A stretch of DNA of 64,000 nt. It comes from Phycisphaerales bacterium (GTDB taxonomy: Bacteria > Planctomycetota > Phycisphaerae > Phycisphaerales > UBA1924). Shown one piece after another: positions 1 through 64,000 of this stretch. The stretch is taken from NCBI GenBank assembly GCA_029260515.1, contig JAJDDC010000096.1, positions 1-64,000 of the forward strand. Reading direction: 5' to 3'. The notes under the pieces were generated by a model. The model was given only the letters and a program-made list of their open reading frames with translations, was not told where the DNA came from and did no database searches. Each line of letters starts with the position of its first letter. The stretch's first letter is position 1. A program made the translations under genes and the position numbers.

Positions 1-2
1 TG

Positions 3-65
3 CTGATGGCGATCCTGGGGGGACCGGTGTTTATTGGGTTGCTGTGGCGGGAGCGGGGGAGGTAG
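3..65 (+). CDS. C-terminal end of a BtuC/FecCD-type ABC permease (partial)
   Basis: Only the last 20 codons before a TAG stop are inside the window; the gene begins upstream. They encode a hydrophobic stretch followed by a basic tail (GGPVFIGLLWRERGR). This resembles the C-terminus of FecCD/BtuC-family permeases, which end in a G-(A/G)-P-x-F-x-x-L-L-x-R pattern and carry cobalamin or ferric siderophores across the inner membrane. The neighbouring B12-dependent methionine synthase makes a cobalamin permease attractive, but that is inference and the fragment is too short to assign a substrate. Confidence 0.6.
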   Translation: MMAILGGPVFIGLLWRERGR

Positions 66-156
66 GGGCTCGGGAGATCGGCAGGTCGTGAGGTCGGTAG
101 GTCGGGGGAGCACGGCTGCCCGAAGTGGTCAGCCGTGGCACCGTTCAACAACGCGT

Positions 157-1941
<1,785 letters not shown>

Positions 1942-1992
1942 GGAGTCTCGCGGTGAGGTCGGCAGATCGGGGGAGGAGGGCGAGGAGGAGAC

Positions 1993-2037
1993 GGAGCCCC
2001 TCACCCCGGCCCACTGCCCAGAAGGGAGAGGGAGGAA
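1993..2037. repeat. REP-like hairpin repeat between the two metH halves (copy 2)
   Basis: This copy starts CCCCTCACCCCGGCCC and ends GGGAGAGGGAGG, matching the repeat at 1011-1058 with a few changes in the first arm. It sits in the short gap between the two methionine synthase genes, immediately after the stop codon at 2042. It could act as an mRNA hairpin or simply be a scattered element. Confidence 0.6.
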
Positions 2038-2041
2038 GGCG

Positions 2042-3925
2042 TCAGGCCATGGCGGGTTCGGGGCGTTGGGCGGGGGTGGGGAGGCCGGTGCCGCCGGCGG
2101 ATTTGTCGCGGCGGTCGTAGATGAGGTTGAGGGCGGCGAGCTTGTGGGCGTCCTCGATCTTGTTGAGCGGGAGGATCTTGCTCGCGTGGACGATGGCGCT
2201 GGTCATGCCGGCCTGGGTGAGTTCGTGGAGGAAGACGGAGTTGAGGATGACGCGGGCGGCGGGCTTGAGTCCGAACGAGACGTTGGAGAGGCCGCAGGTG
2301 AGCTGGACGTCGGGGAAGGCCTGCGCGATGCGGCGTGTGCCCTCGATGAGTTCCAGGGCGCTGCGGCGGTCGGCGTCCATGCCGGTGGAGATGGGCAGGA
2401 CGAGGGGGTCGATGAAGATGTCGGCGATGGGGATGGCGTGCTGCGTGGTCGCTCGTTCGATGGCGCGGGTCGCGATGGCGAGCTTGCGGTCGGCGGTGCG
2501 GGCCATGGCGGCCTCGCGGTCCTCGTCGATGGTGCCGATGACGAGGGCGGCGTTGTAGGTCTTGGCGAGGCGGCAGAGCTGGTCGAACTTGTCTTCGCCG
2601 TCCTCGAAGTTGGCGGAGTTGATGATGCACTTGCCGGGGGCGTGCATGAGGCCCGCCTCGAGTGTGGCGGTCTGGGTGGAGTCGAGCATGAGCGGCGCGT
2701 CCACCTGGCGGGCGATGCGGGAGACGACCTCGGTCATGTCTATCGCGTTGTCACGACCGGCGTAGTCCACGTTGACGTCGAGGACGTGCGAGCCATCGCG
2801 CATCTGCTCGCGGGCGAGCGAGACGATGGCGTCCCAGTCCTCCTCCTCGAGCAGGCGTTTGAACTTGCGCGAGCCGGAGGCGTTGCAGCGTTCGCCGATG
2901 ATGAGGAATGAGGCGTCCTGGCGGAAGTCGGTGGGGGCGTAGAGCGAGGTCGCGGCGGGCTTTGGGGGGGTGACGTCGCGGCTCTGGGGGGCGCGGGCGT
3001 TGACGGCTTGGGCGAGCTGGCGGATGTGCTCGGGGGTTGTGCCGCAGCAGCCGCCGACGGCCGAGACGCGGTCGTTGTCGATGAAGCGGAGCATCGCCTC
3101 GGCGAAGGGCTTGGGCCGGAGCGGGAACTCGGCGCGGCCCTCGACCATGACGGGCAGGCCCGCATTGGGGAGCACGGAGATGTGGCGGTCCCAGTGGCGG
3201 GCGAGGTGGTGGACGTGCTCGGCCATCTCGGTCGGGCCGGTGGCGCAGTTGAGGCCGAGGCAGGCGATCGGGTAGCCCTTGAGTGCGACGAGCGCGGCTT
3301 CAATGGAAGTTCCCATGAGCATCGACCCGGTCTGCTCGATGGTGACCGAGACCATGATGGGGATGTCGTCGGGGGTTTTGCCTGTGTCGTCGAGCGCGCC
3401 GAGGGCGGCGTTGATGGCGCCTTTGACCTGCAGGAGGTCCTGGCAGGTCTCGATGAGGATGGCGTCGGCGCCGCCTTCGATGAGGCCGCGCATGGATTCG
3501 CGGTACGACGCGACGAGGGTGGGCCAGTCGATCTGGGCGAGCGTGATGAGCTTGGTGCCCGGGCCCATGGAGCCGAGGACGAAGCGGGGCTTGTCGGGGG
3601 TGGAGTGCTTGTCGGCGGCGGCGCGGGCGATCCGGGCGGCACGCTTGGCGAGGTCGTAGGTCTCGTCGTGAAGATCGAACTCGCCCAGCACGTGGCGTGC
3701 GCCGCCGAAGGAGTTGGTCTCGATCGCGTCGGCGCCGGCCTCGAGGTAGTTCTCGTGGATCAGTTGGACGAGGTCGGGGCGGGACTTGACGAGGACGTCG
3801 GTGCAGTTCTCGCAGCCGAGGTAGTCGGTCTCGACGTCGAGGTCGTGCTCGTGGACCTGGGTGCCCATGGCGCCGTCGAGGACGAGGACGCGGCGGGTGA
3901 GGTGGTCGAGGAAGGCGGAGGGCAT
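2042..3925 (-). CDS. metH: Methionine synthase, homocysteine- and folate-binding subunit (split MetH, N-terminal half)
   Basis: This 627-residue protein has the two N-terminal modules of cobalamin-dependent methionine synthase. The homocysteine S-methyltransferase barrel covers about residues 8-310, with zinc ligands Cys227 (GLNCATGP) and the pair Cys293-Cys294 (GGCCGTTP). The pterin-binding barrel starts near FLIIGERCNASGSRKF and runs to about residue 610. It binds homocysteine and methyl-tetrahydrofolate; the B12 and reactivation domains are encoded separately just downstream, so the enzyme must assemble from two chains. ATG 3925 gives the typical N-terminus (LDGAMGTQ near residue 17) and has a GGGAG about 10 bp upstream. 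An upstream in-frame ATG at 3976 would add 17 residues unlike the family. Confidence 0.94.
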   Translation of the reverse strand: MPSAFLDHLTRRVLVLDGAMGTQVHEHDLDVETDYLGCENCTDVLVKSRPDLVQLIHENYLEAGADAIETNSFGGARHVLGEFDLHDETYDLAKRAARIARAAADKHSTPDKPRFVLGSMGPGTKLITLAQIDWPTLVASYRESMRGLIEGGADAILIETCQDLLQVKGAINAALGALDDTGKTPDDIPIMVSVTIEQTGSMLMGTSIEAALVALKGYPIACLGLNCATGPTEMAEHVHHLARHWDRHISVLPNAGLPVMVEGRAEFPLRPKPFAEAMLRFIDNDRVSAVGGCCGTTPEHIRQLAQAVNARAPQSRDVTPPKPAATSLYAPTDFRQDASFLIIGERCNASGSRKFKRLLEEEDWDAIVSLAREQMRDGSHVLDVNVDYAGRDNAIDMTEVVSRIARQVDAPLMLDSTQTATLEAGLMHAPGKCIINSANFEDGEDKFDQLCRLAKTYNAALVIGTIDEDREAAMARTADRKLAIATRAIERATTQHAIPIADIFIDPLVLPISTGMDADRRSALELIEGTRRIAQAFPDVQLTCGLSNVSFGLKPAARVILNSVFLHELTQAGMTSAIVHASKILPLNKIEDAHKLAALNLIYDRRDKSAGGTGLPTPAQRPEPAMA

Positions 3926-3965
3926 GGGGTCGGCTCCCGGTCCGTGGGGTGCGATCTCAGGCCGG

Positions 3966-3994
3966 AGTATATCCATTTATCCGGATCAATGGAT
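3966..3994 (-). promoter_or_regulatory. Candidate promoter and palindromic operator of the metH genes
   Basis: On the minus strand a perfect -10-like TATACT lies at 3971-3966. Over its upstream edge is an inverted repeat, ATCCATT at 3971-3977 and AATGGAT at 3988-3994, enclosing a second palindrome ATCCGGAT at 3979-3986. The site is about 45-70 bp before the first metH start, where a repressor would block polymerase. The regulator is not identified, and I see no SAM, SAH or cobalamin riboswitch in the leader. Confidence 0.4.
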
Positions 3995-4102
3995 GAATCT
4001 GTGGTGCCGCGGCAAGAAAATGCTTTCTGCGGGGGTCTGGCGGCCGCACGACACGCGGATTCGTCGCGGGCGAGTTGGAGAGAGATACGGAGGGACGGCT
4101 GG

Positions 4103-5848
4103 TCAGGGGCAGCCGGCGCCGAAGGAGGTGAGGAAGGCGATGACGTCGGAGAAGTCATAGACGCCGTAGGGGATGGCGAGGTCGAGCTGGGGGTGGGCGG
4201 TGGCGAAGCCGGTGAGGAAGAGGAGGACGTCTGTGAAGTCGAGCGAGCCCGAGACGTCGAGGTCGGCGACGCACGGGCCGCGGGCGGTGATGACGTACGA
4301 CGCGTTGGCGGGGACGTTGTAGAGGGCTGTTGTGGAGGCGTCTGGCCAGGTGATGGTGATCTGGTCGGCGGTAATGGCCGCGCCCAGGCCGGCGTGGATG
4401 ACGAGCTCGGAGGTTGCGAGGAAGTTGGAGCCACCTGTGATGAGGTAGGTCTGGGGGCCGGCGGGTGTGGTGAGATCAACGCGGGCGCCGAAGCCGTTGG
4501 GGGCGAGCTCGGGGCGGTTGGACGTGTCGAGGGTGAGTTTGATCCAGTTGGCGTCGGGGCCCTGGGCCTGGTTCTCGAAGTAGGAAACGGGCTGGTCGTT
4601 GTTGAAGATGACGATGTCCATGTCGCCGTCGTCGTCGGCGTCGAGCGTTGCCACGCCGCGGCCCTGTCCGGTGTGTGCGAGGCCGCAGGCGGGGGCGGCG
4701 TCGGTGAACGTTCCGTCGTTGTTGTTGAGGAAGAGGTGGGTGGGGTCGGTGGTGAAGTAGGGCCCGTCCCAGCCGTTGGTGGCGAGGATGTCGGTGTGCC
4801 CGTCGTGGTCGAAGTCGCGTGAGTCGGCGCCCCAGCCCCACTCGCCGTCGTTTACGGCGGCCGCGACGGAGGTTTCGGCGAACGTACCGGCGCCCTGGTT
4901 GATGTAGAGCATGTTGCCCGAGCCGGCCATGCCCGTGTCGTTGAGGCGGCTGGTGACGTACCAGTCGGTCATGCCGTCGTGGTTGTAGTCGCCCCAGGTG
5001 TGGCCCATGCCGTTGGAGTCGATGCCCGTGCCCGAGGCGGCGGTGATGTCGGAGAACGTGCCGTCGGCGTTGTTGAGCAGGAGCTTGGAGGTGAAGAAGT
5101 CGGCGGCGAGCAGGATCTCGGGGGAGCGGTCGTTGTTGATGTCCACGAACGCGACGGAGAAGCCGCGGACGCCCGAGAGGTCTGCGTCGATGGCGGCGGC
5201 GGTGACATCGGTGAACGTGGAGTCGGCGTTGTTCTGGAAGAGGGTGGAGCCGCCGTAGTAGCCGGCGATGAAGAGGTCGAGGTCACCGTCGAGGTCGTAG
5301 TCGCCGAAGGCGGGGGAGTAGGCCTCGCCGAACTGGAAGGAGTCGGGGCGGGTGTTCTTGACGCCGGCGGTTTGGGCGATGTCGGTGAAAGTATTGTCGC
5401 CGTTGTTGCGGTAGAGGATGTTGTTGTCGCCGGTCATGTCGCCGAGGACGCCGAGGGAAGTGACGCACAGGTCGAGGTCGCCGTCGTTGTCGAAATCGCC
5501 GGCGCAGGCGCCCGAGCCGGCGTGCGTGCGGTCGATGCCCCAGGCGGCGGCTTGGTCGGCGAACGAACCGTCGCCCAGGTTGATGAAGAGTCGATCGACG
5601 CCTCGTGCGCCGCCGAGGACGAAGAGGTCGGGCATGCCGTCGGCGTTGAAGTCTCCGACGGCGCCGCCGGCGTTCTGAAACTCGAGGCCGAGCGGGACGT
5701 TGGGGTCGTATTCCGCGGCGAGGCCGGCGGGCGCGGCGCGCTCGGCGAACTGGAGGGTCTGGGCGTGGGCGTGGGGCGCCGCGAGGAGCGGGGAGGCGGC
5801 CGCGATGGTCGCGGCGATCACGTGGCGGCGGGCGCCGTCGATTCGCAT
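4103..5848 (-). CDS. Secreted VCBS/FG-GAP protein with ASPIC/UnbV domain and dockerin-like tail
   Basis: This 581-residue protein starts with a signal peptide ending near AHAQ (about residue 30). At least eight repeats follow, each with a D-x-(D/N)-x-D-G-x-x-D calcium-binding loop (DFNADGMPD, DFDNDGDLD, DYDLDGDLD, DYNHDGMTD and others), typical of FG-GAP/VCBS beta-propellers. An ASPIC/UnbV-type domain then spans about residues 430-510. The C-terminus has two dockerin-like repeats (LDFTDV and YDFSDV) bracketed by a Cys before ADLD and a terminal GCP. It is probably displayed outside the cytoplasm. The function is unknown; related folds bind protein or glycan ligands. ATG 5848 is chosen because it gives a clean signal peptide; the frame is open much further upstream through high-GC bias only. 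Confidence 0.85.
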   Translation of the reverse strand: MRIDGARRHVIAATIAAASPLLAAPHAHAQTLQFAERAAPAGLAAEYDPNVPLGLEFQNAGGAVGDFNADGMPDLFVLGGARGVDRLFINLGDGSFADQAAAWGIDRTHAGSGACAGDFDNDGDLDLCVTSLGVLGDMTGDNNILYRNNGDNTFTDIAQTAGVKNTRPDSFQFGEAYSPAFGDYDLDGDLDLFIAGYYGGSTLFQNNADSTFTDVTAAAIDADLSGVRGFSVAFVDINNDRSPEILLAADFFTSKLLLNNADGTFSDITAASGTGIDSNGMGHTWGDYNHDGMTDWYVTSRLNDTGMAGSGNMLYINQGAGTFAETSVAAAVNDGEWGWGADSRDFDHDGHTDILATNGWDGPYFTTDPTHLFLNNNDGTFTDAAPACGLAHTGQGRGVATLDADDDGDMDIVIFNNDQPVSYFENQAQGPDANWIKLTLDTSNRPELAPNGFGARVDLTTPAGPQTYLITGGSNFLATSELVIHAGLGAAITADQITITWPDASTTALYNVPANASYVITARGPCVADLDVSGSLDFTDVLLFLTGFATAHPQLDLAIPYGVYDFSDVIAFLTSFGAGCP

Positions 5849-5963
5849 GGGCTCTCTCCGGGCGGGGCGTGATCGGTCGGATCGCGCCGGGGCCTCCGGG
5901 CTTAGTTTATCGCGTGGCGGCGTGGATACCAGGGTGGAATGCGGGCCTGCGGGGTCAAAACGA

Positions 5964-5989
5964 CAGGACGCCCCGCGTGGGGGCGTCCT
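5964..5989 (-). terminator. Rho-independent terminator of rpmE
   Basis: A 10-bp GC-rich stem (AGGACGCCCC at 5965-5974 with GGGGCGTCCT at 5980-5989) and a 5-nt loop lie about 40 bp past the rpmE stop. On the minus strand a short T-rich stretch (GTTTTG) follows. Confidence 0.6.
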
Positions 5990-6030
5990 ATAGGTGGTCG
6001 GTTGGGGGGGGGCCGATTGGCGGCGGCGGG

Positions 6031-6258
6031 TTACTTCTTCTTCTTGCCCTTGAAGTAGTCGCCGGCGAACTTGCGTTGGAACTTCTCGACGCGGCCCGCG
6101 GCGTCCACGAAGGTCTGCTTGCCGGTGAAGAAGGGGTGCGAGCCGGACCAGACGTCCACGTGCAGCTCGGGGACGGTGGCGCCGCAGGTCATGACGACCT
6201 CGCCGTTGTAGAAGACGCGGCAGGAGGGGTAGTACGTGGGGTGGGTCTGGGACTTCAT
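6031..6258 (-). CDS. rpmE: 50S ribosomal protein L31, lacking zinc ligands
   Basis: The 75-residue product has the L31 hallmarks MKxxTHPxY at the start, [23 protein letters not shown] in the middle and a lysine-rich tail, and matches the family's usual length. L31 sits at the subunit interface near the central protuberance. The zinc-binding CxxC and CSxCHPF motifs of the zinc form are missing: only isolated Cys13 and Cys25 remain, and the CSxC position reads WSGS. It is therefore a zinc-independent (C-minus) form. It is a single gene with its own terminator, transcribed away from the sigma-factor gene. Confidence 0.95.
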
Positions 6259-6556
6259 GGCGATCGCTCCGGCTTGCTCGGGGAGGATCGTAGGCGGCCC
6301 TGGGGGCGTGAATCCAACGCGTCGCGGGGTCCCCCAGGGCGTGGGGGGGCGGGTGCTGGGCCCTGGACCGAGGCACGATGGCAGAGGGGGCGTCGGGGGT
6401 GTGGCGGCGGCCGACTGGCGCGGGGTGAGGGCCTATCCGGAGCGGTCTGGCGTTCTCGCGGCGAGGGTGGATGTGAATCATGATGGGCGCCCGGCGGTAG
6501 GATCGGATCGAGGGCGTGCGAGCCGTGCGATCGGGCGCGGCGTGGAGTTGGCGTCG

Positions 6557-7123
6557 ATGGCTCAGAGCGAGTCGCAAGACCTGACGCGGGTGATCGAGCG
6601 GTGGCAGGGCGGTGACGAGGAGGCGGTCCGTCAGGTGATGTCGCTGGCATACTCGGAGCTGCACGATCTGGCGCGGCGGTACCTCGGGGGCGAGCGTTCG
6701 GGGCACACGCTGCAGCCGACGGCGTTGGTGCACGAGGTGTACCTGCGGCTCGTCGGCGAGCGGATGCCCGAGGTGTCGTCGCGGGCGCAGTTCCTCGGGA
6801 TCGCGGCGCGCCTGATGCGGCAGATCCTGGTGAACCACGCGGTGGCTCGGAAGACGGACAAGCGCGGGGCGGGGTGGTCGCGCGTGCCGGTGGACCGCGC
6901 GGTGGAGGCGATGGAACGCGGGCGGGTCGATATTGTGGAGCTGGATCAGGCGCTGCGTGAGTTGGCGCAGCGGGACCCGCTGCATGCGCGTGTCGTGGAG
7001 CTGCGGTACTTCGGGGGGCTGACAATCGAGGAGACGGCTGAGGTGACGGGCGTATCGGCTCGGAAGGTGGTCGCCTGCTGGACGTTCGCTCGGGCGTGGC
7101 TCTTGCGGGAGATGCGGGCGTGA
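6557..7123 (+). CDS. ECF RNA polymerase sigma factor (planctomycete Sig-70_X6/TIGR02999-like)
   Basis: This 188-residue protein has an ECF sigma-2 region at about 10-75 containing GHTLQPTALVHEVYLRL, the signature of the ECF group common in Planctomycetes and Acidobacteria. The sigma-2 end follows (FLGIAARLMRQILVNHA), then a sigma-4 helix-turn-helix at about 140-185 (LRYFGGLTIEETAEVTG). It would direct core polymerase to a special promoter set. The start ATG 6557 gives the usual short N-terminus. Its stop overlaps the start of the Ser/Thr kinase gene by 4 bp (GTGA), the arrangement expected where a kinase rather than a classical anti-sigma factor controls the sigma factor; no anti-sigma gene is nearby. 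Confidence 0.92.
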   Translation: MAQSESQDLTRVIERWQGGDEEAVRQVMSLAYSELHDLARRYLGGERSGHTLQPTALVHEVYLRLVGERMPEVSSRAQFLGIAARLMRQILVNHAVARKTDKRGAGWSRVPVDRAVEAMERGRVDIVELDQALRELAQRDPLHARVVELRYFGGLTIEETAEVTGVSARKVVACWTFARAWLLREMRA

Positions 7124-9660
7124 GCGTGCACGACAGGTGGGAGACAGTACGCGGCCTGTTCCTCGAGGCGCTGGATCTCGAGGGCGAGGCCCGCGCGCGG
7201 TTTGTGCACGAGCGGTGCGCGGGGGACGGCGCTTTGCGGGAGGACCTGGAGGGGCTGCTGCGGTCGCACGTCGAGGGCGGTGTGTTGGAGGGGTCGCCGA
7301 CGCTGGAGGAGATGCTCGGATCGACGGACGCTGGTGAGCCGTTGTACGCGGCGGGCGCCCGGATCGGGAAGTTCGAGGTTGTGCGCCTGATCAACTCCGG
7401 CGGGATGGGCGAGGTGTACCTGGCGACGCGTGTGGACGACTACCGCGAGCAGGTCGCGATCAAGGTGATGCGGCTCGGGCTGGCGTCGACTGGGATGGTC
7501 AGGCGGTTCCAGCGCGAGCGCCAGATGCTGGCGGTGCTGGACCATCCGAATATCTCGCGGCTGCTGGACGGGGGGACGACGGAGTCGGGCCTGCCGTACC
7601 TGGTGATGGAGTACATCGACGGGGGGCTTATCACGGCGCACTGCCGCGAGCGCGGGCTGTCTGCGCGTGAGATCGTGGGGTTGTTCCTGGGGGCGTGCGA
7701 CGCGGTCCGGTGCGCGCACCAGAGCCTGGTGATCCACCGGGACATCAAGCCGGCGAACGTGCTGATCACACACGACGGCGTGCTCAAGCTCTTGGACTTC
7801 GGTGTCGCGGGGCTGATCGATCCCGGCCCGGGGGGGGGCGACGGGCTGACGGTCACGACGCCGGCGGCGATGACGCTCCGGTACTCGAGCCCGGAGCAGG
7901 TGCGTGGGGAGCCGGTGACGACGGCGACGGACGTGTACTCGCTGGGGCTGGTGCTGTACGAGCTGCTGGCGGGGCGGGCGGCGTACGAGGATGACGGGGG
8001 GCCGCGGTACGAGTCAGAGCGGGTAATCTGCGAGGAGGATCCGCCGACGCCGAGCGTGACGCGGCGGCGGGCGGGCGGGGATGTGCACGGGGAGGGAGGC
8101 GCGCGGGGCGAGATCCCGGGCGATCTTGACGACATCGTGATGATGGCGATCCGCAAGCGGCCCGGGGAGCGGTATTCGTCGGCCGAGGCGCTGGCGGAGG
8201 ACCTGGGGCGGTTCCTCGCGGGCGAACCGGTCGCGGCCCACCACGACAGCTACGCGTACCGTGCGCGGAAGTACGTGACGCGGCACAAGACGGGTGTCGC
8301 GTTCGGCGCGATCGCGCTTGTGCTGGTGGCGGGCGGGGTGGCGTCCACGTCGGTGGGGATGGCACGGGCGCGGGCGGCCGCGGTGGTTGCGGAGCGGGAG
8401 CGTGACGAGGCGATACGGGCCCGCAACGAGGCGGAGGGGGTGGTCCGGTTCCTCGAGACGATGCTGGCGTCGTCGAGCCCGTTCGAGCGGGAGGGCGACG
8501 TCACGGTGTACGACCTGCTGCGGTCGGCCGACACGCTGATCAGGACGCGGCTTGTTGACCAGCCAGACGTCGCGGCGAGCGTGCACAAGGCGATGGGGCG
8601 GGTCTACATCGGGCTCTTCGAGTACGAGAACGCGATCCCGCATCTGTCGGCGGCGTTGGAGCACGACCGGGGGGCGCACGAGCCCGGGAGCCTCAGGCTG
8701 GCCGAGGATCTATCGATGCTTGCGCGGGCGAGGTCGGATCTGGTGTTCACGCAGGATATCGATTGCAGGGACACGGTGGCGATGCAGCTCGAGGCGTTGG
8801 AGATCCGGCGTGGTGTGCTGGGGGAGGCGCACGCGTTGGTTGCGGAGAACCTTGGCGATCTCGCGTTGGCCCACTGGTCGCAGGCGCCGCACCAGGCGGC
8901 GTCGGACAAGGTGGTCGCGTTGTACGAGCAGTCGCTGGCGATGTTCGAGCGGCTGGGGTACGGGGAGTCGGCGGAGATCGCGGAGGCGGGCGTGGGGCTC
9001 GGGCACGCGTACGCGTCACGTGGTGAGGACGAGGCGGCGGGGGAGCGGTTTCGGCGCGCGGTGGAGATCTACCGGGCGGACGAGACGACCACGAGTCAGT
9101 TCACACTCAACGCGCTCAACGCGTACGGGGCCTACCTGAGGCGGACGGGTCGGCGCATGGAGGCGGTGGAGGTTTATACGGAATCAATCGGGCGGGCGCC
9201 GAGGCATGTGGTGCTGCAGTCCACGGTGGACGCGGCATGGGAACGGGTGATTTGTCGCGATGGCTCGGACGAGGGCGCGGCGTTCACGGGCGACATGGAC
9301 GAGGCTGTGCGGCTGCAGTCGCGGCTGCTCGCGGATATGTATCCCGATGAGGCGGGGGCGCTCGGCGGTCTGGTGTCGCGGCTCGACGGCGTGATGACTC
9401 GAGGAGGTGCACGCGAGGCGGTCCGCGAGGCGTTCACAGAGTTCGCGCGGGTCCTGCGTGGTGACTCGCCGCTGCTGAGCGGCCTGATCGGTCATCTGGT
9501 GGGTCTTGGCACGGCGCGATGGGGGAACGCGTGGACTGCGGAGACGGTCGAGTCGTGCGCTGGGGCGATGGGTCGAGACGGCGCGGGCGACGAGGCGGCG
9601 GTCGGGGCCCTGCGTGCCTTGGCGGCGCGGCTGCGTGGGGGAGCCTTGGGGGACCCGTGA
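7120..9660 (+). CDS. Membrane Ser/Thr protein kinase with TPR region
   Basis: The product is about 846 residues from the GTG at 7120, which overlaps the sigma-factor stop and has GGAG about 9 bp upstream; a GTG at 7096 is the alternative. After an N-terminal helical region, the Hanks-type kinase domain runs about 83-370, with glycine loop SGGMGEVY, Lys115 (VAIK), catalytic HRDIKPAN at 206-213 and DFG at 226-228, all intact. One transmembrane helix follows at about 391-413. The remaining 430 residues are helical, with TPR-like segments (IGLFEYENAIPHLSAALEHD). The kinase faces the cytoplasm; the TPR part would be on the other side of the membrane or act as a scaffold. The overlap with the ECF gene suggests it controls that sigma factor. 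Confidence 0.92.
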   Translation: MSVHDRWETVRGLFLEALDLEGEARARFVHERCAGDGALREDLEGLLRSHVEGGVLEGSPTLEEMLGSTDAGEPLYAAGARIGKFEVVRLINSGGMGEVYLATRVDDYREQVAIKVMRLGLASTGMVRRFQRERQMLAVLDHPNISRLLDGGTTESGLPYLVMEYIDGGLITAHCRERGLSAREIVGLFLGACDAVRCAHQSLVIHRDIKPANVLITHDGVLKLLDFGVAGLIDPGPGGGDGLTVTTPAAMTLRYSSPEQVRGEPVTTATDVYSLGLVLYELLAGRAAYEDDGGPRYESERVICEEDPPTPSVTRRRAGGDVHGEGGARGEIPGDLDDIVMMAIRKRPGERYSSAEALAEDLGRFLAGEPVAAHHDSYAYRARKYVTRHKTGVAFGAIALVLVAGGVASTSVGMARARAAAVVAERERDEAIRARNEAEGVVRFLETMLASSSPFEREGDVTVYDLLRSADTLIRTRLVDQPDVAASVHKAMGRVYIGLFEYENAIPHLSAALEHDRGAHEPGSLRLAEDLSMLARARSDLVFTQDIDCRDTVAMQLEALEIRRGVLGEAHALVAENLGDLALAHWSQAPHQAASDKVVALYEQSLAMFERLGYGESAEIAEAGVGLGHAYASRGEDEAAGERFRRAVEIYRADETTTSQFTLNALNAYGAYLRRTGRRMEAVEVYTESIGRAPRHVVLQSTVDAAWERVICRDGSDEGAAFTGDMDEAVRLQSRLLADMYPDEAGALGGLVSRLDGVMTRGGAREAVREAFTEFARVLRGDSPLLSGLIGHLVGLGTARWGNAWTAETVESCAGAMGRDGAGDEAAVGALRALAARLRGGALGDP

Positions 9661-9697
9661 GAGGTGGCCCGGGGGGCGACGATTTTCGGGGTTGTTT

Positions 9698-9775
9698 TGC
9701 GCGATCCGGGCGTGCTTCTTGCATGACCTGATAGCGGTCGCTCCGTAGGCGACGGGCCGGGGGCGTGCGGGCGAT
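9698..9775. repeat. Upstream block duplicated before both FG-GAP genes (copy 1)
   Basis: This block, ending about 90 bp before the first FG-GAP gene, recurs at 11530-11606 before the second. Shared runs include GCGCGATCCGGGCGTG, CTTGCATGAC and CCGGGGGCGTGCGGGCGAT. Conservation outside the coding region, with TTGCAT resembling a -35 element, suggests a shared promoter or leader. Confidence 0.55.
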
Positions 9776-9863
9776 TGGTGTCGCTCGGCGGGATTCACGG
9801 ACGTACCGCATCGCACCGGGCGTGGTGGGGCGTCCTCGTCTTCGCTGATCAGGAGCATGAGCT

Positions 9864-11327
9864 ATGCCATCGTTGCGCACCGTGTTGGTTCTGTCCGTGG
9901 TTACAGGTTTTGTGGCGACGGCGTCGGCACAGTTCGTCGAGGATGACGTCGTGGTGATCCACGAGTTGATCGGCGACGCCGCGGGCGACAACTTCGGGTC
10001 ACAGGTTTGCGCGGTGGCGGACTACAACGGCGACGGGGCGATGGAGTTTCTCGTTGGAGTGGCCGGCGATGACACGGTCGCCAACAACGCCGGCGTCGTG
10101 CACCTCTACGACGGCGCGACCGGGACGATTATCCGCTCGCACTACGGCGAGCATGCGAACGCGGCGGCAGGGTGGATCTGCGACGCCGGGGACGTGGACG
10201 ACGACGGGATCATCGATTATCTGTTCGGGACGAACACGGCGCACGTGTATGTCTTTTCCGGCGCGGACGGGAACGAGTTGCTTCACCTCGTGGGTGTCGG
10301 GGGGACCGGGTTCGGGTTCAGGGCGTGCGGTGTCGGTGACGTGACGGGCGACGGGCGCGGCGATATCCTGGTCGGCGCGTGGAGCGACGATACGGTGGGC
10401 CCCAACTTCGGGCGTGCGTTCCTGTTCTCGGGAGCGGACGGGTCGCTGCTGCGGACGCACGACGGGCCGGCGGTGAACGCGGCGCGGTTCGGGCACACGG
10501 TCTCGGTGATCGGCGATGTCGATGGCGACGAGGTTCCGGACTACAGCGTTGGTGGCCCGGGGCCCTGGGGGCAGTTTTTCCGCGGGCAGGTGCGTGTGTA
10601 CTCGGGGGCCACGGGCGGCGTGCTGTACGAGGTTGATCCGGTGACTACCGGGTGGGCGTTGGCGGGCTGGCAGCAGTGCCTGGGGTTCCAGAACTTTGAC
10701 AACGACGGGGTGCCCGACTTCACGATGTGCGACATCGGGGACAACGAGTTGGGCCCCGAGTCTGGACGGTATTACCAGGTGAGCGGGCGGACCGGCGAGA
10801 TCATCGCGTCGTTCCGGGGCTTCAGCATCAACAGCGGGTTCGGCGGCACGCCATGGTCGCCCGCGGGGAGCATCGGGGACATCACCGGGGACTGCATCTC
10901 GGATGCACTCGTGGCGTCGTGGCGGAGCCAGGTGGGCGCGACGCAGGGCGGGCAGGCGCACGTGCTCGATGGGGCAACGGGCGCCATCCTGGACACGATC
11001 ACATCAAACCGTGCGGGTGTGTTCCTGGCCGGGACGCTCTCGGGCGCGGGCGACGCGAACGGGGACGGGATCGTTGACTACATCCTCCCCGCCAACGCCG
11101 ACTCGAGCAGTCGAGGGGCGGTGTACGTCATCGCGGGCAAGGATCACAGGGCGCCGAATCCCGCGGACCTGAACCCGGACGGCGAGCTGGATTTCTCTGA
11201 TGTGCTCGAGTTTCTGGTGCGGTTCGCCGCGGCGGATCTGAGCGTGGACTACTCGGGCGATGGCTCGCTCGACTTCACGGACGTGCTCGACTTCCTGGAG
11301 TACTTCGCCGGGTCGCCTTGCGGCTGA
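9864..11327 (+). CDS. Secreted FG-GAP (integrin-alpha-like) protein with dockerin-like tail, paralogue 1
   Basis: This 487-residue protein has a signal peptide (cleavage near ATASAQ, about residue 23). Six or seven FG-GAP repeats follow, with calcium loops (DYNGDGAME, DVDDDGIID, DVTGDGRGD, DVDGDEVPD, DANGDGIVD), forming a beta-propeller like that of integrin alpha chains. The C-terminus has two dockerin-like repeats (LDFSDVLEFL, LDFTDVLDFL) ending SPCG. Unlike other dockerin-type tails in the window, the Cys before the first repeat is missing (APNPADLN). It is followed by a close paralogue and preceded by the sigma factor/kinase pair, which may or may not control it. The surface function is unknown. 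Confidence 0.88.
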   Translation: MPSLRTVLVLSVVTGFVATASAQFVEDDVVVIHELIGDAAGDNFGSQVCAVADYNGDGAMEFLVGVAGDDTVANNAGVVHLYDGATGTIIRSHYGEHANAAAGWICDAGDVDDDGIIDYLFGTNTAHVYVFSGADGNELLHLVGVGGTGFGFRACGVGDVTGDGRGDILVGAWSDDTVGPNFGRAFLFSGADGSLLRTHDGPAVNAARFGHTVSVIGDVDGDEVPDYSVGGPGPWGQFFRGQVRVYSGATGGVLYEVDPVTTGWALAGWQQCLGFQNFDNDGVPDFTMCDIGDNELGPESGRYYQVSGRTGEIIASFRGFSINSGFGGTPWSPAGSIGDITGDCISDALVASWRSQVGATQGGQAHVLDGATGAILDTITSNRAGVFLAGTLSGAGDANGDGIVDYILPANADSSSRGAVYVIAGKDHRAPNPADLNPDGELDFSDVLEFLVRFAAADLSVDYSGDGSLDFTDVLDFLEYFAGSPCG

Positions 11328-11696
11328 CACGGGCGTGTACCGGGCCGACGTCGAGTAGTCGCGTCGGGCGACCCCATCCGAACCGAGTGTCGGGCGTGGA
11401 TGTCTCCCTGCGTGGGGGGGCCCGGCCGATGACGGGCGGCCGGCGTGTGACGCACCGGGAGCGTCCTCGGGGGCGGGCCGGCCTCCTTTGGGAGCAGTGG
11501 GATGTTCTCGACAAAAGGCGGGATATTTGTGCGCGATCCGGGCGTGGATCTTGCATGACACGGTGGCGGCCGCTCTGTGGGCGGCAGGCCGGGGGCGTGC
11601 GGGCGATCCGTGACGCCTCGTGAGAAGACCGGGGGCGAGCCGCCGCGATGGACGCGGGGGCGGCGCCCGCGGTCTGGTTGCACAGGAGTCAGAGAT
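11328..11696. other. Intergenic region between the tandem FG-GAP genes
   Basis: This 369-bp gap has no supported gene. Its 3' half contains the second copy of the duplicated upstream block (11530-11606). I see no clear terminator after the first gene. Confidence 0.6.
11530..11606. repeat. Upstream block duplicated before both FG-GAP genes (copy 2)
   Basis: Counterpart of 9698-9775, ending about 90 bp before ATG 11697, the same spacing as in copy 1. The duplication that created the two paralogues therefore included the presumed promoter. Confidence 0.55.
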
Positions 11697-13160
11697 ATGC
11701 CAGCGTTGCGCACGGTGTTTTTTGTTTCCATAGTCGGCGTGGTCGTGCCGACGGCGTCGGCGCAGTTCGTTGAGCCGGACGTGGTGATCATCCACGAGCT
11801 GACCGGGGCGGCGGGGGGGGATAACTTCGGGGCCAACGTCTGTGCGGTCGCCGACTACAACGGCGACGGTGCGATGGAGTTTCTCGTCGCGGCGCCGGGT
11901 GTGGATACTGCGGCGAACAACGCGGGCGTAGTGCACCTGTACGACGGGGCGACGGGGACGATCATCCGGTCGCACTTCGGCGCGCAGGCGTCGGCGGCGG
12001 CTGGGTATCTTTGCGACGCGGGCGACGTGGACGGTGATGGAATCGTTGACTATCTCTTTGGTACGAACACGGCACACGTGTACGTGTACTCGGGCGCGGA
12101 CGGGAGCGAGCTGCACGACATCGCAGGCAGCCCAGGGACGGCGTTTGGTTTCCGTGCGTGCGGCATCGGGGACGTCACGGGCGACGGGAAGGGCGAGATC
12201 CTGGTCGGCGCCTGGAGCGACGACACTGCCGGGTTCAACTTCGGGCGGGCGTTCCTGTACTCGGGAGCGGACGGCTCGCTGATCAGGACGCACGACGGGC
12301 CCGCGTCGGCCAACGCCCAATACGGGCACACGGTGTCGCTGATCGGCGACGTGGACGCCGACGAGGTCCCGGACTACAGCGTCGGGGCGCCGGGGCCTTG
12401 GAGTTCGAGCTTCGCGGGGCAGGTCCGGGTGTACTCGGGCGCATCGGGCGCGGAGTTGTACCGCGTGGACCCGGTGGCGAGCGGGTGGGTGCTCGCGGGC
12501 TGGCAGCAGTGCCAGGGCCTGCAGAACTTTAACGACGACGGTGTGCCGGACTTCGCGATGTGCGACATCGGGGACAACGCGTCGGGGCCCGAGACCGGAC
12601 GGTTCTACAAGGTGGACGGGCTGACGGGCTCGATCATCGGGACGGTCACCGGGTTCAGCATCAACAGCGGGTTCGGCGGTACGCCCTGGACACCCGCGGG
12701 GAGCATCGGGGACATCACGGGGGACTGCATCTCGGACGCGCTGGTGGCGTCGTGGCGGAGCCAGGTGGGCGCGACGCAGGGCGGGCAGGCGCACCTGCTC
12801 GACACCTCGACGGGCGCCGTGCTGCGGACGTTCACGTCCAACCGTGCCGGGGCGTTCCTGGCGGGGACGCTGTCCGGCGCTGGAGACGCGAACGGCGACG
12901 GGATCGGTGACTACATCCTCGCGGCGAACGGGGACACCGGCAGCCGCGGCGCGGTGTACGTGGTCGCTGGCCAGAACCACAAAGCGGCGAACCCTGCGGA
13001 CCTGGTCCCGGACGGGTCGCTGGATTTCTCTGATGTGCTCGAGTTCCTGGTGCGGTTCGCCGCGGCGGATCTGAGCGTGGACTACTCGGGCGATGGCTCG
13101 CTCGACTTCACGGACGTGATTGCGTTCCTGGTGTTCTTCGCCGGGACGCCCTGCGGCTGA
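11697..13160 (+). CDS. Secreted FG-GAP (integrin-alpha-like) protein with dockerin-like tail, paralogue 2
   Basis: At 487 residues it has the same length as the preceding gene product and is very similar throughout, differing mainly by substitutions. It has a signal peptide ending PTASAQ, FG-GAP calcium loops at matching places, and a C-terminal dockerin-like pair (LDFSDVLEFL, LDFTDVIAFL) ending TPCG. The start ATG 11697 matches that of the paralogue; the frame is open upstream but the extra codons are unlike a signal peptide. The pair is clearly a tandem duplication that kept both copies intact. It is followed by a strong terminator at 13191-13241. Confidence 0.88.
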   Translation: MPALRTVFFVSIVGVVVPTASAQFVEPDVVIIHELTGAAGGDNFGANVCAVADYNGDGAMEFLVAAPGVDTAANNAGVVHLYDGATGTIIRSHFGAQASAAAGYLCDAGDVDGDGIVDYLFGTNTAHVYVYSGADGSELHDIAGSPGTAFGFRACGIGDVTGDGKGEILVGAWSDDTAGFNFGRAFLYSGADGSLIRTHDGPASANAQYGHTVSLIGDVDADEVPDYSVGAPGPWSSSFAGQVRVYSGASGAELYRVDPVASGWVLAGWQQCQGLQNFNDDGVPDFAMCDIGDNASGPETGRFYKVDGLTGSIIGTVTGFSINSGFGGTPWTPAGSIGDITGDCISDALVASWRSQVGATQGGQAHLLDTSTGAVLRTFTSNRAGAFLAGTLSGAGDANGDGIGDYILAANGDTGSRGAVYVVAGQNHKAANPADLVPDGSLDFSDVLEFLVRFAAADLSVDYSGDGSLDFTDVIAFLVFFAGTPCG

Positions 13161-13570
13161 TCCGGGCGCGGGTGCTGGACGAACAGCGACCCCCCCTGGG
13201 ATCGCGCGCCGCATCGCGGCCGCGTCCCGGGGGATTTTTTTCTTGATGATGCGGGGCGAGCGTCGTCTTTGGACGATCTGCGCGCGGGAGGACACGCCCG
13301 TCCGACCGGAATGGAATCGGTGTGATGGTGGGCAGGCGCCCGCTCCGGCACGCCTCGGACGCCCCCCGCGCCTGAGCAAATCAGAGCGTCTGGATCCGTG
13401 CGCGGGCCGATCACTGCGGGCTCGGGTTTCGCGTGGCGAATCCGCGGGACCCCGGCTGATCGCTTTCGTATCATCGGGGGACGCTACGCCCGCGCCGGAT
13501 TCGGCATTGAGGGATCGTCCCTCAGCTTGTGCCTTGTTGTCGAGGCCACCGCAGTCCTGGAGTGAACACA
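13161..13570. other. Intergenic region after the FG-GAP pair
   Basis: This 410-bp gap has no supported gene. It begins with the terminator at 13191-13241; the rest is presumably the promoter region of the DUF1801 gene, with no motif I can assign. Confidence 0.6.
13191..13241 (+). terminator. Rho-independent terminator after the second FG-GAP gene
   Basis: CCCCCTGGGA at the left pairs with TCCCGGGGG at the right around an inner GC-rich region, followed directly by seven T residues (13235-13241). It lies about 30 bp after the stop codon. Confidence 0.75.
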
Positions 13571-14119
13571 ATGGCCGGCAAGACGACGAAAAAGGTCGCG
13601 TCGAAGAAGAAGTCCGCGACGAAGACCGCGAAGAAGCCGTCGAAGTCCACAGAGAAGGTCGCGGCCAAGGGGGTCAGTGCGAAGCCCGTCAAGCCGCGCA
13701 AGGTGGTCGCAGAGTCATCAGGCCAGATGAGCGCCTCCGGGCTGATCGACAAGAAGATCGCGGGGCTGGGCGATTGGAGAGGCGAGCGGATGGCCGAGAT
13801 CCGCAGGCTCATCCACGAGGTTGACCCCGCCGTGGTGGAAGATTGGAAGTGGATGGGGACCCCCGTTTGGTCGCACGATGGGATGTACGTCAACGCCAAC
13901 GCCCTTAAGGAAAAGGTGAAGATCACGTTTCATCACGGCGCCCAACTCCGCGACGCGAAGAAGCTTTTCAACAATGGTCTGGGCGGGAACAAGTGGCGGG
14001 CGATCGACATCTACGAGGGCGACAAGATCGATAAGGCCGCGTTCAAGGCGCTGCTGCGCGAGGCTGTGGCGTACAACACCAAACACTCAGTGCCGAAGAG
14101 CAAGGGTTCGAGGGCGTAG
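13571..14119 (+). CDS. DUF1801 (YdhG-like) domain protein with lysine-rich N-terminal tail
   Basis: This 182-residue protein has two parts. Residues 1-50 are an alanine/lysine-rich, histone-H1-like tail (KKVASKKKSATKTAKK). Residues about 55-175 match the DUF1801/YdhG fold: EIRRLIHEVDPAVVEDWKWMGTPVWSHDGM and KEKVKITFHHGAQLRD, ending in a helix rich in Lys. Members are small cytoplasmic proteins of uncertain role, some annotated as iron chaperones. The basic tail could bind nucleic acid, but that is inference. ATG 13571 follows a GGAG about 12 bp upstream. It is monocistronic. Confidence 0.85.
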   Translation: MAGKTTKKVASKKKSATKTAKKPSKSTEKVAAKGVSAKPVKPRKVVAESSGQMSASGLIDKKIAGLGDWRGERMAEIRRLIHEVDPAVVEDWKWMGTPVWSHDGMYVNANALKEKVKITFHHGAQLRDAKKLFNNGLGGNKWRAIDIYEGDKIDKAAFKALLREAVAYNTKHSVPKSKGSRA

Positions 14120-14413
14120 AACCCGCTCGGATCGGCCCGGACGGCGCGAGAGGCGCTCGGGCCGCCAGGGCCCGGCTCGCTCACGGCGCTTCGGGCATCG
14201 TGCCGCGCGGGCATGGAGGGACGCGTGGGAGCGCGCCGCGTACCCGGTTCGCGACGAAGTCTGGGCCCGCAGGCCACGATCGGTGACCGGGGACGACGGC
14301 CACCAGGGGCACGGCGCGTCATGCGTCTCAGATGCGCGATGGGATGTGACGCCCCCGCCGGTCCACACGGGGTCGCCAGCCTCGTCGCAGGCGACCCGCT
14401 GGTACAGGAAGAA

Positions 14414-14486
14414 CTCCCCGAGCTGGACTCGAACCAGCAACCTAGCGGTTAACAGCCGCTCGCTCTACCAATTGAGCTATCGGGGA
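14414..14486 (-). tRNA. tRNA-Asn (GTT)
   Basis: The minus strand folds as a 73-nt cloverleaf. The acceptor stem pairs TCCCCGA with TCGGGGA, the D-arm contains AGCTCAATTGGTAGAGC, the anticodon loop is CTGTTAA (anticodon GTT, Asn), and the T-arm contains GGTTCGAGTCC. The discriminator base is G and CCA is not encoded (TTC follows). No integrase or other mobile gene lies beside it. Confidence 0.97.
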
Positions 14487-14535
14487 TCGGGCCCGTCTCC
14501 GGGGCGGGGGAAGGGTAGGTATCGACGCGGCGGGG

Positions 14536-14928
14536 TCAAGGCGTTGAGGGGCTCAGCGGGGGGCGGGCGATGGCGGCGCCCGCGAGTGTCGCCGGGACGA
14601 GCAGGGCCAGGAACAGGACGTGATACCACACCGGGTATAGGTCCCACGCGGCGATCTCGACCATGAGGCCGACGGCCAGGAGGACGCCTGCGAGCCAGGC
14701 CGCGGCCTGCGTGGGCCGGGCGGGGGCGATGCGGGCCGCGAGGGCGCCCGAGGCGAGGCTGATGACGACGCTGATGGCGAGGATGGTCGCGAGGGGGAGG
14801 ACGGCCTGGACGCCTTCTGACTCATCCACGGCGTCGGGCCACACGGCCGAGACCGCGAGGCCGGCGGCGACCCAGAGGACGCTCCAGAGGACGAATCCGA
14901 CGACGACGGCGAGGATGGCGCGGGCCAT
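14536..14928 (-). CDS. Small four-helix membrane protein in the ArsR operon
   Basis: This 130-residue protein consists of four hydrophobic segments (about 4-28, 42-66, 73-92, 100-122) with short loops, so it should lie in the inner membrane. I recognise no catalytic motif or named family. It is the third gene of an operon after an ArsR-type regulator and an SRPBCC protein, 24 bp after the latter, with AGGAGTCC as ribosome binding site. In ArsR/AHSA1 operons such small membrane proteins (DoxX-like and others) are common companions; the function is unknown. Confidence 0.8.
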   Translation of the reverse strand: MARAILAVVVGFVLWSVLWVAAGLAVSAVWPDAVDESEGVQAVLPLATILAISVVISLASGALAARIAPARPTQAAAWLAGVLLAVGLMVEIAAWDLYPVWYHVLFLALLVPATLAGAAIARPPLSPSTP

Positions 14929-14952
14929 GTGTGGACTCCTGTGTACGAGGTG

Positions 14953-15492
14953 TTACTGCCAGTTCTCGGTGCGGCACTTCTTGGGGCTGGTGGGCTCGAG
15001 TACACGGAAGACCAGGTAGATGAGGCGGGTGGTCAGGGGCGGGCGCCCCTTCTCGCAGGCGGCCTTGAGGGTCTTGCAGATGAAGTTCCCGCCGCGGGCC
15101 ATGTTCTTGGTGGTCTTCGTGCCGGGCGCGGCGTTCTCGACGGTGAGGGTGAAGCGGGTCGCGGTGGGCGAGAGCTCCTCGAGGTCGTAAACGACGGTGC
15201 ACTCGGGGTCGTCGTAGGCGGTGAAGCGGAAGGAGTGGCTGAGGCGGCGGGGCGGGTCGAACTCGATGACGTCGCCGACGACGGAGGTGTACTTGCCGCT
15301 CTTGGTGCGCATCCGGATCGGGGCGCCCGGGGCGAGTGTGGGGGCGAACATCTGGGCGTTGAACATCGCGGCCTGGGGCTCGTCGGTCTTGGTGATCTCG
15401 CGCCAGACGGTCTGGATGGGGGCGTTGATCTCGATGGAGTAGACCATCGGGGCGGCCCCGGTCTCGGTGCGGGTCGCGGCGGCGTCGGTCAT
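14953..15492 (-). CDS. SRPBCC (START/AHSA1-type) domain protein
   Basis: This 179-residue protein has the START-like fold pattern: an initial strand (SIEINAPIQTVWREITKTDE), a central set of strands with FDPPRRLSHSFRFTAYDDPE, and a long C-terminal helix. AHSA1-like members bind hydrophobic ligands in a deep cavity. Its ATG overlaps the stop of the ArsR-type gene by 4 bp (ATGA), so the two are translationally coupled. ArsR-SRPBCC pairs are widespread; the SRPBCC protein may sense or modify the compound the regulator responds to, though the ligand cannot be told from sequence. Confidence 0.88.
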   Translation of the reverse strand: MTDAAATRTETGAAPMVYSIEINAPIQTVWREITKTDEPQAAMFNAQMFAPTLAPGAPIRMRTKSGKYTSVVGDVIEFDPPRRLSHSFRFTAYDDPECTVVYDLEELSPTATRFTLTVENAAPGTKTTKNMARGGNFICKTLKAACEKGRPPLTTRLIYLVFRVLEPTSPKKCRTENWQ

Positions 15493-15863
15493 CGCTTCTT
15501 GCTCCGTTTGGGATTGCGCGCGGCCTTGGACTCGCTTTTGGCCTGGGCCTCGGCGCGGTACTTGATGTCGGTGACCCGACCCGCCCAGTGGCGGGCGTAC
15601 TTGGTGGTCCAGCGCTCATAGACGAGCTGGATGGGGGCGGCGTTGAAGAAGAGGAGACGCTCGCGGCCTTCCTTGCGGGACGTGACGAGGCCGGCGGCCT
15701 CGAGGACGGACAGGTGTTTCATGACGGCGATGCGTGACATGTCGAAGCGGTCGGCGACGTCCCCGACCGGGGCCCCCGGGTGGTTGGTGAGGATGTCGAG
15801 GATCCGCCGCCTTGCGGGGTTCGACAGGGCCTGGAAGACGGCGTCCATGTCGTCCGGATTCAT
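15489..15863 (-). CDS. ArsR-family winged-helix transcriptional regulator
   Basis: This 124-residue protein has a winged helix at about 5-85: VFQALSNPARRRILDILTNHPGAPVGDVADRF, then the recognition helix region MSRIAVMKHLSVLEAAGLV and the wing KEGRERLLFF. The tail is Lys/Arg-rich. No metal-binding Cys motif (CxC) is present, so it belongs with the non-metal ArsR regulators that pair with SRPBCC proteins. It heads a three-gene operon. A palindrome covering its own start codon (15862-15881) points to autorepression. Confidence 0.92.
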   Translation of the reverse strand: MNPDDMDAVFQALSNPARRRILDILTNHPGAPVGDVADRFDMSRIAVMKHLSVLEAAGLVTSRKEGRERLLFFNAAPIQLVYERWTTKYARHWAGRVTDIKYRAEAQAKSESKAARNPKRSKKR

Positions 15864-15881
15864 GTAACAAATAGGTTACAT
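15862..15881. promoter_or_regulatory. Probable ArsR operator overlapping the start codon
   Basis: The inverted repeat ATGTAAC-N6-GTTACAT has perfect 7-bp arms (15862-15868 and 15875-15881) and is markedly AT-rich in a GC-rich setting. The regulator's start codon is at 15861-15863. Binding here would block both initiation of transcription and translation of the regulator's own operon. Confidence 0.7.
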
Positions 15882-15974
15882 ATGCGGTGTGGCCCGGTCA
15901 AGGCACGAGAGAGAAAAACTGGTCGGGCGGTCCGGGCGAGAAACCGCGTCACGTCGCGGGGGGTATGGCTGGGT

Positions 15975-17420
15975 ATGGCGAGGATGCGGTATGTGGTTGG
16001 GGTGTGCCTGCTCGCGGCGATGGCGTTGCGGGCCGTCGGGGCGCCCTCGGACGTGTTCGAGGTCGGCGGGGCGCCCGCGGAGCGGGGGTGGGTGACGTTC
16101 GCGGAGGAAGCGCCAGCCGGGGCTCGGGCCGGGTCGGGGATGCTGCGGCGGCTGAACGGGGTCGCGGCGGTGTTGGACAGGGCCGCGGTGCGTGAGCTGC
16201 GGCGGTCGGCGCGCAAAGCCTGGCGGGGGGACGCCGACGAGTTCGAGAGCCGGTGGTACGTGCATCTGGAGAACGGGCACGGACGGACGCGGGTCGAGAT
16301 CCTGCGGTCGCCCGACGCGTGGGTGGTCAGGTCGCTCGAGGACACGTCGCTCGGTGCGGAGTTGCACGAGCGTTGGTTCGCGCCGTTGGCGACGGCGTGG
16401 GCGCCGGCTCCGATCGACGGGGGGGAGGGCATCCCGGCCGGGCGGGTTGTTGATCTGGCGCCGCCGTACGTCGAGGGGGCAGTGGTGCTGACGGATCTGG
16501 TCATGCGCGACCGTTTTGGGGCGGGGCGCGGGGGCGCGGACGAGGCGTTGTCTGGCGTGACGCGGGTGCTCGAAGAAGAGCAGATGTGGGTGCGGCTGCC
16601 GCAGGGCTACGACCCCGGCGTCGCGAGCGGGGTAGTTGTCTGGTGCAGCCCGACGCCTCGATGGCGGATCCCCGCGGAGTTTCATGGTGTGTTGGACGAG
16701 CTGAACCTGATCGCGTGCGGGTTCGACAATGCGGGGAACAATCGCCGGACACGGGACGGTTCGACGCACGGGATTGTGGATCGTCTGCAGTTGATGCTGG
16801 ACGCGGCGCAGACGTGCCGTGCGAGGTTCAATGTTGACGGGTCGCGGGTGTACATGAGCGGGTTCTCCGGTGGCGGTCGGGTGAGCTCGATCATGGTGCT
16901 GGCGTTCCCGGAGGTATTCGCTGGCGCGGCGCCGATCGTCGGGTTCGACTCGTACAAGCCGGCGCCCGTCGGGGGGGGCAAGTACGTGCCGGCGCGGCTG
17001 CCCAAGCCCAAGGGTGCGCGGTGGAAGCTGGTGCAAGAGCGCCGGATGTGGGCGTTGACGGGGTCTGAGGATTTCAACCGCGTGGAGATGGAGGCGAGGG
17101 TGGCGGGGCTTGTGGAGGACGGGCTGCAGGTGCGGTTGCACACGACGCCCGGGATGCCTCACGAAAAGATGCCGGCGGAGGGGACGGTTGCGGACGCGGT
17201 CCGCTGGATCGACGAGCCCTGGCGGGAGGCGCGGGGGGCGGGAGTCGAGCGGGCGGAGTCGATGTGGGACACGTACCTCGAGTGGTTTGGGCACGCGGCG
17301 CCGACGGACGATGAGGCGGCTGGGGCGCTGGTGGAGATTACGAACGCGGCGCCCTGGTCTCAGGCGGCGTGGCGTGCGGCGCGGCTTCTGGGGTACGAGC
17401 GGCCCGGGGGGGCGCCGTAG
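15975..17420 (+). CDS. Secreted alpha/beta-hydrolase (esterase/PHB depolymerase-like)
   Basis: This 481-residue protein has a signal peptide (about 1-22, ending AVGA). A non-catalytic N-terminal half is followed by an alpha/beta-hydrolase domain from about residue 195. The nucleophile elbow is GFSGGG with Ser298, and GMPHEKM near residue 395 may supply the histidine. The arrangement VWVRLPQGYDPG...SRVYMSGFSGGGRVSS is like that of secreted feruloyl esterase/PHB-depolymerase-type hydrolases. The substrate is unknown. The start is ATG 15975 or ATG 15984; both give the same signal peptide. It is divergent from the ArsR operon and about 90 bp before the oxygenase gene. Confidence 0.78.
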   Translation: MARMRYVVGVCLLAAMALRAVGAPSDVFEVGGAPAERGWVTFAEEAPAGARAGSGMLRRLNGVAAVLDRAAVRELRRSARKAWRGDADEFESRWYVHLENGHGRTRVEILRSPDAWVVRSLEDTSLGAELHERWFAPLATAWAPAPIDGGEGIPAGRVVDLAPPYVEGAVVLTDLVMRDRFGAGRGGADEALSGVTRVLEEEQMWVRLPQGYDPGVASGVVVWCSPTPRWRIPAEFHGVLDELNLIACGFDNAGNNRRTRDGSTHGIVDRLQLMLDAAQTCRARFNVDGSRVYMSGFSGGGRVSSIMVLAFPEVFAGAAPIVGFDSYKPAPVGGGKYVPARLPKPKGARWKLVQERRMWALTGSEDFNRVEMEARVAGLVEDGLQVRLHTTPGMPHEKMPAEGTVADAVRWIDEPWREARGAGVERAESMWDTYLEWFGHAAPTDDEAAGALVEITNAAPWSQAAWRAARLLGYERPGGAP

Positions 17421-17506
17421 CGCTGTCTGGGGGGGGAAAAATCCAGCCGCGATCGTGCGCCGCCCGAAACCAGTCTGGTAGGCGGCGTACACACGGAGGG
17501 CGGCGG

Positions 17507-18247
17507 ATGACGATCGCGATCGAGGAACGACGGGCGGCGACCGGACTCGCGGGCGGCGCGGACGAGCGTGATGACCCGTTCGAGCACGCCATGTACGCGA
17601 TGGTGAACGCGGGGGTGCGGGGCTACCCGTTTGCGCACCTGATTGTGCCGCGGGTCTTCCCGGCGTGGTTCTATCGGGAGATGGTCGCGAACTTTCCGGG
17701 CGACGACGAGTTGGCGCCCTTGAACGAGCGGTACCCGCTGCGGCGGACGATCACGCTGAGCGACGAGGACGCGGCGGCGGGGCTGGCGGAGCCGCGGCGA
17801 TCGTTCTGGGCGGGCGTGCGCGCGGGGCTGTCGAGCCCGGCGTTCATGGACTTCGTCGTGCGATTGTTCGGCGACGCTGTGGGCGACCGGTTCGCGCCGG
17901 ATCTGGAGGCGCGGCTGTATTTGTTCAGGGACGCGGGCGGGTACGCGATCGGGCCGCACGCGGACACGGCACGCAAGATCGTGACGATGCTGTTCTACAT
18001 GCCCGAGGACGAGCGATCGCTCGCGTGCGGGACAACGCTCCTGAAGAAGACGGGGGACGGGCCGTTGCGGGACAGTGCGGACAACGACTGGTCCGGGTTC
18101 GCGGCGGTCAAGACGGCGCCGTTCGAGGCGAACTCGGTGGCGGGGTTCCTGGTCACCGACCGGAGCTACCACGGCGTGCGCAAGACGCCCGAGGGCGTGG
18201 CGCGGCGGAGCATGCAGCTGTTTATCCTCGACCGCTCGCGGGCCTGA
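17507..18247 (+). CDS. 2-oxoglutarate/Fe(II)-dependent oxygenase-like protein
   Basis: This 246-residue protein has the jelly-roll iron site of the 2OG-Fe(II) superfamily: HAD at 151-153 (GPHADTARK) as the HxD motif, and a distal His222 (SYHGVRKT) followed by Arg residues (VARRSMQ) suited to bind 2-oxoglutarate. Such enzymes hydroxylate proteins, lipids or small molecules. The start ATG 17507 has GGAGGGCGG just upstream. The GSCFA-domain gene follows after 18 bp, probably in one operon, hinting at a shared pathway modifying a glycan or small molecule. The substrate cannot be named. Confidence 0.82.
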   Translation: MTIAIEERRAATGLAGGADERDDPFEHAMYAMVNAGVRGYPFAHLIVPRVFPAWFYREMVANFPGDDELAPLNERYPLRRTITLSDEDAAAGLAEPRRSFWAGVRAGLSSPAFMDFVVRLFGDAVGDRFAPDLEARLYLFRDAGGYAIGPHADTARKIVTMLFYMPEDERSLACGTTLLKKTGDGPLRDSADNDWSGFAAVKTAPFEANSVAGFLVTDRSYHGVRKTPEGVARRSMQLFILDRSRA

Positions 18248-18265
18248 GGCTGATGGGGTGACACG

Positions 18266-19243
18266 ATGACGGTGCTCGCGCGCAACGCGATGGGTCGGCC
18301 CAGGTCGTCGCTGTTCTCGCATCGCCGGTTCGGTAAGCCAGATCTCGGGATCGAGGCGTCCGCGAGTTTTTGTATCACTCCCGACGACTTCGTGCTGTGC
18401 ATGGGCAGTTGCTTCGCACGCCGGGTCGGGGACGTGCTCGAATCGTGTGGCGTAAAGCACAGCTTCGCGCACCTGACGCACCGGTACAGCGCGTTCTCGA
18501 TCCTGCAGGGGCTGCGGTGGGGCCTCGGGGTCGAGGGCGAACGGTTCGGGCGCGAGCACCTCGTCGAGCTTGCGGGCGGGCGCTGGTACGACCCGCACGA
18601 CCGGACGCGGGTGCACGATGGGTATGCATCGGCGGACGAGGCGCTGGCGACGATGTCGCCCAGGTACGAGAAGCTGGGCGCGTACGCGCGCTCGGCTTCG
18701 GTCTTCGTGATGACGCTGGGGTTGTCGGAGGTGTGGTGGGACCGGGCGACGGGGGTCGCGCTCAACCACATGCCGCCGACAGGGTTGGCCGCGGAATTCG
18801 ACGAGCGGTTCGGGGTGCGCGCGACGACTCACGCGGAAAATAAGCGGGAGATCGAGGAGATTATCGGCCTGTTGCGGTCAGTGAACCCACGCATGCGAGT
18901 GATCGTTTCGGTGTCGCCTATCCCATTGAGCGCGAGCTTCTGTCACGACGACGTGTTCGTGGGGACGGCCGTGGGCAAGGCGACGCTGCGCTCGGCGTTG
19001 CACGAGGCGCTGGCGGGACTGCGGGCCGGGGGCGCGGCGAACCTGGACTACTTCCCGAGCTACGAGATCGTCACGTTCCAGCGCGAGGACGTGGTCTACC
19101 GGGATCGGCGACCCGAGACGGGCAAGCCCGACTTCCAGCACATCCGCGACGACTTCGTCACCCGGGCGATCAGGCCCGCGTTCGTCGCGGGGTATCTTCG
19201 AGGCGTCGTGCTTGAGAGCAGCACGGCACGCGACGTGGCGTGA
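18266..19243 (+). CDS. GSCFA-domain protein (SGNH-hydrolase-like)
   Basis: This 325-residue protein carries the family's name-giving motif GSCFA at residues 47-51 (CMGSCFARR). Other family features are present: MTLGLSEVWWD in the middle, SVSPIPLSA and a final DFQHI motif. GSCFA proteins are related to SGNH/GDSL hydrolases, but their reaction is not well established. No signal peptide is visible. It lies 18 bp after the 2OG-oxygenase gene and ends 12 bp before the convergent photolyase gene. Confidence 0.88.
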   Translation: MTVLARNAMGRPRSSLFSHRRFGKPDLGIEASASFCITPDDFVLCMGSCFARRVGDVLESCGVKHSFAHLTHRYSAFSILQGLRWGLGVEGERFGREHLVELAGGRWYDPHDRTRVHDGYASADEALATMSPRYEKLGAYARSASVFVMTLGLSEVWWDRATGVALNHMPPTGLAAEFDERFGVRATTHAENKREIEEIIGLLRSVNPRMRVIVSVSPIPLSASFCHDDVFVGTAVGKATLRSALHEALAGLRAGGAANLDYFPSYEIVTFQREDVVYRDRRPETGKPDFQHIRDDFVTRAIRPAFVAGYLRGVVLESSTARDVA

Positions 19244-19255
19244 GCTGCCGCGACC

Positions 19256-20689
19256 TCAATTCTTGATGGCTTTGAAGGCGGCGATGGCGCGGTCGCGCGC
19301 CCTGGCGTGGTCCACGAGCGGCTCGGGATAGTCGAGGCGGGCGCGGGCGAGGTCGGGCAGCTTGCCCGGGTCGTGGATGTCACGGGCGTCGAGGTTGGCG
19401 AGCTCCGGGACGTATCGACGGATAAACCCGCCTTCGGGGTCGCATTTGTTCGACTGCGAGTACGGGTTGAAGATCCGGAAGTAGGGGGCGGCGTCGACGC
19501 CTGTGGACGCGGACCATTGCCACCCGCCGTTGTTGCTGGCGAGGTCAGCGTCGATGAGCGAACGCATAAAATGGCGCTCGCCGAGTCGCCAGTCCAGGAA
19601 GAGATCCTTGGTGAGGTACATCGCCGCAATCATGCGCAGGCGGTTGTGCATCCAGCCGGTCTGCGCGAGTTGGCGCATGGCTGCATCGACGATGGGGACG
19701 CCCGTGCGGCCCTCGCGCCAGGCGGCCAGGTGTCCGGGATTCTGCTCCCATTCGATGCGACGTGTGGTGAGTTGGAATGGCTCGTGCCTGCTGACGCGTG
19801 CGAAGCCGACGATGACGTGGCGGAAGAACTCGCGCCAGATCAGCTCGGTGATCCAGGTCGTGGCGCCTTTCGAGCCCGAGTCGAGCTTGCGCTGATTGAC
19901 GGCGAGGGCGGCGTTGATGCACTGCTTGGTGGTGATGGCGCCGACGTTCAGGTACGCCGACACGGCGCTGGTCGCGTCGGCGGCGGGCAGGTCGCGGGCG
20001 CCGTAGTAGGAACTGATCGGTCCCGCGCAGAACGCGGTGAGGCGTCGGCGCGCCTCTCGTTCGCCCGCGGGCCAGAGGTCGGCGATCGAGGCATCGGGTT
20101 CGAACCCTGCGAACGAGCCCGGGATCGGGTCTGGCTCGCAGGGAAGTTCGGGCTGGCGTTTCGGGTCGGGCGCCTCGTCGGGGGCGGCGCCCTCTTTGTG
20201 CTGCGCTATCCATGACTTCTTGAAGGGCGTGAAGACCGAATAGTAGGTGTCCTTGCCCGTTCGGAGTGTGCCCGGGGGGAACACGCACTGGTCCGTGTAC
20301 GAGCGGACGCTGAGACGCGCGTCTCGGAAGCGATCACGGCAGGCGTCGTCGCGCTGGCGTTCGTTCCACTCGTGCTCGTCGTTGTAGTAGATCGCGTCGC
20401 AGTCGTGCTGCCTGGAAAGGTCGTGTAACGCCTCGGGCACGTCGGCGAATGTCGCTCGCTCGATGAGCAGCAGGGGGATGTTGAGCTTGGCGAGGTCCTT
20501 CGAGAGCACCTCGAGCGTGCGTCGGATGAGGTCGGCCTTCGCGGACGAGAGGTCGTGCTGGTCGCGCCACTGGGCGGGGCAGACGGTGAAGACGGCGATG
20601 ACGCCCCGGGTCGCGTCGCGTGTCGCTTGTGCGAGGGCGGGGTTGTCGCGTGTGCGCAGGTCGGCGCGGAACCAGACGAGGGGACGCAT
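19256..20689 (-). CDS. phrB: Deoxyribodipyrimidine photolyase (class I)
   Basis: This 477-residue protein has the family's usual length and two-domain build. The N-terminal alpha/beta domain for the antenna chromophore spans about 1-135 (LVWFRADLRTRDNPAL). The FAD-binding helical domain spans about 205-470, with WITELIWREFFRHV near 279-292, the GRTGVPIVDAAMRQL and GWMHNRLRM motifs at 328-353, and NNGGWQWSASTG at 386-397. These match CPD photolyases, which use blue light to split pyrimidine dimers. The peroxiredoxin gene is 15 bp beyond its start on the same strand. Confidence 0.95.
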   Translation of the reverse strand: MRPLVWFRADLRTRDNPALAQATRDATRGVIAVFTVCPAQWRDQHDLSSAKADLIRRTLEVLSKDLAKLNIPLLLIERATFADVPEALHDLSRQHDCDAIYYNDEHEWNERQRDDACRDRFRDARLSVRSYTDQCVFPPGTLRTGKDTYYSVFTPFKKSWIAQHKEGAAPDEAPDPKRQPELPCEPDPIPGSFAGFEPDASIADLWPAGEREARRRLTAFCAGPISSYYGARDLPAADATSAVSAYLNVGAITTKQCINAALAVNQRKLDSGSKGATTWITELIWREFFRHVIVGFARVSRHEPFQLTTRRIEWEQNPGHLAAWREGRTGVPIVDAAMRQLAQTGWMHNRLRMIAAMYLTKDLFLDWRLGERHFMRSLIDADLASNNGGWQWSASTGVDAAPYFRIFNPYSQSNKCDPEGGFIRRYVPELANLDARDIHDPGKLPDLARARLDYPEPLVDHARARDRAIAAFKAIKN

Positions 20690-20703
20690 TATGGGCTCGC
20701 GTG

Positions 20704-21198
20704 TCAGGGGTCGTGGGCTTCTGGGGCCCTCGCGGACCTACGGTCGGCGAGGACGCGGGCGACGAACTCGAGGTGCTTGTCGATGTTGAAGTCGGCCCGG
20801 AGGGCGGCTCGGATTCGGCGGTCTTCGGAGATGAGATAGGTCACGCGCCGCACGCCCAGGCCCAGGGGCCCATCGGCGCGGTAGGACTTGATCACGGTCT
20901 TGGTGGGGTCGGTCAGGAGGATGAACGGCAGGTCGTGCTTCTCGCGGAGGCGGGCGTGGGAGATGGCGCCCTGGGGGGAGACCCCGGCGAGGGTGATGCC
21001 CGCGTCGGCGAGGGCGGCGTGGCGATCTCGGAGGGCGCAGGCCTGCTTGACGCACCCGGGCGAGAAGTCGGCGGGGTAGAAGTACAGCAGGAGGGGGCCG
21101 TGCTCGGTGAGGGAGGGGAGGTTGTGCGGGCGCCCGGCGTCGTCGGTGAGCGTGAAGTGGGGGGCGACGGCGCCTTGCTTGAGCACGGGCTTGAGCAT
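20704..21198 (-). CDS. bcp: Thiol peroxidase/peroxiredoxin (Bcp/PrxQ-like)
   Basis: This 164-residue protein has the AhpC/TSA fold with YFYPADFSPGCVKQACALRD. Cys49 is the peroxidatic residue and Cys54, five residues later, is the resolving Cys typical of BCP/PrxQ. It should reduce peroxides using thioredoxin. The SPGC context replaces the usual TPGC. ATG 21198 gives the standard N-terminus (LKxGxxAPxF). It is likely co-transcribed with the photolyase gene downstream, which would couple oxidative and light-damage defence. Confidence 0.92.
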   Translation of the reverse strand: MLKPVLKQGAVAPHFTLTDDAGRPHNLPSLTEHGPLLLYFYPADFSPGCVKQACALRDRHAALADAGITLAGVSPQGAISHARLREKHDLPFILLTDPTKTVIKSYRADGPLGLGVRRVTYLISEDRRIRAALRADFNIDKHLEFVARVLADRRSARAPEAHDP

Positions 21199-21266
21199 GG
21201 GGGAGTGTTGCAGACGCGGGGGGGCGCCGCCACCGGGGACCGGGTCGTGTGTGGTAGTGTGTCTGG

Positions 21267-22460
21267 ATGGGCGGCGCCTCGAGAGCATCCACGGCGGATC
21301 GGTTCGCACCGTTCGGGACGACGGTGTTCGCCGAGATGAGTGCGCTCGCGCTCGAGCACGGGGCGATCAACCTGTCGCAGGGGTTTCCTGACTTTGATGG
21401 GCCCGGGTTCGTCAAGGAGGCCGCGGCCCGGGCGATGGCGGGGGGGCGGAACCAGTACGCGCCGATGCCGGGGTCGCCCGAGCTTCGGCGGGCGGTCGCG
21501 GGGTGGTTCGGGGGTTCGAGCGGGCTGGACGTCGATCCCGACCGCGAGGTGACGGTGACGGCGGGGTGCACGGAGGCGTTGGCGGCGTCGCTGCTGGGGC
21601 TGGTGAACCCGGGCGAGCGGGTGGTGGTGTTCGAGCCCTTCTACGACTCGTACCGGGCGTGTCTGGCGATGGCGGGAGCGGATGGGGCGTGGGTAACGCT
21701 GCATGAGCGCGAGGGGCGTTTCTCGTTCGATGAGGCGGAGCTGCGGGCGGCGTTCGCGGGCGGGGCGAGGGCGATCCTGCTGAACACGCCACACAACCCG
21801 ACCGGGAAGGTGTTCACGCGGGCTGAGCTGGAGCTGATCCGCGATCTGTGTGTGGAGCACGATGCGATCGCGATCGTGGACGAGGTGTACGAACGGTTGA
21901 CCTACGAGGATGACCGGCCGCACGTGCACCTGGCGGCGATCGACGGGATGCGTGAGCGGACGCTGACGCTCTCGAGCATGGGCAAGTCGTTCAGCCTGAC
22001 GGGGTGGAAGATCGGGTGGGCGGTCGGGCCGCCCCGCCTGACGGCGGGCGTTCGTGCGGCGCACCAGTTCCTGACGTTCGCGGTCGCGACGCCGCTGCAG
22101 CTGGGGGCTGCGGCGGCGTTGACGGAGGGCGGGGACAGTGTGCGTGAACTGTGCGCACACTACCGGTCGATGCGGGATCTGCTGGGCGAGGCGTTGACGC
22201 GGTGCGGGCTGGGGGTGGTCGTTCCGGAGGGGTCGTACTTCATCATGGCGGATCACTCGGCGGTCAGCGGGGCGCGGGGGTTGGAGGATGACGTGGCGTT
22301 CTGTAGGTGGTTGACGGCGGAGGTAGGTGTGGCGGCGATCCCGCCCAGTGCGTTCTACGCGACGCCGACGCACGGGGCGCGGTTTGCCCGTTTCGCGTTC
22401 TGTAAGACGGAGCAGACGATGCACGCGGCGATCGGGCGGCTGGAGAAGGGGCTGGCATGA
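21267..22460 (+). CDS. Class I/II PLP-dependent aminotransferase (methionine/kynurenine aminotransferase-like)
   Basis: This 397-residue fold-type I aminotransferase has NTPHNPTG at 173-180, DEVYE at 205-209 and the PLP lysine Lys240 in SSMGKSFSLTGWKIGW. The N-terminal FGTTVFAEMSALA...INLSQGFPDFDGP matches the KAT/YbdL branch, which transaminates methionine, glutamine or kynurenine. The ATG at 21267 gives the family start. Its stop overlaps the next start by 4 bp (ATGA), coupling it to the AtoE-type transporter. Confidence 0.92.
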   Translation: MGGASRASTADRFAPFGTTVFAEMSALALEHGAINLSQGFPDFDGPGFVKEAAARAMAGGRNQYAPMPGSPELRRAVAGWFGGSSGLDVDPDREVTVTAGCTEALAASLLGLVNPGERVVVFEPFYDSYRACLAMAGADGAWVTLHEREGRFSFDEAELRAAFAGGARAILLNTPHNPTGKVFTRAELELIRDLCVEHDAIAIVDEVYERLTYEDDRPHVHLAAIDGMRERTLTLSSMGKSFSLTGWKIGWAVGPPRLTAGVRAAHQFLTFAVATPLQLGAAAALTEGGDSVRELCAHYRSMRDLLGEALTRCGLGVVVPEGSYFIMADHSAVSGARGLEDDVAFCRWLTAEVGVAAIPPSAFYATPTHGARFARFAFCKTEQTMHAAIGRLEKGLA

Positions 22461-23833
22461 TCGCGACACTGGGGCTGAAGATCAGCGAGGGGTTCAGGCG
22501 GACGGCGCCGGACCCGTTCGTGCTGGCGGTGGTGCTGACGCTGGTCGTGATCGTGCTCGCATTGACGATGACGGAATCGACGCCGTCTTCGCTCGTGGAC
22601 ACGTGGGCTGGCGACGGTGGTGTATGGTCGCTCTTGGGGTTCGGGATGCAGATGTGCCTGATCCTGGTGACGGGGCACGCGCTGGCGAGCTCGCCCGCGG
22701 TGAGCTGGGTGCTCACGCGGCTGGCGGGGACGCCGCGGTCGGCGTGGCAGGCGGTGGCTCTGGTCGCGGCGGTGTCGGTCGTGCTCGGGGCGCTCAACTG
22801 GGGGCTGGGGCTGATCGCGGGGGCGCTGATCGCGCGGCGTGTGGGCGAGGGGATGGAGCGGCGGGGTGTGCGCGCGCACTACCCGCTGATCGTTGCGGCG
22901 GGGTACACGACGATGCTTGTCTGGCACGGCGGGTTCTCGGGTTCGGCGCCATTGAAAGTCACGACGGCGAAGGACCTGGCGGAGGTGTTCGGCGGCGAGT
23001 CGCCGATCGGGCCTGTGCTGCTCTCCGAGACGATCCTGAGCCCGATGAATCTGTTTGTCACCGGCGGGCTGCTGGTGATCGTGCCGGTGGTGATGGCGTT
23101 GATGAGCCCGCGCCGCGGGTCGGACATCAGGGACGCCTCGTCGTTCGGCGTTGAGGCGACGGGGGTGACCGAGGCGGCGCGCGTGGAGCGGGCGCCCCTG
23201 ATCCCGAGGCTGCTCGAGGACACGCCAACCATCAATGTGGCGTTGGCGGCGCTCATCGCGTGGTGGGCGTGGCGGTATTACCTGCCGTCGCAGGGCCCGA
23301 GCGGGGTGATGCGCCTGAGCCCGGACACCGTGAACCTGACGATGCTGGGGCTCGGCTTGTTGTTGCACGGGACGCCGCGGCGGTACATCGGGGCGGTCGA
23401 GGACGCGGCCCGCGGGTGCGCGGGGATCATCATCCAGTTCCCGTTGTACGCGGGGATCATGGGCGTGATGAGCGCGAGCGGGCTGACGGCGATGATGGCC
23501 GAGGCGATCGCGGGCGGGGCGGGTCAGACGGCGCTTCCCGTTGTGACGATGGGGGCGGCGGGGCTCGTGAACCTCTTCGTGCCCTCGGGGGGCGGGCAGT
23601 GGGCTGTGCAGGGCGAGATCGCCTTGAAGGCGGGTCTGGCGGCGGGGGTCGCGCCCGGAAAGATGGTGATGGCGGTCGCGTACGGGGACCAGTTGACGAA
23701 CATGCTCCAGCCGTTCTGGGCGCTGCCCTTGCTGGCGATCACGGGGGCGAAGGCGCGGGACATCGTGGGGTACACGGCGGTCGTGATGGTGGTCGCGGGG
23801 CTGTGGATGGCGCTGGGGCTGCTGCTGTTCTGA
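22457..23833 (+). CDS. atoE: AtoE-family short-chain fatty acid transporter
   Basis: This 458-residue membrane protein has about 10-12 hydrophobic helices and family motifs: FRRTAPDPFVLAVVLT at the start, GALNWGLGLIAGALIARR, YTTMLVWHGGFSGSAPL, FPLYAGIMGVM and VPSGGGQWAVQG. AtoE-type proteins take up short-chain fatty acids such as acetoacetate or butyrate. It is translationally coupled to the aminotransferase before it; the reason for that pairing is not obvious, perhaps transport of a 2-oxo acid product. Confidence 0.92.
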   Translation: MIATLGLKISEGFRRTAPDPFVLAVVLTLVVIVLALTMTESTPSSLVDTWAGDGGVWSLLGFGMQMCLILVTGHALASSPAVSWVLTRLAGTPRSAWQAVALVAAVSVVLGALNWGLGLIAGALIARRVGEGMERRGVRAHYPLIVAAGYTTMLVWHGGFSGSAPLKVTTAKDLAEVFGGESPIGPVLLSETILSPMNLFVTGGLLVIVPVVMALMSPRRGSDIRDASSFGVEATGVTEAARVERAPLIPRLLEDTPTINVALAALIAWWAWRYYLPSQGPSGVMRLSPDTVNLTMLGLGLLLHGTPRRYIGAVEDAARGCAGIIIQFPLYAGIMGVMSASGLTAMMAEAIAGGAGQTALPVVTMGAAGLVNLFVPSGGGQWAVQGEIALKAGLAAGVAPGKMVMAVAYGDQLTNMLQPFWALPLLAITGAKARDIVGYTAVVMVVAGLWMALGLLLF

Positions 23834-23839
23834 GCGGTT

Positions 23840-24751
23840 TCAGATGGCGCCGTAGTAGAGGGCGACCAGGATCAGCGCGAGCACGAACTTCGCGAAGCCC
23901 GTGATGAGCGCGACGTAGATCGCGTCGACGAGCTCGATGTCGAGCAGCTGGCTCAGGACGCTGATGTAGGTGACGATCCAGATGACCCAGCCGAAATAGC
24001 TGAGTGGCTCGACGACGACGCCCACAAGGTCGGCGATGGCGTACGTGCCCAGCAGTGCGGCGGCGTTGAGGACGAGCGGGGCGTCGAACCCGATCCAGAG
24101 GAGGCAGCAGAGGTAGAAGATGCCCAGGCCGATGGGGAGGGTGACGACGTACTGGGCGAGGAAGTAGAGGGGCAGGAGGGGCTCGGCGGTGATGACGCCG
24201 AAGGCGGCGATGCCCAGGATGCCGACGACGAAGCAGATGGCGGGGATACGCAGCGCGCTGAGCATGGGGCGTCGCGGGGCGTCGCTGGCGCCCGGCGTGG
24301 GGGGCGTGCGGATCGTGCCGCACTCGGGGCACCGAAGCGAGCGCAGTCTGGACATGTCGTAGCCGCATTTGTGGCACGAGATAGCGGGCTTGGAAGCGTT
24401 GGTCTTCTTGGCGACGCGTCGTGATGAGTCCAGGCCCTTGGCCGGGTCGTACCCGCACCCGGGGCATCGGCCAGTGTCGGGCGCGAGCGGGCGGGCGCAG
24501 ACGGGGCAGAAGCCCGTGTTGCGGCTCGGAGCGGCGTCGGGCTCGATGGGGATGATGCCCGGCTCGTCGAGGTCGAGGTCGATCGGCTCGTTGTCGGGGT
24601 CGGGATCCGGCTCGGTGTTGTCGCGGGTGGCTGCGGACTCGGCGCAGGCGCGGCAGTAGTACCGGCCCTTGGCGTCCTTGACGCGCGGGCGCCCGGAGCA
24701 GTCCTGGCCGCAGATGCGGCAGACCTTGGTGTTGTCCGGGTGCTCTGGCAG
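23840..24751 (-). CDS. Multi-zinc-ribbon membrane protein, probable CTG start
   Basis: The first ATG in this frame (24355) falls inside a zinc ribbon, so the gene must start earlier. Upstream codons stay open and encode further CxxC ribbons: CRICGQDC with CRAC, CPVC with CPGC, CHKCGYD with CPEC, separated by an acidic Asp/Glu/Pro linker. No ATG, GTG or TTG is available in frame. CTG 24751 lies about 9 bp after AGGGGGG (24760-24766), and a TATATT -10-like box lies at 24785-24790. This start gives about 303 residues: three zinc-ribbon units, then about five transmembrane helices in the C-terminal 150 residues. It groups with similar small membrane proteins upstream. The function is unknown. Confidence 0.65.
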   Translation of the reverse strand: MPEHPDNTKVCRICGQDCSGRPRVKDAKGRYYCRACAESAATRDNTEPDPDPDNEPIDLDLDEPGIIPIEPDAAPSRNTGFCPVCARPLAPDTGRCPGCGYDPAKGLDSSRRVAKKTNASKPAISCHKCGYDMSRLRSLRCPECGTIRTPPTPGASDAPRRPMLSALRIPAICFVVGILGIAAFGVITAEPLLPLYFLAQYVVTLPIGLGIFYLCCLLWIGFDAPLVLNAAALLGTYAIADLVGVVVEPLSYFGWVIWIVTYISVLSQLLDIELVDAIYVALITGFAKFVLALILVALYYGAI

Positions 24752-24844
24752 ACGCCGGTCCCCCCTGATACTCGATCTGCGGCAATATAGCAGGCGACGC
24801 GGGTCGATCGAGCGCGTCGTCGTCGCCCCGGTCGTCGGCGTCGC

Positions 24845-25381
24845 TCAACCCGCGACGAGCACGAAACCGGCGGCGATGTAGACCACTGCGTTGAGCATCG
24901 CGAGGATGAACGCCTCGCTCAGCTCCAGGCCCAGCATGGTGATGTGCAAGACGATGAACATCACGAACGGGATCGTGAGCATCATGAAGTAGATGAGCGG
25001 GAGGTGGGTCACCGGGAGGAGGATGCCCCAGGTCGCGGCGTAGATCGAGGCCAGGCGGAGCAGGTTGAGGGGCATGGGGTCCTCGGCGCCGATCCAGGTG
25101 ATGGTGGAGACGACGAAGACTGCAACGCCCAGCAATGCCTGGAGGCCGATTGCTGAGAGCACGGACGGGAGTGTGTACGACCACTCGGCGAGGATGTAGA
25201 GCGTGATGGCGGCGGCGCCGAGGCCAAGCAGGACGACGGGCCTGAGCAGCTCGTGGCGGGGGCGGGGGGCGTCGGGGGCGCGGGGAGTCGTGAAGTCCGG
25301 GCGGGCGCCGCACGCGGGGCAGGTCATGGAGGCGGTTCCCGCGAGGTCGCGGCCGCAGGCGTGGCAGGTGATCGAGGTCAT
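24845..25381 (-). CDS. Zinc-ribbon membrane protein
   Basis: This 178-residue protein starts with one zinc ribbon (CHACGRDL and CPACGARP, residues 6-26), followed by four or five hydrophobic helices. Its membrane part resembles that of the downstream multi-ribbon protein (ITWIGAEDPMPLNLLRLA against LLWIGFDAPLVLNAAALL), so the two are probably paralogues. It lies in a minus-strand group with the DUF2752 and DUF4190-like genes, 9 bp from the former. It probably sits in the cytoplasmic membrane with the ribbon in the cytoplasm; the role is unknown. Confidence 0.8.
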   Translation of the reverse strand: MTSITCHACGRDLAGTASMTCPACGARPDFTTPRAPDAPRPRHELLRPVVLLGLGAAAITLYILAEWSYTLPSVLSAIGLQALLGVAVFVVSTITWIGAEDPMPLNLLRLASIYAATWGILLPVTHLPLIYFMMLTIPFVMFIVLHITMLGLELSEAFILAMLNAVVYIAAGFVLVAG

Positions 25382-25390
25382 CGGTGCTCG

Positions 25391-25825
25391 TTAGAAGGGG
25401 GCGCCTGGCGGGCGTGCAAGGAGGTACGCCCAGTTGACCAGGAGGAGGAGGGCCGCGGCAAGGGTTGCTCCGCGGGTGAACGCGCGGCGGCGCGGTGCTG
25501 GGGCGTCGAGGGTGATCGTGCGGGCGGTTGCGAACCGCAGCGCGAGCGCGAGTGCGAGCAGCGGGAGCGCGATGGCGACAAGGGGGTTCATCGCCAGCGC
25601 GTCGAGGGGGCGGAGGGCGGCGAGGTGGAAGGCGGCGCGGGTGCCGCCGCAGAACGGGCAGGGCAGGCCGGTGGTCGCGTGCATGGGGCAGAGATCTGCG
25701 CGCACGCTGGTCGCACGCGAGCCGATGAAAACGAACACGACGCCAGCCCCCCAGAGGATGTAGAGCGCGGCGAGCCCTGGGTTCACGCGCGGGATGCGGG
25801 TGGCGGGTGCGACCTTGAGCATCAC
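25391..25825 (-). CDS. DUF2752 membrane protein
   Basis: This 144-residue protein has the DUF2752 signature: a helix, then CPMHATTGLPCPFCGGTRA with Cys at both ends, then HLAALRPLDALAMNPLV and two more helices. DUF2752 proteins are small inner-membrane proteins with conserved Cys residues and no established function. It lies 9 bp from each neighbour, indicating one transcript with the DUF4190-like gene before it and the zinc-ribbon gene after it. Confidence 0.9.
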   Translation of the reverse strand: MMLKVAPATRIPRVNPGLAALYILWGAGVVFVFIGSRATSVRADLCPMHATTGLPCPFCGGTRAAFHLAALRPLDALAMNPLVAIALPLLALALALRFATARTITLDAPAPRRRAFTRGATLAAALLLLVNWAYLLARPPGAPF

Positions 25826-25834
25826 CGGGGGCGA

Positions 25835-26158
25835 TCAGGGGTTGGACGCGGCCCCGGCGGCTGCGGCCCCGACGAAGACGATGATGATGATGAAGTAGAG
25901 GATCGTGAGCAGCAGGCCCAGGCACAGGAACACGGTGCCGACGATGCCGCAGATCTTGCCCGCCTGGGTCAGGCCGCGTCCCTCGGCGTCCATCTGCCCG
26001 GCGTCCATCTTGGCCAAATCGCCCTTGCCCATGATCCAGGCGATGGGGCCGAGGATCTGGCAGACGACGAGGCTGAGGATGCCGAGCACGAGGACGAGGG
26101 CGCCGCGGTGCGGCTCACCTGAATGGGACGCGTGGGTCGGCGGGGTGGCCTGGCTCAT
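25835..26158 (-). CDS. DUF4190-like small membrane protein
   Basis: This 107-residue protein has a soluble Pro/His-rich start (about 1-20) and then two hydrophobic helices split by MGKGDLAKMDAGQMDAEGRGLTQAGKICG. This LGILSLV...G-x-(GK)...GRGLTQAGKICGIVG pattern is that of DUF4190 domains. Such proteins often accompany zinc-ribbon or DUF2752 proteins. ATG 26158 begins the four-gene minus-strand group. The function is unknown. Confidence 0.82.
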   Translation of the reverse strand: MSQATPPTHASHSGEPHRGALVLVLGILSLVVCQILGPIAWIMGKGDLAKMDAGQMDAEGRGLTQAGKICGIVGTVFLCLGLLLTILYFIIIIVFVGAAAAGAASNP

Positions 26159-26260
26159 GGGGACTCCTTCGGGCACGTCCGCGGCTCGGGACGGCGTGGC
26201 GGGCAGGATACACGAACATGTTGGGACGCGCCGGCGTGGGCGGCGGTATCTTCGGGGGTG

Positions 26261-27574
26261 ATGCTGGGCGTCGGCGAGATCGCGGGGCGGGTTGTGGGCG
26301 GTGTCCTGTGTGCGGCGGACGCGGGCGGGGCGGTCGATCGGGTCTGGCCCGCGGGCTTGGACACGGCGGAACGGGTGGTGCTGATCGCGGCGGGGAAGGG
26401 GAGCGTCGGGATGACGCGCGCCGCGGTCGCACGCCTGGGCGGGCGCCTCGCGCGTGGGGTGGTCGTCGGCCCGGATCGGCACGTGGACGCGTGGGCCGAT
26501 CGCCCGGGGTCTGTCGAGGCGCTGGGGGCGGACCACCCGATCCCGACGGCGCGGAACGTCGAGGCGGCCGAGCGCGTGCGCATGATGGCGGGGGGCGCGC
26601 GCGCGGGCGAGACGCTGCTCGTGCTGATCTCGGGCGGGGCGTCTGCGTACCTGACATTGCCTTCGGCGGGGCTGGGGCTGGGGGATCTCGCGTCGGTGAC
26701 GGACGCGTTGGTGCGCGCGGGCGCGACGATCCGGGAGCTCAACGCGGTCCGCAAGCATTGCGAGTTGCTCAAAGGGGGCGGGCTGGCTCGGGCGGGCTCG
26801 GGCGCGGGCGGGGTGTGTTCGATCGTGCTGTCTGACGTGCTTGGGGATCCACTGGATGTGATCGGGTCGGGGCCGACGGCGGGGGACACGGGCACTTTCG
26901 GCGACGCGTTGGGCGTGCTCGAGGGGCACGGGGCGCTCGGTGTGTCGCCCGCGGTGCGCGCCCGCCTGGAGCGCGGCGTGCGGGGCGAGATCGACGAGAC
27001 GCTCGGGCCCGACGACCCAGTCATCGCGCGCGTCCGGCATGTGATCGCGGCGAACAACGCGGTCGCTGTCGGGGCGGCGGCGGGGGTGATGCGGGGGCTC
27101 GGGTTCGAGGTCGTGGAGACGCGCCTGGGTGTGGAGGGCGAGGCGGGGGTCGCGGGGCGGGCGCTGGGCGAGCGCGTGCGCGCGCTGGCGGGCGGAGGGG
27201 GTGGAGCACGGTGTGTGGTGTGGGGCGGGGAGACGACGGTTGCGGTGGGGGACTCGAAGCGTGATGGGGGGGGCGCCGGGGGGCGCGTGCAAGAGGCGGT
27301 GCTTGCGGCGTGCGTTGGGGTGGAGGGTGTCTCGGGCGCGGGGGTCATCGGGCTTGCGACCGACGGTGTGGACGGGCCGACGGATGCGGCGGGGGCGTGG
27401 GCGGACGCGCGGACAGCCGAGGCGATGCGTGACGCGGGCGTGGATCCTTCGGCGGCCTTGCGGCGGCACGATTCGTACACAGCGCTGGATCGCGTGGACG
27501 CACTGCTCCGGACGGGGCCGACGGGGACAAACGTGAACGACGTGCTGGTGGGCTTTTTGACGCCAGGCGGTTGA
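26261..27574 (+). CDS. Glycerate 2-kinase (MOFRL/DUF4147 family)
   Basis: This 437-residue protein matches the two-domain glycerate kinase of the MOFRL group. The N-terminal DUF4147 domain has AAGKGSVGM, LGADHPIPT, LISGGASAYL, ELNAVRKHCELLKGGGLA and VLSDVLGDPLDVIGSGPT. The C-terminal MOFRL domain has VWGGETTVAV and GLATDGVDGPTDAAGAW, ending GTNVNDVLVG. It phosphorylates D-glycerate, feeding it into glycolysis. GTG 26258 directly precedes ATG 26261 and could be used instead. It is 73 bp before the PilT-like gene on the same strand. Confidence 0.93.
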   Translation: MLGVGEIAGRVVGGVLCAADAGGAVDRVWPAGLDTAERVVLIAAGKGSVGMTRAAVARLGGRLARGVVVGPDRHVDAWADRPGSVEALGADHPIPTARNVEAAERVRMMAGGARAGETLLVLISGGASAYLTLPSAGLGLGDLASVTDALVRAGATIRELNAVRKHCELLKGGGLARAGSGAGGVCSIVLSDVLGDPLDVIGSGPTAGDTGTFGDALGVLEGHGALGVSPAVRARLERGVRGEIDETLGPDDPVIARVRHVIAANNAVAVGAAAGVMRGLGFEVVETRLGVEGEAGVAGRALGERVRALAGGGGGARCVVWGGETTVAVGDSKRDGGGAGGRVQEAVLAACVGVEGVSGAGVIGLATDGVDGPTDAAGAWADARTAEAMRDAGVDPSAALRRHDSYTALDRVDALLRTGPTGTNVNDVLVGFLTPGG

Positions 27575-27647
27575 GCGGGGTGTGTCGGGGTATGCTGCGG
27601 GTCCGGGGGATCGTGGGGATGGCCGGGGCAATGATGGGAGGCTCGGC

Positions 27648-28775
27648 GTGATCAGCGGGAGCGTGAACATCAAGAAGCTGCTCGAGGCGATGCGTCGTCT
27701 CGATGCGTCGGATCTGCACGTGAAGGTGGGGATCCCGCCGACGTACCGTGTGGGCGGGATGCTGCGTCCGATCGAGGCCGAGCCCCTGGGCGAGGACGAG
27801 GCGGACCACCTGCTCGATCCCTTGTTGGACGAGGCCCTGATCAAGCGGTTCAACGACGCGGGGAACCTGGACTTCGCGTGGCACCTGCCCGACGGCGACC
27901 GGTTCCGTATCAACATGTTCCGCTCGGGCAACCACACCCACGCGGCGATCCGGCGGGTGAAGGCGGAGATCCCGGACTACGCCGAGCTGCACCTGCCCCC
28001 GGTGTACTCGAAGATCGTGCACCAGACGTACGAGGGGCTGGTGCTGGTTGTCGGGGTTACCGGGTGCGGCAAGTCGTCCACGCAGGCGGCGATGATCAAC
28101 GAGGTCAACCACACACGGGCGGTGAACATCATCACGGTCGAGGACCCGGTGGAGTACCGGTTCACCCCCGACAAGTCGATCATCTCGCAGCGTGAGATCG
28201 GGATCGACGTCAAGGATTTCGCGACGGCGCTGCGGTATGTGGTGCGGCAGGATCCGGACGTGATTTTCATCGGGGAGATGCGGGACAAGGAGACGGTGCT
28301 CAGCGCGATCCAGGCCGCGGAGACCGGGCACCTGGTCTTCGCGACGCTGCACACGGCGGACACGATGCAGGCCTTCAACCGGATGCTCGAGTTCTTCCCC
28401 CAGGAGGAGCGGGGGTTCATCCGCTCGAGCCTGGCGGCGACGCTCAAGGCGATCTGCGCCCAGCGGCTGACGCCGACGGTCGAGGGGTTCGAGACGAAGG
28501 TCGTGCCGGCGACGGAGGTGCTGATGACCTCGTCAACCGTCAAGGAACTGATCCGCGACGGGCGTGACGAGGACCTTCCCTCGGTGATCAACACCGGGCA
28601 TTCGGACGGGATGCGGTCCTTCACCGACTCGCTGGCCGAGCTGGTCGAGAAGGAGTGGATCTCGATCGCGACAGCGATGGAGTACGCGCCAAACCGCGAG
28701 GCGCTGACAAGCCGCCTGAAGGGCGTGCAGGTCAAGGCCCAGTCGTTGGTGGGGCGGATCAAGGGCAAGGCCTGA
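27648..28775 (+). CDS. pilT: PilT-like type IV pilus retraction/secretion ATPase
   Basis: This 375-residue protein has the N-terminal PAS-like domain of PilT (SDLHVKVGIPPTYRVGG) and the ATPase core: Walker A GVTGCGKSS at 136-144, Walker B VIFIGEMRD at 205-213 and the His-box GHLVFATLHT at 227-236. PilT-type hexamers power pilus retraction. The start GTG 27648 has GGGAG about 7 bp upstream and aligns with the family; a GTG further up at 27582 adds a non-conserved leader. No other pilus gene is adjacent, although a prepilin-like protein is encoded at 59397-60362. Confidence 0.93.
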   Translation: MISGSVNIKKLLEAMRRLDASDLHVKVGIPPTYRVGGMLRPIEAEPLGEDEADHLLDPLLDEALIKRFNDAGNLDFAWHLPDGDRFRINMFRSGNHTHAAIRRVKAEIPDYAELHLPPVYSKIVHQTYEGLVLVVGVTGCGKSSTQAAMINEVNHTRAVNIITVEDPVEYRFTPDKSIISQREIGIDVKDFATALRYVVRQDPDVIFIGEMRDKETVLSAIQAAETGHLVFATLHTADTMQAFNRMLEFFPQEERGFIRSSLAATLKAICAQRLTPTVEGFETKVVPATEVLMTSSTVKELIRDGRDEDLPSVINTGHSDGMRSFTDSLAELVEKEWISIATAMEYAPNREALTSRLKGVQVKAQSLVGRIKGKA

Positions 28776-28800
28776 GGCCGGCTGGACGGGAGCGGGCTGG

Positions 28801-29991
28801 ATGTCGAGCGTGTCGTTGTGGAGGCGGTCGGGGGCGCCTGGTGAGCTGGCCTGCGACGTGTGCGTGCTGGGCGGCGGCATCGCGGGGGTCTCGGCGGCGT
28901 TGGAGCTGGAGCGGCGGGGCGCGAGCGTCGTGCTGCTCGAGGCGCGCGAGATCGCGGGCGGGGCCAGCGGACGCAACGCGGGGTTCCTGATGCGGGGGGT
29001 CGCGGACAACTACGCCCAGGCGTGCAGAACGTACGGGCGTGGGCTGGCCCGGGACGTGCTCCGCCTGACGGAGGCGAACCTGGCGGCGCTGCGGGTCGAG
29101 GGGATCGAGGGACTGGAAGGGTACTCGGCGCGGGCGTCATGCCTGGTGGCGCTCGGTGAGGACGAGGAACACGAACTGCGTGACTCGATCGGTCTGTTGC
29201 GCGAGGACGGGTTCGAGGTCGAACTAATCGAGGCGGGCGAGGGGCCCGACGATGCGCTCTGGGCGTCGGGGCACGCGAGGTGCGGGCTGCTCAACCCCGC
29301 GGACGCGGTGTGCAACCCGGTGGAGTTGGTGCGGTTCCTACGCGGTACGCTCGGGCGCACGACGGTCGTCGAGGGGCAGGCGGCGCACACGATCTCGGGC
29401 GATGGTTCGGCGGGCGTAGTCGTCGAGGCGCCGGACGTGCGTGTCCGGGCAAGGCGTGTGCTCGCGTGCCTCAACGCGTACGGTGCGAAGCTGCTCCCGG
29501 GCCTGGAGGGGGTGGTGACGGCGCGGCGGGGGCAGATGCTCGCGATCCGGCCCAGGGGGGGTGAGGTCGGCCGCGAACTGGCGTACGCCTACTACGCGAA
29601 CCGTGGTTCGGAGTACTTCCGGGCGGCGCCGAGCGGGCTGGTCGTGTTCGGGGGGGCGCGGACGTACTCCGCGGACGAGGAGGTCGGGCACGAGATGTGG
29701 CCGACGGCGGCGGTGCAGTCACGCCTTGAGGGGTTCGTGCGAGAGCTGGTGACGGATGAGTTCGAGGTCGTGGCACGGTGGGCGGGGACGATGGGGTTCT
29801 CGCCCGACGGGCTGCCCTTGGTCGGGGCGGCGCCCGGCGCGTGCGGGCTGGATGGGCGGGTGTGGTACTGCGGCGGGTTCACGGGGCACGGGATGTCGAT
29901 GGCGTTCGAGACCGCGCGCGGGGCTGTGGGTGCGATGCTCGGGGACGAGACGACACTTTTCCCGATCGAACGGGTCGCGGTCGGAGGGTGA
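28801..29991 (+). CDS. FAD-dependent oxidoreductase (DAO/amine-oxidase type)
   Basis: This 396-residue protein has an N-terminal Rossmann motif for FAD (CVLGGGIAGVSAALELERRG, near residues 21-40), then SGRNAGF as in PuuB- or glycine-oxidase-like enzymes. Its C-terminal half carries WAGTMGFSPDGLPLVGAAP and YCGGFTGHGM, the second FAD contact of DAO-family proteins. It likely oxidises an amine or amino acid with oxygen as acceptor; the substrate is unknown. It begins 25 bp after the PilT-like gene. Confidence 0.88.
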   Translation: MSSVSLWRRSGAPGELACDVCVLGGGIAGVSAALELERRGASVVLLEAREIAGGASGRNAGFLMRGVADNYAQACRTYGRGLARDVLRLTEANLAALRVEGIEGLEGYSARASCLVALGEDEEHELRDSIGLLREDGFEVELIEAGEGPDDALWASGHARCGLLNPADAVCNPVELVRFLRGTLGRTTVVEGQAAHTISGDGSAGVVVEAPDVRVRARRVLACLNAYGAKLLPGLEGVVTARRGQMLAIRPRGGEVGRELAYAYYANRGSEYFRAAPSGLVVFGGARTYSADEEVGHEMWPTAAVQSRLEGFVRELVTDEFEVVARWAGTMGFSPDGLPLVGAAPGACGLDGRVWYCGGFTGHGMSMAFETARGAVGAMLGDETTLFPIERVAVGG

Positions 29992-30040
29992 GCCGCCTTT
30001 CTCGGGCGGCGGCCCCGGGGATGCCGCGACGGCGCGCATG

Positions 30041-30068
30041 AAAAAGGGCCGACGCGTTGCGTCGGCCC
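30041..30068 (-). terminator. Rho-independent terminator of the PEP-CTERM-like gene
   Basis: A perfect 10-bp stem (GGGCCGACGC at 30046-30055 with GCGTCGGCCC at 30059-30068) and a 3-nt loop are followed on the minus strand by five T residues. It may also stop readthrough from the opposite-strand oxidoreductase gene. Confidence 0.88.
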
Positions 30069-30090
30069 TCTCGCGATGCGGGGTGAGAGA

Positions 30091-30864
30091 TCAGCGGCGG
30101 CGGCGGACGGCGGCGAGGCCGCCGACGGCGAGCAGCGCGATGCCGCTGGGAGCCGGGATGACGATGAAGTTGCTGGTGCCGCCGGCGAGGTCGCGAGCGG
30201 AGAGCATGAAGTGCCACTGGGCCTGGATAGCGGAGATATCGTCGCCGGTGGGTGAGAAGTTGCCTGCGCCGAGCGGGACGTCCTGGGCGCCGCCGGTGGA
30301 GCCGGAGACGCCGGTGACGTAGGGGCCGGTGTCGAACAACTCGGTGAAACTGGTGCCGCCGTTGTAGACCGCGTTGTAGAGGCCACCGCCCGCGTGCAGG
30401 CCGGTGAGGGTCGAGCCGTTGAGGTTGCCGTCTGAGAGCGAGTAGGTGCCGGTCGCGCGGGCGCTGGCGTTGTTGATGAGGAATGCGTCGACCAGCGAAC
30501 TCGTGATTGTGAACTCGGTGTCAACAGCGCCTGCCGTGACATCGAAGGACAGGGCGACGAGGGCCTGCTGCGAGGCTGCTGTGAAGGTTTGCAGCGTGAG
30601 CTGGGCGGCCGCGACGGTGGCGATCGACGTCGCGCCGTCCATGATGTCGATCCCGCCCGCCAGGTTCCACACGACGATCTCGCCGTTGTTGAACTGCGCG
30701 TCGGCGAGGCTGACAGAGAAGGAGCCGGAACCCTGGGCGTTCGATGCGTTGAACGTCAGGATCGGATCACCGAAGTCCGCCTGTGCGACGGATACGGCGC
30801 CGGCAAGTGTGGCGACGAGCGCGATTGCTCCCGATCGACGCCGAAGCTGCGCAATTCTGTTCAT
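30091..30864 (-). CDS. Secreted protein with PEP-CTERM-like anchor (1)
   Basis: This 257-residue protein has a signal peptide (about 1-30, ending VAQA) and a beta-rich body with no known domain. Its C-terminus is VIPAPSGIALLAVGGLAAVRRRR, that is a Pro-Ala-Pro motif, one hydrophobic helix and an Arg cluster. This is the planctomycete form of a PEP-CTERM sorting signal, in which an exosortase removes the tail. The next gene upstream encodes a related protein (about the same length, similar YNAVYNGGTSF and ending). The 5' leader is full of GAGAGA runs. No exosortase gene is in the window. Confidence 0.82.
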   Translation of the reverse strand: MNRIAQLRRRSGAIALVATLAGAVSVAQADFGDPILTFNASNAQGSGSFSVSLADAQFNNGEIVVWNLAGGIDIMDGATSIATVAAAQLTLQTFTAASQQALVALSFDVTAGAVDTEFTITSSLVDAFLINNASARATGTYSLSDGNLNGSTLTGLHAGGGLYNAVYNGGTSFTELFDTGPYVTGVSGSTGGAQDVPLGAGNFSPTGDDISAIQAQWHFMLSARDLAGGTSNFIVIPAPSGIALLAVGGLAAVRRRR

Positions 30865-30993
30865 GGTCGTTCTCTCTTCCCTCTCTCAGTTCCCGGGTCT
30901 CTCCATCCCCAGGGACATGGCCGAGTATCGATCCAGAGGCCTCAGTCCTCGACAGGAAACGGCGGCCTGAAGAGGATCTTTTCGGACGGAATA

Positions 30994-31021
30994 CTCGGCG
31001 GCCCGATCAAGGGCCGCCGAG
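30994..31021 (-). terminator. Likely terminator of the second PEP-CTERM-like gene
   Basis: A perfect 11-bp stem (CTCGGCGGCCC with GGGCCGCCGAG) and a 6-nt loop lie 23 bp after the stop. The T-tract behind it on the minus strand is weak, so its efficiency is uncertain. Confidence 0.5.
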
Positions 31022-31043
31022 GGATCGAGCAAGCGTGGCCGCG

Positions 31044-31793
31044 TCAGCGACGGCGGCGGGTGACCGCGATGCCGGCGAAGGCGAGCAGCATAGCCGAACC
31101 CGGGGCGGGGACGACCGAGAACGTGCTGGTGCCGGCGGCGGAGTCGAAGGCGGTGAGTGTGAAGGCCCACTCGGCGGCGATTTCATCGACGGAGCCGCCG
31201 ATGGCGGCGTACCCGAAGCTGTCATCGTCCTGTGCCGAACTGAACTGGCCGGCGACGAGCGACGATGTCAGCAGGTCGCTGAACGTTGTGCCGCCGTTGT
31301 AGAACGCGCGGTACATACCGGGGGCGTTGGGCGCGAGGGTGGCGCCGCCGCCGAGGATGTCGGTGACACCGACGGAGGCGGAGGCGATGCCCTGGGCGCT
31401 GCTGAACTGGGCGAAGTTCAGCGGGCCGGAGCCGATGCCGAACGCGGTGTTGGCGCCGCCGGCGAAGACGTCAAAGTTGAGGTTGACGGTCTGCGCGGGG
31501 CCGCCGCGGGTGGTGAAGTCGAAGGCGATGCCGGCGTTATCAAAGCCGCCCATGCCCATGTCGTCGGCGCCGTTGCCTCCGAAGAAGAACGTATCGCCGT
31601 CGTAGTTCCACTCCCAGCGGAGCCCGTCGTCGGACCAGGTGCCGTCGGCGAAGTGGACCTCGTACACCGAGAGGCTGCCGTCCGTCACGGCTTCCATCCG
31701 GAACACGACGTCTTCGCCAGCAACCGCGGTCGACACTCCAGCGAGCAGTGCGGCGGTCGCGACCATTCCACGAGTGATGCCCTTGATCTTCAT
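31044..31793 (-). CDS. Secreted protein with PEP-CTERM-like anchor (2)
   Basis: This 249-residue protein has a signal peptide ending near STAVAG (about residue 27), a glycine/asparagine-rich beta body, and a C-terminus VVPAPGSAMLLAFAGIAVTRRRR with the Pro-Ala-Pro/hydrophobic/Arg layout of PEP-CTERM tails. It is probably a diverged paralogue of the adjacent protein (shared YRAFYNGGTTFSDLL and EWAFTLTAFDSAAGTSTF). ATG 31793 is the good start; the frame is open for 22 further codons upstream without a signal sequence. The role on the cell surface or in the matrix is unknown. Confidence 0.8.
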   Translation of the reverse strand: MKIKGITRGMVATAALLAGVSTAVAGEDVVFRMEAVTDGSLSVYEVHFADGTWSDDGLRWEWNYDGDTFFFGGNGADDMGMGGFDNAGIAFDFTTRGGPAQTVNLNFDVFAGGANTAFGIGSGPLNFAQFSSAQGIASASVGVTDILGGGATLAPNAPGMYRAFYNGGTTFSDLLTSSLVAGQFSSAQDDDSFGYAAIGGSVDEIAAEWAFTLTAFDSAAGTSTFSVVPAPGSAMLLAFAGIAVTRRRR

Positions 31794-32286
31794 GTCTCTC
31801 ACCTCGACCTGATGCAGGCTTATGTAGGAGCCGCTCTCAGAGACTCTCTTGGTGGGCACTGTGGGGTGCGTGCCCTAGCTTGTCTCTTTGAACTCGGCGG
31901 GGTCTCTCTCTTCCCCCCGTCGATACCGCTCCAGTTCGTTCTCTCTCTTGCTCGATCTCGATCCCCACAGATCTTGGATTCCGGACCCAGCCTCCCATGG
32001 CCGAGGGGCGGTGTCAATACCCTGATCCGGGACTTTGCCACCGAAACGGTGATTTCTTTTTGCGTTTCAATACGGATTATGTACGGGTGTCGAGATAGCT
32101 CATTCAGTTATCAGCACTTAGGCGAGGCGGCACCGGATGTTTGGATTTTGTGCGATCCGTGTGAATCTGTGCGATGTGGTCTCGATCTCGCGCCTCGGGA
32201 GTATTCGGATGCGTCGGATAGTGATAGCATCGGGCTTGCAGGGATAACAGGCTGCAGGGGTGTTCCTCCTGGGCTTGGGAGTAGAG
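31794..32286. other. Divergent intergenic region with AT-rich segment
   Basis: This 493-bp gap lies between the PEP-CTERM-like gene and the subtilase gene. The left part contains TCTCTC runs belonging to the minus-strand leader. The stretch 32040-32200 is clearly richer in A and T than the surroundings and probably holds both promoters. I see no gene in it. Confidence 0.55.
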
Positions 32287-33927
32287 ATGAGCGCGGCTCG
32301 TTTCGCGATAACGGTTGTGGTGTCGGCGGTCGCTGTAAGCGTGCCGGGGGCGCCAATCTATGCCGAGCTCGCTGCTCCCCCCTCTGTCGTGGGTGAGTTC
32401 TCCGGGGTTGGCGATCGGTTCGGCGGGTACAGCACGTCACGCCTGATCGTCAAGGTCCGTGAGGGGATCTCGTTGTCGGTCGTGGATGGTGTCATGCGCG
32501 TCGAGGGCGATGCGGGACATGTCCGATTCGCGTCGCGGGTCGGCGGCGCGGAGACATCCGGCGTTCTCGTAGCTCGTCCGGTGTTCAACATCGGGGTGCT
32601 CGCGCGCCCGGCGCTGGCTGAGCGTATCGGGCTCGATCGGTACTACGTGCTCGAGACCGCGGCCGGTGTGGATGTCGTCGGGCTCGCGGGGGGCTTGGCG
32701 GCGAACGGCGCGGTTTTTGAACGTGTGGACGCCGACGCGGTCGGCGGGCTGCAGGTGGACGGGACATTGAACGGCGGCGCCCCCTGGCCCAACGATCCGT
32801 CGTTCCCGGATCAGTGGGGCTTGCACAACACGGGTCAGATCACGGCGTGCACGTCCCCGGGCCTGCCCGGCGCGGATATCAGCGCGGTCGGCGCGTGGGG
32901 GATCGCGTTCGGATCTTCGCTCGTCACGGTCGCCGTGCTCGACGGGGGCGTGAACGAGCACGCGGACCTCGTAGGGCGCCTGGTCCGTGGGCGGAACTTC
33001 GCGGACGGCGATCCCGATGCCACGGGCCACATGAACAACAACCACGGGACGTACGTCGCGGGGATCGCCGCGGCGATCCAGAACAACGGGATCGCGATCG
33101 CGGGCGTGAGCCCGAACGCGCGGATCATGCCCGTGCGCGTGTTCAACGACTGGGGGATCGGGTTCGAGGCCGAGGTGAGCAGCGGTCTGGTGTGGGCGGC
33201 GGACAACGGCGCGGACATCATCAACATGAGCCTCGGCTTCGGCCCGAGCGCATCGACCGGGCTGCTGCACGACGCGGTGATCTACGCGTACGAGAGCGGG
33301 GCCCTGCTGGTGGCGTCGTCCGGGAACGTGATGACCCAGGACGTGCTGTACCCGGCGGCGTTCGACGAGGTGATCGCGGTCGGGGCGACGAACAACACCG
33401 ACACGATCTGGATGAACTCGACGACCGGACCCGAGCTGTCGCTCGTGGCGCCCGGGGTCGGGGTCGTGTCGCTGATGGACACGCCCGGGGCGCCGGATAC
33501 GACGGTGTGTGACCACGGGACTTCGGCCTCGGCGCCGTTCGTCTCGGGGTCGGCGGCGTTGGTCATGTCGCGGTACCCGGAGTTGTCGGGCGACGTGGTG
33601 CGGACGATCCTGGAGGTCACCGCCGACGACCTGGGCGATCCTGGCGTGGACGATGTCTACGGCTGGGGGCGGGTGAACGCGGAGAGGGCGCTGGCGTACC
33701 TGGCGAACTCGGGGGGCGTGCCGATTCGGCGGCCGGTGTGCCTGGCGGATCTCAACGGCGACGGGCTGATCGACATCAACGACCTGCTCTTGTACCTGCA
33801 GATGTTCGCGGACGGGGCTCCCGGCGCGGATCTGGCGCCGCCCTACGGCGTCATCGACTTCGCGGACATCATGGCGTACCTGGCCAGGTTCGCGAGCGGC
33901 TGCCTGAACGGGCCGGGCGGGGCCTGA
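32287..33927 (+). CDS. Secreted subtilisin-like serine protease (S8) with dockerin-like tail
   Basis: This 546-residue protein has a signal peptide (about 1-26), a propeptide-like segment to about 160, and then the peptidase S8 domain. The catalytic triad is complete: Asp219 (VAVLDGGV), His253 (NNHGTYVAGIA) and Ser413 (HGTSASAPFVSG), with the oxyanion Asn in SSGN. After the protease domain come two dockerin-like repeats (DLNGDGLIDINDLLLYL and VIDFADIMAYL) with Cys before ADLN and a final GCLNG. It is expected to act outside the cytoplasm, held on the surface through the tail. ATG 32287 is preferred over an earlier GTG since it gives the signal peptide and has GGAG upstream. Confidence 0.93.
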   Translation: MSAARFAITVVVSAVAVSVPGAPIYAELAAPPSVVGEFSGVGDRFGGYSTSRLIVKVREGISLSVVDGVMRVEGDAGHVRFASRVGGAETSGVLVARPVFNIGVLARPALAERIGLDRYYVLETAAGVDVVGLAGGLAANGAVFERVDADAVGGLQVDGTLNGGAPWPNDPSFPDQWGLHNTGQITACTSPGLPGADISAVGAWGIAFGSSLVTVAVLDGGVNEHADLVGRLVRGRNFADGDPDATGHMNNNHGTYVAGIAAAIQNNGIAIAGVSPNARIMPVRVFNDWGIGFEAEVSSGLVWAADNGADIINMSLGFGPSASTGLLHDAVIYAYESGALLVASSGNVMTQDVLYPAAFDEVIAVGATNNTDTIWMNSTTGPELSLVAPGVGVVSLMDTPGAPDTTVCDHGTSASAPFVSGSAALVMSRYPELSGDVVRTILEVTADDLGDPGVDDVYGWGRVNAERALAYLANSGGVPIRRPVCLADLNGDGLIDINDLLLYLQMFADGAPGADLAPPYGVIDFADIMAYLARFASGCLNGPGGA

Positions 33928-34084
33928 GCAGCGTGCGGGGCACGGTCTGGCCGATTCCAGCATCGGGGTGAGGCACGAGGCGCGCGGGCCGGGGCGTGGT
34001 GGGTGCGTATGATCCGCGCGTGACGGGCGGGCACGGGATTGGTTCCCGGTGTTCGGTCCGTCGGGTTGGCTGGAAAGGAGCCGG

Positions 34085-34309
34085 ATGCCGAAGCAGGAAG
34101 AGAAGTTCACAATGGAGGCGGTCGTCGTGGAGGCGTTGCCCAACGCGATGTTCCGACTCCGGCTGCCCAACGAGCAGCAGTCCGAGGTGATCGGGTACGT
34201 CTCGGGCAAAATGCGCAAGCACTACATCCGGATCCTGCCGGGCGACACGGTTACGGTCGAGATGACCCCGTACGACCTGACGCGGGCGCGGATCACGTAC
34301 CGCCAGTGA
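34085..34309 (+). CDS. infA: Translation initiation factor IF-1
   Basis: This 74-residue protein fills one OB-fold (S1-like) domain: [25 protein letters not shown], then the [21 protein letters not shown] motif and [11 protein letters not shown] at the end. It binds the ribosomal A site during initiation. ATG 34085 is preceded by GGAAAGGAGCC, a strong ribosome binding site. It stands alone between the subtilase and the convergent metallophosphoesterase gene, rather than in the ribosomal operon. Confidence 0.97.
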
Positions 34310-34372
34310 CCCATCAACACGCTTAATCGAGGCCGGGCGCGGCCCTCTGGGCTCGCCGGTGTTGACGTGCGC

Positions 34373-36388
34373 TCACGGGGAGCGCGGCTCGAGGGCGGCG
34401 CCCCCGCCGAGCCTGGCGTTCGAGCCGTCGCGGCCCAGGATCCAGGGGCCGACGGCGTTGTCCATATCGAGGATGAGGACGGTGTCGGCGTCGGTCGCCC
34501 AGGTCCGCTCGGGTGTGAAAGACTCGCCCGTGTAGCGGGCGGAGCGTGAGAGGCGGAGCGTGTCGATCTGGCCGTCGAAGTGGCTCATGGGCTCGCCGTG
34601 GCCATCGACGTCGGCGCCGATCATGAGGGGCAGTGTGTTGGGCGTGCGGCTGCCGGAGCAGGCGACGCTCGAGACGAGGCGCCCGTCGATGTACAGGCGG
34701 ATCTCGCTGGTGTCGTAGACACCCGCGATGTGTGTCCACTGGTCTGTCTCGAGGGCTGGCGCAGTCGTCGCCGCGGTGGCGTACGCCGCGTCGAGGTGGA
34801 CGGAGAACTCGGGGCGGGCGTTCGAGACGAAGATGCCGTACTCGCTCGACTCGGTCTTCGCGACCAGGCCCGTCCGCGGGGCGTACTTGTCTGCGCGGAA
34901 CCAGCACTCGAGCGTGAACGGCCCGTCGGGCAGCTCGATCTGATCGGCGGGGATCGAGGCGTAAGTCGAGCGGCCGTCGAGCGCGAGGGCGAGGTCCGCT
35001 TCCGATGCGGGCTCGGGGGGGGCGAGGAACCGGACGGGCGCCTCGTGCTCGGCGGTGGGCAGCGCGTAGCGGCGCCCGGGCATGAGGATCTCGGCGTCCA
35101 TCCGGAAGAAGAACGGACGGATGGCGTCGTCGAGCGAGACGCCGGCACGCAGCACGCGGAAGGCGGCGACGCGCGACTGGCCCGGTTCGAGTGTCGCGTG
35201 GGTGTGGTCGGGCATGAACGACCAGCGGCTGTCTCGTGAGTCCGGGGTCAGCGAGACATCGACGTCGTGCGAGGTGGTGTTGGTCAGGCGGACGCGGACG
35301 ACGGAGTCCGCGGCGCCGTCGGCGTCGATCTCGATCCTCGGGTAGATCACGGGCGTCTGGGCGGCGAGTTGTGCGGCCTGGTCGGCGAGATCGCCCGTGA
35401 TCTCGCGGACGTCCATGACCTCGCCCACGGGCAGGGACGAGAGCGCGAGCTGGTCCTTGCGGACGGTGACGATGTTGAAGTGGTGGAGCCAGCCGGCCTG
35501 TGGGACTGTGTGCGACTGGCCGCCGCCGACGGTGGCGAGCGTGACATACTCGATGCCGTCCCGGGGGTCGTAACGCATGCGGTGGATGTGCCCGGCGAAG
35601 ACCGCCGAGACATTGCCCGCCTCGGCGAGCATGTTGTGCACCTTGTCCCAGTCGTCGCCGTAGCGCCCGCCCAGCCAGCGGGGGTGGTGGATGAAGAGGA
35701 ACACGTGGTCGGCGCCCTCGGCGCGATCCAGTGTGTTGGCGAGCCAGTCGAGCTGCTCGGGGCTCATGGTCTGGGACGCGGGCTTGGAGATGGATTTCTC
35801 GCCCGTGTCGGGGTTTCCCTCGTCGGAGTAGAGGGCGACGAACCAGCAGTTCTTGTGCTCGAAGGCGTACCAGAGGGGGCCGAAGTGCATCTCGTAGCTG
35901 GCTTCGTGCTCGCCCTCGGGCTTGTTGCGCCCGCGCCAGTAGATGTCGTGGTTGCCGGCGACGGGGAACCAGGGGCAGAGCAGCTCGTCCATGATGGACC
36001 GGAACTCGGTCATCTGCCTCGTCCACTGGTCGGTCTGGTTGTAGCCATCGACGAGGTCGCCGACGGTCATGACGAGGTCGGGCTCGAGAAGGTTTGTGTC
36101 GCGGACGGCGTCCTTGAGGATGTTGACGCCGGCGTCTGGGCCCCCGGTGCGGTCGCCGTAGACGACGAAGAAGAACGCGTCCTGCTCGTCGGGCAGGGGG
36201 AGGTTGACCGACGAGTCACGGCTGGTGACGAAGCGGTCGGGGTCGTGGGCCGAGGGGTGGGGGGTGTTGTGGTGGTGGGTGTGGCGGTCGTGGTCGGGGG
36301 CGGTGTACTCGTCGATGACCTGTGCACGCGCAAGGGTTGTGACGAGCGGGCAGATCGCGAGGACGGCGATGGCGGCGGGCGTTCTCAT
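34373..36388 (-). CDS. Secreted metallophosphoesterase with C-terminal LamG domain
   Basis: This 671-residue protein has a signal peptide ending near ARAQ (residue 23) and a His-rich linker. The calcineurin-like phosphoesterase domain spans about 70-320: YGDR at 77-80, GDLVDG at 110-115, GNHD at 145-148, FIHHP and GHIHRM, all metal ligands present. A middle beta region of about 320-450 follows. A LamG/concanavalin-like domain occupies about 460-660 (FTLECWFRAD, WTHIAGVYDTSEIRLYIDGRLV). It probably hydrolyses phosphoesters outside the cell, with LamG binding a glycan or cell-surface ligand. It is convergent with infA. Confidence 0.9.
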   Translation of the reverse strand: MRTPAAIAVLAICPLVTTLARAQVIDEYTAPDHDRHTHHHNTPHPSAHDPDRFVTSRDSSVNLPLPDEQDAFFFVVYGDRTGGPDAGVNILKDAVRDTNLLEPDLVMTVGDLVDGYNQTDQWTRQMTEFRSIMDELLCPWFPVAGNHDIYWRGRNKPEGEHEASYEMHFGPLWYAFEHKNCWFVALYSDEGNPDTGEKSISKPASQTMSPEQLDWLANTLDRAEGADHVFLFIHHPRWLGGRYGDDWDKVHNMLAEAGNVSAVFAGHIHRMRYDPRDGIEYVTLATVGGGQSHTVPQAGWLHHFNIVTVRKDQLALSSLPVGEVMDVREITGDLADQAAQLAAQTPVIYPRIEIDADGAADSVVRVRLTNTTSHDVDVSLTPDSRDSRWSFMPDHTHATLEPGQSRVAAFRVLRAGVSLDDAIRPFFFRMDAEILMPGRRYALPTAEHEAPVRFLAPPEPASEADLALALDGRSTYASIPADQIELPDGPFTLECWFRADKYAPRTGLVAKTESSEYGIFVSNARPEFSVHLDAAYATAATTAPALETDQWTHIAGVYDTSEIRLYIDGRLVSSVACSGSRTPNTLPLMIGADVDGHGEPMSHFDGQIDTLRLSRSARYTGESFTPERTWATDADTVLILDMDNAVGPWILGRDGSNARLGGGAALEPRSP

Positions 36389-36533
36389 GGCGGTCTCCGA
36401 TCGGGGTCGCGGGCGATGCTACCAGACCGGGGGCGGGTCGCCGCGATTTGTGGGGGCGTGGCGCGGGCGCACGCGGCGCCTGTGCGCACGCTTCGCCCGG
36501 TCGCAGGATCGGGCATGCGTGTGGCGTCGGGGG

Positions 36534-37751
36534 TTACGGGCAGCCGGCGCCGAAGTCGATGAGGTACTGGAAGACATCGGAGAAGTCGAGGAGGCCGAAC
36601 GGGAGTGCGAGGTCTGCGGCGCACTGGCCTCCGCTGAACTCGTGGGCGCCGATGTCGAGCGGGCCGAGGCGGCGGATGCCCGGGTTGAATCCCAGGCCGT
36701 AGCCGAACCCGGTGTCGGGCGTTCGGGGGTCGTCGACGAAGCGGTTCTCGTTGAAGACGTCGGCGTCGCGGACAGACGAGACAAGCTCGGTGACGGGGTC
36801 GAACTCGAAGAGCACTTGAGCGGCGGCGGCGTCGATGGCGGGGGAGCCGGGGGCGAGGCGGAAGTCGTACCCGGCGGAGTCTCGGAACATTGGGTCGGTG
36901 TCGAGGTTGTCGGGGCCGACGGCGCCCGGGTAGATGCTCGCGAACGTGAACAGGTTGCCCGCGGCGAACGGCGTCCCGGTGAGGTTGTCCCAGATGATGG
37001 AGTTGGCAACCTCGATGGGCTCGGTTGGGCCTCCCGCGATCAGCGAGAGGGACGGCGTGTTGGATCCGTTGCGGGCGAGGGTGCAGTTGGCCATCGTGAG
37101 CGCGGTCCCGTTCTGGACCAGGATCACCTCGCCGTCGATGTCCTGCAGCGCGCTGTTGTCTGAGAACTCGCAGTTCGTCAGCGTCACGCTGGTCGCGCCG
37201 GGGGCCCAGATCGCGGAGTGGGCGCTGGCGAAGTTCTGGAGGAACAGGGAGCTGTCGATCGTGACCTGTGAGCCGCCGAGGGCGAACAGGGCCCCGCCCA
37301 GCCCGTTCTGGGCGGCGCACCCGATGAAGATGCATCCTTCGAAGTTGACCGTGGAGTTGTCGATGAGGACGCCGCCGCCGTCGGTGTCGGTGACGAGGCC
37401 GTTGCGGAACATCATGCCGATGATGCGGACGGGGGCGGCGTTGACGATGCTCATGCAGCGTCCGGCGGAGCCGGGGTCGATGATGCTCGTCCCGGTCCCC
37501 CCGTCGCCCTGGCCGATGATGGTGAGGGGTTTGTCGATGGTGACGTCGATCTCGTTGAGGGTGACGTTGTAGACGCGGATGTTGTCGCCCGGGCTGGCGT
37601 CGTCGATGGCGCCCTGGAGCGTGGTGTACTCGGCGTCGGTGTTGAGGTTCTCGACGGGCAATCCCCTCGCGGGCGAGTCGCCATCGGCGAAGGCCGGTGA
37701 CGAGAGCACGAGGGCGGCGAGCAGGGCGAAGATCTTGGAACACAAACGCAT
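36534..37751 (-). CDS. Secreted parallel beta-helix protein with dockerin-like tail
   Basis: This 405-residue protein has a signal peptide ending SSPAFAD (about residue 22). A right-handed beta-helix region follows, with repeated short strands around Asn and Ile ladders (YTTLQGAIDDASPGDNIRVYN at the start, ILVQNGTALTMANCTL later), like pectate-lyase-fold or Pmp-like proteins. A C-terminal dockerin-like unit (CAADLALPFGLLDFSDVFQYL) ends GAGCP, with the two bracketing cysteines. It probably sits on the cell surface. No catalytic residues can be assigned. ATG 37751 is preferred to the upstream ATG because it begins the signal peptide. Confidence 0.85.
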   Translation of the reverse strand: MRLCSKIFALLAALVLSSPAFADGDSPARGLPVENLNTDAEYTTLQGAIDDASPGDNIRVYNVTLNEIDVTIDKPLTIIGQGDGGTGTSIIDPGSAGRCMSIVNAAPVRIIGMMFRNGLVTDTDGGGVLIDNSTVNFEGCIFIGCAAQNGLGGALFALGGSQVTIDSSLFLQNFASAHSAIWAPGATSVTLTNCEFSDNSALQDIDGEVILVQNGTALTMANCTLARNGSNTPSLSLIAGGPTEPIEVANSIIWDNLTGTPFAAGNLFTFASIYPGAVGPDNLDTDPMFRDSAGYDFRLAPGSPAIDAAAAQVLFEFDPVTELVSSVRDADVFNENRFVDDPRTPDTGFGYGLGFNPGIRRLGPLDIGAHEFSGGQCAADLALPFGLLDFSDVFQYLIDFGAGCP

Positions 37752-37784
37752 GCGATTCCCCTTCGGATATTGACGTCTCAAACG

Positions 37785-37817
37785 AAAAAGGCGGCGGCCC
37801 CGGTCGAGGCCGCCGCC
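37785..37817 (-). terminator. Rho-independent terminator of the S74 operon
   Basis: A 10-bp GC-only stem (GGCGGCGGCC at 37790-37799, GGCCGCCGCC at 37808-37817) has an 8-nt loop, followed on the minus strand by five T residues. It lies 25 bp past the last gene of the operon. Confidence 0.85.
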
Positions 37818-37841
37818 GTGCGGATCAGGCTTGCCAGCGTA

Positions 37842-38219
37842 TCAGCGTGCGGCCTCGTGACGGCGCGTGAACTCCATGAAATCGGCCGCATCGATGACGC
37901 CGAAGGGTTCGGCGATGTCGGCGCCCGGGTCGGCTTTCTCCATCTTGCCAACGAAGGCGGCGGTGTCGGCCGCGTCGATGACGCCGAAGGGGGCGGCCAG
38001 GTCCGGCACGCGGGGCGCCGGGGCGGGCGTAAGGACGGCGGTGAGTGTGAAGCCGTCGGCGCTGAGTGTGGTCTGCGCCGGCGTGGTCACGGGCCGGAGC
38101 TCCAGGAGGAAGCCGGCGCCCTCGAGGCGCGTGGTGTTCTGGAGCGGGGCAGAGCCGGCGGCGATGATCGTTGCGCCGGCGAGCGCCGCGATGCACGCGG
38201 TCTTCGTGAGGGTTCTCAT
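37842..38219 (-). CDS. Small secreted dockerin-like protein, last gene of the S74 operon
   Basis: This 125-residue protein has a signal peptide (about 1-22), a short beta-rich middle (about 25-70), and two dockerin-like repeats at the C-terminus (DLAAPFGVIDAADTAAFV, DIAEPFGVIDAADFMEFT). Unlike others in the window, the repeats read DAAD rather than DFSD, and neither bracketing Cys is present. Its ATG overlaps the stop of the S74 paralogue before it by 4 bp. As the final gene it would be made with the four S74 proteins and might cap, tether or partner them. Confidence 0.8.
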   Translation of the reverse strand: MRTLTKTACIAALAGATIIAAGSAPLQNTTRLEGAGFLLELRPVTTPAQTTLSADGFTLTAVLTPAPAPRVPDLAAPFGVIDAADTAAFVGKMEKADPGADIAEPFGVIDAADFMEFTRRHEAAR

Positions 38220-39937
38220 TGTGCCTTCTCCTTGTTGCGGCGTGAGGCGAGGAAGCCGGCGCCGACGCCGGCGATGATGAGCACGGGCCAGGCGAACGCG
38301 CCGGCCTTGAGGCCCCGGCCAGCAGACATACTGTCGAGGCGGGACTCGAGGTCGGCGATGCGTGAGGACTGCTCGTCGTTCTCGGATTCAAGATCCGTCA
38401 CGAGTGTGCGCAGCTCCTGGACGGCGGCGGCGGAGTAGATGGTCAGGGGGTGGATGTCCACCTGGAGGATCTCGGAGCCGTCGGGCAGGTACTCGCCAGA
38501 GCCCTGGACGTGCTCGGGAAAGACTCGGGCGAACTCCTGGGCGATGACGTTGAGGTAGCGGCGGTCGTCGATGCCCTTGTGGGTTGCCTTGTACTCGTCG
38601 GTGTAGTCAAAGCTGACCAGTCGCACGCGGTCGAGAGTGTCGAGTGCGTCCGTAACGGTCTCAACCTCGGTCTTGATGCGGCGGTCGGAGTTGGCGAGCC
38701 ATGAGCCGGAGGTGGTCTTGGAGGCGTTGCCGCCGACCTCGAGCATGTTGGACAGGGGAGCGCGGCCAATACCGGTCGCTCCCTCGACGCGGAGTCCATC
38801 CGTGGGCGGTGTTAAGAAAACGCCGATGGAGAGGCCGCCGTTGTCTGGCATGTAGAGCTTGGTGGCGCCGTCAATCTGGATGCGGACGGCTGGGTCGAAG
38901 CCCGAAGATATTTCGCCCCGGATAAGGGCATCGTTGCTTGTCGTGCCGATCGAGACGCCGTTCTGCGAATACACGCCGTTGCCGCCCACGAACTGGCCCG
39001 CCCAGCCGTCTGCGGATGTGACCTGGCCGAGAACGGCGGTCGCGGTCCCTGTCGCGGCATTGGCGAGGCCGCGGACGCCTGTGCCAGTGGTGGAGTCGGA
39101 GAGCCCGGTGACGCCGAAGTTGGCGCCGGTGGCGCTGTTGGCCTGTCCGAAGACGCCGGAGCCGTCGGGGGAGTAGGAGATGCCGAAGACGCCGAAGTTG
39201 ACGCCGCCCGCGCCCAGCGCCGCGCCGAAGACGCCGTAGCCGCCGACGGAGGAGTTGATCCCGCGGATTGCCTGGTCGAACGTGGAGGTGACGACGGTGA
39301 GGGGCCGGATGGGGCTGGTGGTGCCGATGGCGACGTTGCCGGCGGTGTAGTAGATGTTGGAGCCGGTGAGCTGCCAGAAGGGGCCGGCGGGGCCGAAGGT
39401 GTGGTCGTCGTCGGGGTTGCCGAAGCCGCCCGCGCCGCCGGGCCCGGTGTCGGGATCAAAGCCTGCGCCCGCGGGGTCGAGCAGCGGGTCGCGGGGCGAG
39501 CGTCCGGAGATGGAGAGGCTGGCGTTGGAGCGGGCCTCGGCGGCGAGGGCCGCGGCGCGGGCTTGCGCGTCTGTGATATTGGTCACGCCCGGCTCGACGC
39601 GCTGTCGGGGCGAGAGTGTGACGTAGTCGCCGTCGCCCGAGGGGGCGCGGACGCTGACCTCGAGCCAGCCGGAGGCGCTCGCGCCGAAGTCGAGCGTGGC
39701 CTTGAAGGCGCCGTCGGTCAGCGCGTGGGCGGGCAGCTCGATGGTGTCGCCGAGCTGGGCGCCGGCCTCGGCGGAATCAAAGAGGCGGAAGCGGAGATCG
39801 GCGGAGCTGTCCACGGGCGCGTCGAGGTACGAGAGCTGGCCCTCGTAGACGAGGGGGGTCGGCTCGGCGAGCGCGGGGGCGGCGAGGGCCGTGCCCGCGA
39901 CGGCGAGGATCATGATGATGTGTCTTGCGTGATTCAT
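38216..39937 (-). CDS. Secreted S74-domain (tail-spike-like) protein D with C-terminal anchor
   Basis: This 573-residue protein has a signal peptide (ending ALAEP, about 25) and a conserved N-terminal beta domain (YEGQLSYLDAPVDSSADLRFRLFDS, about 30-150). A GVFG/GVRG glycine-repeat stem (about 200-320) and a variable segment follow. The C-terminal peptidase S74 chaperone domain starts at about 416, with Ser417-Asp and Lys422 in NSDRRIKTEVETV, the dyad used for self-cleavage in phage tail spikes. A coiled coil follows, then a transmembrane helix with basic end (ASRRNKEKAQ). It likely trimerises. It is fourth in the operon, with ATGA overlaps at both ends. Confidence 0.88.
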   Translation of the reverse strand: MNHARHIIMILAVAGTALAAPALAEPTPLVYEGQLSYLDAPVDSSADLRFRLFDSAEAGAQLGDTIELPAHALTDGAFKATLDFGASASGWLEVSVRAPSGDGDYVTLSPRQRVEPGVTNITDAQARAAALAAEARSNASLSISGRSPRDPLLDPAGAGFDPDTGPGGAGGFGNPDDDHTFGPAGPFWQLTGSNIYYTAGNVAIGTTSPIRPLTVVTSTFDQAIRGINSSVGGYGVFGAALGAGGVNFGVFGISYSPDGSGVFGQANSATGANFGVTGLSDSTTGTGVRGLANAATGTATAVLGQVTSADGWAGQFVGGNGVYSQNGVSIGTTSNDALIRGEISSGFDPAVRIQIDGATKLYMPDNGGLSIGVFLTPPTDGLRVEGATGIGRAPLSNMLEVGGNASKTTSGSWLANSDRRIKTEVETVTDALDTLDRVRLVSFDYTDEYKATHKGIDDRRYLNVIAQEFARVFPEHVQGSGEYLPDGSEILQVDIHPLTIYSAAAVQELRTLVTDLESENDEQSSRIADLESRLDSMSAGRGLKAGAFAWPVLIIAGVGAGFLASRRNKEKAQ

Positions 39938-41679
39938 GGTGTCTCCAGGATGAGGCTCTCAAGGAGTTCGAGTCGCGACTCGAGATCGGCGATGCGTGAG
40001 GACTGCTCGTCGTTCTCGGATTCAAGATCCGTGACGAGTGTGCGCAGCTCCTGGACCGCGGCGGCGGAGTAGATGGTCAGGGGGTGGATGTCCACCTGGA
40101 GGATCTCGGAGCCGTCGGGCAGGTACTCGCCCGAGCCCTTGACGTGCTCGGGGAAGACCTGCGCGAACTCCTGGGCGATGACGTTGAGGTAGCGCCGCTC
40201 GTCGATGCCGTCGTGGTCGGCCTTGTAGTCGTCCGTATATTCGAAGCTGACGAGTCGCACGCGGTCAAGCGTATCGAGCGCGTCGGTCACGGTCTCGACA
40301 TCGGTCTTGATGCGGGCGTCGGAGTTGGCGAGCCACGAGCCGGAGGCGGTCTTGGAGGCGTTGCCGTTGACCTCGAGCTTGTTGGTGGTCGCCATGCGTC
40401 CGATGCCCGTATTCCCGTTTGTTTGAATCCTGATGCCAATTCCGCTAAAGGTGCTATTCGGGCCGACATTCTCGTACGAGATGTAGAACTCCGATGTACC
40501 CATGCCGCTCGCCTGGCGGCCGATCGACCAATGATCGACATACGTCCCGTTGGTCAGGAGTTCCTTGAGATTGATGACCGAGCCGATAATCTGGAGGTCA
40601 TCACTGAGGAGCTCGAGGGCCGCGTCGGAGCCCTCGATGATGAGACTCGCCTCGTCGGCGGTCCGCAGGTCACCGCTGTCCGCGTTGATGCCTCCGGCGC
40701 CGCGGATGTAAGCGCCCTCCCCGCCATCGAAGTAGCCCGCCCAGCCTGCCGTGCCGGAGTTGATGCCGCGGACGGCGACAGGAGTACCCGACACGGCGGT
40801 GGCTAAACCTCGGACACCCGTGCCGGTTGTGGAGTCGGACTGCCCGGTGACGCCGAAAGTGGCGCCCGTTCCGCTGTTGGCCTGGCCGAAGACGCCGGAG
40901 CCGTCGGGCGAGTAGGAGATGCCGAAGACGCCGAAGTTGACGCCGCCGGCGCCGAGCGCCGCGCCGAAGACGCCGTAGCCGCCGATGGAGGAGTTGATCC
41001 CGCGGATTGCCTGGTCGAACGTGGAGGTGACGACGGTGAGGGGCCTGATGGCGCTGGTGGTGCCGATGGAGACGTTGCCGCCGGTGTAGTAGATGTTGGA
41101 GCCGGTGAGTTGCCAGAAGGGGCCGGCGGGGCCGAAGGTGTGGTCGTCGTCGGGGTTGGCGAAGCCGCCCGCGCCGCCCGCGGACGGGTTGGGATCGAGG
41201 CCCGCGCCTTGGGGGTCGAGCAGCGGGTCGCGTGGCGCGCGGTTGGAGATGGAAAGACTCGCGTTGGAGCGTGCCTCGGCGGCGAGTGCGGCGGCGCGGG
41301 CCTGCGCATCTGTGATGCTGGTCGCGCCGGGCTCGACGCGCTGGCGCGGCGAGAGGGTGACGTAGTCGCCGTCGCCCGAGGGGGCGCGGACGCTGACCTC
41401 GAGCCAGCCGGAGGCGTTGGCGCCGAAGTCGAGGGTGGCCTTGAAGGCGCCGTCGGTGAGTGCGGTCGCGGGCAGCTCGATGGTGTCGCCGAGCTGGGCG
41501 CCGGCTTCGGCGGAATCAAAGAGGCGGAAGCGGAGATCGGCGGAGCTGTCCACGGGCGCGTCGAGGTACGAGAGCTGGCCCTCGTAGACGAGGGGCGCTG
41601 GCTCGGCGAGCGCGGGGGTGGCCGCGAGGGCGGCGCCCGCGGTGGCGAGGATCGCGAGGATCTTGGTTCGACGATTCAT
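39934..41679 (-). CDS. Secreted S74-domain (tail-spike-like) protein C without anchor
   Basis: This 581-residue protein is nearly identical to the neighbouring paralogue in its signal peptide, N-terminal beta domain, glycine-repeat stem (GVFGAALGAGG and others) and S74 domain (NSDARIKTDVETV; Ser and Lys kept). Its variable segment differs (DLRTADEASLIIEGSDAALELL and a following stretch of about 100 residues). The coiled coil ends LESRLELLESLILETP, so the transmembrane helix found in the other three is absent. It could be released, or held through mixed trimers. ATG 41679 overlaps the preceding stop, and its own stop overlaps the next ATG. Confidence 0.88.
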   Translation of the reverse strand: MNRRTKILAILATAGAALAATPALAEPAPLVYEGQLSYLDAPVDSSADLRFRLFDSAEAGAQLGDTIELPATALTDGAFKATLDFGANASGWLEVSVRAPSGDGDYVTLSPRQRVEPGATSITDAQARAAALAAEARSNASLSISNRAPRDPLLDPQGAGLDPNPSAGGAGGFANPDDDHTFGPAGPFWQLTGSNIYYTGGNVSIGTTSAIRPLTVVTSTFDQAIRGINSSIGGYGVFGAALGAGGVNFGVFGISYSPDGSGVFGQANSGTGATFGVTGQSDSTTGTGVRGLATAVSGTPVAVRGINSGTAGWAGYFDGGEGAYIRGAGGINADSGDLRTADEASLIIEGSDAALELLSDDLQIIGSVINLKELLTNGTYVDHWSIGRQASGMGTSEFYISYENVGPNSTFSGIGIRIQTNGNTGIGRMATTNKLEVNGNASKTASGSWLANSDARIKTDVETVTDALDTLDRVRLVSFEYTDDYKADHDGIDERRYLNVIAQEFAQVFPEHVKGSGEYLPDGSEILQVDIHPLTIYSAAAVQELRTLVTDLESENDEQSSRIADLESRLELLESLILETP

Positions 41680-43727
41680 CGGGTGGTCTCCTTGCGTGTG
41701 CGTGTGACGGCGAGCAGGCCGAGGCCCGCGGCCGCGAGCAGCGGAAGGGCGAGCGACGCGCTTGTCGGGCGGCGGCTGGACTTGATGGACTCGATGCTCT
41801 CGCGGAGCTGGTCGAGCTCGGCGGTGATGGACTCGTCGCGGCTCTCGAGGGCGGCGATCCGCGCGTCCTTGGCGTCCACGACGCCGCGCAGCTCCTGGAC
41901 CGCGGCGGCGGCGTAGATCGTCAGGGGGTAGGTATCGACCTGGAGGATCTCGCTGCCGTCGGGCAGCAGCTCGCCCGAGCCATGGACGTGCTCGGGGAAG
42001 ACCTCTGCGAACTCCTGGGCGATGACGTTGAGGTAGCGGCGCTCGGCGACGGACGGGTGGGCGGCCTTGTAGGCGTCGGTGTACTCGAAGCTCACCAGTC
42101 GGACCTTGTCGAGCGTGTCGAGCGCGTCGGTGACCGTCTGGATCTGGGTCTTGATGCGCCGGTCGGAGTTTGCGGCCCAGTCGCCGGCGGCGGTCTTGGA
42201 GGCGGTACCCTCGACCTCGAAGTCGTTGGCGGTGGCCTCGCGTCCGACGCCGACCCAGCCGTCCTCGCGGTTCATGTGCATGACGAGCGCGCGGGCGCCG
42301 CCGTCGAGGCGCCAGAAGCGGAGGCCGCCGTCCATGCCGCCCTCGGCGACGACGTCCCAGCCGAAGGTGGAGTCGAGCGTGCGGATCTGGAGGCCGGCCT
42401 CGGATCCGTCGAAGACCTGCTTCTTCAGCAGGATGAGCGTGTCGTCGGCGCCGGCGGAGAAACTGCCGAGCGAGGCGTCGGGGACGCCGGCGCCGAGCGT
42501 GCCGAAGATGCTGAGATTGTTTGTGAAGAGGCCCTGGCCGCCGGAGAAGTGGCCGCCCCAGCCGCTGCCAGCCGCGATGCCGCGCACACCGGCGGACGCT
42601 GCGCCACCGTTGGTATTTTGTCCCCTGACGCCGTCGCCGCTCGGTCCGGAAGACGTGCCCAGCACGCCGATGCCGGCGTCTGCGACGCCGTTGGCGGTCG
42701 AGTCTCCCCACACGCCGAAGCCGTTGGTGGAATCTGTGACCCCGTTTACGCCCGTCGCGTTTCCGAAGGCTGCGGAGTTGTGCCCACGGACACCAAAGCC
42801 GCTGCTGGCGACGCTCGTACCACTGACGCCGATCGGCGTGCCCGTGCCGCTGGTTGCGAGGCCGCGGACGCCGATTCCTGAGGAGGAATCGGACTGGCCG
42901 GTGACGCCGAAGGTGGAGCCGGTGGCGGAGTTTGCTTGGCCGAAGACGCCGGAGCCGTCGGGCGAGTAGGAGAGGCCGAAGACGCCGAAGTTGACACCGC
43001 CTGCGCCGAGGGCGGCGCCGAAGACGCCGTAGCCGCCGAGGGCGGAGTTGACGCCGCGGACCGCCTGCTGCGCCGAGGTCGTGCGGACCTCGAGGGGCAT
43101 CGAGGGGGTCATGGTGCCGATGCCGACGTTGCCGGCGGTGTAGTAGGTGTTGGCGCCCGAGGAGACCCAGAGGCCCTGCGGTCCGACGGTGTAGTCGTCG
43201 TCGGGGTTGCCGAACCCGCCTGCGCCGCCCGGGCCGGCGTTGGGGTCGAAGCCCGCGCCCGCGGGGTCGATCAGCGGGGAGCGTGATGTGTTGCGCGAGA
43301 GCGAGAGGCTGGCGTTGGAGCGGGCTTCCTCGGCGGCGAGAGCCGCGGCGCGGGCCTGCGCGTCGGCGATGCTCGCTACGCCCGGCTCGACGCGCTGGCG
43401 TGGGGTGAGCGTGACGTAGTCGCCGTCGCCGGCGGGGGCGCGGACGCTGACCTCGAGCCAGCCGGCGGCGCTTGCGCCGAAGTCGAGGGTGGCCTTGAAG
43501 GCGCCGTCGGCCAGCGCGTGCGCGGGCAGCTCGATGGTGTCGCCGAGCTGGGCGCCGGCTTCGGCGGAATCAAAGAGGCGGAAGCGCAGATCCGCGGAGC
43601 TGTCCACGGGCGCGTCGAGGTACGAGAGTGTTCCCTCGTAGACGACGGGCTCGGCGAGCGCGGGGGCGGCGCCGACCGCGGCGCCGGCGAGCGCGAAGAG
43701 TGCGATGCATCGGGTGCGGGCGTTCAT
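41676..43727 (-). CDS. Secreted S74-domain (tail-spike-like) protein B with C-terminal anchor
   Basis: At 683 residues this is the longest paralogue, with more copies of the glycine-rich repeat (GVRG, GVSG, GVWG, GVLG; about 215-420) making a longer presumed stem. It has a signal peptide, the conserved N-terminal beta domain, a variable segment (GGMDGGLRFWRLDGGARALV), an S74 domain with NSDRRIKTQIQTV, a coiled coil, and a C-terminal transmembrane helix (SLALPLLAAAGLGLLAVTR) with basic tail. Such length changes by repeat number fit a fibre-like shaft. It is second in the operon, with 4-bp overlaps on both sides. Confidence 0.88.
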   Translation of the reverse strand: MNARTRCIALFALAGAAVGAAPALAEPVVYEGTLSYLDAPVDSSADLRFRLFDSAEAGAQLGDTIELPAHALADGAFKATLDFGASAAGWLEVSVRAPAGDGDYVTLTPRQRVEPGVASIADAQARAAALAAEEARSNASLSLSRNTSRSPLIDPAGAGFDPNAGPGGAGGFGNPDDDYTVGPQGLWVSSGANTYYTAGNVGIGTMTPSMPLEVRTTSAQQAVRGVNSALGGYGVFGAALGAGGVNFGVFGLSYSPDGSGVFGQANSATGSTFGVTGQSDSSSGIGVRGLATSGTGTPIGVSGTSVASSGFGVRGHNSAAFGNATGVNGVTDSTNGFGVWGDSTANGVADAGIGVLGTSSGPSGDGVRGQNTNGGAASAGVRGIAAGSGWGGHFSGGQGLFTNNLSIFGTLGAGVPDASLGSFSAGADDTLILLKKQVFDGSEAGLQIRTLDSTFGWDVVAEGGMDGGLRFWRLDGGARALVMHMNREDGWVGVGREATANDFEVEGTASKTAAGDWAANSDRRIKTQIQTVTDALDTLDKVRLVSFEYTDAYKAAHPSVAERRYLNVIAQEFAEVFPEHVHGSGELLPDGSEILQVDTYPLTIYAAAAVQELRGVVDAKDARIAALESRDESITAELDQLRESIESIKSSRRPTSASLALPLLAAAGLGLLAVTRTRKETTR

Positions 43728-45733
43728 CGTGTCGTGTCCTTTCGGATTCTGGTGATGGCGAGGAAACCCAGGCCCGTGGCCGCGAGCAGCGGCAGGGCGA
43801 GCGCGGCGCTCGACGGGCGGCGGCTGGTCTGGAGCGATTCGATGCTGGCGCGCAGGTCGGCAAGCTCGGCGGCCATGGTCTCGTTGCGGCTCTGGACTTC
43901 CGCCAGATCACCGGCCTGCTCGGCGATGAGTTCGCCCTGAGCGTCCACGACGCCGCGGAGTTCCTGGACCGCGGCGGCGGCGTAGATGGTCAGGGGGTAG
44001 GTGTCCACCTGGAGGATCTCGGAGCCGTCGGGGAGCAGCTCGCCCGAGCCCTGGACGTGCTCGGGGAAGATCTGTGCGAACTCCTGGGCGATGACGTTGA
44101 GGTAGCGGTGGTCGGCGATGCTCTCGTGCGTTGCTTTGTAGGCGTCGGTGTACTCGAAGCTGACGAGTCGCACGCGATCGAGCGTGTCGAGCGCGTCGGT
44201 CACGGTCTCGACTTCGGTCTTGATGCGGCGGTCGGAGTTGGCGAGCCACGAGCCGGCGGCGGTCTTGGAGGCGTTGCCGCTGACTTCGAGCTTGTTGGTG
44301 ATCGGGACGTTGCCGACACCGAGGCTTCCGCTGACGAGGAGGCCATTGGCGGGGGCGCCGGTGAGGATCCCGATCGAGAGCCCGCCATTGGTCTGCGCCC
44401 AGAGCTTGGTGTTGCCATCGACCTGGAGGCGGAGGGGGTCGTTCGTCCCCCCTGCCGTCGTGTTGCAGCGGAACAGTGCGTCGTTGTCGACAGTCACATC
44501 GAGCGGCCCGGCGTCGAACGCGAGGTCGGACTCGACGCCTTGGCCGCCATCGAACTTGCCCGCCCATCCGGATCCTGCGGCTGTGCCCTGGACCGCGACC
44601 GATCCGACGGCGCCGGTAACGTTGAGCCCGTGGACACCCTGCCCGGTGGTGCTGAAGGACTGTCCGTAGACGCCGGCGCCCACGCCGCTCGCATTGGCTG
44701 CGAAACCGATCACGCCATTCCCCAGGTCCGTCTGGGTCAGTCCGAACACACCTTGGGCGCTTCCGGTGGTGGAGGTCGCCTCGCCGACGACGCCGACACC
44801 GCCGGAACTGGCGGACTGGCCGTAAACGCCGACCGCGGAGGTTCCCGTCGTGGCGGTCGCGAGGCCGCGGACGCCGACGCCCGAGGTGGAATCAGCCTGG
44901 CCGGTGACGCCGAAGGTGGATCCGGTGGCGGAGTTGGCCTGGCCGAAGACGCCCGAGCCGTCGGGCGAGTAGGAGAGGCCGAAGACGCCGAAGTTGACGC
45001 CGCCGGCGCCGAGGGCGGCGCCGAAGACGCCGTACCCGCCGAGGGACGAGTTGACACCGCGGACCGCCTGCTGCGCGGAGGTGGTCCGGACCTCGAGGGG
45101 CATGGAGGGGGTCATGGTGCCGATGCCGACGTTGCCGCCGGTGTAGTAGGTGTTGGCGCCCGAGGAGACCCAGAGGCCCTGGGGGCCGACGGTGTAGTCG
45201 TCGTCGGGGTTGCCGAAGCCGCCCAGTCCGCCCGGGTCGGCGTTGGGGTCGAAGCCGGCGCCCTGGGGATCGAGGAGCGGGTTGCGTGATGTGTTGCGCG
45301 AGAGCGAGAGGCTCGCGTTGGAGCGGGCTTCCTCGGCGGCGAGAGCCGCGGCGCGTGCCTGCTCGTCAGAGATGTTGGTCACGCCCGGCTCGATGCGCTG
45401 GCGGGGGGTGAGGGTGACGTAGTCGCCGTCGCCCGAGGGCGCACGGACGCTGACCTCGAGCCAGCCGGCGGCGCTTGCGCCGAAGTCGAGGGTGGCCTTG
45501 AAGGCGCCGTCGGCCAGCGTGTGCGCGGGCAGCTCGATCGTGTCGCCGATCTGGGCGCCGGCCTCTGCCGAATCAAAGAGTCGGAAGCGCAGATCCGCGG
45601 AGCTGTCCACGGGTGCGTCGAGGTACGAGAGTGTTCCCTCGTAGACCACGGGCTCTGCGAGCGCGGGGGTCCCGAACGTGACGGCGACGGCGAGACCACA
45701 GGCCGTGGCCAGGACAGAACTCCAGCATTGCAT
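43724..45733 (-). CDS. Secreted S74-domain (tail-spike-like) protein A with C-terminal anchor, first gene of operon
   Basis: This is a 669-residue paralogue with an N-terminus of its own (signal peptide of about 28 residues ending TPALAEP) and the shared beta domain. A long glycine-repeat stem follows (GVRG, GVYG, GVVG, GVFG, GVIG, GVYG, GVHG), then a variable segment, an S74 domain (NSDRRIKTEVETV), a coiled coil and a membrane helix (ALALPLLAATGLGFLAITR). ATG 45733 is chosen because the codons further upstream (to 45982) do not encode a signal sequence. Transcription probably starts in the 267-bp gap shared with the divergent oxidoreductase gene. Confidence 0.88.
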   Translation of the reverse strand: MQCWSSVLATACGLAVAVTFGTPALAEPVVYEGTLSYLDAPVDSSADLRFRLFDSAEAGAQIGDTIELPAHTLADGAFKATLDFGASAAGWLEVSVRAPSGDGDYVTLTPRQRIEPGVTNISDEQARAAALAAEEARSNASLSLSRNTSRNPLLDPQGAGFDPNADPGGLGGFGNPDDDYTVGPQGLWVSSGANTYYTGGNVGIGTMTPSMPLEVRTTSAQQAVRGVNSSLGGYGVFGAALGAGGVNFGVFGLSYSPDGSGVFGQANSATGSTFGVTGQADSTSGVGVRGLATATTGTSAVGVYGQSASSGGVGVVGEATSTTGSAQGVFGLTQTDLGNGVIGFAANASGVGAGVYGQSFSTTGQGVHGLNVTGAVGSVAVQGTAAGSGWAGKFDGGQGVESDLAFDAGPLDVTVDNDALFRCNTTAGGTNDPLRLQVDGNTKLWAQTNGGLSIGILTGAPANGLLVSGSLGVGNVPITNKLEVSGNASKTAAGSWLANSDRRIKTEVETVTDALDTLDRVRLVSFEYTDAYKATHESIADHRYLNVIAQEFAQIFPEHVQGSGELLPDGSEILQVDTYPLTIYAAAAVQELRGVVDAQGELIAEQAGDLAEVQSRNETMAAELADLRASIESLQTSRRPSSAALALPLLAATGLGFLAITRIRKDTTR

Positions 45734-46000
45734 GGCGGGCTCCAGCTTTGCGATGCCGCGTCGGACACTCCGAACGACGAGCTCTCGCGATGTGTGGGGG
45801 GTCGCGTGCGGTCCATCCCCACCGGGGGACATCCCCCGGCTCGCCAATCCCCTCGGTTCATGGTTTATCAGGGAGGTCCGGTAATGGCAAGGATTGTGAT
45901 CGCTGTGGGTTACCGTGATTGCGGGGGAGGCCGGTGACGCCGGGCTCGCCCGCGATCGCGGGCGGACCGTGGGCGTGTACACTCGCTCGCTCCGTCACGC

Positions 46001-47029
46001 ATGAGCGTTCCACCCATCAACGTCGGCGTCGTCGGCCTCGGGTTCATCGGGGCGGTGCATGTGCGCGCGTACGGCGCGGGCGGCACGCGTGACGCGTGCC
46101 GGCTGGTCGCGGTGTGTGACCGCGACGGATCGCGGCTCGACGGGCGGGCGTTCGTGGGCGGCAACCTGAAGGCGGAGGACGCCGAGCCGCTGTTCGATCC
46201 GTCACGCGCCGCGACGTACACCGATCCCGCGGCGCTGCTCGACGACGAACGCGTGGACCTCGTGAGCGTGTGCACACCCACCGACACGCACGTGGACCTG
46301 GCGATCGCGGCACTGGACGCGGGCAAGCACGTGCTGGTCGAGAAGCCGCTGGCGATCCGGGCGTCGGAGGTCGAACGCCTGGCGGAACGGGCGCGGGGCT
46401 CGGACCGATTGTGCGTGCCCGCGATGTGCATGCGCCACTGGCCGGGCTGGGATACGCTGATCGGGATGGCCCGCTCGGGCGAGCACGGCAAGGCCCTCAG
46501 CGCCCGGTTCGAGCGGATGGGGGCGCCGCCCAGGTGGTCGAGCTTCTACGCGGACGCCGCCCGCTCGGGCGATGCGCTGTTCGACCTGCACATCCACGAC
46601 GTGGACATGGTGCACGCGTGCTTCGGGGCGCCCCGGGAGGTCCACGCGGTGGGTCGCCCGGGGCACGTGTCGGCGAGCTACAGGCTCGAGGGCGGGCCTC
46701 CGTTGGTGATCGCCGAGGGCGGGTGGTTGTCGGACCCGGAGGCCGCGTTCCGGATGCGGTACGTCGTGGAGTTCGAGCGGGCGCTGGTGGAGTTTGATTT
46801 CGGACGCGAGCCGGCGATGAGCGTGCTTGTCGGGGGCGAGCTGCGGAGCCCGGAGCTGGACACCCGCACCGGGTGGGAGGCGCAGGCGGCGCGGGTTGTG
46901 CGCGCGGTTGCGTCGGGCGAAAGGACGAGGCTGCCGACGCTCGACGACGCGCTGGCCGTGACGCGGACGCTCGAAGCGGAGCTGGAGTCGCTGCGGACCG
47001 GGCGCCCCGTCGGCATGGGGCGCGGCTGA
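46001..47029 (+). CDS. Gfo/Idh/MocA-family oxidoreductase
   Basis: This 342-residue protein has the NAD(P)-binding Rossmann start (VGVVGLGFIGAVHVRAY), the CTPTDTHVDLAIAALDAGKHVLVEKP motif with the catalytic-region EKP, and a C-terminal alpha/beta domain with LHIHDVDMVHACFGAPREV. Members oxidise or reduce sugar rings and cyclitols with NAD(P). It lies divergent from the S74 operon and ends back-to-back with the sodium:solute symporter gene: the TGA stops of both are adjacent (TGATCA), leaving no spacer. The substrate is unknown, but a shared sugar pathway with the symporter is plausible. Confidence 0.92.
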   Translation: MSVPPINVGVVGLGFIGAVHVRAYGAGGTRDACRLVAVCDRDGSRLDGRAFVGGNLKAEDAEPLFDPSRAATYTDPAALLDDERVDLVSVCTPTDTHVDLAIAALDAGKHVLVEKPLAIRASEVERLAERARGSDRLCVPAMCMRHWPGWDTLIGMARSGEHGKALSARFERMGAPPRWSSFYADAARSGDALFDLHIHDVDMVHACFGAPREVHAVGRPGHVSASYRLEGGPPLVIAEGGWLSDPEAAFRMRYVVEFERALVEFDFGREPAMSVLVGGELRSPELDTRTGWEAQAARVVRAVASGERTRLPTLDDALAVTRTLEAELESLRTGRPVGMGRG

Positions 47030-48748
47030 TCAGCGTGGCGGTGGTTCGGACGTGGGGGAGGTTACGACGGCGTCTGCGCGCGCGCTCTGGCCGAGCACGC
47101 AGACGCCCGTCGCCAGCGCCGTCGCGATCGAGAGCTTCCAAGGGAACGCGAGCCCGAGCACGAACGAGAGTGCCCTCAGGAATCCCTCCTGGGCGGACAC
47201 GCCCGAGGGGGTGGCGGGTGATGCCGCGCGGAGAACATCGATCTGCCCGAGCATCCACCGGAGCGAGGGCAAATCCAGCGCAAGCGACCACGCGGCCGGT
47301 TCCATGAGCACGACCGCGAGGAACCCGGCGGCGAGAGCGGCCACGACGCTCGCGGTCGAGCCGCGCCGGGTGAAGAGCGCGGTGAAGTACACGCCCAGGA
47401 GCCCCGAGTATGCGTAGACCATGACGCCGAGGGCGAAGTCGATGAGCGTCTGCCCGCTGGAGCGCTGCCAGAAGACGCAGCCGGTCGCGAAGAGTGCGAG
47501 GATCAGGCCCCAGCCGACAACGGCGGCGCGACCGACCCTGACGTAGTGGACCGGGTCGCGATCCGGCGCCCAACGCGTGTAGAAGTCGCTCACAAACGTC
47601 GAGGACATCGCGTTGATGGCGGAGTTCAGGCTCGAGAGACCAGCGGCGAATAAGCCGGCCATCATCAACCCCGTCATACCCGCTGGCATCTCGCGGAGGA
47701 TGAAGTTGAGGAAGATGGTCCGCGAGTCGTCGGGCGCCGAGAGCGGGGCGGCCGCGCCCATGACTTCGGGGCGTTGGTAGAACACGAACAGCAGCAGACC
47801 CACGCCCATGAACAGCAGGACCACGGGCAGGCCCACGAGCTGGGCCGCGATGACGGACCACGAGCCGGCCCGCGCCGAGCGGCACGTGAGCATGCGCTGG
47901 ACGAGGTCCTGGTCCGTGCCGTACGCGCCGACGCCCAGGAGCGTGAACCCGACGAGGATCGCCCAGAGCGAATAGGGAGCGCGCGGGTCGGTCGAGAGAC
48001 TGATGAGCGTGAGCTTCCCGCTGTCGCCGCTGCCCGCGGCGGCGGAGCCCGGCGCCTCGGCGAGTACGCGCGCGATCTCGCCCACGCCAACCGGGATTTT
48101 TACAAGAAGCAACGTGATCGCAGCAACGACCGCGGCGAGGAACACAAAGGTCTGTAGCACATCGGACCAGATAACGCTCGAGATCCCGCCCGCGAGTGTG
48201 TAGACGATGCCGACACTGGCCATCAGCGCGATCGCGGCGACGAGCTGCCAGGCGGGTATGTGCTGGGTGTCTGGGGGCTCGCCGAAGAGGATGAGCGACG
48301 CGGGCAACGCGACGATGAACAAGCGGGCGCCCGAGGCGAACACGCGACCGAGCATGAACATCGCGGACGCGGACCGCTTGGCGGTTGGCCCGAACCGTGC
48401 ATCGAGCAGCTGGTAGACCGTCGCGACCCTGGCGCGGTAGAACGCGGGGATGAACCAGATGGCGATGGCGATCGCGGCGAGCATCATCCCAAGGCTGCTG
48501 GCGAGGTACGTCAGATCGCCGACGTACGCCTGCTGCGGGCCCCCGATGAACGTGGCGGCCGACAGGCTGGTCGCGAGGATTGAGATCGATACTGCCCACG
48601 CCGGCATCCGTCTGGCGGCCAGGAAGTAGTCATCGGTCGAACGCTGGGCGCGGAGCGCGAACACGACGCCGGTGACGATGAGAACAGCGAAGTACGCGCC
48701 GAGGACGAGCCAATCGAGCGGCGCGAAGCCGGCCGCGAGCGTGAGCAT
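47030..48748 (-). CDS. Sodium:solute symporter (SSS family)
   Basis: This 572-residue membrane protein has 13-14 hydrophobic segments and SSS-family marks: STDDYFLAARRMPAWAVSISILATSLSAATFIG in the first loop, GGISSVIWSDVLQTFVF, GAYGTDQDLVQRML and AGLSSLNSAINAMSSTFVSDFY. This set is like SglT and sialic-acid/sugar symporters. It couples uptake to sodium, fitting a marine or saline habitat. The start ATG 48748 aligns with the family. Substrate specificity cannot be read from sequence. Confidence 0.93.
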   Translation of the reverse strand: MLTLAAGFAPLDWLVLGAYFAVLIVTGVVFALRAQRSTDDYFLAARRMPAWAVSISILATSLSAATFIGGPQQAYVGDLTYLASSLGMMLAAIAIAIWFIPAFYRARVATVYQLLDARFGPTAKRSASAMFMLGRVFASGARLFIVALPASLILFGEPPDTQHIPAWQLVAAIALMASVGIVYTLAGGISSVIWSDVLQTFVFLAAVVAAITLLLVKIPVGVGEIARVLAEAPGSAAAGSGDSGKLTLISLSTDPRAPYSLWAILVGFTLLGVGAYGTDQDLVQRMLTCRSARAGSWSVIAAQLVGLPVVLLFMGVGLLLFVFYQRPEVMGAAAPLSAPDDSRTIFLNFILREMPAGMTGLMMAGLFAAGLSSLNSAINAMSSTFVSDFYTRWAPDRDPVHYVRVGRAAVVGWGLILALFATGCVFWQRSSGQTLIDFALGVMVYAYSGLLGVYFTALFTRRGSTASVVAALAAGFLAVVLMEPAAWSLALDLPSLRWMLGQIDVLRAASPATPSGVSAQEGFLRALSFVLGLAFPWKLSIATALATGVCVLGQSARADAVVTSPTSEPPPR

Positions 48749-48875
48749 CGGCGGAGCGTACCTCGGCGAGGCACGCGGGGCGCTGGCATGATCGGCGACG
48801 GGCCCGGAACGATGATGGCGGTTCGCTCAGCGCCCATGCGCCGACGGATTTCCCGGCGAGGTCAGGGGTGTCGAC

Positions 48876-49298
48876 TTGGACGCGGTCGGCTCATCGTCGA
48901 AGACCGCGCGAGCAGGCGGGGCGCCGAGGTCCTCGAAGTGGCCTCGCCTGCTCGCGCCTGCCGAGGCCGCGATGCGCACGGTGTTCACGGGAGGATATGC
49001 GCTCTGCCTTGACGCCATGCTGCGAACGCTCGGTTGCGCGCGATTCGATCTCGGATACGAGCCCGATCGGTTCTTGCTCGCAGAGTCCAACCTATTCGAG
49101 GCCCACACCATTTTCGCCGAAGTCCGCGGCCCCGATCACAAGGACACACTGGAATGTGTCCGTGGCCTTATTGACCTCTCCGACTCCTGGCAAGCCGCCG
49201 AACCGAACAAGGGCTACGACGCCAAGGCCGCCGAGTGGAGGGCAAAGCTCGAAGCTGCGGCCCCGCCACCCGAGCCTGTAGCCGCACCAAATGATTGA
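48876..49298 (+). pseudogene. Fragment of a Ser/Thr kinase TPR tail
   Basis: The reading frame (140 codons) matches only the very end of planctomycete TPR-containing Ser/Thr kinases. RTVFTGGYALCL is followed, after a non-matching insertion of about 20 residues, by LFEAHTIFAEVRGPDHKDTLECVRGLIDL and then DSWQAAEPNKGYDAKAAEWRAKLE, a tail pattern I associate with that family. Kinase domain, membrane helix and nearly all TPRs are missing, and no start or ribosome binding site is convincing. It therefore looks like a decayed remnant. It adjoins a truncated tRNA and small orphan ORFs, suggesting the region was disturbed by an integrating element. Confidence 0.55.
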
Positions 49299-49351
49299 AT
49301 CATCTCCGCGTCAAGACGGGCACATGGTTGGGGTCGTGAGATTCCGCGTGC

Positions 49352-49684
49352 TTGCCAAACGGCAGGCAGGGCAGCAGGCTCGGGGCATGGCGGGCCAACG
49401 ACGGCTCTCGCGGGCCGTCGGGTGCAAAGCGGGCGAACGGACTCGAACCGTCAACATTCAGCTTGGAAGGCGGAAAGCCCCTCGCGCAAGCCCTTGGTCT
49501 TCCAGATACTTCCGCGCGTGCGCACAAGACCCCCGGCCATACTCACAGCGATTCGCTGAATCGCCGCGCTGATGCTCCGGGTTTGTCCAAGGTCGTGGAT
49601 GCGTGGCCGACGCTACCGCCAGCAATCCAGGCCGGCGTGCTCGCGTTGATCGCTGCCTTCGCCGAGGAGGCCGCCCGTGACTAA
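49352..49684 (+). CDS. Orphan ORF reading through a tRNA fragment (element-scar type)
   Basis: The 110-codon frame includes the peptide RANGLEPSTFSLEG, produced by reading the minus strand of a tRNA-Gly 3' half. It then reaches VVDAWPTLPPAIQAGVLALIAAFAEEAARD, a small helical segment. This combination is familiar from planctomycete integrase loci beside tRNA genes, though I see no integrase here. Only the C-terminal part (about 49580-49684) may be a real coding remnant; the start is unknown. It overlaps the next gene by 8 bp. Confidence 0.35.
   Translation: MPNGRQGSRLGAWRANDGSRGPSGAKRANGLEPSTFSLEGGKPLAQALGLPDTSARAHKTPGHTHSDSLNRRADAPGLSKVVDAWPTLPPAIQAGVLALIAAFAEEAARD
49428..49473 (-). other. 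Truncated tRNA-Gly (TCC) 3' half, likely attachment-site remnant
   Basis: The minus strand reads CCGCCTTCCAAGC (anticodon TCC region), then GGTTCGAGTCC (T-arm) and CGCCCGC plus T as the acceptor 3' strand. The 5' half with the complementary GCGGGCG and D-arm is absent. Integrases commonly recombine at tRNA 3' halves, leaving such duplicates. Confidence 0.6.
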
Positions 49685-49922
49685 ACAACGTGACAAGCCG
49701 AGGAAATCTGGCGAACCGTCGCCGGTGATCAAACTGAGCGGTGATCCGGCCACAGACCCGATAGCGGCGAGACAGATTCATGCCTGCGCAGTACCTGGGG
49801 CCATCTTCGGCGACGCTCTCCGGTACCAGCTCGAGGGGCTTTTCGAGGGGCTCCGGCTCGCCCAGTCCGCCCACACGTACGTGGACGACCTGATGCGGCG
49901 GCTGTACGCCCCGACATACTGA
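49677..49922 (+). CDS. Small hypothetical protein in the element scar
   Basis: This 81-residue protein starts at GTG 49677 with GAGGAGG directly upstream, overlapping the previous frame by 8 bp, so translation looks genuine. It has a basic, Pro-rich start (TKQRDKPRKSGEPSP) and a predicted helical C-terminal half (FGDALRYQLEGLFEGLRLAQSAHTYVDDLMRRL). I recognise no family. By position it may be cargo of the former integrated element. Confidence 0.5.
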   Translation: MTKQRDKPRKSGEPSPVIKLSGDPATDPIAARQIHACAVPGAIFGDALRYQLEGLFEGLRLAQSAHTYVDDLMRRLYAPTY

Positions 49923-49961
49923 TACCTGGTGAGAACAGCGAGTGATCGGTGGCATGCAATG

Positions 49962-49992
49962 AAAAACGCCGCAGACAGGTGTCTGCGGCGTT
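49962..49992 (-). terminator. Rho-independent terminator of the third PEP-CTERM-like gene
   Basis: A 12-bp perfect stem (AACGCCGCAGAC at 49965-49976, GTCTGCGGCGTT at 49981-49992) has a 4-nt loop, with TTT continuing on the minus strand. It may also act weakly on the plus strand. Confidence 0.82.
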
Positions 49993-50058
49993 CGTGCTTG
50001 TTGGCGTAGGAGGGGGGCTACCCGCCTTGGCCTATCGCTGAAGGGGGCGTTGCGAGGT

Positions 50059-50784
50059 TCAGCGTCGACGGCGGCCGAACAGGAGCGGGATGCCAAGCAC
50101 CGCGAGAGTGGACGGTGCTGGGGTGACGTTGATGTTGTCGTAGAAGATGCCCGAGCCTTCGAAGTTGCTCGCGACGCTGAAGAATCCGAACTGAAAGAGC
50201 TGGCCCTCGAGCGAGCCGTCGATGGCGAGGTCCATCGAGTACCCAGTCCAATCGACCGGAGTGTTGGTCATGTCGATGGTGACGAAGTTGGTCAGCGCGA
50301 AACCGTTATTCGGATCGAGCGTCTTGATGAACGCGACCGCGGTCGAGTCGCCCTCGATGTTTCCGAGCTTGGCGTCGTACGAGAACGTCCATGTGCTGCC
50401 GATATCGGCGGCGCCGATAGTGGACTCCTGGAAGACATTGGCCTCGATGAGGAGGCCGTTGCCGTGATCTGCGTTGTTGTAGTCGTTGTAGACGCTGAGC
50501 TGCTGCTGGCCCTGCGGGGGTCCGCCCTCGCCGCTCACAATGGCGGAGAACGCCGGACCGCCATTGGGCGCCGGAAACGCAAAGTAGTTGTACAAGAAGC
50601 CGCCGCCGGCATCGAAGACGTTGGCCCCGACCAGCCAGCCATCGTCGCCGAGTGCGGTCGGAGAGGCCATGTTGAGCCCCTCAAAATCCTGGGAGTACGC
50701 CGAGATGTCGGCCATCGCGGCGGGCACAACGCCCAGTGCGAGCACGACGCCGCAGCACATGCCGCGCTTCAGAATGCTTTTCAT
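50059..50784 (-). CDS. Secreted protein with PEP-CTERM-like anchor (3)
   Basis: This 241-residue protein has a signal peptide (about 1-26, ending PAAMAD), a beta-sandwich-like body containing YSQDFEGLNMASPTALGDDGW and SYDAKLGNIEG (typical of jelly-roll carbohydrate-binding or choice-of-anchor regions), and a C-terminal tail NVTPAPSTLAVLGIPLLFGRRRR. The Pro-Ala-Pro, hydrophobic and Arg parts are those of a PEP-CTERM signal. A LacI-type operator lies 110 bp upstream, so it may be induced with the glucan-use genes and help bind or organise the polysaccharide. ATG 50784 follows a GAGAGACACC leader. Confidence 0.82.
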   Translation of the reverse strand: MKSILKRGMCCGVVLALGVVPAAMADISAYSQDFEGLNMASPTALGDDGWLVGANVFDAGGGFLYNYFAFPAPNGGPAFSAIVSGEGGPPQGQQQLSVYNDYNNADHGNGLLIEANVFQESTIGAADIGSTWTFSYDAKLGNIEGDSTAVAFIKTLDPNNGFALTNFVTIDMTNTPVDWTGYSMDLAIDGSLEGQLFQFGFFSVASNFEGSGIFYDNINVTPAPSTLAVLGIPLLFGRRRR

Positions 50785-51238
50785 GGTGTCTCTCTTTCTC
50801 ATGGTCGGCACCGAGCCAACGTGTCCGCGTTTCTTCTCTCATCTCGATGACGAGTCCAACGGAACGCCTCAGCCCGTCTTCCTCGGAGTAAACCGTAACA
50901 GTTTCAATCGTCCGCGGTCAAGGGGGTTTTTGAGCATGCCAGAACACATGCCAAACAAATGCGGTAATGATCTCGTTTCTAGGCTTAACCGGGTCTGTCG
51001 TGTGGCCGCGATAGAGGCTGTCCGTGTCGAGAATCAGTGTTCTGAGGTTCCGGAACAGTGTCATTCGCGACTCCGCCCAACATCACCCATGACGAGCGAC
51101 GGAGATGACCTTGGGCTGGCCTGAGTTCTGGAATGACTCGAGTAGCCGGGCTCACCGAGTTTCTGCCGGCACTGTCTGTACAGAGTGTGTGAGGGTCAGT
51201 GCCGTAGCGATAAACCTCGTCCTGAGCCGATCGCCCTG
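50785..51238. other. Intergenic region upstream of PEP-CTERM-like gene 3
   Basis: This 454-bp gap has no supported gene. It carries the palindrome at 50895-50905 and an imperfect version (GGAACAGTGTC, 51052-51062), so it is probably the control region of the minus-strand gene at 50059-50784. The remainder is the 3' flank of the ATPase gene. Confidence 0.55.
50895..50905. promoter_or_regulatory. LacI-type operator candidate A
   Basis: GTAACAGTTTC fits the palindrome GNAACWGTTNC shared by five sites in this locus. It lies 110 bp before the PEP-CTERM-like gene start at 50784. Confidence 0.55.
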
Positions 51239-52369
51239 CTAGGCGATCGCTCGTGCGTCGCCCTCGGCCTCGAAAAGGTGTACCAGGGCGGGATCGACGG
51301 CGAGGGTGAGCGGATCGTCCGCGCGTACCTCGCTGTCCAGCTTCATCCGGGAGATGGCGCGCTCGTTCGTGGGTGTCTGAAAGACAATGTCGGCGTCTTC
51401 CCCGAGGGGATCTACCGAACGCACGGTCGTACGCACGCACGCGAAGCCCGGCGTGGTGGCAGATTTGAGTGGTTTGAAGTGCTGCGGGCGTACGCCGAGC
51501 GTCATGGGCCGGTCCTGGCTCAGAGTAAAACGCCCGCTGAGGCTCGCCGGCAGATCGACGGCGATTGGCTGCTGGGCCTCTCCCTGCCCGGCCCGCTCGT
51601 GGAACACCCACGCCTCCCCCCGGCGGCGGACAGTGCCCTCAAAGAAGTTCATGTGCGGGCTTCCAATGAACGACGCCACGAATCGTGTTGAGGGCCGCTG
51701 ATACACATCCATGGGTGTGCCAACTTGCTGCACAGTACCGCCGTCCATCACCACGATCCGGTCGCCGAGCGACATCGCCTCTTCCTGGTCGTGGGTGACG
51801 TAGATCGTTGTCGTGCGGAGTCGCTGATGGAGGGCCTTGAGCTCGGTGCGCATCGTGGCCCGGAGCTTTGCGTCGAGGTTGGACAGCGGCTCGTCGAAGA
51901 GGTACACCGCCGGCTCCCGGACGATCGCCCGCCCGACGGCGACCCTCTGACGCTGCCCGCCGGAGAGGTGGGCAGGTCGCCGGTCGAGCATGTCGGTCAG
52001 GCCCAAGAGTTCGGCGGCGTCGGAGACGCGGCGGTCGATCTCTGCCGATGGCAGACGCCGCAGGCGCAGAGCGAACGCGAGGTTCTTCCGGACACTCATG
52101 TGGGGATAGAGCGCGTAGCTCTGGAAGACCATCGCAATATCGCGGTCCTTGGGCGCGACGTCGTTGACCACCCGCTCCGCGATGCGGATGGAACCGCTGG
52201 TCACCGTCTCGAGGCCGGCGACCATCCGGAGGGTGGTGGACTTGCCGCACCCGGACGGGCCGACGAGGACGAGGAACTCGCCGTCCGCGATCTGGATCGA
52301 GACCCCGCGCACGGCGTCCACACCGCCTGGGTACGTTTTGCCGACATTGTCGAGCTGGACGATCGCCAT
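51239..52369 (-). CDS. Sugar ABC transporter ATP-binding protein (UgpC/MsmK type)
   Basis: This 376-residue ATPase has Walker [10 protein letters not shown] at 37-45, signature LSGGQRQR at 135-142, Walker B VYLFDEP at 155-161 and [10 protein letters not shown], followed by the C-terminal OB/TOBE domain (about 245-370) that marks the MalK/UgpC/MsmK group. These ATPases drive sugar importers and often serve several permease sets. It lies about 2.7 kb from the permease genes, on the same strand as them and divergent from the GH1 gene, and probably powers that importer. ATG 52369 gives the standard start ([16 protein letters not shown]). Confidence 0.95.
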
Positions 52370-52548
52370 GATCGATGAGGATAGCGACCAGACCGCGCGA
52401 ACCGCTCGCCCGGTCGGGGGTCTGTCACTGGGCGACCCGGCTAAGATCCGCACCGCCAGGGGCGGGGTACCCGTCCCGGGGCGAAGATAATTCAGGGGCC
52501 TCGCGCACGAACTTCTCTTTCCCGACCGCTCTTGACGACGAGATTGCC

Positions 52549-53928
52549 ATGACGTTTCCGAGCGACTTTGTCTGGGGGGTGGCCTCCTCGTCGTACCAGA
52601 TCGAGGGCGCCGCCAGCCAGGGCGGGCGGACGCCGAGCGTGTGGGACACGTTCTGCCGCGAGCCTGGGCGTGTGCACGGTGGGCACACCGGCGATGTGGC
52701 CTGCGACCACGTCAACCGGATGCCCGCGGATGTCGGCCTGATCGCCGGCCTGGGCGTGAACGCCTACCGCCTCTCGATCTCCTGGCCACGGGTGATACCG
52801 GGCGGAGTCGGCGAAGTCAGCCAGGAAGGGCTGGGCTTCTACGACCGCCTCGTCGACGCACTCCTCGGACACCGGGTGGCGCCCTGGATCACGCTCTACC
52901 ACTGGGACCATCCTCAGGCCATCCAGGACCGGGGTGGATGGCTGAACCGCGAGTCCGCCGACTGGTTCGCAGAATACGTCGGGCGGGTGGTTGACCGGCT
53001 CTCCGACCGGGTCGCGAACTGGATCACTATCAACGAGCCGCAGATCTTCATTGGGATGGGGCACATCACGGGCACGCACGCGCCGGGCCTCGAGCTCTCC
53101 CGGCGCGAGAGTCTGCTGGCGGCGCACCACGTGATGCTGGCGCACGGCAAGGCGGCGCAGACGATCCGCGAGCGGGCCAAGACGCCCACGAATGTGGGCT
53201 GGGCGCCGGTTGGTGCCGTTGTCTCGCCCGCCGACGGGCACGAAAGCTCGGTGGATGCGGCGCGGGAGCTGATGTTCCGTGTCAGCCCGACGGAGGGGAA
53301 CTGGGCGTTCAACAACTCGTGGTTCGCGGACGCAGCGGTCTTTGGCCGCTACCCGGAGGACGGGCTCAGGGCGTTTGGGAGCGATGCACCCGAGCCCCGC
53401 GCCGGGGATATGGAACAGATCGCCCAGCCCCTGGACTTCTACGGCGCCAACACGTACACGGGGCTTCGTGCCAGGCAAGGCGCCGACGGACCCGAGGCCG
53501 TGGAGTTCCCCCCGGGCTCTCCGAGGACGATGTTCGACTGGCCCGTCGCGCCCGAGTCGTTGTACTGGGGACCTCGATTCCTGGCGGAGCGGTACAAGCT
53601 CCCGGTGTACATCATGGAGAACGGGCTGGCTTCGATGGACTGGGTCGGCGAAGACGGCCAGGTCCGCGACATGGGCCGGATCGACTTCCTGTCGAGGTAC
53701 CTGAAGCAGCTCGGGCGGGCGATCAATGACGGTGTTGATGTCCGTGGCTACTTCTGCTGGTCAATCCTGGACAACTTCGAATGGGCCGAGGGCTACCGCA
53801 TGCGGTTCGGGCTTGTCCACGTCGATTACCAGACGCTGCTCAGGACACCAAAGGCCTCCTACGCGTGGTACCGGGATGTGATCTCCGGGCGGGGTGTCAG
53901 CGCGGAACCCTGTCAGGGGAAAATGTAA
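52549..53928 (+). CDS. GH1 beta-glucosidase
   Basis: This 459-residue protein has the full length of family GH1, with the N-terminal signature [19 protein letters not shown], acid/base Glu163 in TINEPQ and nucleophile Glu357 in YIMENG. The C-terminal [13 protein letters not shown] aglycone/glycone motif is present. No signal peptide is seen, so it acts in the cytoplasm, splitting short beta-glucosides brought in by the ABC transporter to glucose. Its stop codon is inside LacI-type operator B. The start ATG 52549 matches the family. Confidence 0.96.
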
Positions 53929-53935
53929 CAGTTCC
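53925..53935. promoter_or_regulatory. LacI-type operator candidate B
   Basis: GTAACAGTTCC fits GNAACWGTTNC and covers the GH1 stop codon. Its centre is 220 bp from that of operator C, close to a whole number of helical turns, so a DNA loop between them is possible. Confidence 0.55.
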
Positions 53936-54144
53936 AAGTATTTTGAGCGCCTCTGATCGTCGGGTCGGCCCGTCGTGTGCGGGACCGCTCCAGGTTCCCT
54001 CGCGGCCCTTTCCCGGCATGCGACCCCCGAATCCGGCGGTCACAAGCGATATGTTCGGGTTTCAGTACGCTCTGAAGCCCAGGTCACAGGCCAGCAATCG
54101 GCGTACTTGCCGCTTGGTGTGCCCTAGGGGATCCGGTACTATTT

Positions 54145-54155
54145 GGAACAGTTAC
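54145..54155. promoter_or_regulatory. LacI-type operator candidate C
   Basis: GGAACAGTTAC fits GNAACWGTTNC and lies 46 bp before ATG 54202, where a bound repressor would block initiation of the CBM-like gene. Confidence 0.65.
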
Positions 54156-54201
54156 ATCCCGGGCGGACGCTCGCCGCGGGCCAACCAGAGGGAGTATCGA
54201 G

Positions 54202-54924
54202 ATGAGAAACGTGACGACTGGATTCCGGGGTCTCCTGTTCGCGGGCGCGCTCGCGGCCGCGACGCCCGCCATGGCCCAGAACCTGGTTGCCAACGGCAGC
54301 TTCGAGGTTGATGGTCCGGGATTCACACTCTTCGAGAGCTGGGGTCAGTTCAACAACGTCTTCGAGGACGAGAGCGTCGAGGTCGTCGCGCAGGACGGCC
54401 TGCAGTCGGCGAAGATGTTCGGGCAGTTCGCTCCTGAGGCGCAGAGCGAGGCGGGGCTCTTTCAGGAGCTCAGCGTCTCACCCGGCGTCAAGTACGACCT
54501 GAAGGTGTACACGCACGTCCTCTCGAGTGACCCGATCCAGGCCCAAGACGATACAGGCAGCCCAGGAGGCAACACGTTCGGGCACCTGGCGCTCGCGATT
54601 CTTGATTTCAAGAACTCTAGCGGCGGTATCATTCAGAGCAACGAGGTCCAGGTGCATGACTCGAACACTTCGTCGCTCGATCAGTGGAACGAGTACAACC
54701 TCAGTGCGACCGCGCCCGCGGGCGCGGAGACAGTCCAGCTCACGCTGCTGCTGCTCCAGTGGGATCTGGCGACCGGCGCTATCTTCTGGGACAACGTGTC
54801 GTTGACTGTGGGCGACGCCGAGCCCCAGCCCTGCAACCCGGCCGACCTCGCCGAGCCCTTCGGCGTCCTCGACTTCTCAGACGTTATCGCCTTCCTGAGC
54901 GCGTTCGGCAGCGGCTGCCCGTAA
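54202..54924 (+). CDS. Secreted carbohydrate-binding-like protein with dockerin-like tail
   Basis: This 240-residue protein has a signal peptide (ending PAMAQ, about residue 25) and one jelly-roll domain of about 165 residues (NLVANGSFEVDGPGF at its start, IFWDNVSLTV at its end) with the layout of CBM4/9-type carbohydrate-binding modules. A C-terminal dockerin-like unit (ADLAEPFGVLDFSDVIAFL) ends GSGCP, with a Cys before ADL. No catalytic domain is present, so it should bind rather than cleave glucan on the surface. Operator C is just upstream and a strong terminator follows. Confidence 0.85.
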   Translation: MRNVTTGFRGLLFAGALAAATPAMAQNLVANGSFEVDGPGFTLFESWGQFNNVFEDESVEVVAQDGLQSAKMFGQFAPEAQSEAGLFQELSVSPGVKYDLKVYTHVLSSDPIQAQDDTGSPGGNTFGHLALAILDFKNSSGGIIQSNEVQVHDSNTSSLDQWNEYNLSATAPAGAETVQLTLLLLQWDLATGAIFWDNVSLTVGDAEPQPCNPADLAEPFGVLDFSDVIAFLSAFGSGCP

Positions 54925-54973
54925 ACGGACTCTCATGCCGCGATCGCGGCGATTCTGGAACCCCCTCGTCATA

Positions 54974-55007
54974 CGCGGGAGGCCCTCACGGGCCCCCGCG
55001 TTTTTTT
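54974..55007 (+). terminator. Rho-independent terminator of the CBM-like gene
   Basis: CGCGGG-A-GGCCC pairs with GGGCC-C-CCGCG around TCAC, followed by seven T residues (55001-55007). It is about 50 bp after the stop and separates this gene from the converging transporter operon. Confidence 0.88.
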
Positions 55008-55032
55008 ATTGCACGATGTTGGCCGCCCGCGT

Positions 55033-55896
55033 TCAGCCTTTGACGGCGCCCGCCGTGAGCCCCGAGATGAACTCCTTCTGGAGCAGCATGAAGAGGGCGG
55101 CGGGCGGCAGCACGGAGACGACCGTGCCGGCCATGAGCAAGCCGTAGTCCTGGCGGTACACGCCCTTGAGCTGGGACACGGCGACCGACAGGGGGAACTT
55201 CTCGGCGGTTTGCAGGACGACCTGGGGCCAGACGAAGTTGTTCCAGGTTGCGAGGAACGTGATGAGAATGAACGCGCCCACCATCGGCCTCACGAGCGGG
55301 AGCACGACGCCGAAGAAGATCCCGATCTCGGAGCAGCCGTCGATGCGGGCAGCCTCGAGTAGCTCTCGGGGGACGGACTGGAGTGTCGCCTGGCGGAAAA
55401 GGAAGACGCCGAACGCCGGGGCAAGGGCCGGGAGAATGAGCCCCGTGTAGCTGTCGAGCATGCCGAGCTCGTACAGCAGTTGGTACGTCGGGGCGAGCAG
55501 CAGCGGCGGTGGGATGATCAGGGCCGCGAGGACAAGCGTCGTGACGAGCCCGCGCCCGGCGAACCGGAGGTGCGCCAGCGCGTAGCCGCCCGCCGCGCAC
55601 GCGAGAGTGGCGAGGACTGCGGTCGTGGACGAGAGGAAGACGGAGTTGAGCAGGGCGCGCCCGATGCCGAGCTCGAAGAAGAGGCGGTTGTAGTGCTCGA
55701 GGGTCAGGTCGCCCCACGCGATCCCGAGCGGGCCGTCGCCAGCTGGCAGGAACATGGATGAAAAGAAATCGTCGGTGGACTTGAGCGAGGCGGTGAGCAA
55801 CCAGACGAACGGGATGAGGGTGAGTATGGCAAGCGGGATGAGCGCGGCGTGTGCGGCCAGCGCCCACATCTTCAGCGAGACAGAGTGTGATCTCAT
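55033..55896 (-). CDS. Sugar ABC transporter permease (MalG-like)
   Basis: This 287-residue protein has six hydrophobic helices and the permease EAA loop (ELLEAARIDGCSEIGIFFGVVLPLVRP) that contacts the ATPase. It matches the MalG/UgpE half of CUT1 sugar importers (TLIPFVWLLTASLK at the start). ATG 55896 overlaps the stop of the MalF-like gene by 4 bp, so the two halves are coupled. It probably imports beta-glucan oligosaccharides, judging from the locus. Confidence 0.94.
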   Translation of the reverse strand: MRSHSVSLKMWALAAHAALIPLAILTLIPFVWLLTASLKSTDDFFSSMFLPAGDGPLGIAWGDLTLEHYNRLFFELGIGRALLNSVFLSSTTAVLATLACAAGGYALAHLRFAGRGLVTTLVLAALIIPPPLLLAPTYQLLYELGMLDSYTGLILPALAPAFGVFLFRQATLQSVPRELLEAARIDGCSEIGIFFGVVLPLVRPMVGAFILITFLATWNNFVWPQVVLQTAEKFPLSVAVSQLKGVYRQDYGLLMAGTVVSVLPPAALFMLLQKEFISGLTAGAVKG

Positions 55897-56780
55897 GCCT
55901 TCGCCTCCGATCGCGCGAGCCTGAGCTGGATGGCCGCGAACCCGACCAGCATCAGCGCAAGCACCCAGCCGATCGCGCTGGCGTAGCCGAGGTCCCCGGT
56001 CTCGAAACCGCTTTGATAGAGGTACATGACGATTGTCAGGCCGCGGTTGGCCGGGCCGGCGGTGGCGTTGAGCATTACGTACGGCAACTCGAAGAGCTGC
56101 ACGCTGCCGATGATCGAGAGCAGCACGACGAACGAGGCGACCGGGCGGATGGCGGGGAGCGTGACGTTGACGAAACGTGCCCACGGCCCGGCGCCGTCGA
56201 TCGAGGCCGCCTCCACGAGTGTCTGATCCACGTTCTGAAGGGCGGCGAGGAAGTAGACCATGTTGAATCCAACGTACATCCAGAGCGTCGTGATGATGAG
56301 CGTGGGCATTACAAACGTTTGCAGCCAGGGAAAGTCGAGGCTGGTCCCGAATGCGGCGTGCAATGCCTGATTGAGTAGTCCTGACCTCTTCTCGAAGATG
56401 ATGCTCGCGAGCATCGCGACGAATACAAGACCCATGAGCTGCGGACTGAAGAAGATGAGGCGGTAGGCGCCTCGCCCACGCAGACCAGGTCGGTTGAGCA
56501 GCATCGCGAGCCCGAGGGCGAGCGGGAGCTGGATGAACACCGACGCGGCGGTGAAAACGAGTGTGTTCCCGACCGCACGCCAGAAGAGCGGGTCCTGCAC
56601 GAGGCTCGTGAAGTTTCGCAGCATGACGAAGCGGGAGTCCTGGGGCCCGTACGTCTGCATCAGGGCGAGCACCCCCGCCCGGGCAAGAGGGACGACCACG
56701 AACAGCAGGAACACGCCTAAAAATGGCGCGGCCAGCATGTACGCGGCGAACGAGCCTTGCTCACGCGCACGCCCGCTCAC
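55893..56780 (-). CDS. Sugar ABC transporter permease (MalF-like)
   Basis: This 295-residue protein has six membrane helices and the EAA motif (TLVEAASIDGAGPWARFVNVTLPAIRP). It matches the MalF/UgpA half of CUT1 importers. GTG 56780 is chosen because it overlaps the stop of the solute-binding-protein gene by 4 bp (GTGA) and gives the usual N-terminus (SFAAYMLAAPFLGVF); the frame is open upstream into that gene. Together with the MalG-like protein and the UgpC-type ATPase it forms the importer channel. Confidence 0.94.
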   Translation of the reverse strand: MSGRAREQGSFAAYMLAAPFLGVFLLFVVVPLARAGVLALMQTYGPQDSRFVMLRNFTSLVQDPLFWRAVGNTLVFTAASVFIQLPLALGLAMLLNRPGLRGRGAYRLIFFSPQLMGLVFVAMLASIIFEKRSGLLNQALHAAFGTSLDFPWLQTFVMPTLIITTLWMYVGFNMVYFLAALQNVDQTLVEAASIDGAGPWARFVNVTLPAIRPVASFVVLLSIIGSVQLFELPYVMLNATAGPANRGLTIVMYLYQSGFETGDLGYASAIGWVLALMLVGFAAIQLRLARSEAKA

Positions 56781-58162
56781 TCCGCGCCCTCCAGGAACAC
56801 GTTCCGCTCCATCTGGCGGCGTACGGCCGTCTCGGCGCGAGCGAGTTCGTCTCGGCAGCGTGGGACGAGTGCCGACGCATCGAATGTCCCGTTCTTGCGT
56901 GCCCACTCCGCGACAGCGACCGCGGCGTCGCGGAATCGATCGAGGGCCAGCTTGGCGTAGGGCGACGACGTACGGGCCGGGATCAGCGGCGCCTGCTCGA
57001 CGTAGAGCCGTCCCTTGGCCTGCCCCCCGAAGTACTCATCGGGTTGATCGAACATCGGGTCGTCCCAGTAGGTCTTGATCGGCGTCACGATGTCGTTGCG
57101 GGTATACAGCTCGCGAGCGATGACGTCGGAGAAGTAAAGATCTTTCGCGAGCTCCCACGCCTCATCGACGCGCTGCGACGTCTTCGGGATCCCGACCATG
57201 GTGCCGCCCCACACGCTCGTCCGCCGCCCGCCCGGCTCCCACGCCGGAAGGGGCATCACCTTGACCTTGCCCGCGAGCTGAGGGAGTTGCAGGCGCCAGA
57301 TGTTGCACATCCAGTCGGGCATGATGTACGCGATCGCGTAGCCGTCGATCTTCAGCTTGTTGCCCGCGGCCGTGAAGTCAGGCACGTCGGCCGCGATCCG
57401 ATCCGGGCCGACGCACCAGGAGATCAACTCGGCGAGCACGCGAGCATTCGTTTCGGTGTCCATCGCCAGGCGTTCGTCGGCGTCGAAGAACCCGCCGCCG
57501 GCCTGGAGCAGAAGGGTTTCGAATCTGTCGCCGTCGGTCTCCCAGAGTCCCAGCAGGTACCGGTCCGGCTTACCGTCTTTATCATGATCGACCATGAGCG
57601 GACGCATCACACGACGAAAGTCGGCCCAGGTCTTGACAGTCGAGAGATCGATGCCGGCGGCCTCAACGATGTCCGCCCGATACGCAAGCAGCACAGGGTG
57701 CACGTCGTGTGGGAGGCCAAAGATTCGGTCCCGTGAGGACCACGGCCCGAATGACGGCGTATTGATCTGATCGAGTAAACCCTCGCTGGCAAGCCTATCG
57801 GTGAGATCGACGAAACCGACGCTCTCGAGGGGCCCTGTGAAGGCCTGTCCGGCCATCTGACGTTCGACTTCGATGAGGTCGGCCGTCTGGAGTCCGGCAA
57901 AGAAACCGGACATCATCCTGCGCTTGAGCGCGGGGATGCCGATCACGCGCAGATTGACGTTGGGTTCGTCGTGGTCACGGCGGTCGTCGAGCGCGGGGGC
58001 GTAGAGCAAACGGTGTTCGGGGGAGAAGATCCACATCTCGAGCCCTGGCCGGCTCGGGATAGGCCAGGCGACGAGGGCGACTGCAGAGACGATCGCGAAC
58101 GCGATGATGATTGCGGCGCCTGGAGACAAGCTCCGGATCAACGTTTCGAGTGCCGTGCGCAT
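56777..58162 (-). CDS. Sugar ABC transporter substrate-binding protein, membrane-anchored
   Basis: This 461-residue protein resembles CUT1 extracellular binding proteins (family 1): PALKRRMMSGFFAGLQTADLIEVE, FGLPHDVHPVLLAYRADIV, then TWADFRRVM and GGTMVGIPKTSQ. Residues about 15-40 are a single hydrophobic helix with no lipobox Cys, so it is held by an uncleaved N-terminal anchor rather than a lipid. ATG 58162 gives this start; the frame extends into the LacI gene without support. It should capture oligosaccharides in the periplasm for the two permeases that follow with GTGA and ATGA overlaps. Confidence 0.9.
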   Translation of the reverse strand: MRTALETLIRSLSPGAAIIIAFAIVSAVALVAWPIPSRPGLEMWIFSPEHRLLYAPALDDRRDHDEPNVNLRVIGIPALKRRMMSGFFAGLQTADLIEVERQMAGQAFTGPLESVGFVDLTDRLASEGLLDQINTPSFGPWSSRDRIFGLPHDVHPVLLAYRADIVEAAGIDLSTVKTWADFRRVMRPLMVDHDKDGKPDRYLLGLWETDGDRFETLLLQAGGGFFDADERLAMDTETNARVLAELISWCVGPDRIAADVPDFTAAGNKLKIDGYAIAYIMPDWMCNIWRLQLPQLAGKVKVMPLPAWEPGGRRTSVWGGTMVGIPKTSQRVDEAWELAKDLYFSDVIARELYTRNDIVTPIKTYWDDPMFDQPDEYFGGQAKGRLYVEQAPLIPARTSSPYAKLALDRFRDAAVAVAEWARKNGTFDASALVPRCRDELARAETAVRRQMERNVFLEGAE

Positions 58163-58283
58163 CTGGCCGATGGTTCCTCGAACGCGATCAAGATGTATCC
58201 GAGTCACTGCGTGTTGATCGGGCCGCGGGCTAACATCCGGACGGACTCGGGAGTCATCTTCTCTGGCAGTGGTGTCGCGCGTG

Positions 58284-59336
58284 TTAAATCTGGCGGACGA
58301 CACGCCGCTGTCCGTCGACGAGCCGGACCGCGGTGATCGGTGCGAGCCCAGTGCTCTCGTGAATACTCAGCGTGGTCTCATGCAGTTCCCTGCATACCGG
58401 GTGCGCGTTTCCCGAGAGTGCGCGGGTCAGCCACCGGGCGGCCTCCAGCCCGAGCCCGTGTGCGTCCTGGCATACAGCTGTGAAGTTTGGAAACGTGCGC
58501 AGGCGTACATCGCCATCATCGAACCCGACGATCGACAGATCCTTGGGCACGCGAATACCAATCTGCAGGCACCTGTGGAGGGCGCCGACGGTCGAGAGCG
58601 GGTTCGTGAAGTAGATCGCGGTGGGAGGGTCTTCCATCTCCAGGAGGTGGTTGAGCATCATGGCCCCCCCCTCGGGCCCGGCGGGCGCCCGCACTGTCAG
58701 CCCCGGGTCCCGCTCGATGCCCGCGGCCCTGAGCGCCTGTGCGTACCCGTCCTCACGATCCTGGTGGTCGGAGTCTTGCACGTTGTGGATCGCCAATGCG
58801 ATCCGCTTGTGTCCGAGACTCAGCAGGTGCTCGACCGCAGCGCGGCTAGTCGAGCGCGACTCCGAGTCTACGAAGTTGACCGCGAGGTCGTCCGACCGGT
58901 CCGCGACCAGGATTACCGGGAATCCCTCGGCGGCGATCTGGGCGGCCAGGCTAGGAGCCGCGTCGAGCGAACGGAGCACGATCCCACGGACACCCTTGCG
59001 TTGGAAGATGTGCGTGTAGCTTTCGAAGTCGTCGCGGTCGCGTTCAAGATTGATGATTGTCAGGTCGAAGCGTCCTTCGCTCGCACCGCGGACCATCCCG
59101 TTGAGCATGAGCGAGTCGAAGTCGCCGAAACCCGCCTGGATGGGACCGCTGGGGTAGACCAGGCCGATCACGTTTGTCGGGCGCTTTCCCACCGCGGGTG
59201 TGTACCCAACAGACCGGGCGGCCTCAAGAACGCGCTGTCGCGTGTCGGCGCTCACTTCGGGATGATCGTTCAACGCCCGCGACACCGTCGCGACCGAAAC
59301 TCCGAGCGACTTCGCAATTTCTCGAACCGATGCCAT
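58284..59336 (-). CDS. LacI-family transcriptional regulator
   Basis: This 350-residue protein has the N-terminal LacI helix-turn-helix (VREIAKSLGVSVATVSRALNDHPEVSADTRQRVLEAA, about 4-40). A periplasmic-binding-protein-like sensor domain follows (about 60-335), with NVIGLVYP and DLSIVGFDDGDV. It lies directly upstream of the transporter operon, 121 bp from the binding-protein start, and probably represses it and the linked glycoside hydrolase genes until a beta-glucan product is present. The five palindromes GNAACWGTTNC in the locus are its likely sites. Confidence 0.95.
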   Translation of the reverse strand: MASVREIAKSLGVSVATVSRALNDHPEVSADTRQRVLEAARSVGYTPAVGKRPTNVIGLVYPSGPIQAGFGDFDSLMLNGMVRGASEGRFDLTIINLERDRDDFESYTHIFQRKGVRGIVLRSLDAAPSLAAQIAAEGFPVILVADRSDDLAVNFVDSESRSTSRAAVEHLLSLGHKRIALAIHNVQDSDHQDREDGYAQALRAAGIERDPGLTVRAPAGPEGGAMMLNHLLEMEDPPTAIYFTNPLSTVGALHRCLQIGIRVPKDLSIVGFDDGDVRLRTFPNFTAVCQDAHGLGLEAARWLTRALSGNAHPVCRELHETTLSIHESTGLAPITAVRLVDGQRRVVRQI

Positions 59337-59396
59337 CCGGCTTTGCTCCTTCTTAAACGTCTCGTTGGAGCCTGTGACTCGCGCCCACCGCCCAGA

Positions 59397-60362
59397 CTAC
59401 CCGGGGTCCAGATCCCTTTCCTGGCGACGATCCAGCGGTGACCAGAGCGCCTCGTACGAACTTTGCTCGGTCTCGGTATTGATGAGCGTGGGAGCGCTCA
59501 ACCCCTCGACGTGCCCATCCACGAACCCTGTGTTGGCCCGACCCTCGAGCCCATAGGTGTCATTGAGTCGCCTGGGGTGGCGGTAAAAGGGGATGTACGA
59601 AGTGGGCGTTCCCACCGATTCGAACTCCGGCGGTCTCGAGCCGGCCTGCCAGTTGCCGATGTTCCAGTTCGGAGTCGGCATGCCCTCGCCCGCTCCGAAC
59701 CGTCGCCCTGGCAACTCGTGTGAGCCGATGCTTCCATTTGTAAAGTACCTATCGTCTCCGGAGAGCGACTCGATCTGGCCGCGCCACAGCCCCCATGCCT
59801 CGCTGAACAAGATCATGCGGTATGACTCGCTGACCGCATTGTCGAATGCGCGCCCGTTGCGGTACGTCCCAGGGTTTCCGGCGTGCTCTCCGGGCTTAAA
59901 CAGCTTCAAGGTACCCGTCGAGAAATCTGGTACGTACTCGGCGGCCGAAGAAGCCCAGTAGTTCATGGTGAATGACCGCCCCGCTTGCGGGTGGTTTGGG
60001 CAGGTGACCACTCCGCCACCCACGGTCTGGTTCTCGACGTTGTTCGCCGCCAGATTACTGAAATCCTGCTGGGGTAGGTACTGCCCGATGCGGTTCACGT
60101 CGTACCAGAGCATGTTTCGCTTGTCATTGGTTGGGTCGATGACCACCGATCCCGCAAGGATTGTCGGGAACTGATCTCGAAAATCGGTGGAGTAGGTAAT
60201 TGCAGCAAGAGTAAGTTGTTTCATGTTAGATCGGCAGAGCGAGTCTCGTGCCGACTCGCGGGCCGACCCCAAGGCCGGCAGCAGGATTCCGATCAACAGC
60301 GCGATGATGGCGATGACGACGAGCAGCTCGATGAGCGTGAACGCGGGGTTCCTTCGAGTCAT
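59397..60362 (-). CDS. DUF1559-type prepilin-like protein
   Basis: This 321-residue protein begins with a type IV prepilin signal: a short basic leader, then NPA and [24 protein letters not shown] with the Glu at mature position 5, so a prepilin peptidase should cut before Phe. A large soluble domain follows, with conserved Cys ([11 protein letters not shown]), ending in the H-X-DG type motif (FVDGHVEGL) of the DUF1559 group abundant in Planctomycetes. ATG 60362 gives the pilin N-terminus. It lies 60 bp from the LacI gene and has a LacI-type operator 38 bp upstream, tying a pilin to glucan use. Confidence 0.9.
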
Positions 60363-60400
60363 GCCGTACCTTTCGCTGTTTGCATCTCGCGGCCAACGCC

Positions 60401-60411
60401 GGAACAGTTTC
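60401..60411. promoter_or_regulatory. LacI-type operator candidate D
   Basis: GGAACAGTTTC fits GNAACWGTTNC and lies 38 bp upstream of the prepilin-like gene start (60362, minus strand). Its centre is 167 bp from that of operator E on the other side of the divergent promoter region, again close to whole helical turns. Confidence 0.65.
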
Positions 60412-60567
60412 GGAAGTGTCCCAGAATCGAGCCCCAGCTGCAAGTGGTGATTGCGCGGAGACCGATTGTGTAATACGCACTCTAATCGCCAAAAATCAAT
60501 GAATACCCTATCACACACCGGCCATGCTTTCCCATAAAATCACAGCGGCGATCTTCCTGTGAATGCT

Positions 60568-60578
60568 GCAACTGTTAC
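60568..60578. promoter_or_regulatory. LacI-type operator candidate E
   Basis: GCAACTGTTAC fits GNAACWGTTNC and lies 34 bp before ATG 60613 of the glycosidase gene, within the expected promoter. Confidence 0.65.
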
Positions 60579-60612
60579 GCTACGCACGTTGTAGCACCTC
60601 GAGGACCGGCAG

Positions 60613-61908
60613 ATGGAGTACATGATCATGAGTCTGCTGGCGATCCTGGCGGCTGTTGTGGCGGGATGCTCAGTGGTCACGATCGGGGGGGGGCAGGGCG
60701 GCGTCCACGTGAGCCTCGAACGTGACGGCGAGTCTTGGCGACTCCTGCGTGATGGTCAGGTGTACGAGATCCGAGGCGCCGGCGGCCGCTCGCAACTTGA
60801 CCGCCTCGCCGATGCAGGCGGCAACTCCATACGCACTTGGGACGGCGAGGGCATCGAAGACCTGTTGGATCAGGCGCATGCTCTCGGGCTAACGGTCACG
60901 GTCGGTATTTGGCTCGAGCACGAGCGTCACGGATACGACTACGACGATGCGACCGTCCGAGCGAACCAGTTGGCAAAGGTTTCTCGGATCGTGCGAGCTT
61001 ATCGCGATCACCCGGCCGTATTGCTCTGGGGTGTCGGCAACGAGGTCGAGCTCGGGGGGGATCTGGACAAGGCCCTCCGTGCAATCGAAGAAGCCGCTGC
61101 GGTTATAAAGGAACTAGACAGCGCTCATCCGACGATGGCCGTGATCGCCGAGATCGGTGATGACAAGGCCGTGCGAGTCCGCGAGCGTTGTCCGAGCATC
61201 GACCTCCTCGGGATCAACTCGTACGGTGGGATCGCGTCGGTGCCGCAGCGTCTCTCGGAGCAGGGATACGACGGCGCCTACATCGTCACAGAGTTCGGAC
61301 CGCGTGGTCACTGGGAAGGCCCGCTGACCCAGTGGGGAGCGCCGATCGAACCGACCAGCGCCGAGAAAGCGGCCATGTACGAGGCCCACTACCTTGCCGG
61401 CATCAAGGCAGAGATGCCGGGACGCTGCCTGGGCTCGTACGTGTTCCTCTGGGGGCAGAAGCAGGAGACCACCGCCACCTGGTTCGGGATGTTCCTCCCG
61501 AGCGGCGAATCGCTCCCGACCGTGGACGTCATGCACCGATTGTGGACGGGCAGCGAGCCCCCCAACGCGGCGCCGATGGTCAAGCGGATAGAGGCGGGGC
61601 TGATCCCGCACTATGTCAGGCCCGGCGACAGATTCGACGCGTCGGCCGAGGCGGAGGACCCGAACGGCGACGAGTTGAGGTACCAATGGAGCGTCGTCGC
61701 AGAATCTTCGGACCGGAAGACTGGCGGAGACAGCGAGCAAGCCCCGCCGGAGATCCCGGGACGTGTGCTCTCGTCGTCAGGGGCGACGGCTGTGATCGAG
61801 GCGCCCGCCGTACCCGGGGCATACCGCCTGTTTGTGTATGCGTTCGATGACAATGGTGGCGCCGGTACGGCGAATCTACCCTTTCTCGTCAAGGCGAACG
61901 ACGAGTAG
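60613..61908 (+). CDS. Lipoprotein glycoside hydrolase, GH2/GH5-like TIM barrel
   Basis: This 431-residue protein starts with a lipoprotein signal (AAVVAGC, Cys19), so it is probably anchored in a membrane. Residues about 40-310 form a (beta/alpha)8 barrel like the catalytic domain of GH2 and clan GH-A enzymes: RTWDGEGIEDLL, LWGVGNEVE with Glu144 as likely acid/base, and VTEFGPRGHWE with Glu227 as likely nucleophile. The C-terminal 100 residues are an Ig-like domain (ASAEAEDPNGDELRYQWSV). The exact GH family cannot be fixed; beside GH16 and GH1 it most likely acts on beta-1,3-glucan or its side chains. Operator E is 34 bp upstream; the GH16 gene follows after 26 bp. Confidence 0.82.
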   Translation: MEYMIMSLLAILAAVVAGCSVVTIGGGQGGVHVSLERDGESWRLLRDGQVYEIRGAGGRSQLDRLADAGGNSIRTWDGEGIEDLLDQAHALGLTVTVGIWLEHERHGYDYDDATVRANQLAKVSRIVRAYRDHPAVLLWGVGNEVELGGDLDKALRAIEEAAAVIKELDSAHPTMAVIAEIGDDKAVRVRERCPSIDLLGINSYGGIASVPQRLSEQGYDGAYIVTEFGPRGHWEGPLTQWGAPIEPTSAEKAAMYEAHYLAGIKAEMPGRCLGSYVFLWGQKQETTATWFGMFLPSGESLPTVDVMHRLWTGSEPPNAAPMVKRIEAGLIPHYVRPGDRFDASAEAEDPNGDELRYQWSVVAESSDRKTGGDSEQAPPEIPGRVLSSSGATAVIEAPAVPGAYRLFVYAFDDNGGAGTANLPFLVKANDE

Positions 61909-61934
61909 GATATGAGTTGGAAAGAACCGCTGGC

Positions 61935-63401
61935 ATGAAACACAAGCGAACAATCGTATTGATGCTCTGCGTCCTGTGTTTCTCGGCGGCAGCACAGGCG
62001 CAGCTCGAGTTGTACTGGTCCGACGAGTTCGATGGGGCCGTGCTTGATCTCGGGGTTTGGGAGCGCCAGGTCGGTGATGGTACGGCGTACGGCCTGCCGA
62101 GCGGTTGGGGCAACAACGAACAGCAGTATTACACGCAGCTCTCGCTCAACTCGTATGTACAGGACGGCCTTCTGCACATCGTCACATACGATGTCCCGTT
62201 CGCCGGCTTCGACTACTCATCCGCACGTATTCGCACCAAAGGCGCGTTCGAGTTCAGATACGGGAAAGTCGAGGCGCGGATCAAGCTCCCGAAGGGGGCC
62301 GGTATGTGGCCAGCGTTCTGGATGCTGCCGACGGACTCGCCGTACGGCGGCTGGGCCGCCAACGGCGAGATCGATGTGATCGAGGCTGTAAATCAGATGA
62401 CGACGATACACGGGACGATCCACTACGGGGGGTCGTTCCCCGACAACACAAGCGCCGGCGGGACCGTGGGCGGTGCTGATTACTCGCAGGATTTCCATGT
62501 GTACGCGGTCGAGTGGGAGCCGGACCAGATCCGCTGGTCTGTTGACGGTCAGCCGTACAGAACGCTCTCGAACTCGGCGTGGAACAGCGCCTCGGCGCCC
62601 TCGAACCCCCGTGCACCGTTCGATCAGCAGTTTCATCTGCTGCTGAACCTCGCAGTCGGCGGAAACTTCCCTGGAGATCCCAACGGTTCGACGGTCTTCC
62701 CCCAGGAGTTGCTGGTGGACTGGGTTCGCGTGCACAGGCTTGCGCAAACCCCGTTCGCCGGCGCCGCCAGCCCGATCCCGGGACGGATCGAGGCCGAAGA
62801 CTTCGACGAGGGCTGGCCCGGGGACGCGTACGTGGACTGCGACGCCGCGAACAACGGTGGCGCATACCGCCCCGATTCCGATGTTGATATCGAGCCTTGC
62901 TCCGAGGGCGGATTTGACGTTGGATGGATGTGCCCCGGCGAATGGCTGGAGTACACGGTCGATGTCGCCACCGCGGGGACGTACGACCTCCTGGCTCGTG
63001 TCGCCTCGGAGGCATCCGGCGGTAGCTTGCGATTTGAGTTCGACGGCGCCGACGTGAGTGGGGCGATCGGTGTTCCGGCGACCGGCGGCTGGCAGACCTG
63101 GACGACCGTCCAGACCCGGGTTGAACTCGACGCCGGCGAGCAGGTCGTCCGTCTAGTCAATCTCGGGGGTGGTGGCGCGGAGTTCAACATCAACTGGTTC
63201 GAACTGGAGGCGGTGAGTCTGTCGTGCGGAGCGGCGGACCTTGCCGATCCGCTCGGCGTGCTCGACTTCAGCGATGTCACCGCCTTCCTCGTCGGCTTCG
63301 CAACAGCAGACCCCGCCGCGGACCTGGCTCCGCCTTCGGGAATCTATGATTTCTCGGACGTGGTCGCGTTCTTGGTGGCGTTCGGAAACGGATGCCCCTG
63401 A
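61935..63401 (+). CDS. Secreted GH16 beta-1,3-glucanase with CBM6 and dockerin-like tail
   Basis: This 488-residue protein has a signal peptide (1-23, ending AQAQ) and a GH16 domain at about 24-280, with catalytic GEIDVIE at 144-150 (Glu145 nucleophile, Glu150 acid/base) and WPAFWMLP, as in laminarinases. A CBM6-like domain spans about 283-425 (IPGRIEAEDFDEGWPGD, GEWLEYTVDVATAGTYDLLARVAS). It ends with a two-repeat dockerin-like module (LDFSDVTAFL, YDFSDVVAFL) between SCGAADL and NGCP. It should cut beta-1,3-glucan (laminarin) outside the cell. It is the second gene of the glycosidase operon. ATG 61935 is chosen over an upstream TTG since it begins the signal peptide. Confidence 0.93.
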   Translation: MKHKRTIVLMLCVLCFSAAAQAQLELYWSDEFDGAVLDLGVWERQVGDGTAYGLPSGWGNNEQQYYTQLSLNSYVQDGLLHIVTYDVPFAGFDYSSARIRTKGAFEFRYGKVEARIKLPKGAGMWPAFWMLPTDSPYGGWAANGEIDVIEAVNQMTTIHGTIHYGGSFPDNTSAGGTVGGADYSQDFHVYAVEWEPDQIRWSVDGQPYRTLSNSAWNSASAPSNPRAPFDQQFHLLLNLAVGGNFPGDPNGSTVFPQELLVDWVRVHRLAQTPFAGAASPIPGRIEAEDFDEGWPGDAYVDCDAANNGGAYRPDSDVDIEPCSEGGFDVGWMCPGEWLEYTVDVATAGTYDLLARVASEASGGSLRFEFDGADVSGAIGVPATGGWQTWTTVQTRVELDAGEQVVRLVNLGGGGAEFNINWFELEAVSLSCGAADLADPLGVLDFSDVTAFLVGFATADPAADLAPPSGIYDFSDVVAFLVAFGNGCP

Positions 63402-64000
63402 CGCAACTCGAACGCACGACTGAGACACTCGAACACAGAACGCATCCTTGCTCCCGAGCACGCAAGTGGTCAAGTTGAAGGACTGGCTGTGCTTGATTGA
63501 TCTCGATCGCGATGACGGGAATCAAACCTGTGTGACATCAACGTGATCGAGTAATCAAGGGCGAGGCTACAGCATTACTCTCTGATCTCGCGGCAGCGGC
63601 TTGGGAGATCGCGGCGGCGCGGCAAACTGTGGCATAGGTGGCAGTGCCGGCAAGCTCGATCAGACCCAAACTGACCAAGCAAATGGAGTCGAATCGCCGT
63701 ACTCCAACTCAGCCTCGTGTGTGACGTGGGCCGACTCCGAGACTAACTCGCGGATTCGAGCCAGCGCCCGCCTGCTGCCACCCGGACCATCGCGGCGGTG
63801 TCGGAGGGCCGAGTTCATCCGAACGTTTTGGAAGATTCATCCTGAAGTGCTGGGAACGTGCCCTCGATCGAACGGTGCAGCACGCTCTGCCTCTTCGGAT
63901 TCGTCTCGCGGTGTCCTTCCGCTCCCGGGAACGGGCGAAAGCCGGTGTTGGCAATCAACGGGAGCCCGGCCTCTTGCCTCTCCACATGGATCACCACCGA
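63402..64000. other. Terminal 600 bp without a supportable gene
   Basis: No frame here shows a recognisable family, good ribosome binding site or the strong third-position GC bias of the real genes. Base composition is lower in GC than most of the window. Several short frames end abruptly, as in decayed DNA. No terminator for the GH16 gene is obvious. Confidence 0.5.

Follow-up and report, generated by a model that had tools for sequence, protein, structure and literature searches.

A probable cellular operon for secreted trimeric fibres with S74 chaperones in a Phycisphaerales bacterium

Five consecutive genes on the minus strand, here called g1 to g5, were studied in a window of 64,000 nucleotides, the whole stretch of Phycisphaerales DNA that was analysed. 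We conclude, with a probability of about 0.7, that they form an operon of the cell itself, encoding secreted trimeric fibres that resemble phage tailspikes and belong to the kind described in Bdellovibrio as mosaic adhesive trimers (MAT). A cellular fibre system with a phage-type chaperone had been proposed in a sequence-only reading of the same DNA, and the proposal is supported in part: S74 domains score above the curated cut-off, signal peptides are present and no phage genes were found among the tested neighbours.

The first gene, g1 (43724..45733, 669 aa), encodes a signal peptide, a beta base domain, a linker, a GVxG stem, a tip and an S74 module, beyond which the C-terminal part consists of a coiled coil and then a membrane helix with basic tail. 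The same architecture, including the C-terminal membrane helix, is encoded by g2 (41676..43727, 683 aa) and g4 (38216..39937, 573 aa). The product of g3 (39934..41679, 581 aa) is also built like that of g1 but is devoid of the membrane helix and ends in ...LESLILETP. The last and smallest gene, g5 (37842..38219, 125 aa), encodes a signal peptide, a short beta region and a two-repeat domain similar to GC-type dockerins. It is followed on its 3' side by an intrinsic terminator on the same strand (37790..37817), formed by a 12-bp GC-rich stem, a 4-nt loop and TTTTT. Each of the four junctions (g1/g2, g2/g3, g3/g4, g4/g5) is an overlap of exactly 4 bp with the sequence ATGA. The previously noted arrangement of five tandem genes with four such overlaps and a strong terminator is thus borne out by the coordinates and by the terminator itself.

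All five genes are coding, as third-position GC is 0.87-0.91 in g1-g5 and purine-rich stretches resembling ribosome-binding sites lie 5' of the starts of g2-g5. No promoter-like site was detected for the operon by a scan restricted to the sigma-70 type. In the tree of S74 modules, g1 pairs with g2 (support 0.78) and g3 with g4 (support 0.96). Since g1-g4 are tandem paralogues, the series of ATGA overlaps is less surprising than it appears, and the three junctions among them may be inherited from duplicated ends. The junction between g4 and g5 is independent, and close coupling of this type is seen again at loci of sister species.

All four large proteins match Peptidase_S74 (PF13884) with 46.7-52.8 bits (curated cut-off 22), in agreement with the S74 domain named in their earlier description. 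The modules are located on the minus strand at 43955..44329 in g1 (catalytic Ser500/Lys505), 41886..42260 in g2 (Ser521/Lys526), 40042..40416 in g3 (Ser453/Lys458) and 38408..38782 in g4 (Ser417/Lys422). The catalytic serine and lysine are retained, as had been claimed: the motif NSDxRIK (NSDRRIK or NSDARIK; SDxxxK) is kept in all four proteins, and its Ser, Asp and Lys show no variation in an alignment of 29. The structure predicted for the end of g4, a monomer model with stem and tip parts of low confidence, contains the chaperone at model residues of about 111-220 with mean pLDDT above 90, and its predicted fold is like those of the MYRF ICA domain and the endosialidase chaperone. When the S74 model was compared using Foldseek, the best match was MYRF ICA (7dc3, E 3.6e-8), and 3gw6 (about 1e-3) and 3gud (1.4e-3) were matched as well; the S74 sequence profile matched 7dc3 with E 5e-10. 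Several PHROG tail-fibre families were also matched by g1-g4. Matches to the profile of the module occur in 46 of 397 genomes of the class, in which fibres of the same architecture, combining S74 with this base, are common. In G495, a genome from another family, this subtype is present in at least 11 S74 modules that often lie side by side (loci L171-L178), a large fibre repertoire. At a further locus (L189; G632:C1, around 4864), an in-frame TAG splits an S74 module of this subtype just past the catalytic motif, and this copy is a possible pseudogene.

The remaining parts of the fibres differ markedly in conservation. The base domain, which spans residues 26-114 in g4 (39596..39862, minus strand) and has equivalents in g1-g3, is MAT-like and receives no name from Pfam, NCBIfam or PHROGs. 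Between paralogues, dN is 0.02-0.07 against dS of 0.18-0.33 in the base domain, and 0.09-0.20 against 0.26-0.40 in S74; both are under purifying selection. The stem is moderately constrained. Tips, located in g4 at about residues 300-385 (38783..39040, minus strand), differ from gene to gene, being 23-46% identical and mostly unalignable. As judged from sequence, constrained base and chaperone together with divergent tip is the pattern expected of fibres changing what they bind. The tip of g3 resembles that of a fibre from a second locus in the same genome (C48, described below) and the tip of g1 resembles that of g4, which suggests that tips may have been shuffled between fibres.

MAT fibres of Bdellovibrio bind prey and include an S74 subfamily, exemplified by Bd3182; their plan comprises a signal peptide, a beta domain of ~130 aa, a beta-helix and S74 with SDxxxK, and cleavage was shown for Bd3182 (PMC10769870). 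The signal peptide, conserved beta base domain, beta-helical stem, variable tip and C-terminal SDxxxK S74 are common to MAT and g1-g4, and both systems have several fibres per genome and other members in which a different end replaces S74. In hhalign comparison, the operon base matched the base of Bdellovibrionales S74 fibres, from which the MAT-side profile was made instead of strain HD100 sequences, with probability 86.5 and E 5e-7; controls with shuffled or unrelated sequences did not exceed 0.1. Direct search of two Bdellovibrionales/Bacteriovoracia genomes with the base-domain profile yielded nothing; only the profile-profile comparison matched. A candidate capping loop reads VGIGTMTPSMPL in g1 and g2 and is degenerate in g3 and g4; its spacing is that of MYRF VGINTDRPDEAL, but differs from the consensus printed for MAT, V-G-G/N-pi-X-X-P-X-X-X-L (PMC10769870). 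Several features set the operon apart from MAT, namely the tandem operon, the dockerin-like partner, the GVxG-rich stem, the membrane helix behind S74 in three of four fibres and the replacement of S74 in sister species. Moreover, g1-g4 measure 573-683 aa, compared to about 1,000 in MAT. In contrast to the Bdellovibrio bearers of MAT, relatives in the class are, to our knowledge, not predators. Given the match to MAT fibres, S74 fibres made by cells are not a new kind of system; for planctomycetes, however, a search of open-licence literature found no paper on them.

Phage endosialidase, the T5 L-shaped fibre and the GA-1 neck appendage belong to the virion and have neither a signal peptide nor a membrane helix. 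They have the same chaperone fold and the serine at the cut site (3gw6, 4uw8, 3gud). In the best structural match, the ICA of MYRF / MrfA (7dc3; PMC3742443, PMC8326128), the chaperone is followed by a membrane helix, as in g1, g2 and g4, and cutting frees an N-terminal trimer. However, MYRF binds DNA and resides in the ER of eukaryotes, whereas the N-terminal part is here predicted to be exported and fibrous. The parallel is one of layout and fold, not of function.

Gene order, domains, conserved catalytic residues, divergence of the tips and coupling of fibre and g5 are well supported. From these we infer trimer formation, self-cleavage, surface display, ligand binding, the freeing of fibres from a chaperone held in the membrane and the part played by g5, as follows. 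Each of the four fibre proteins would be exported via its signal peptide and would form a homotrimer under guidance of its C-terminal S74 chaperone. The chaperone would then cut with its own serine (NSDxRIK), leaving a mature fibre composed of conserved base, GVxG stem and newly exposed distinct tip. The base would position the fibre at the cell, with g5 probably serving all of the fibres as an accessory or as an anchor. Where a helix lies behind the chaperone (g1, g2 and g4), the precursor would stay in the membrane and come free only once it has trimerised correctly and been cut, as MYRF does, and g3 would be made soluble. The four tips would represent four binding specificities, probably serving recognition of surface glycans or attachment.

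Against the GC-type dockerin model NF041540, g5 scores 28.1 bits, which is under the curated cut-off of 29, and it is termed dockerin-like only; nothing beyond this likeness was obtained from Pfam, NCBIfam and PHROGs. A second locus in the same genome (contig C48; L031) consists of one S74 fibre with membrane helix, immediately followed by a g5 homologue that is 48% identical to g5 and overlaps its fibre gene by 14 bp. At three congeneric loci (G001:C71, G002:C165 and G002:C15), a fibre is likewise followed by a g5 homologue with short overlap, and the pairing is thus found at five loci in three species. Sister fibres at G001:C52 and G002:C400 are without g5. Since the pairing recurs at five loci, fibre plus g5 is taken to be a recurring unit and the four-fibre version an expansion in this species. 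Among 400 genomes of the order, near full-length g5 is limited to this genus, with partial and weaker matches elsewhere. A genome-wide search of contigs with the full alignment retrieved mostly distant stem matches, and plasmid search one distant match only.

At one of the sister loci (L089, on G002:C15), the g5 homologue is situated near tyrosine-recombinase-like gene fragments on either side of a gene for a protein kinase, and this stretch may be mobile or duplicated. GC-type dockerin-like repeats also end several unrelated secreted proteins in the window, encoded at 4106-7390 (minus strand), 32248-33924 (plus) and 36537-37781 (minus), as well as at 54076-54921 and 61851-63398 (both plus), and the genome has many of them.

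We found no match to S74 in the two congeneric sister genomes, one of which is only about 60% complete. Their fibres share base domain, stem and partner with the operon fibres; the C-terminal module differs. Against Peptidase_G2 (PF11962, cut-off 25), this module scores 24.6-25.1 bits, other copies reaching 14-22 bits, and it aligns with E 0.03 to the beginning of 3gqh, the C-terminal fragment from phi29. Comparison with G2 by hhalign gave probability 51 (shuffles at most 1.1) over about 50 residues. Eight homologues all keep the Asp, Ala and Glu of a D-[YF]-A-E motif, and it is this motif and the next ~50 residues that align with phi29 gp12 (3gqh), the second half of the gp12 domain having no match in sister ends. 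The residue preceding the motif Asp is Phe, Ile, Leu or Ala in sister ends, but Ser in phi29 and B103. When the structure of the sister end was modelled (mean pLDDT 56), the hits were a mixture of trimeric decoration folds from phages, among which 3gqh came twelfth; as support for likeness to G2 this model is weak. Taken at the level of sequence, the sister-species ends resemble an auto-chaperone module of the phi29 gp12 (Peptidase_G2) type.

The S74 modules of the operon are 74% identical to those of G495 and 54% to those of two viral contigs, but share only 34% with the other S74 proteins of the family they belong to. For the operon base domains, identity is 56% with the sisters and 42% with G495. 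Since S74 is nearest to G495 and the base is nearest to the sisters, the comparison indicates that S74 moved separately from the base, and the module was probably swapped into this fibre family. Support in the base-domain tree is weak (0.51), which leaves it uncertain in which direction and how long ago the swap took place. We considered whether the operon's own genome is free of any G2-like module, and this was ruled out by one related end on contig C63, that of the fibre L201 (G000:C63:181677-182114). The species thus has both types of end, in different fibre families, and the exchange concerns this fibre family and not the whole genome. A more far-reaching proposition joins both aspects: within one genus and one fibre-plus-partner system, two unrelated phage-type self-cleaving chaperones, S74 and the phi29 gp12/G2 type, would be swapped at the same position, and membrane-tethered S74 would make the release of fibres that differ in their tips depend on correct trimerisation and self-cutting, as a prokaryotic equivalent of the way MYRF is set free. 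We put this forward tentatively and consider it doubtful as a whole.

A hydrophobic helix with basic tail is encoded on the minus strand in g1 (near 43751-43804), g2 (near 41703-41753) and g4 (approximately 38249..38299), but not in g3. The view that the chaperone is held by a C-terminal helix thus applies to three proteins and fails for g3, whose tail is a soluble coiled coil with an end much like that of sister-species fibres (...LEELLLGETP). This ending looks like the older form rather than damage. Loss of the helix by frameshift was rejected, because no frame beyond the stop restores it and sister fibres end alike. Most related S74 fibres in the class also lack a membrane helix behind S74, so the membrane-held chaperone does not hold as a general rule, and without a helix in g3 the release gate cannot be common to all four. 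The helix in g1, g2, g4 and the second locus would also suit permanently membrane-anchored adhesins, in which S74 is a trimerisation clamp only and neither cuts nor releases; such a role is unlikely given the invariant Ser, Asp and Lys, cutting by the same motif in Bd3182 (PMC10769870) and the lack of a helix in g3 and most homologues. Alternatively, the tail, in which a short linker leads to a hydrophobic stretch and a basic end, recalls the layout of PEP-CTERM-like sorting signals, and the chaperone end would then be processed by an exosortase-like or rhomboid-like enzyme. Yet none of the NCBIfam C-terminal sorting-signal models matched g1, g2 or g4 at E 0.1 or better, nor is any invariant short motif seen ahead of the helix, and we regard this explanation as quite unlikely. 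Self-cutting by S74, with release where a helix is present, is the reading we prefer.

It might also be argued that the operon is a remnant or domesticated cluster of phage tail-fibre genes, kept by chance or decaying, since g1-g4 match S74 and several PHROG tail-fibre families and close S74 modules (51-53% identical) occur on two viral contigs with phage-like genes. The neighbourhood speaks for a cellular setting. Surrounding genes are ordinary cellular ones, encoding an oxidoreductase, a sodium symporter, a metallophosphatase with laminin-G-like domain, a beta-helix protein, a type II/IV secretion ATPase, a subtilase, a sugar ABC transporter ATPase, a GH1 glycosidase and a LacI regulator. 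Neither capsid, terminase, portal, integrase or lysis genes nor any virion or packaging family was found among the tested neighbours, in line with the earlier remark that phage genes are absent nearby. In addition, g1-g4 are all open frames that start with a signal peptide, purifying selection acts on their base and chaperone, the closest S74 modules (74% identical) are cellular, and fibres built in this way are common across the class. Phage remnant status is thus very unlikely, and prophage origin was rejected because no phage genes were found among the tested neighbours and the nearest S74 modules are cellular. Direct recent gain of S74 from a phage was rejected as well, the cellular cluster of another family being 74% identical as opposed to 51-53% for the viral contigs.

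If the operon does encode cellular fibres of the MAT kind, the MAT-type idea reaches from predatory Bdellovibrio to a planctomycete-like lineage with poorly known surface and attachment machinery. Base, tip, chaperone and candidate anchoring partner are separately testable in this compact operon. With the chaperone replaced in sister species and a helix placed behind it here, the idea that a cell releases fibres under quality control becomes open to direct test.

Finally, the two viral contigs mentioned above (L086, L087; from IMG/VR) carry phage-like genes along with tail-fibre ends 51-53% identical to the operon S74 module, a likeness that points to possible exchange between phages and cells.
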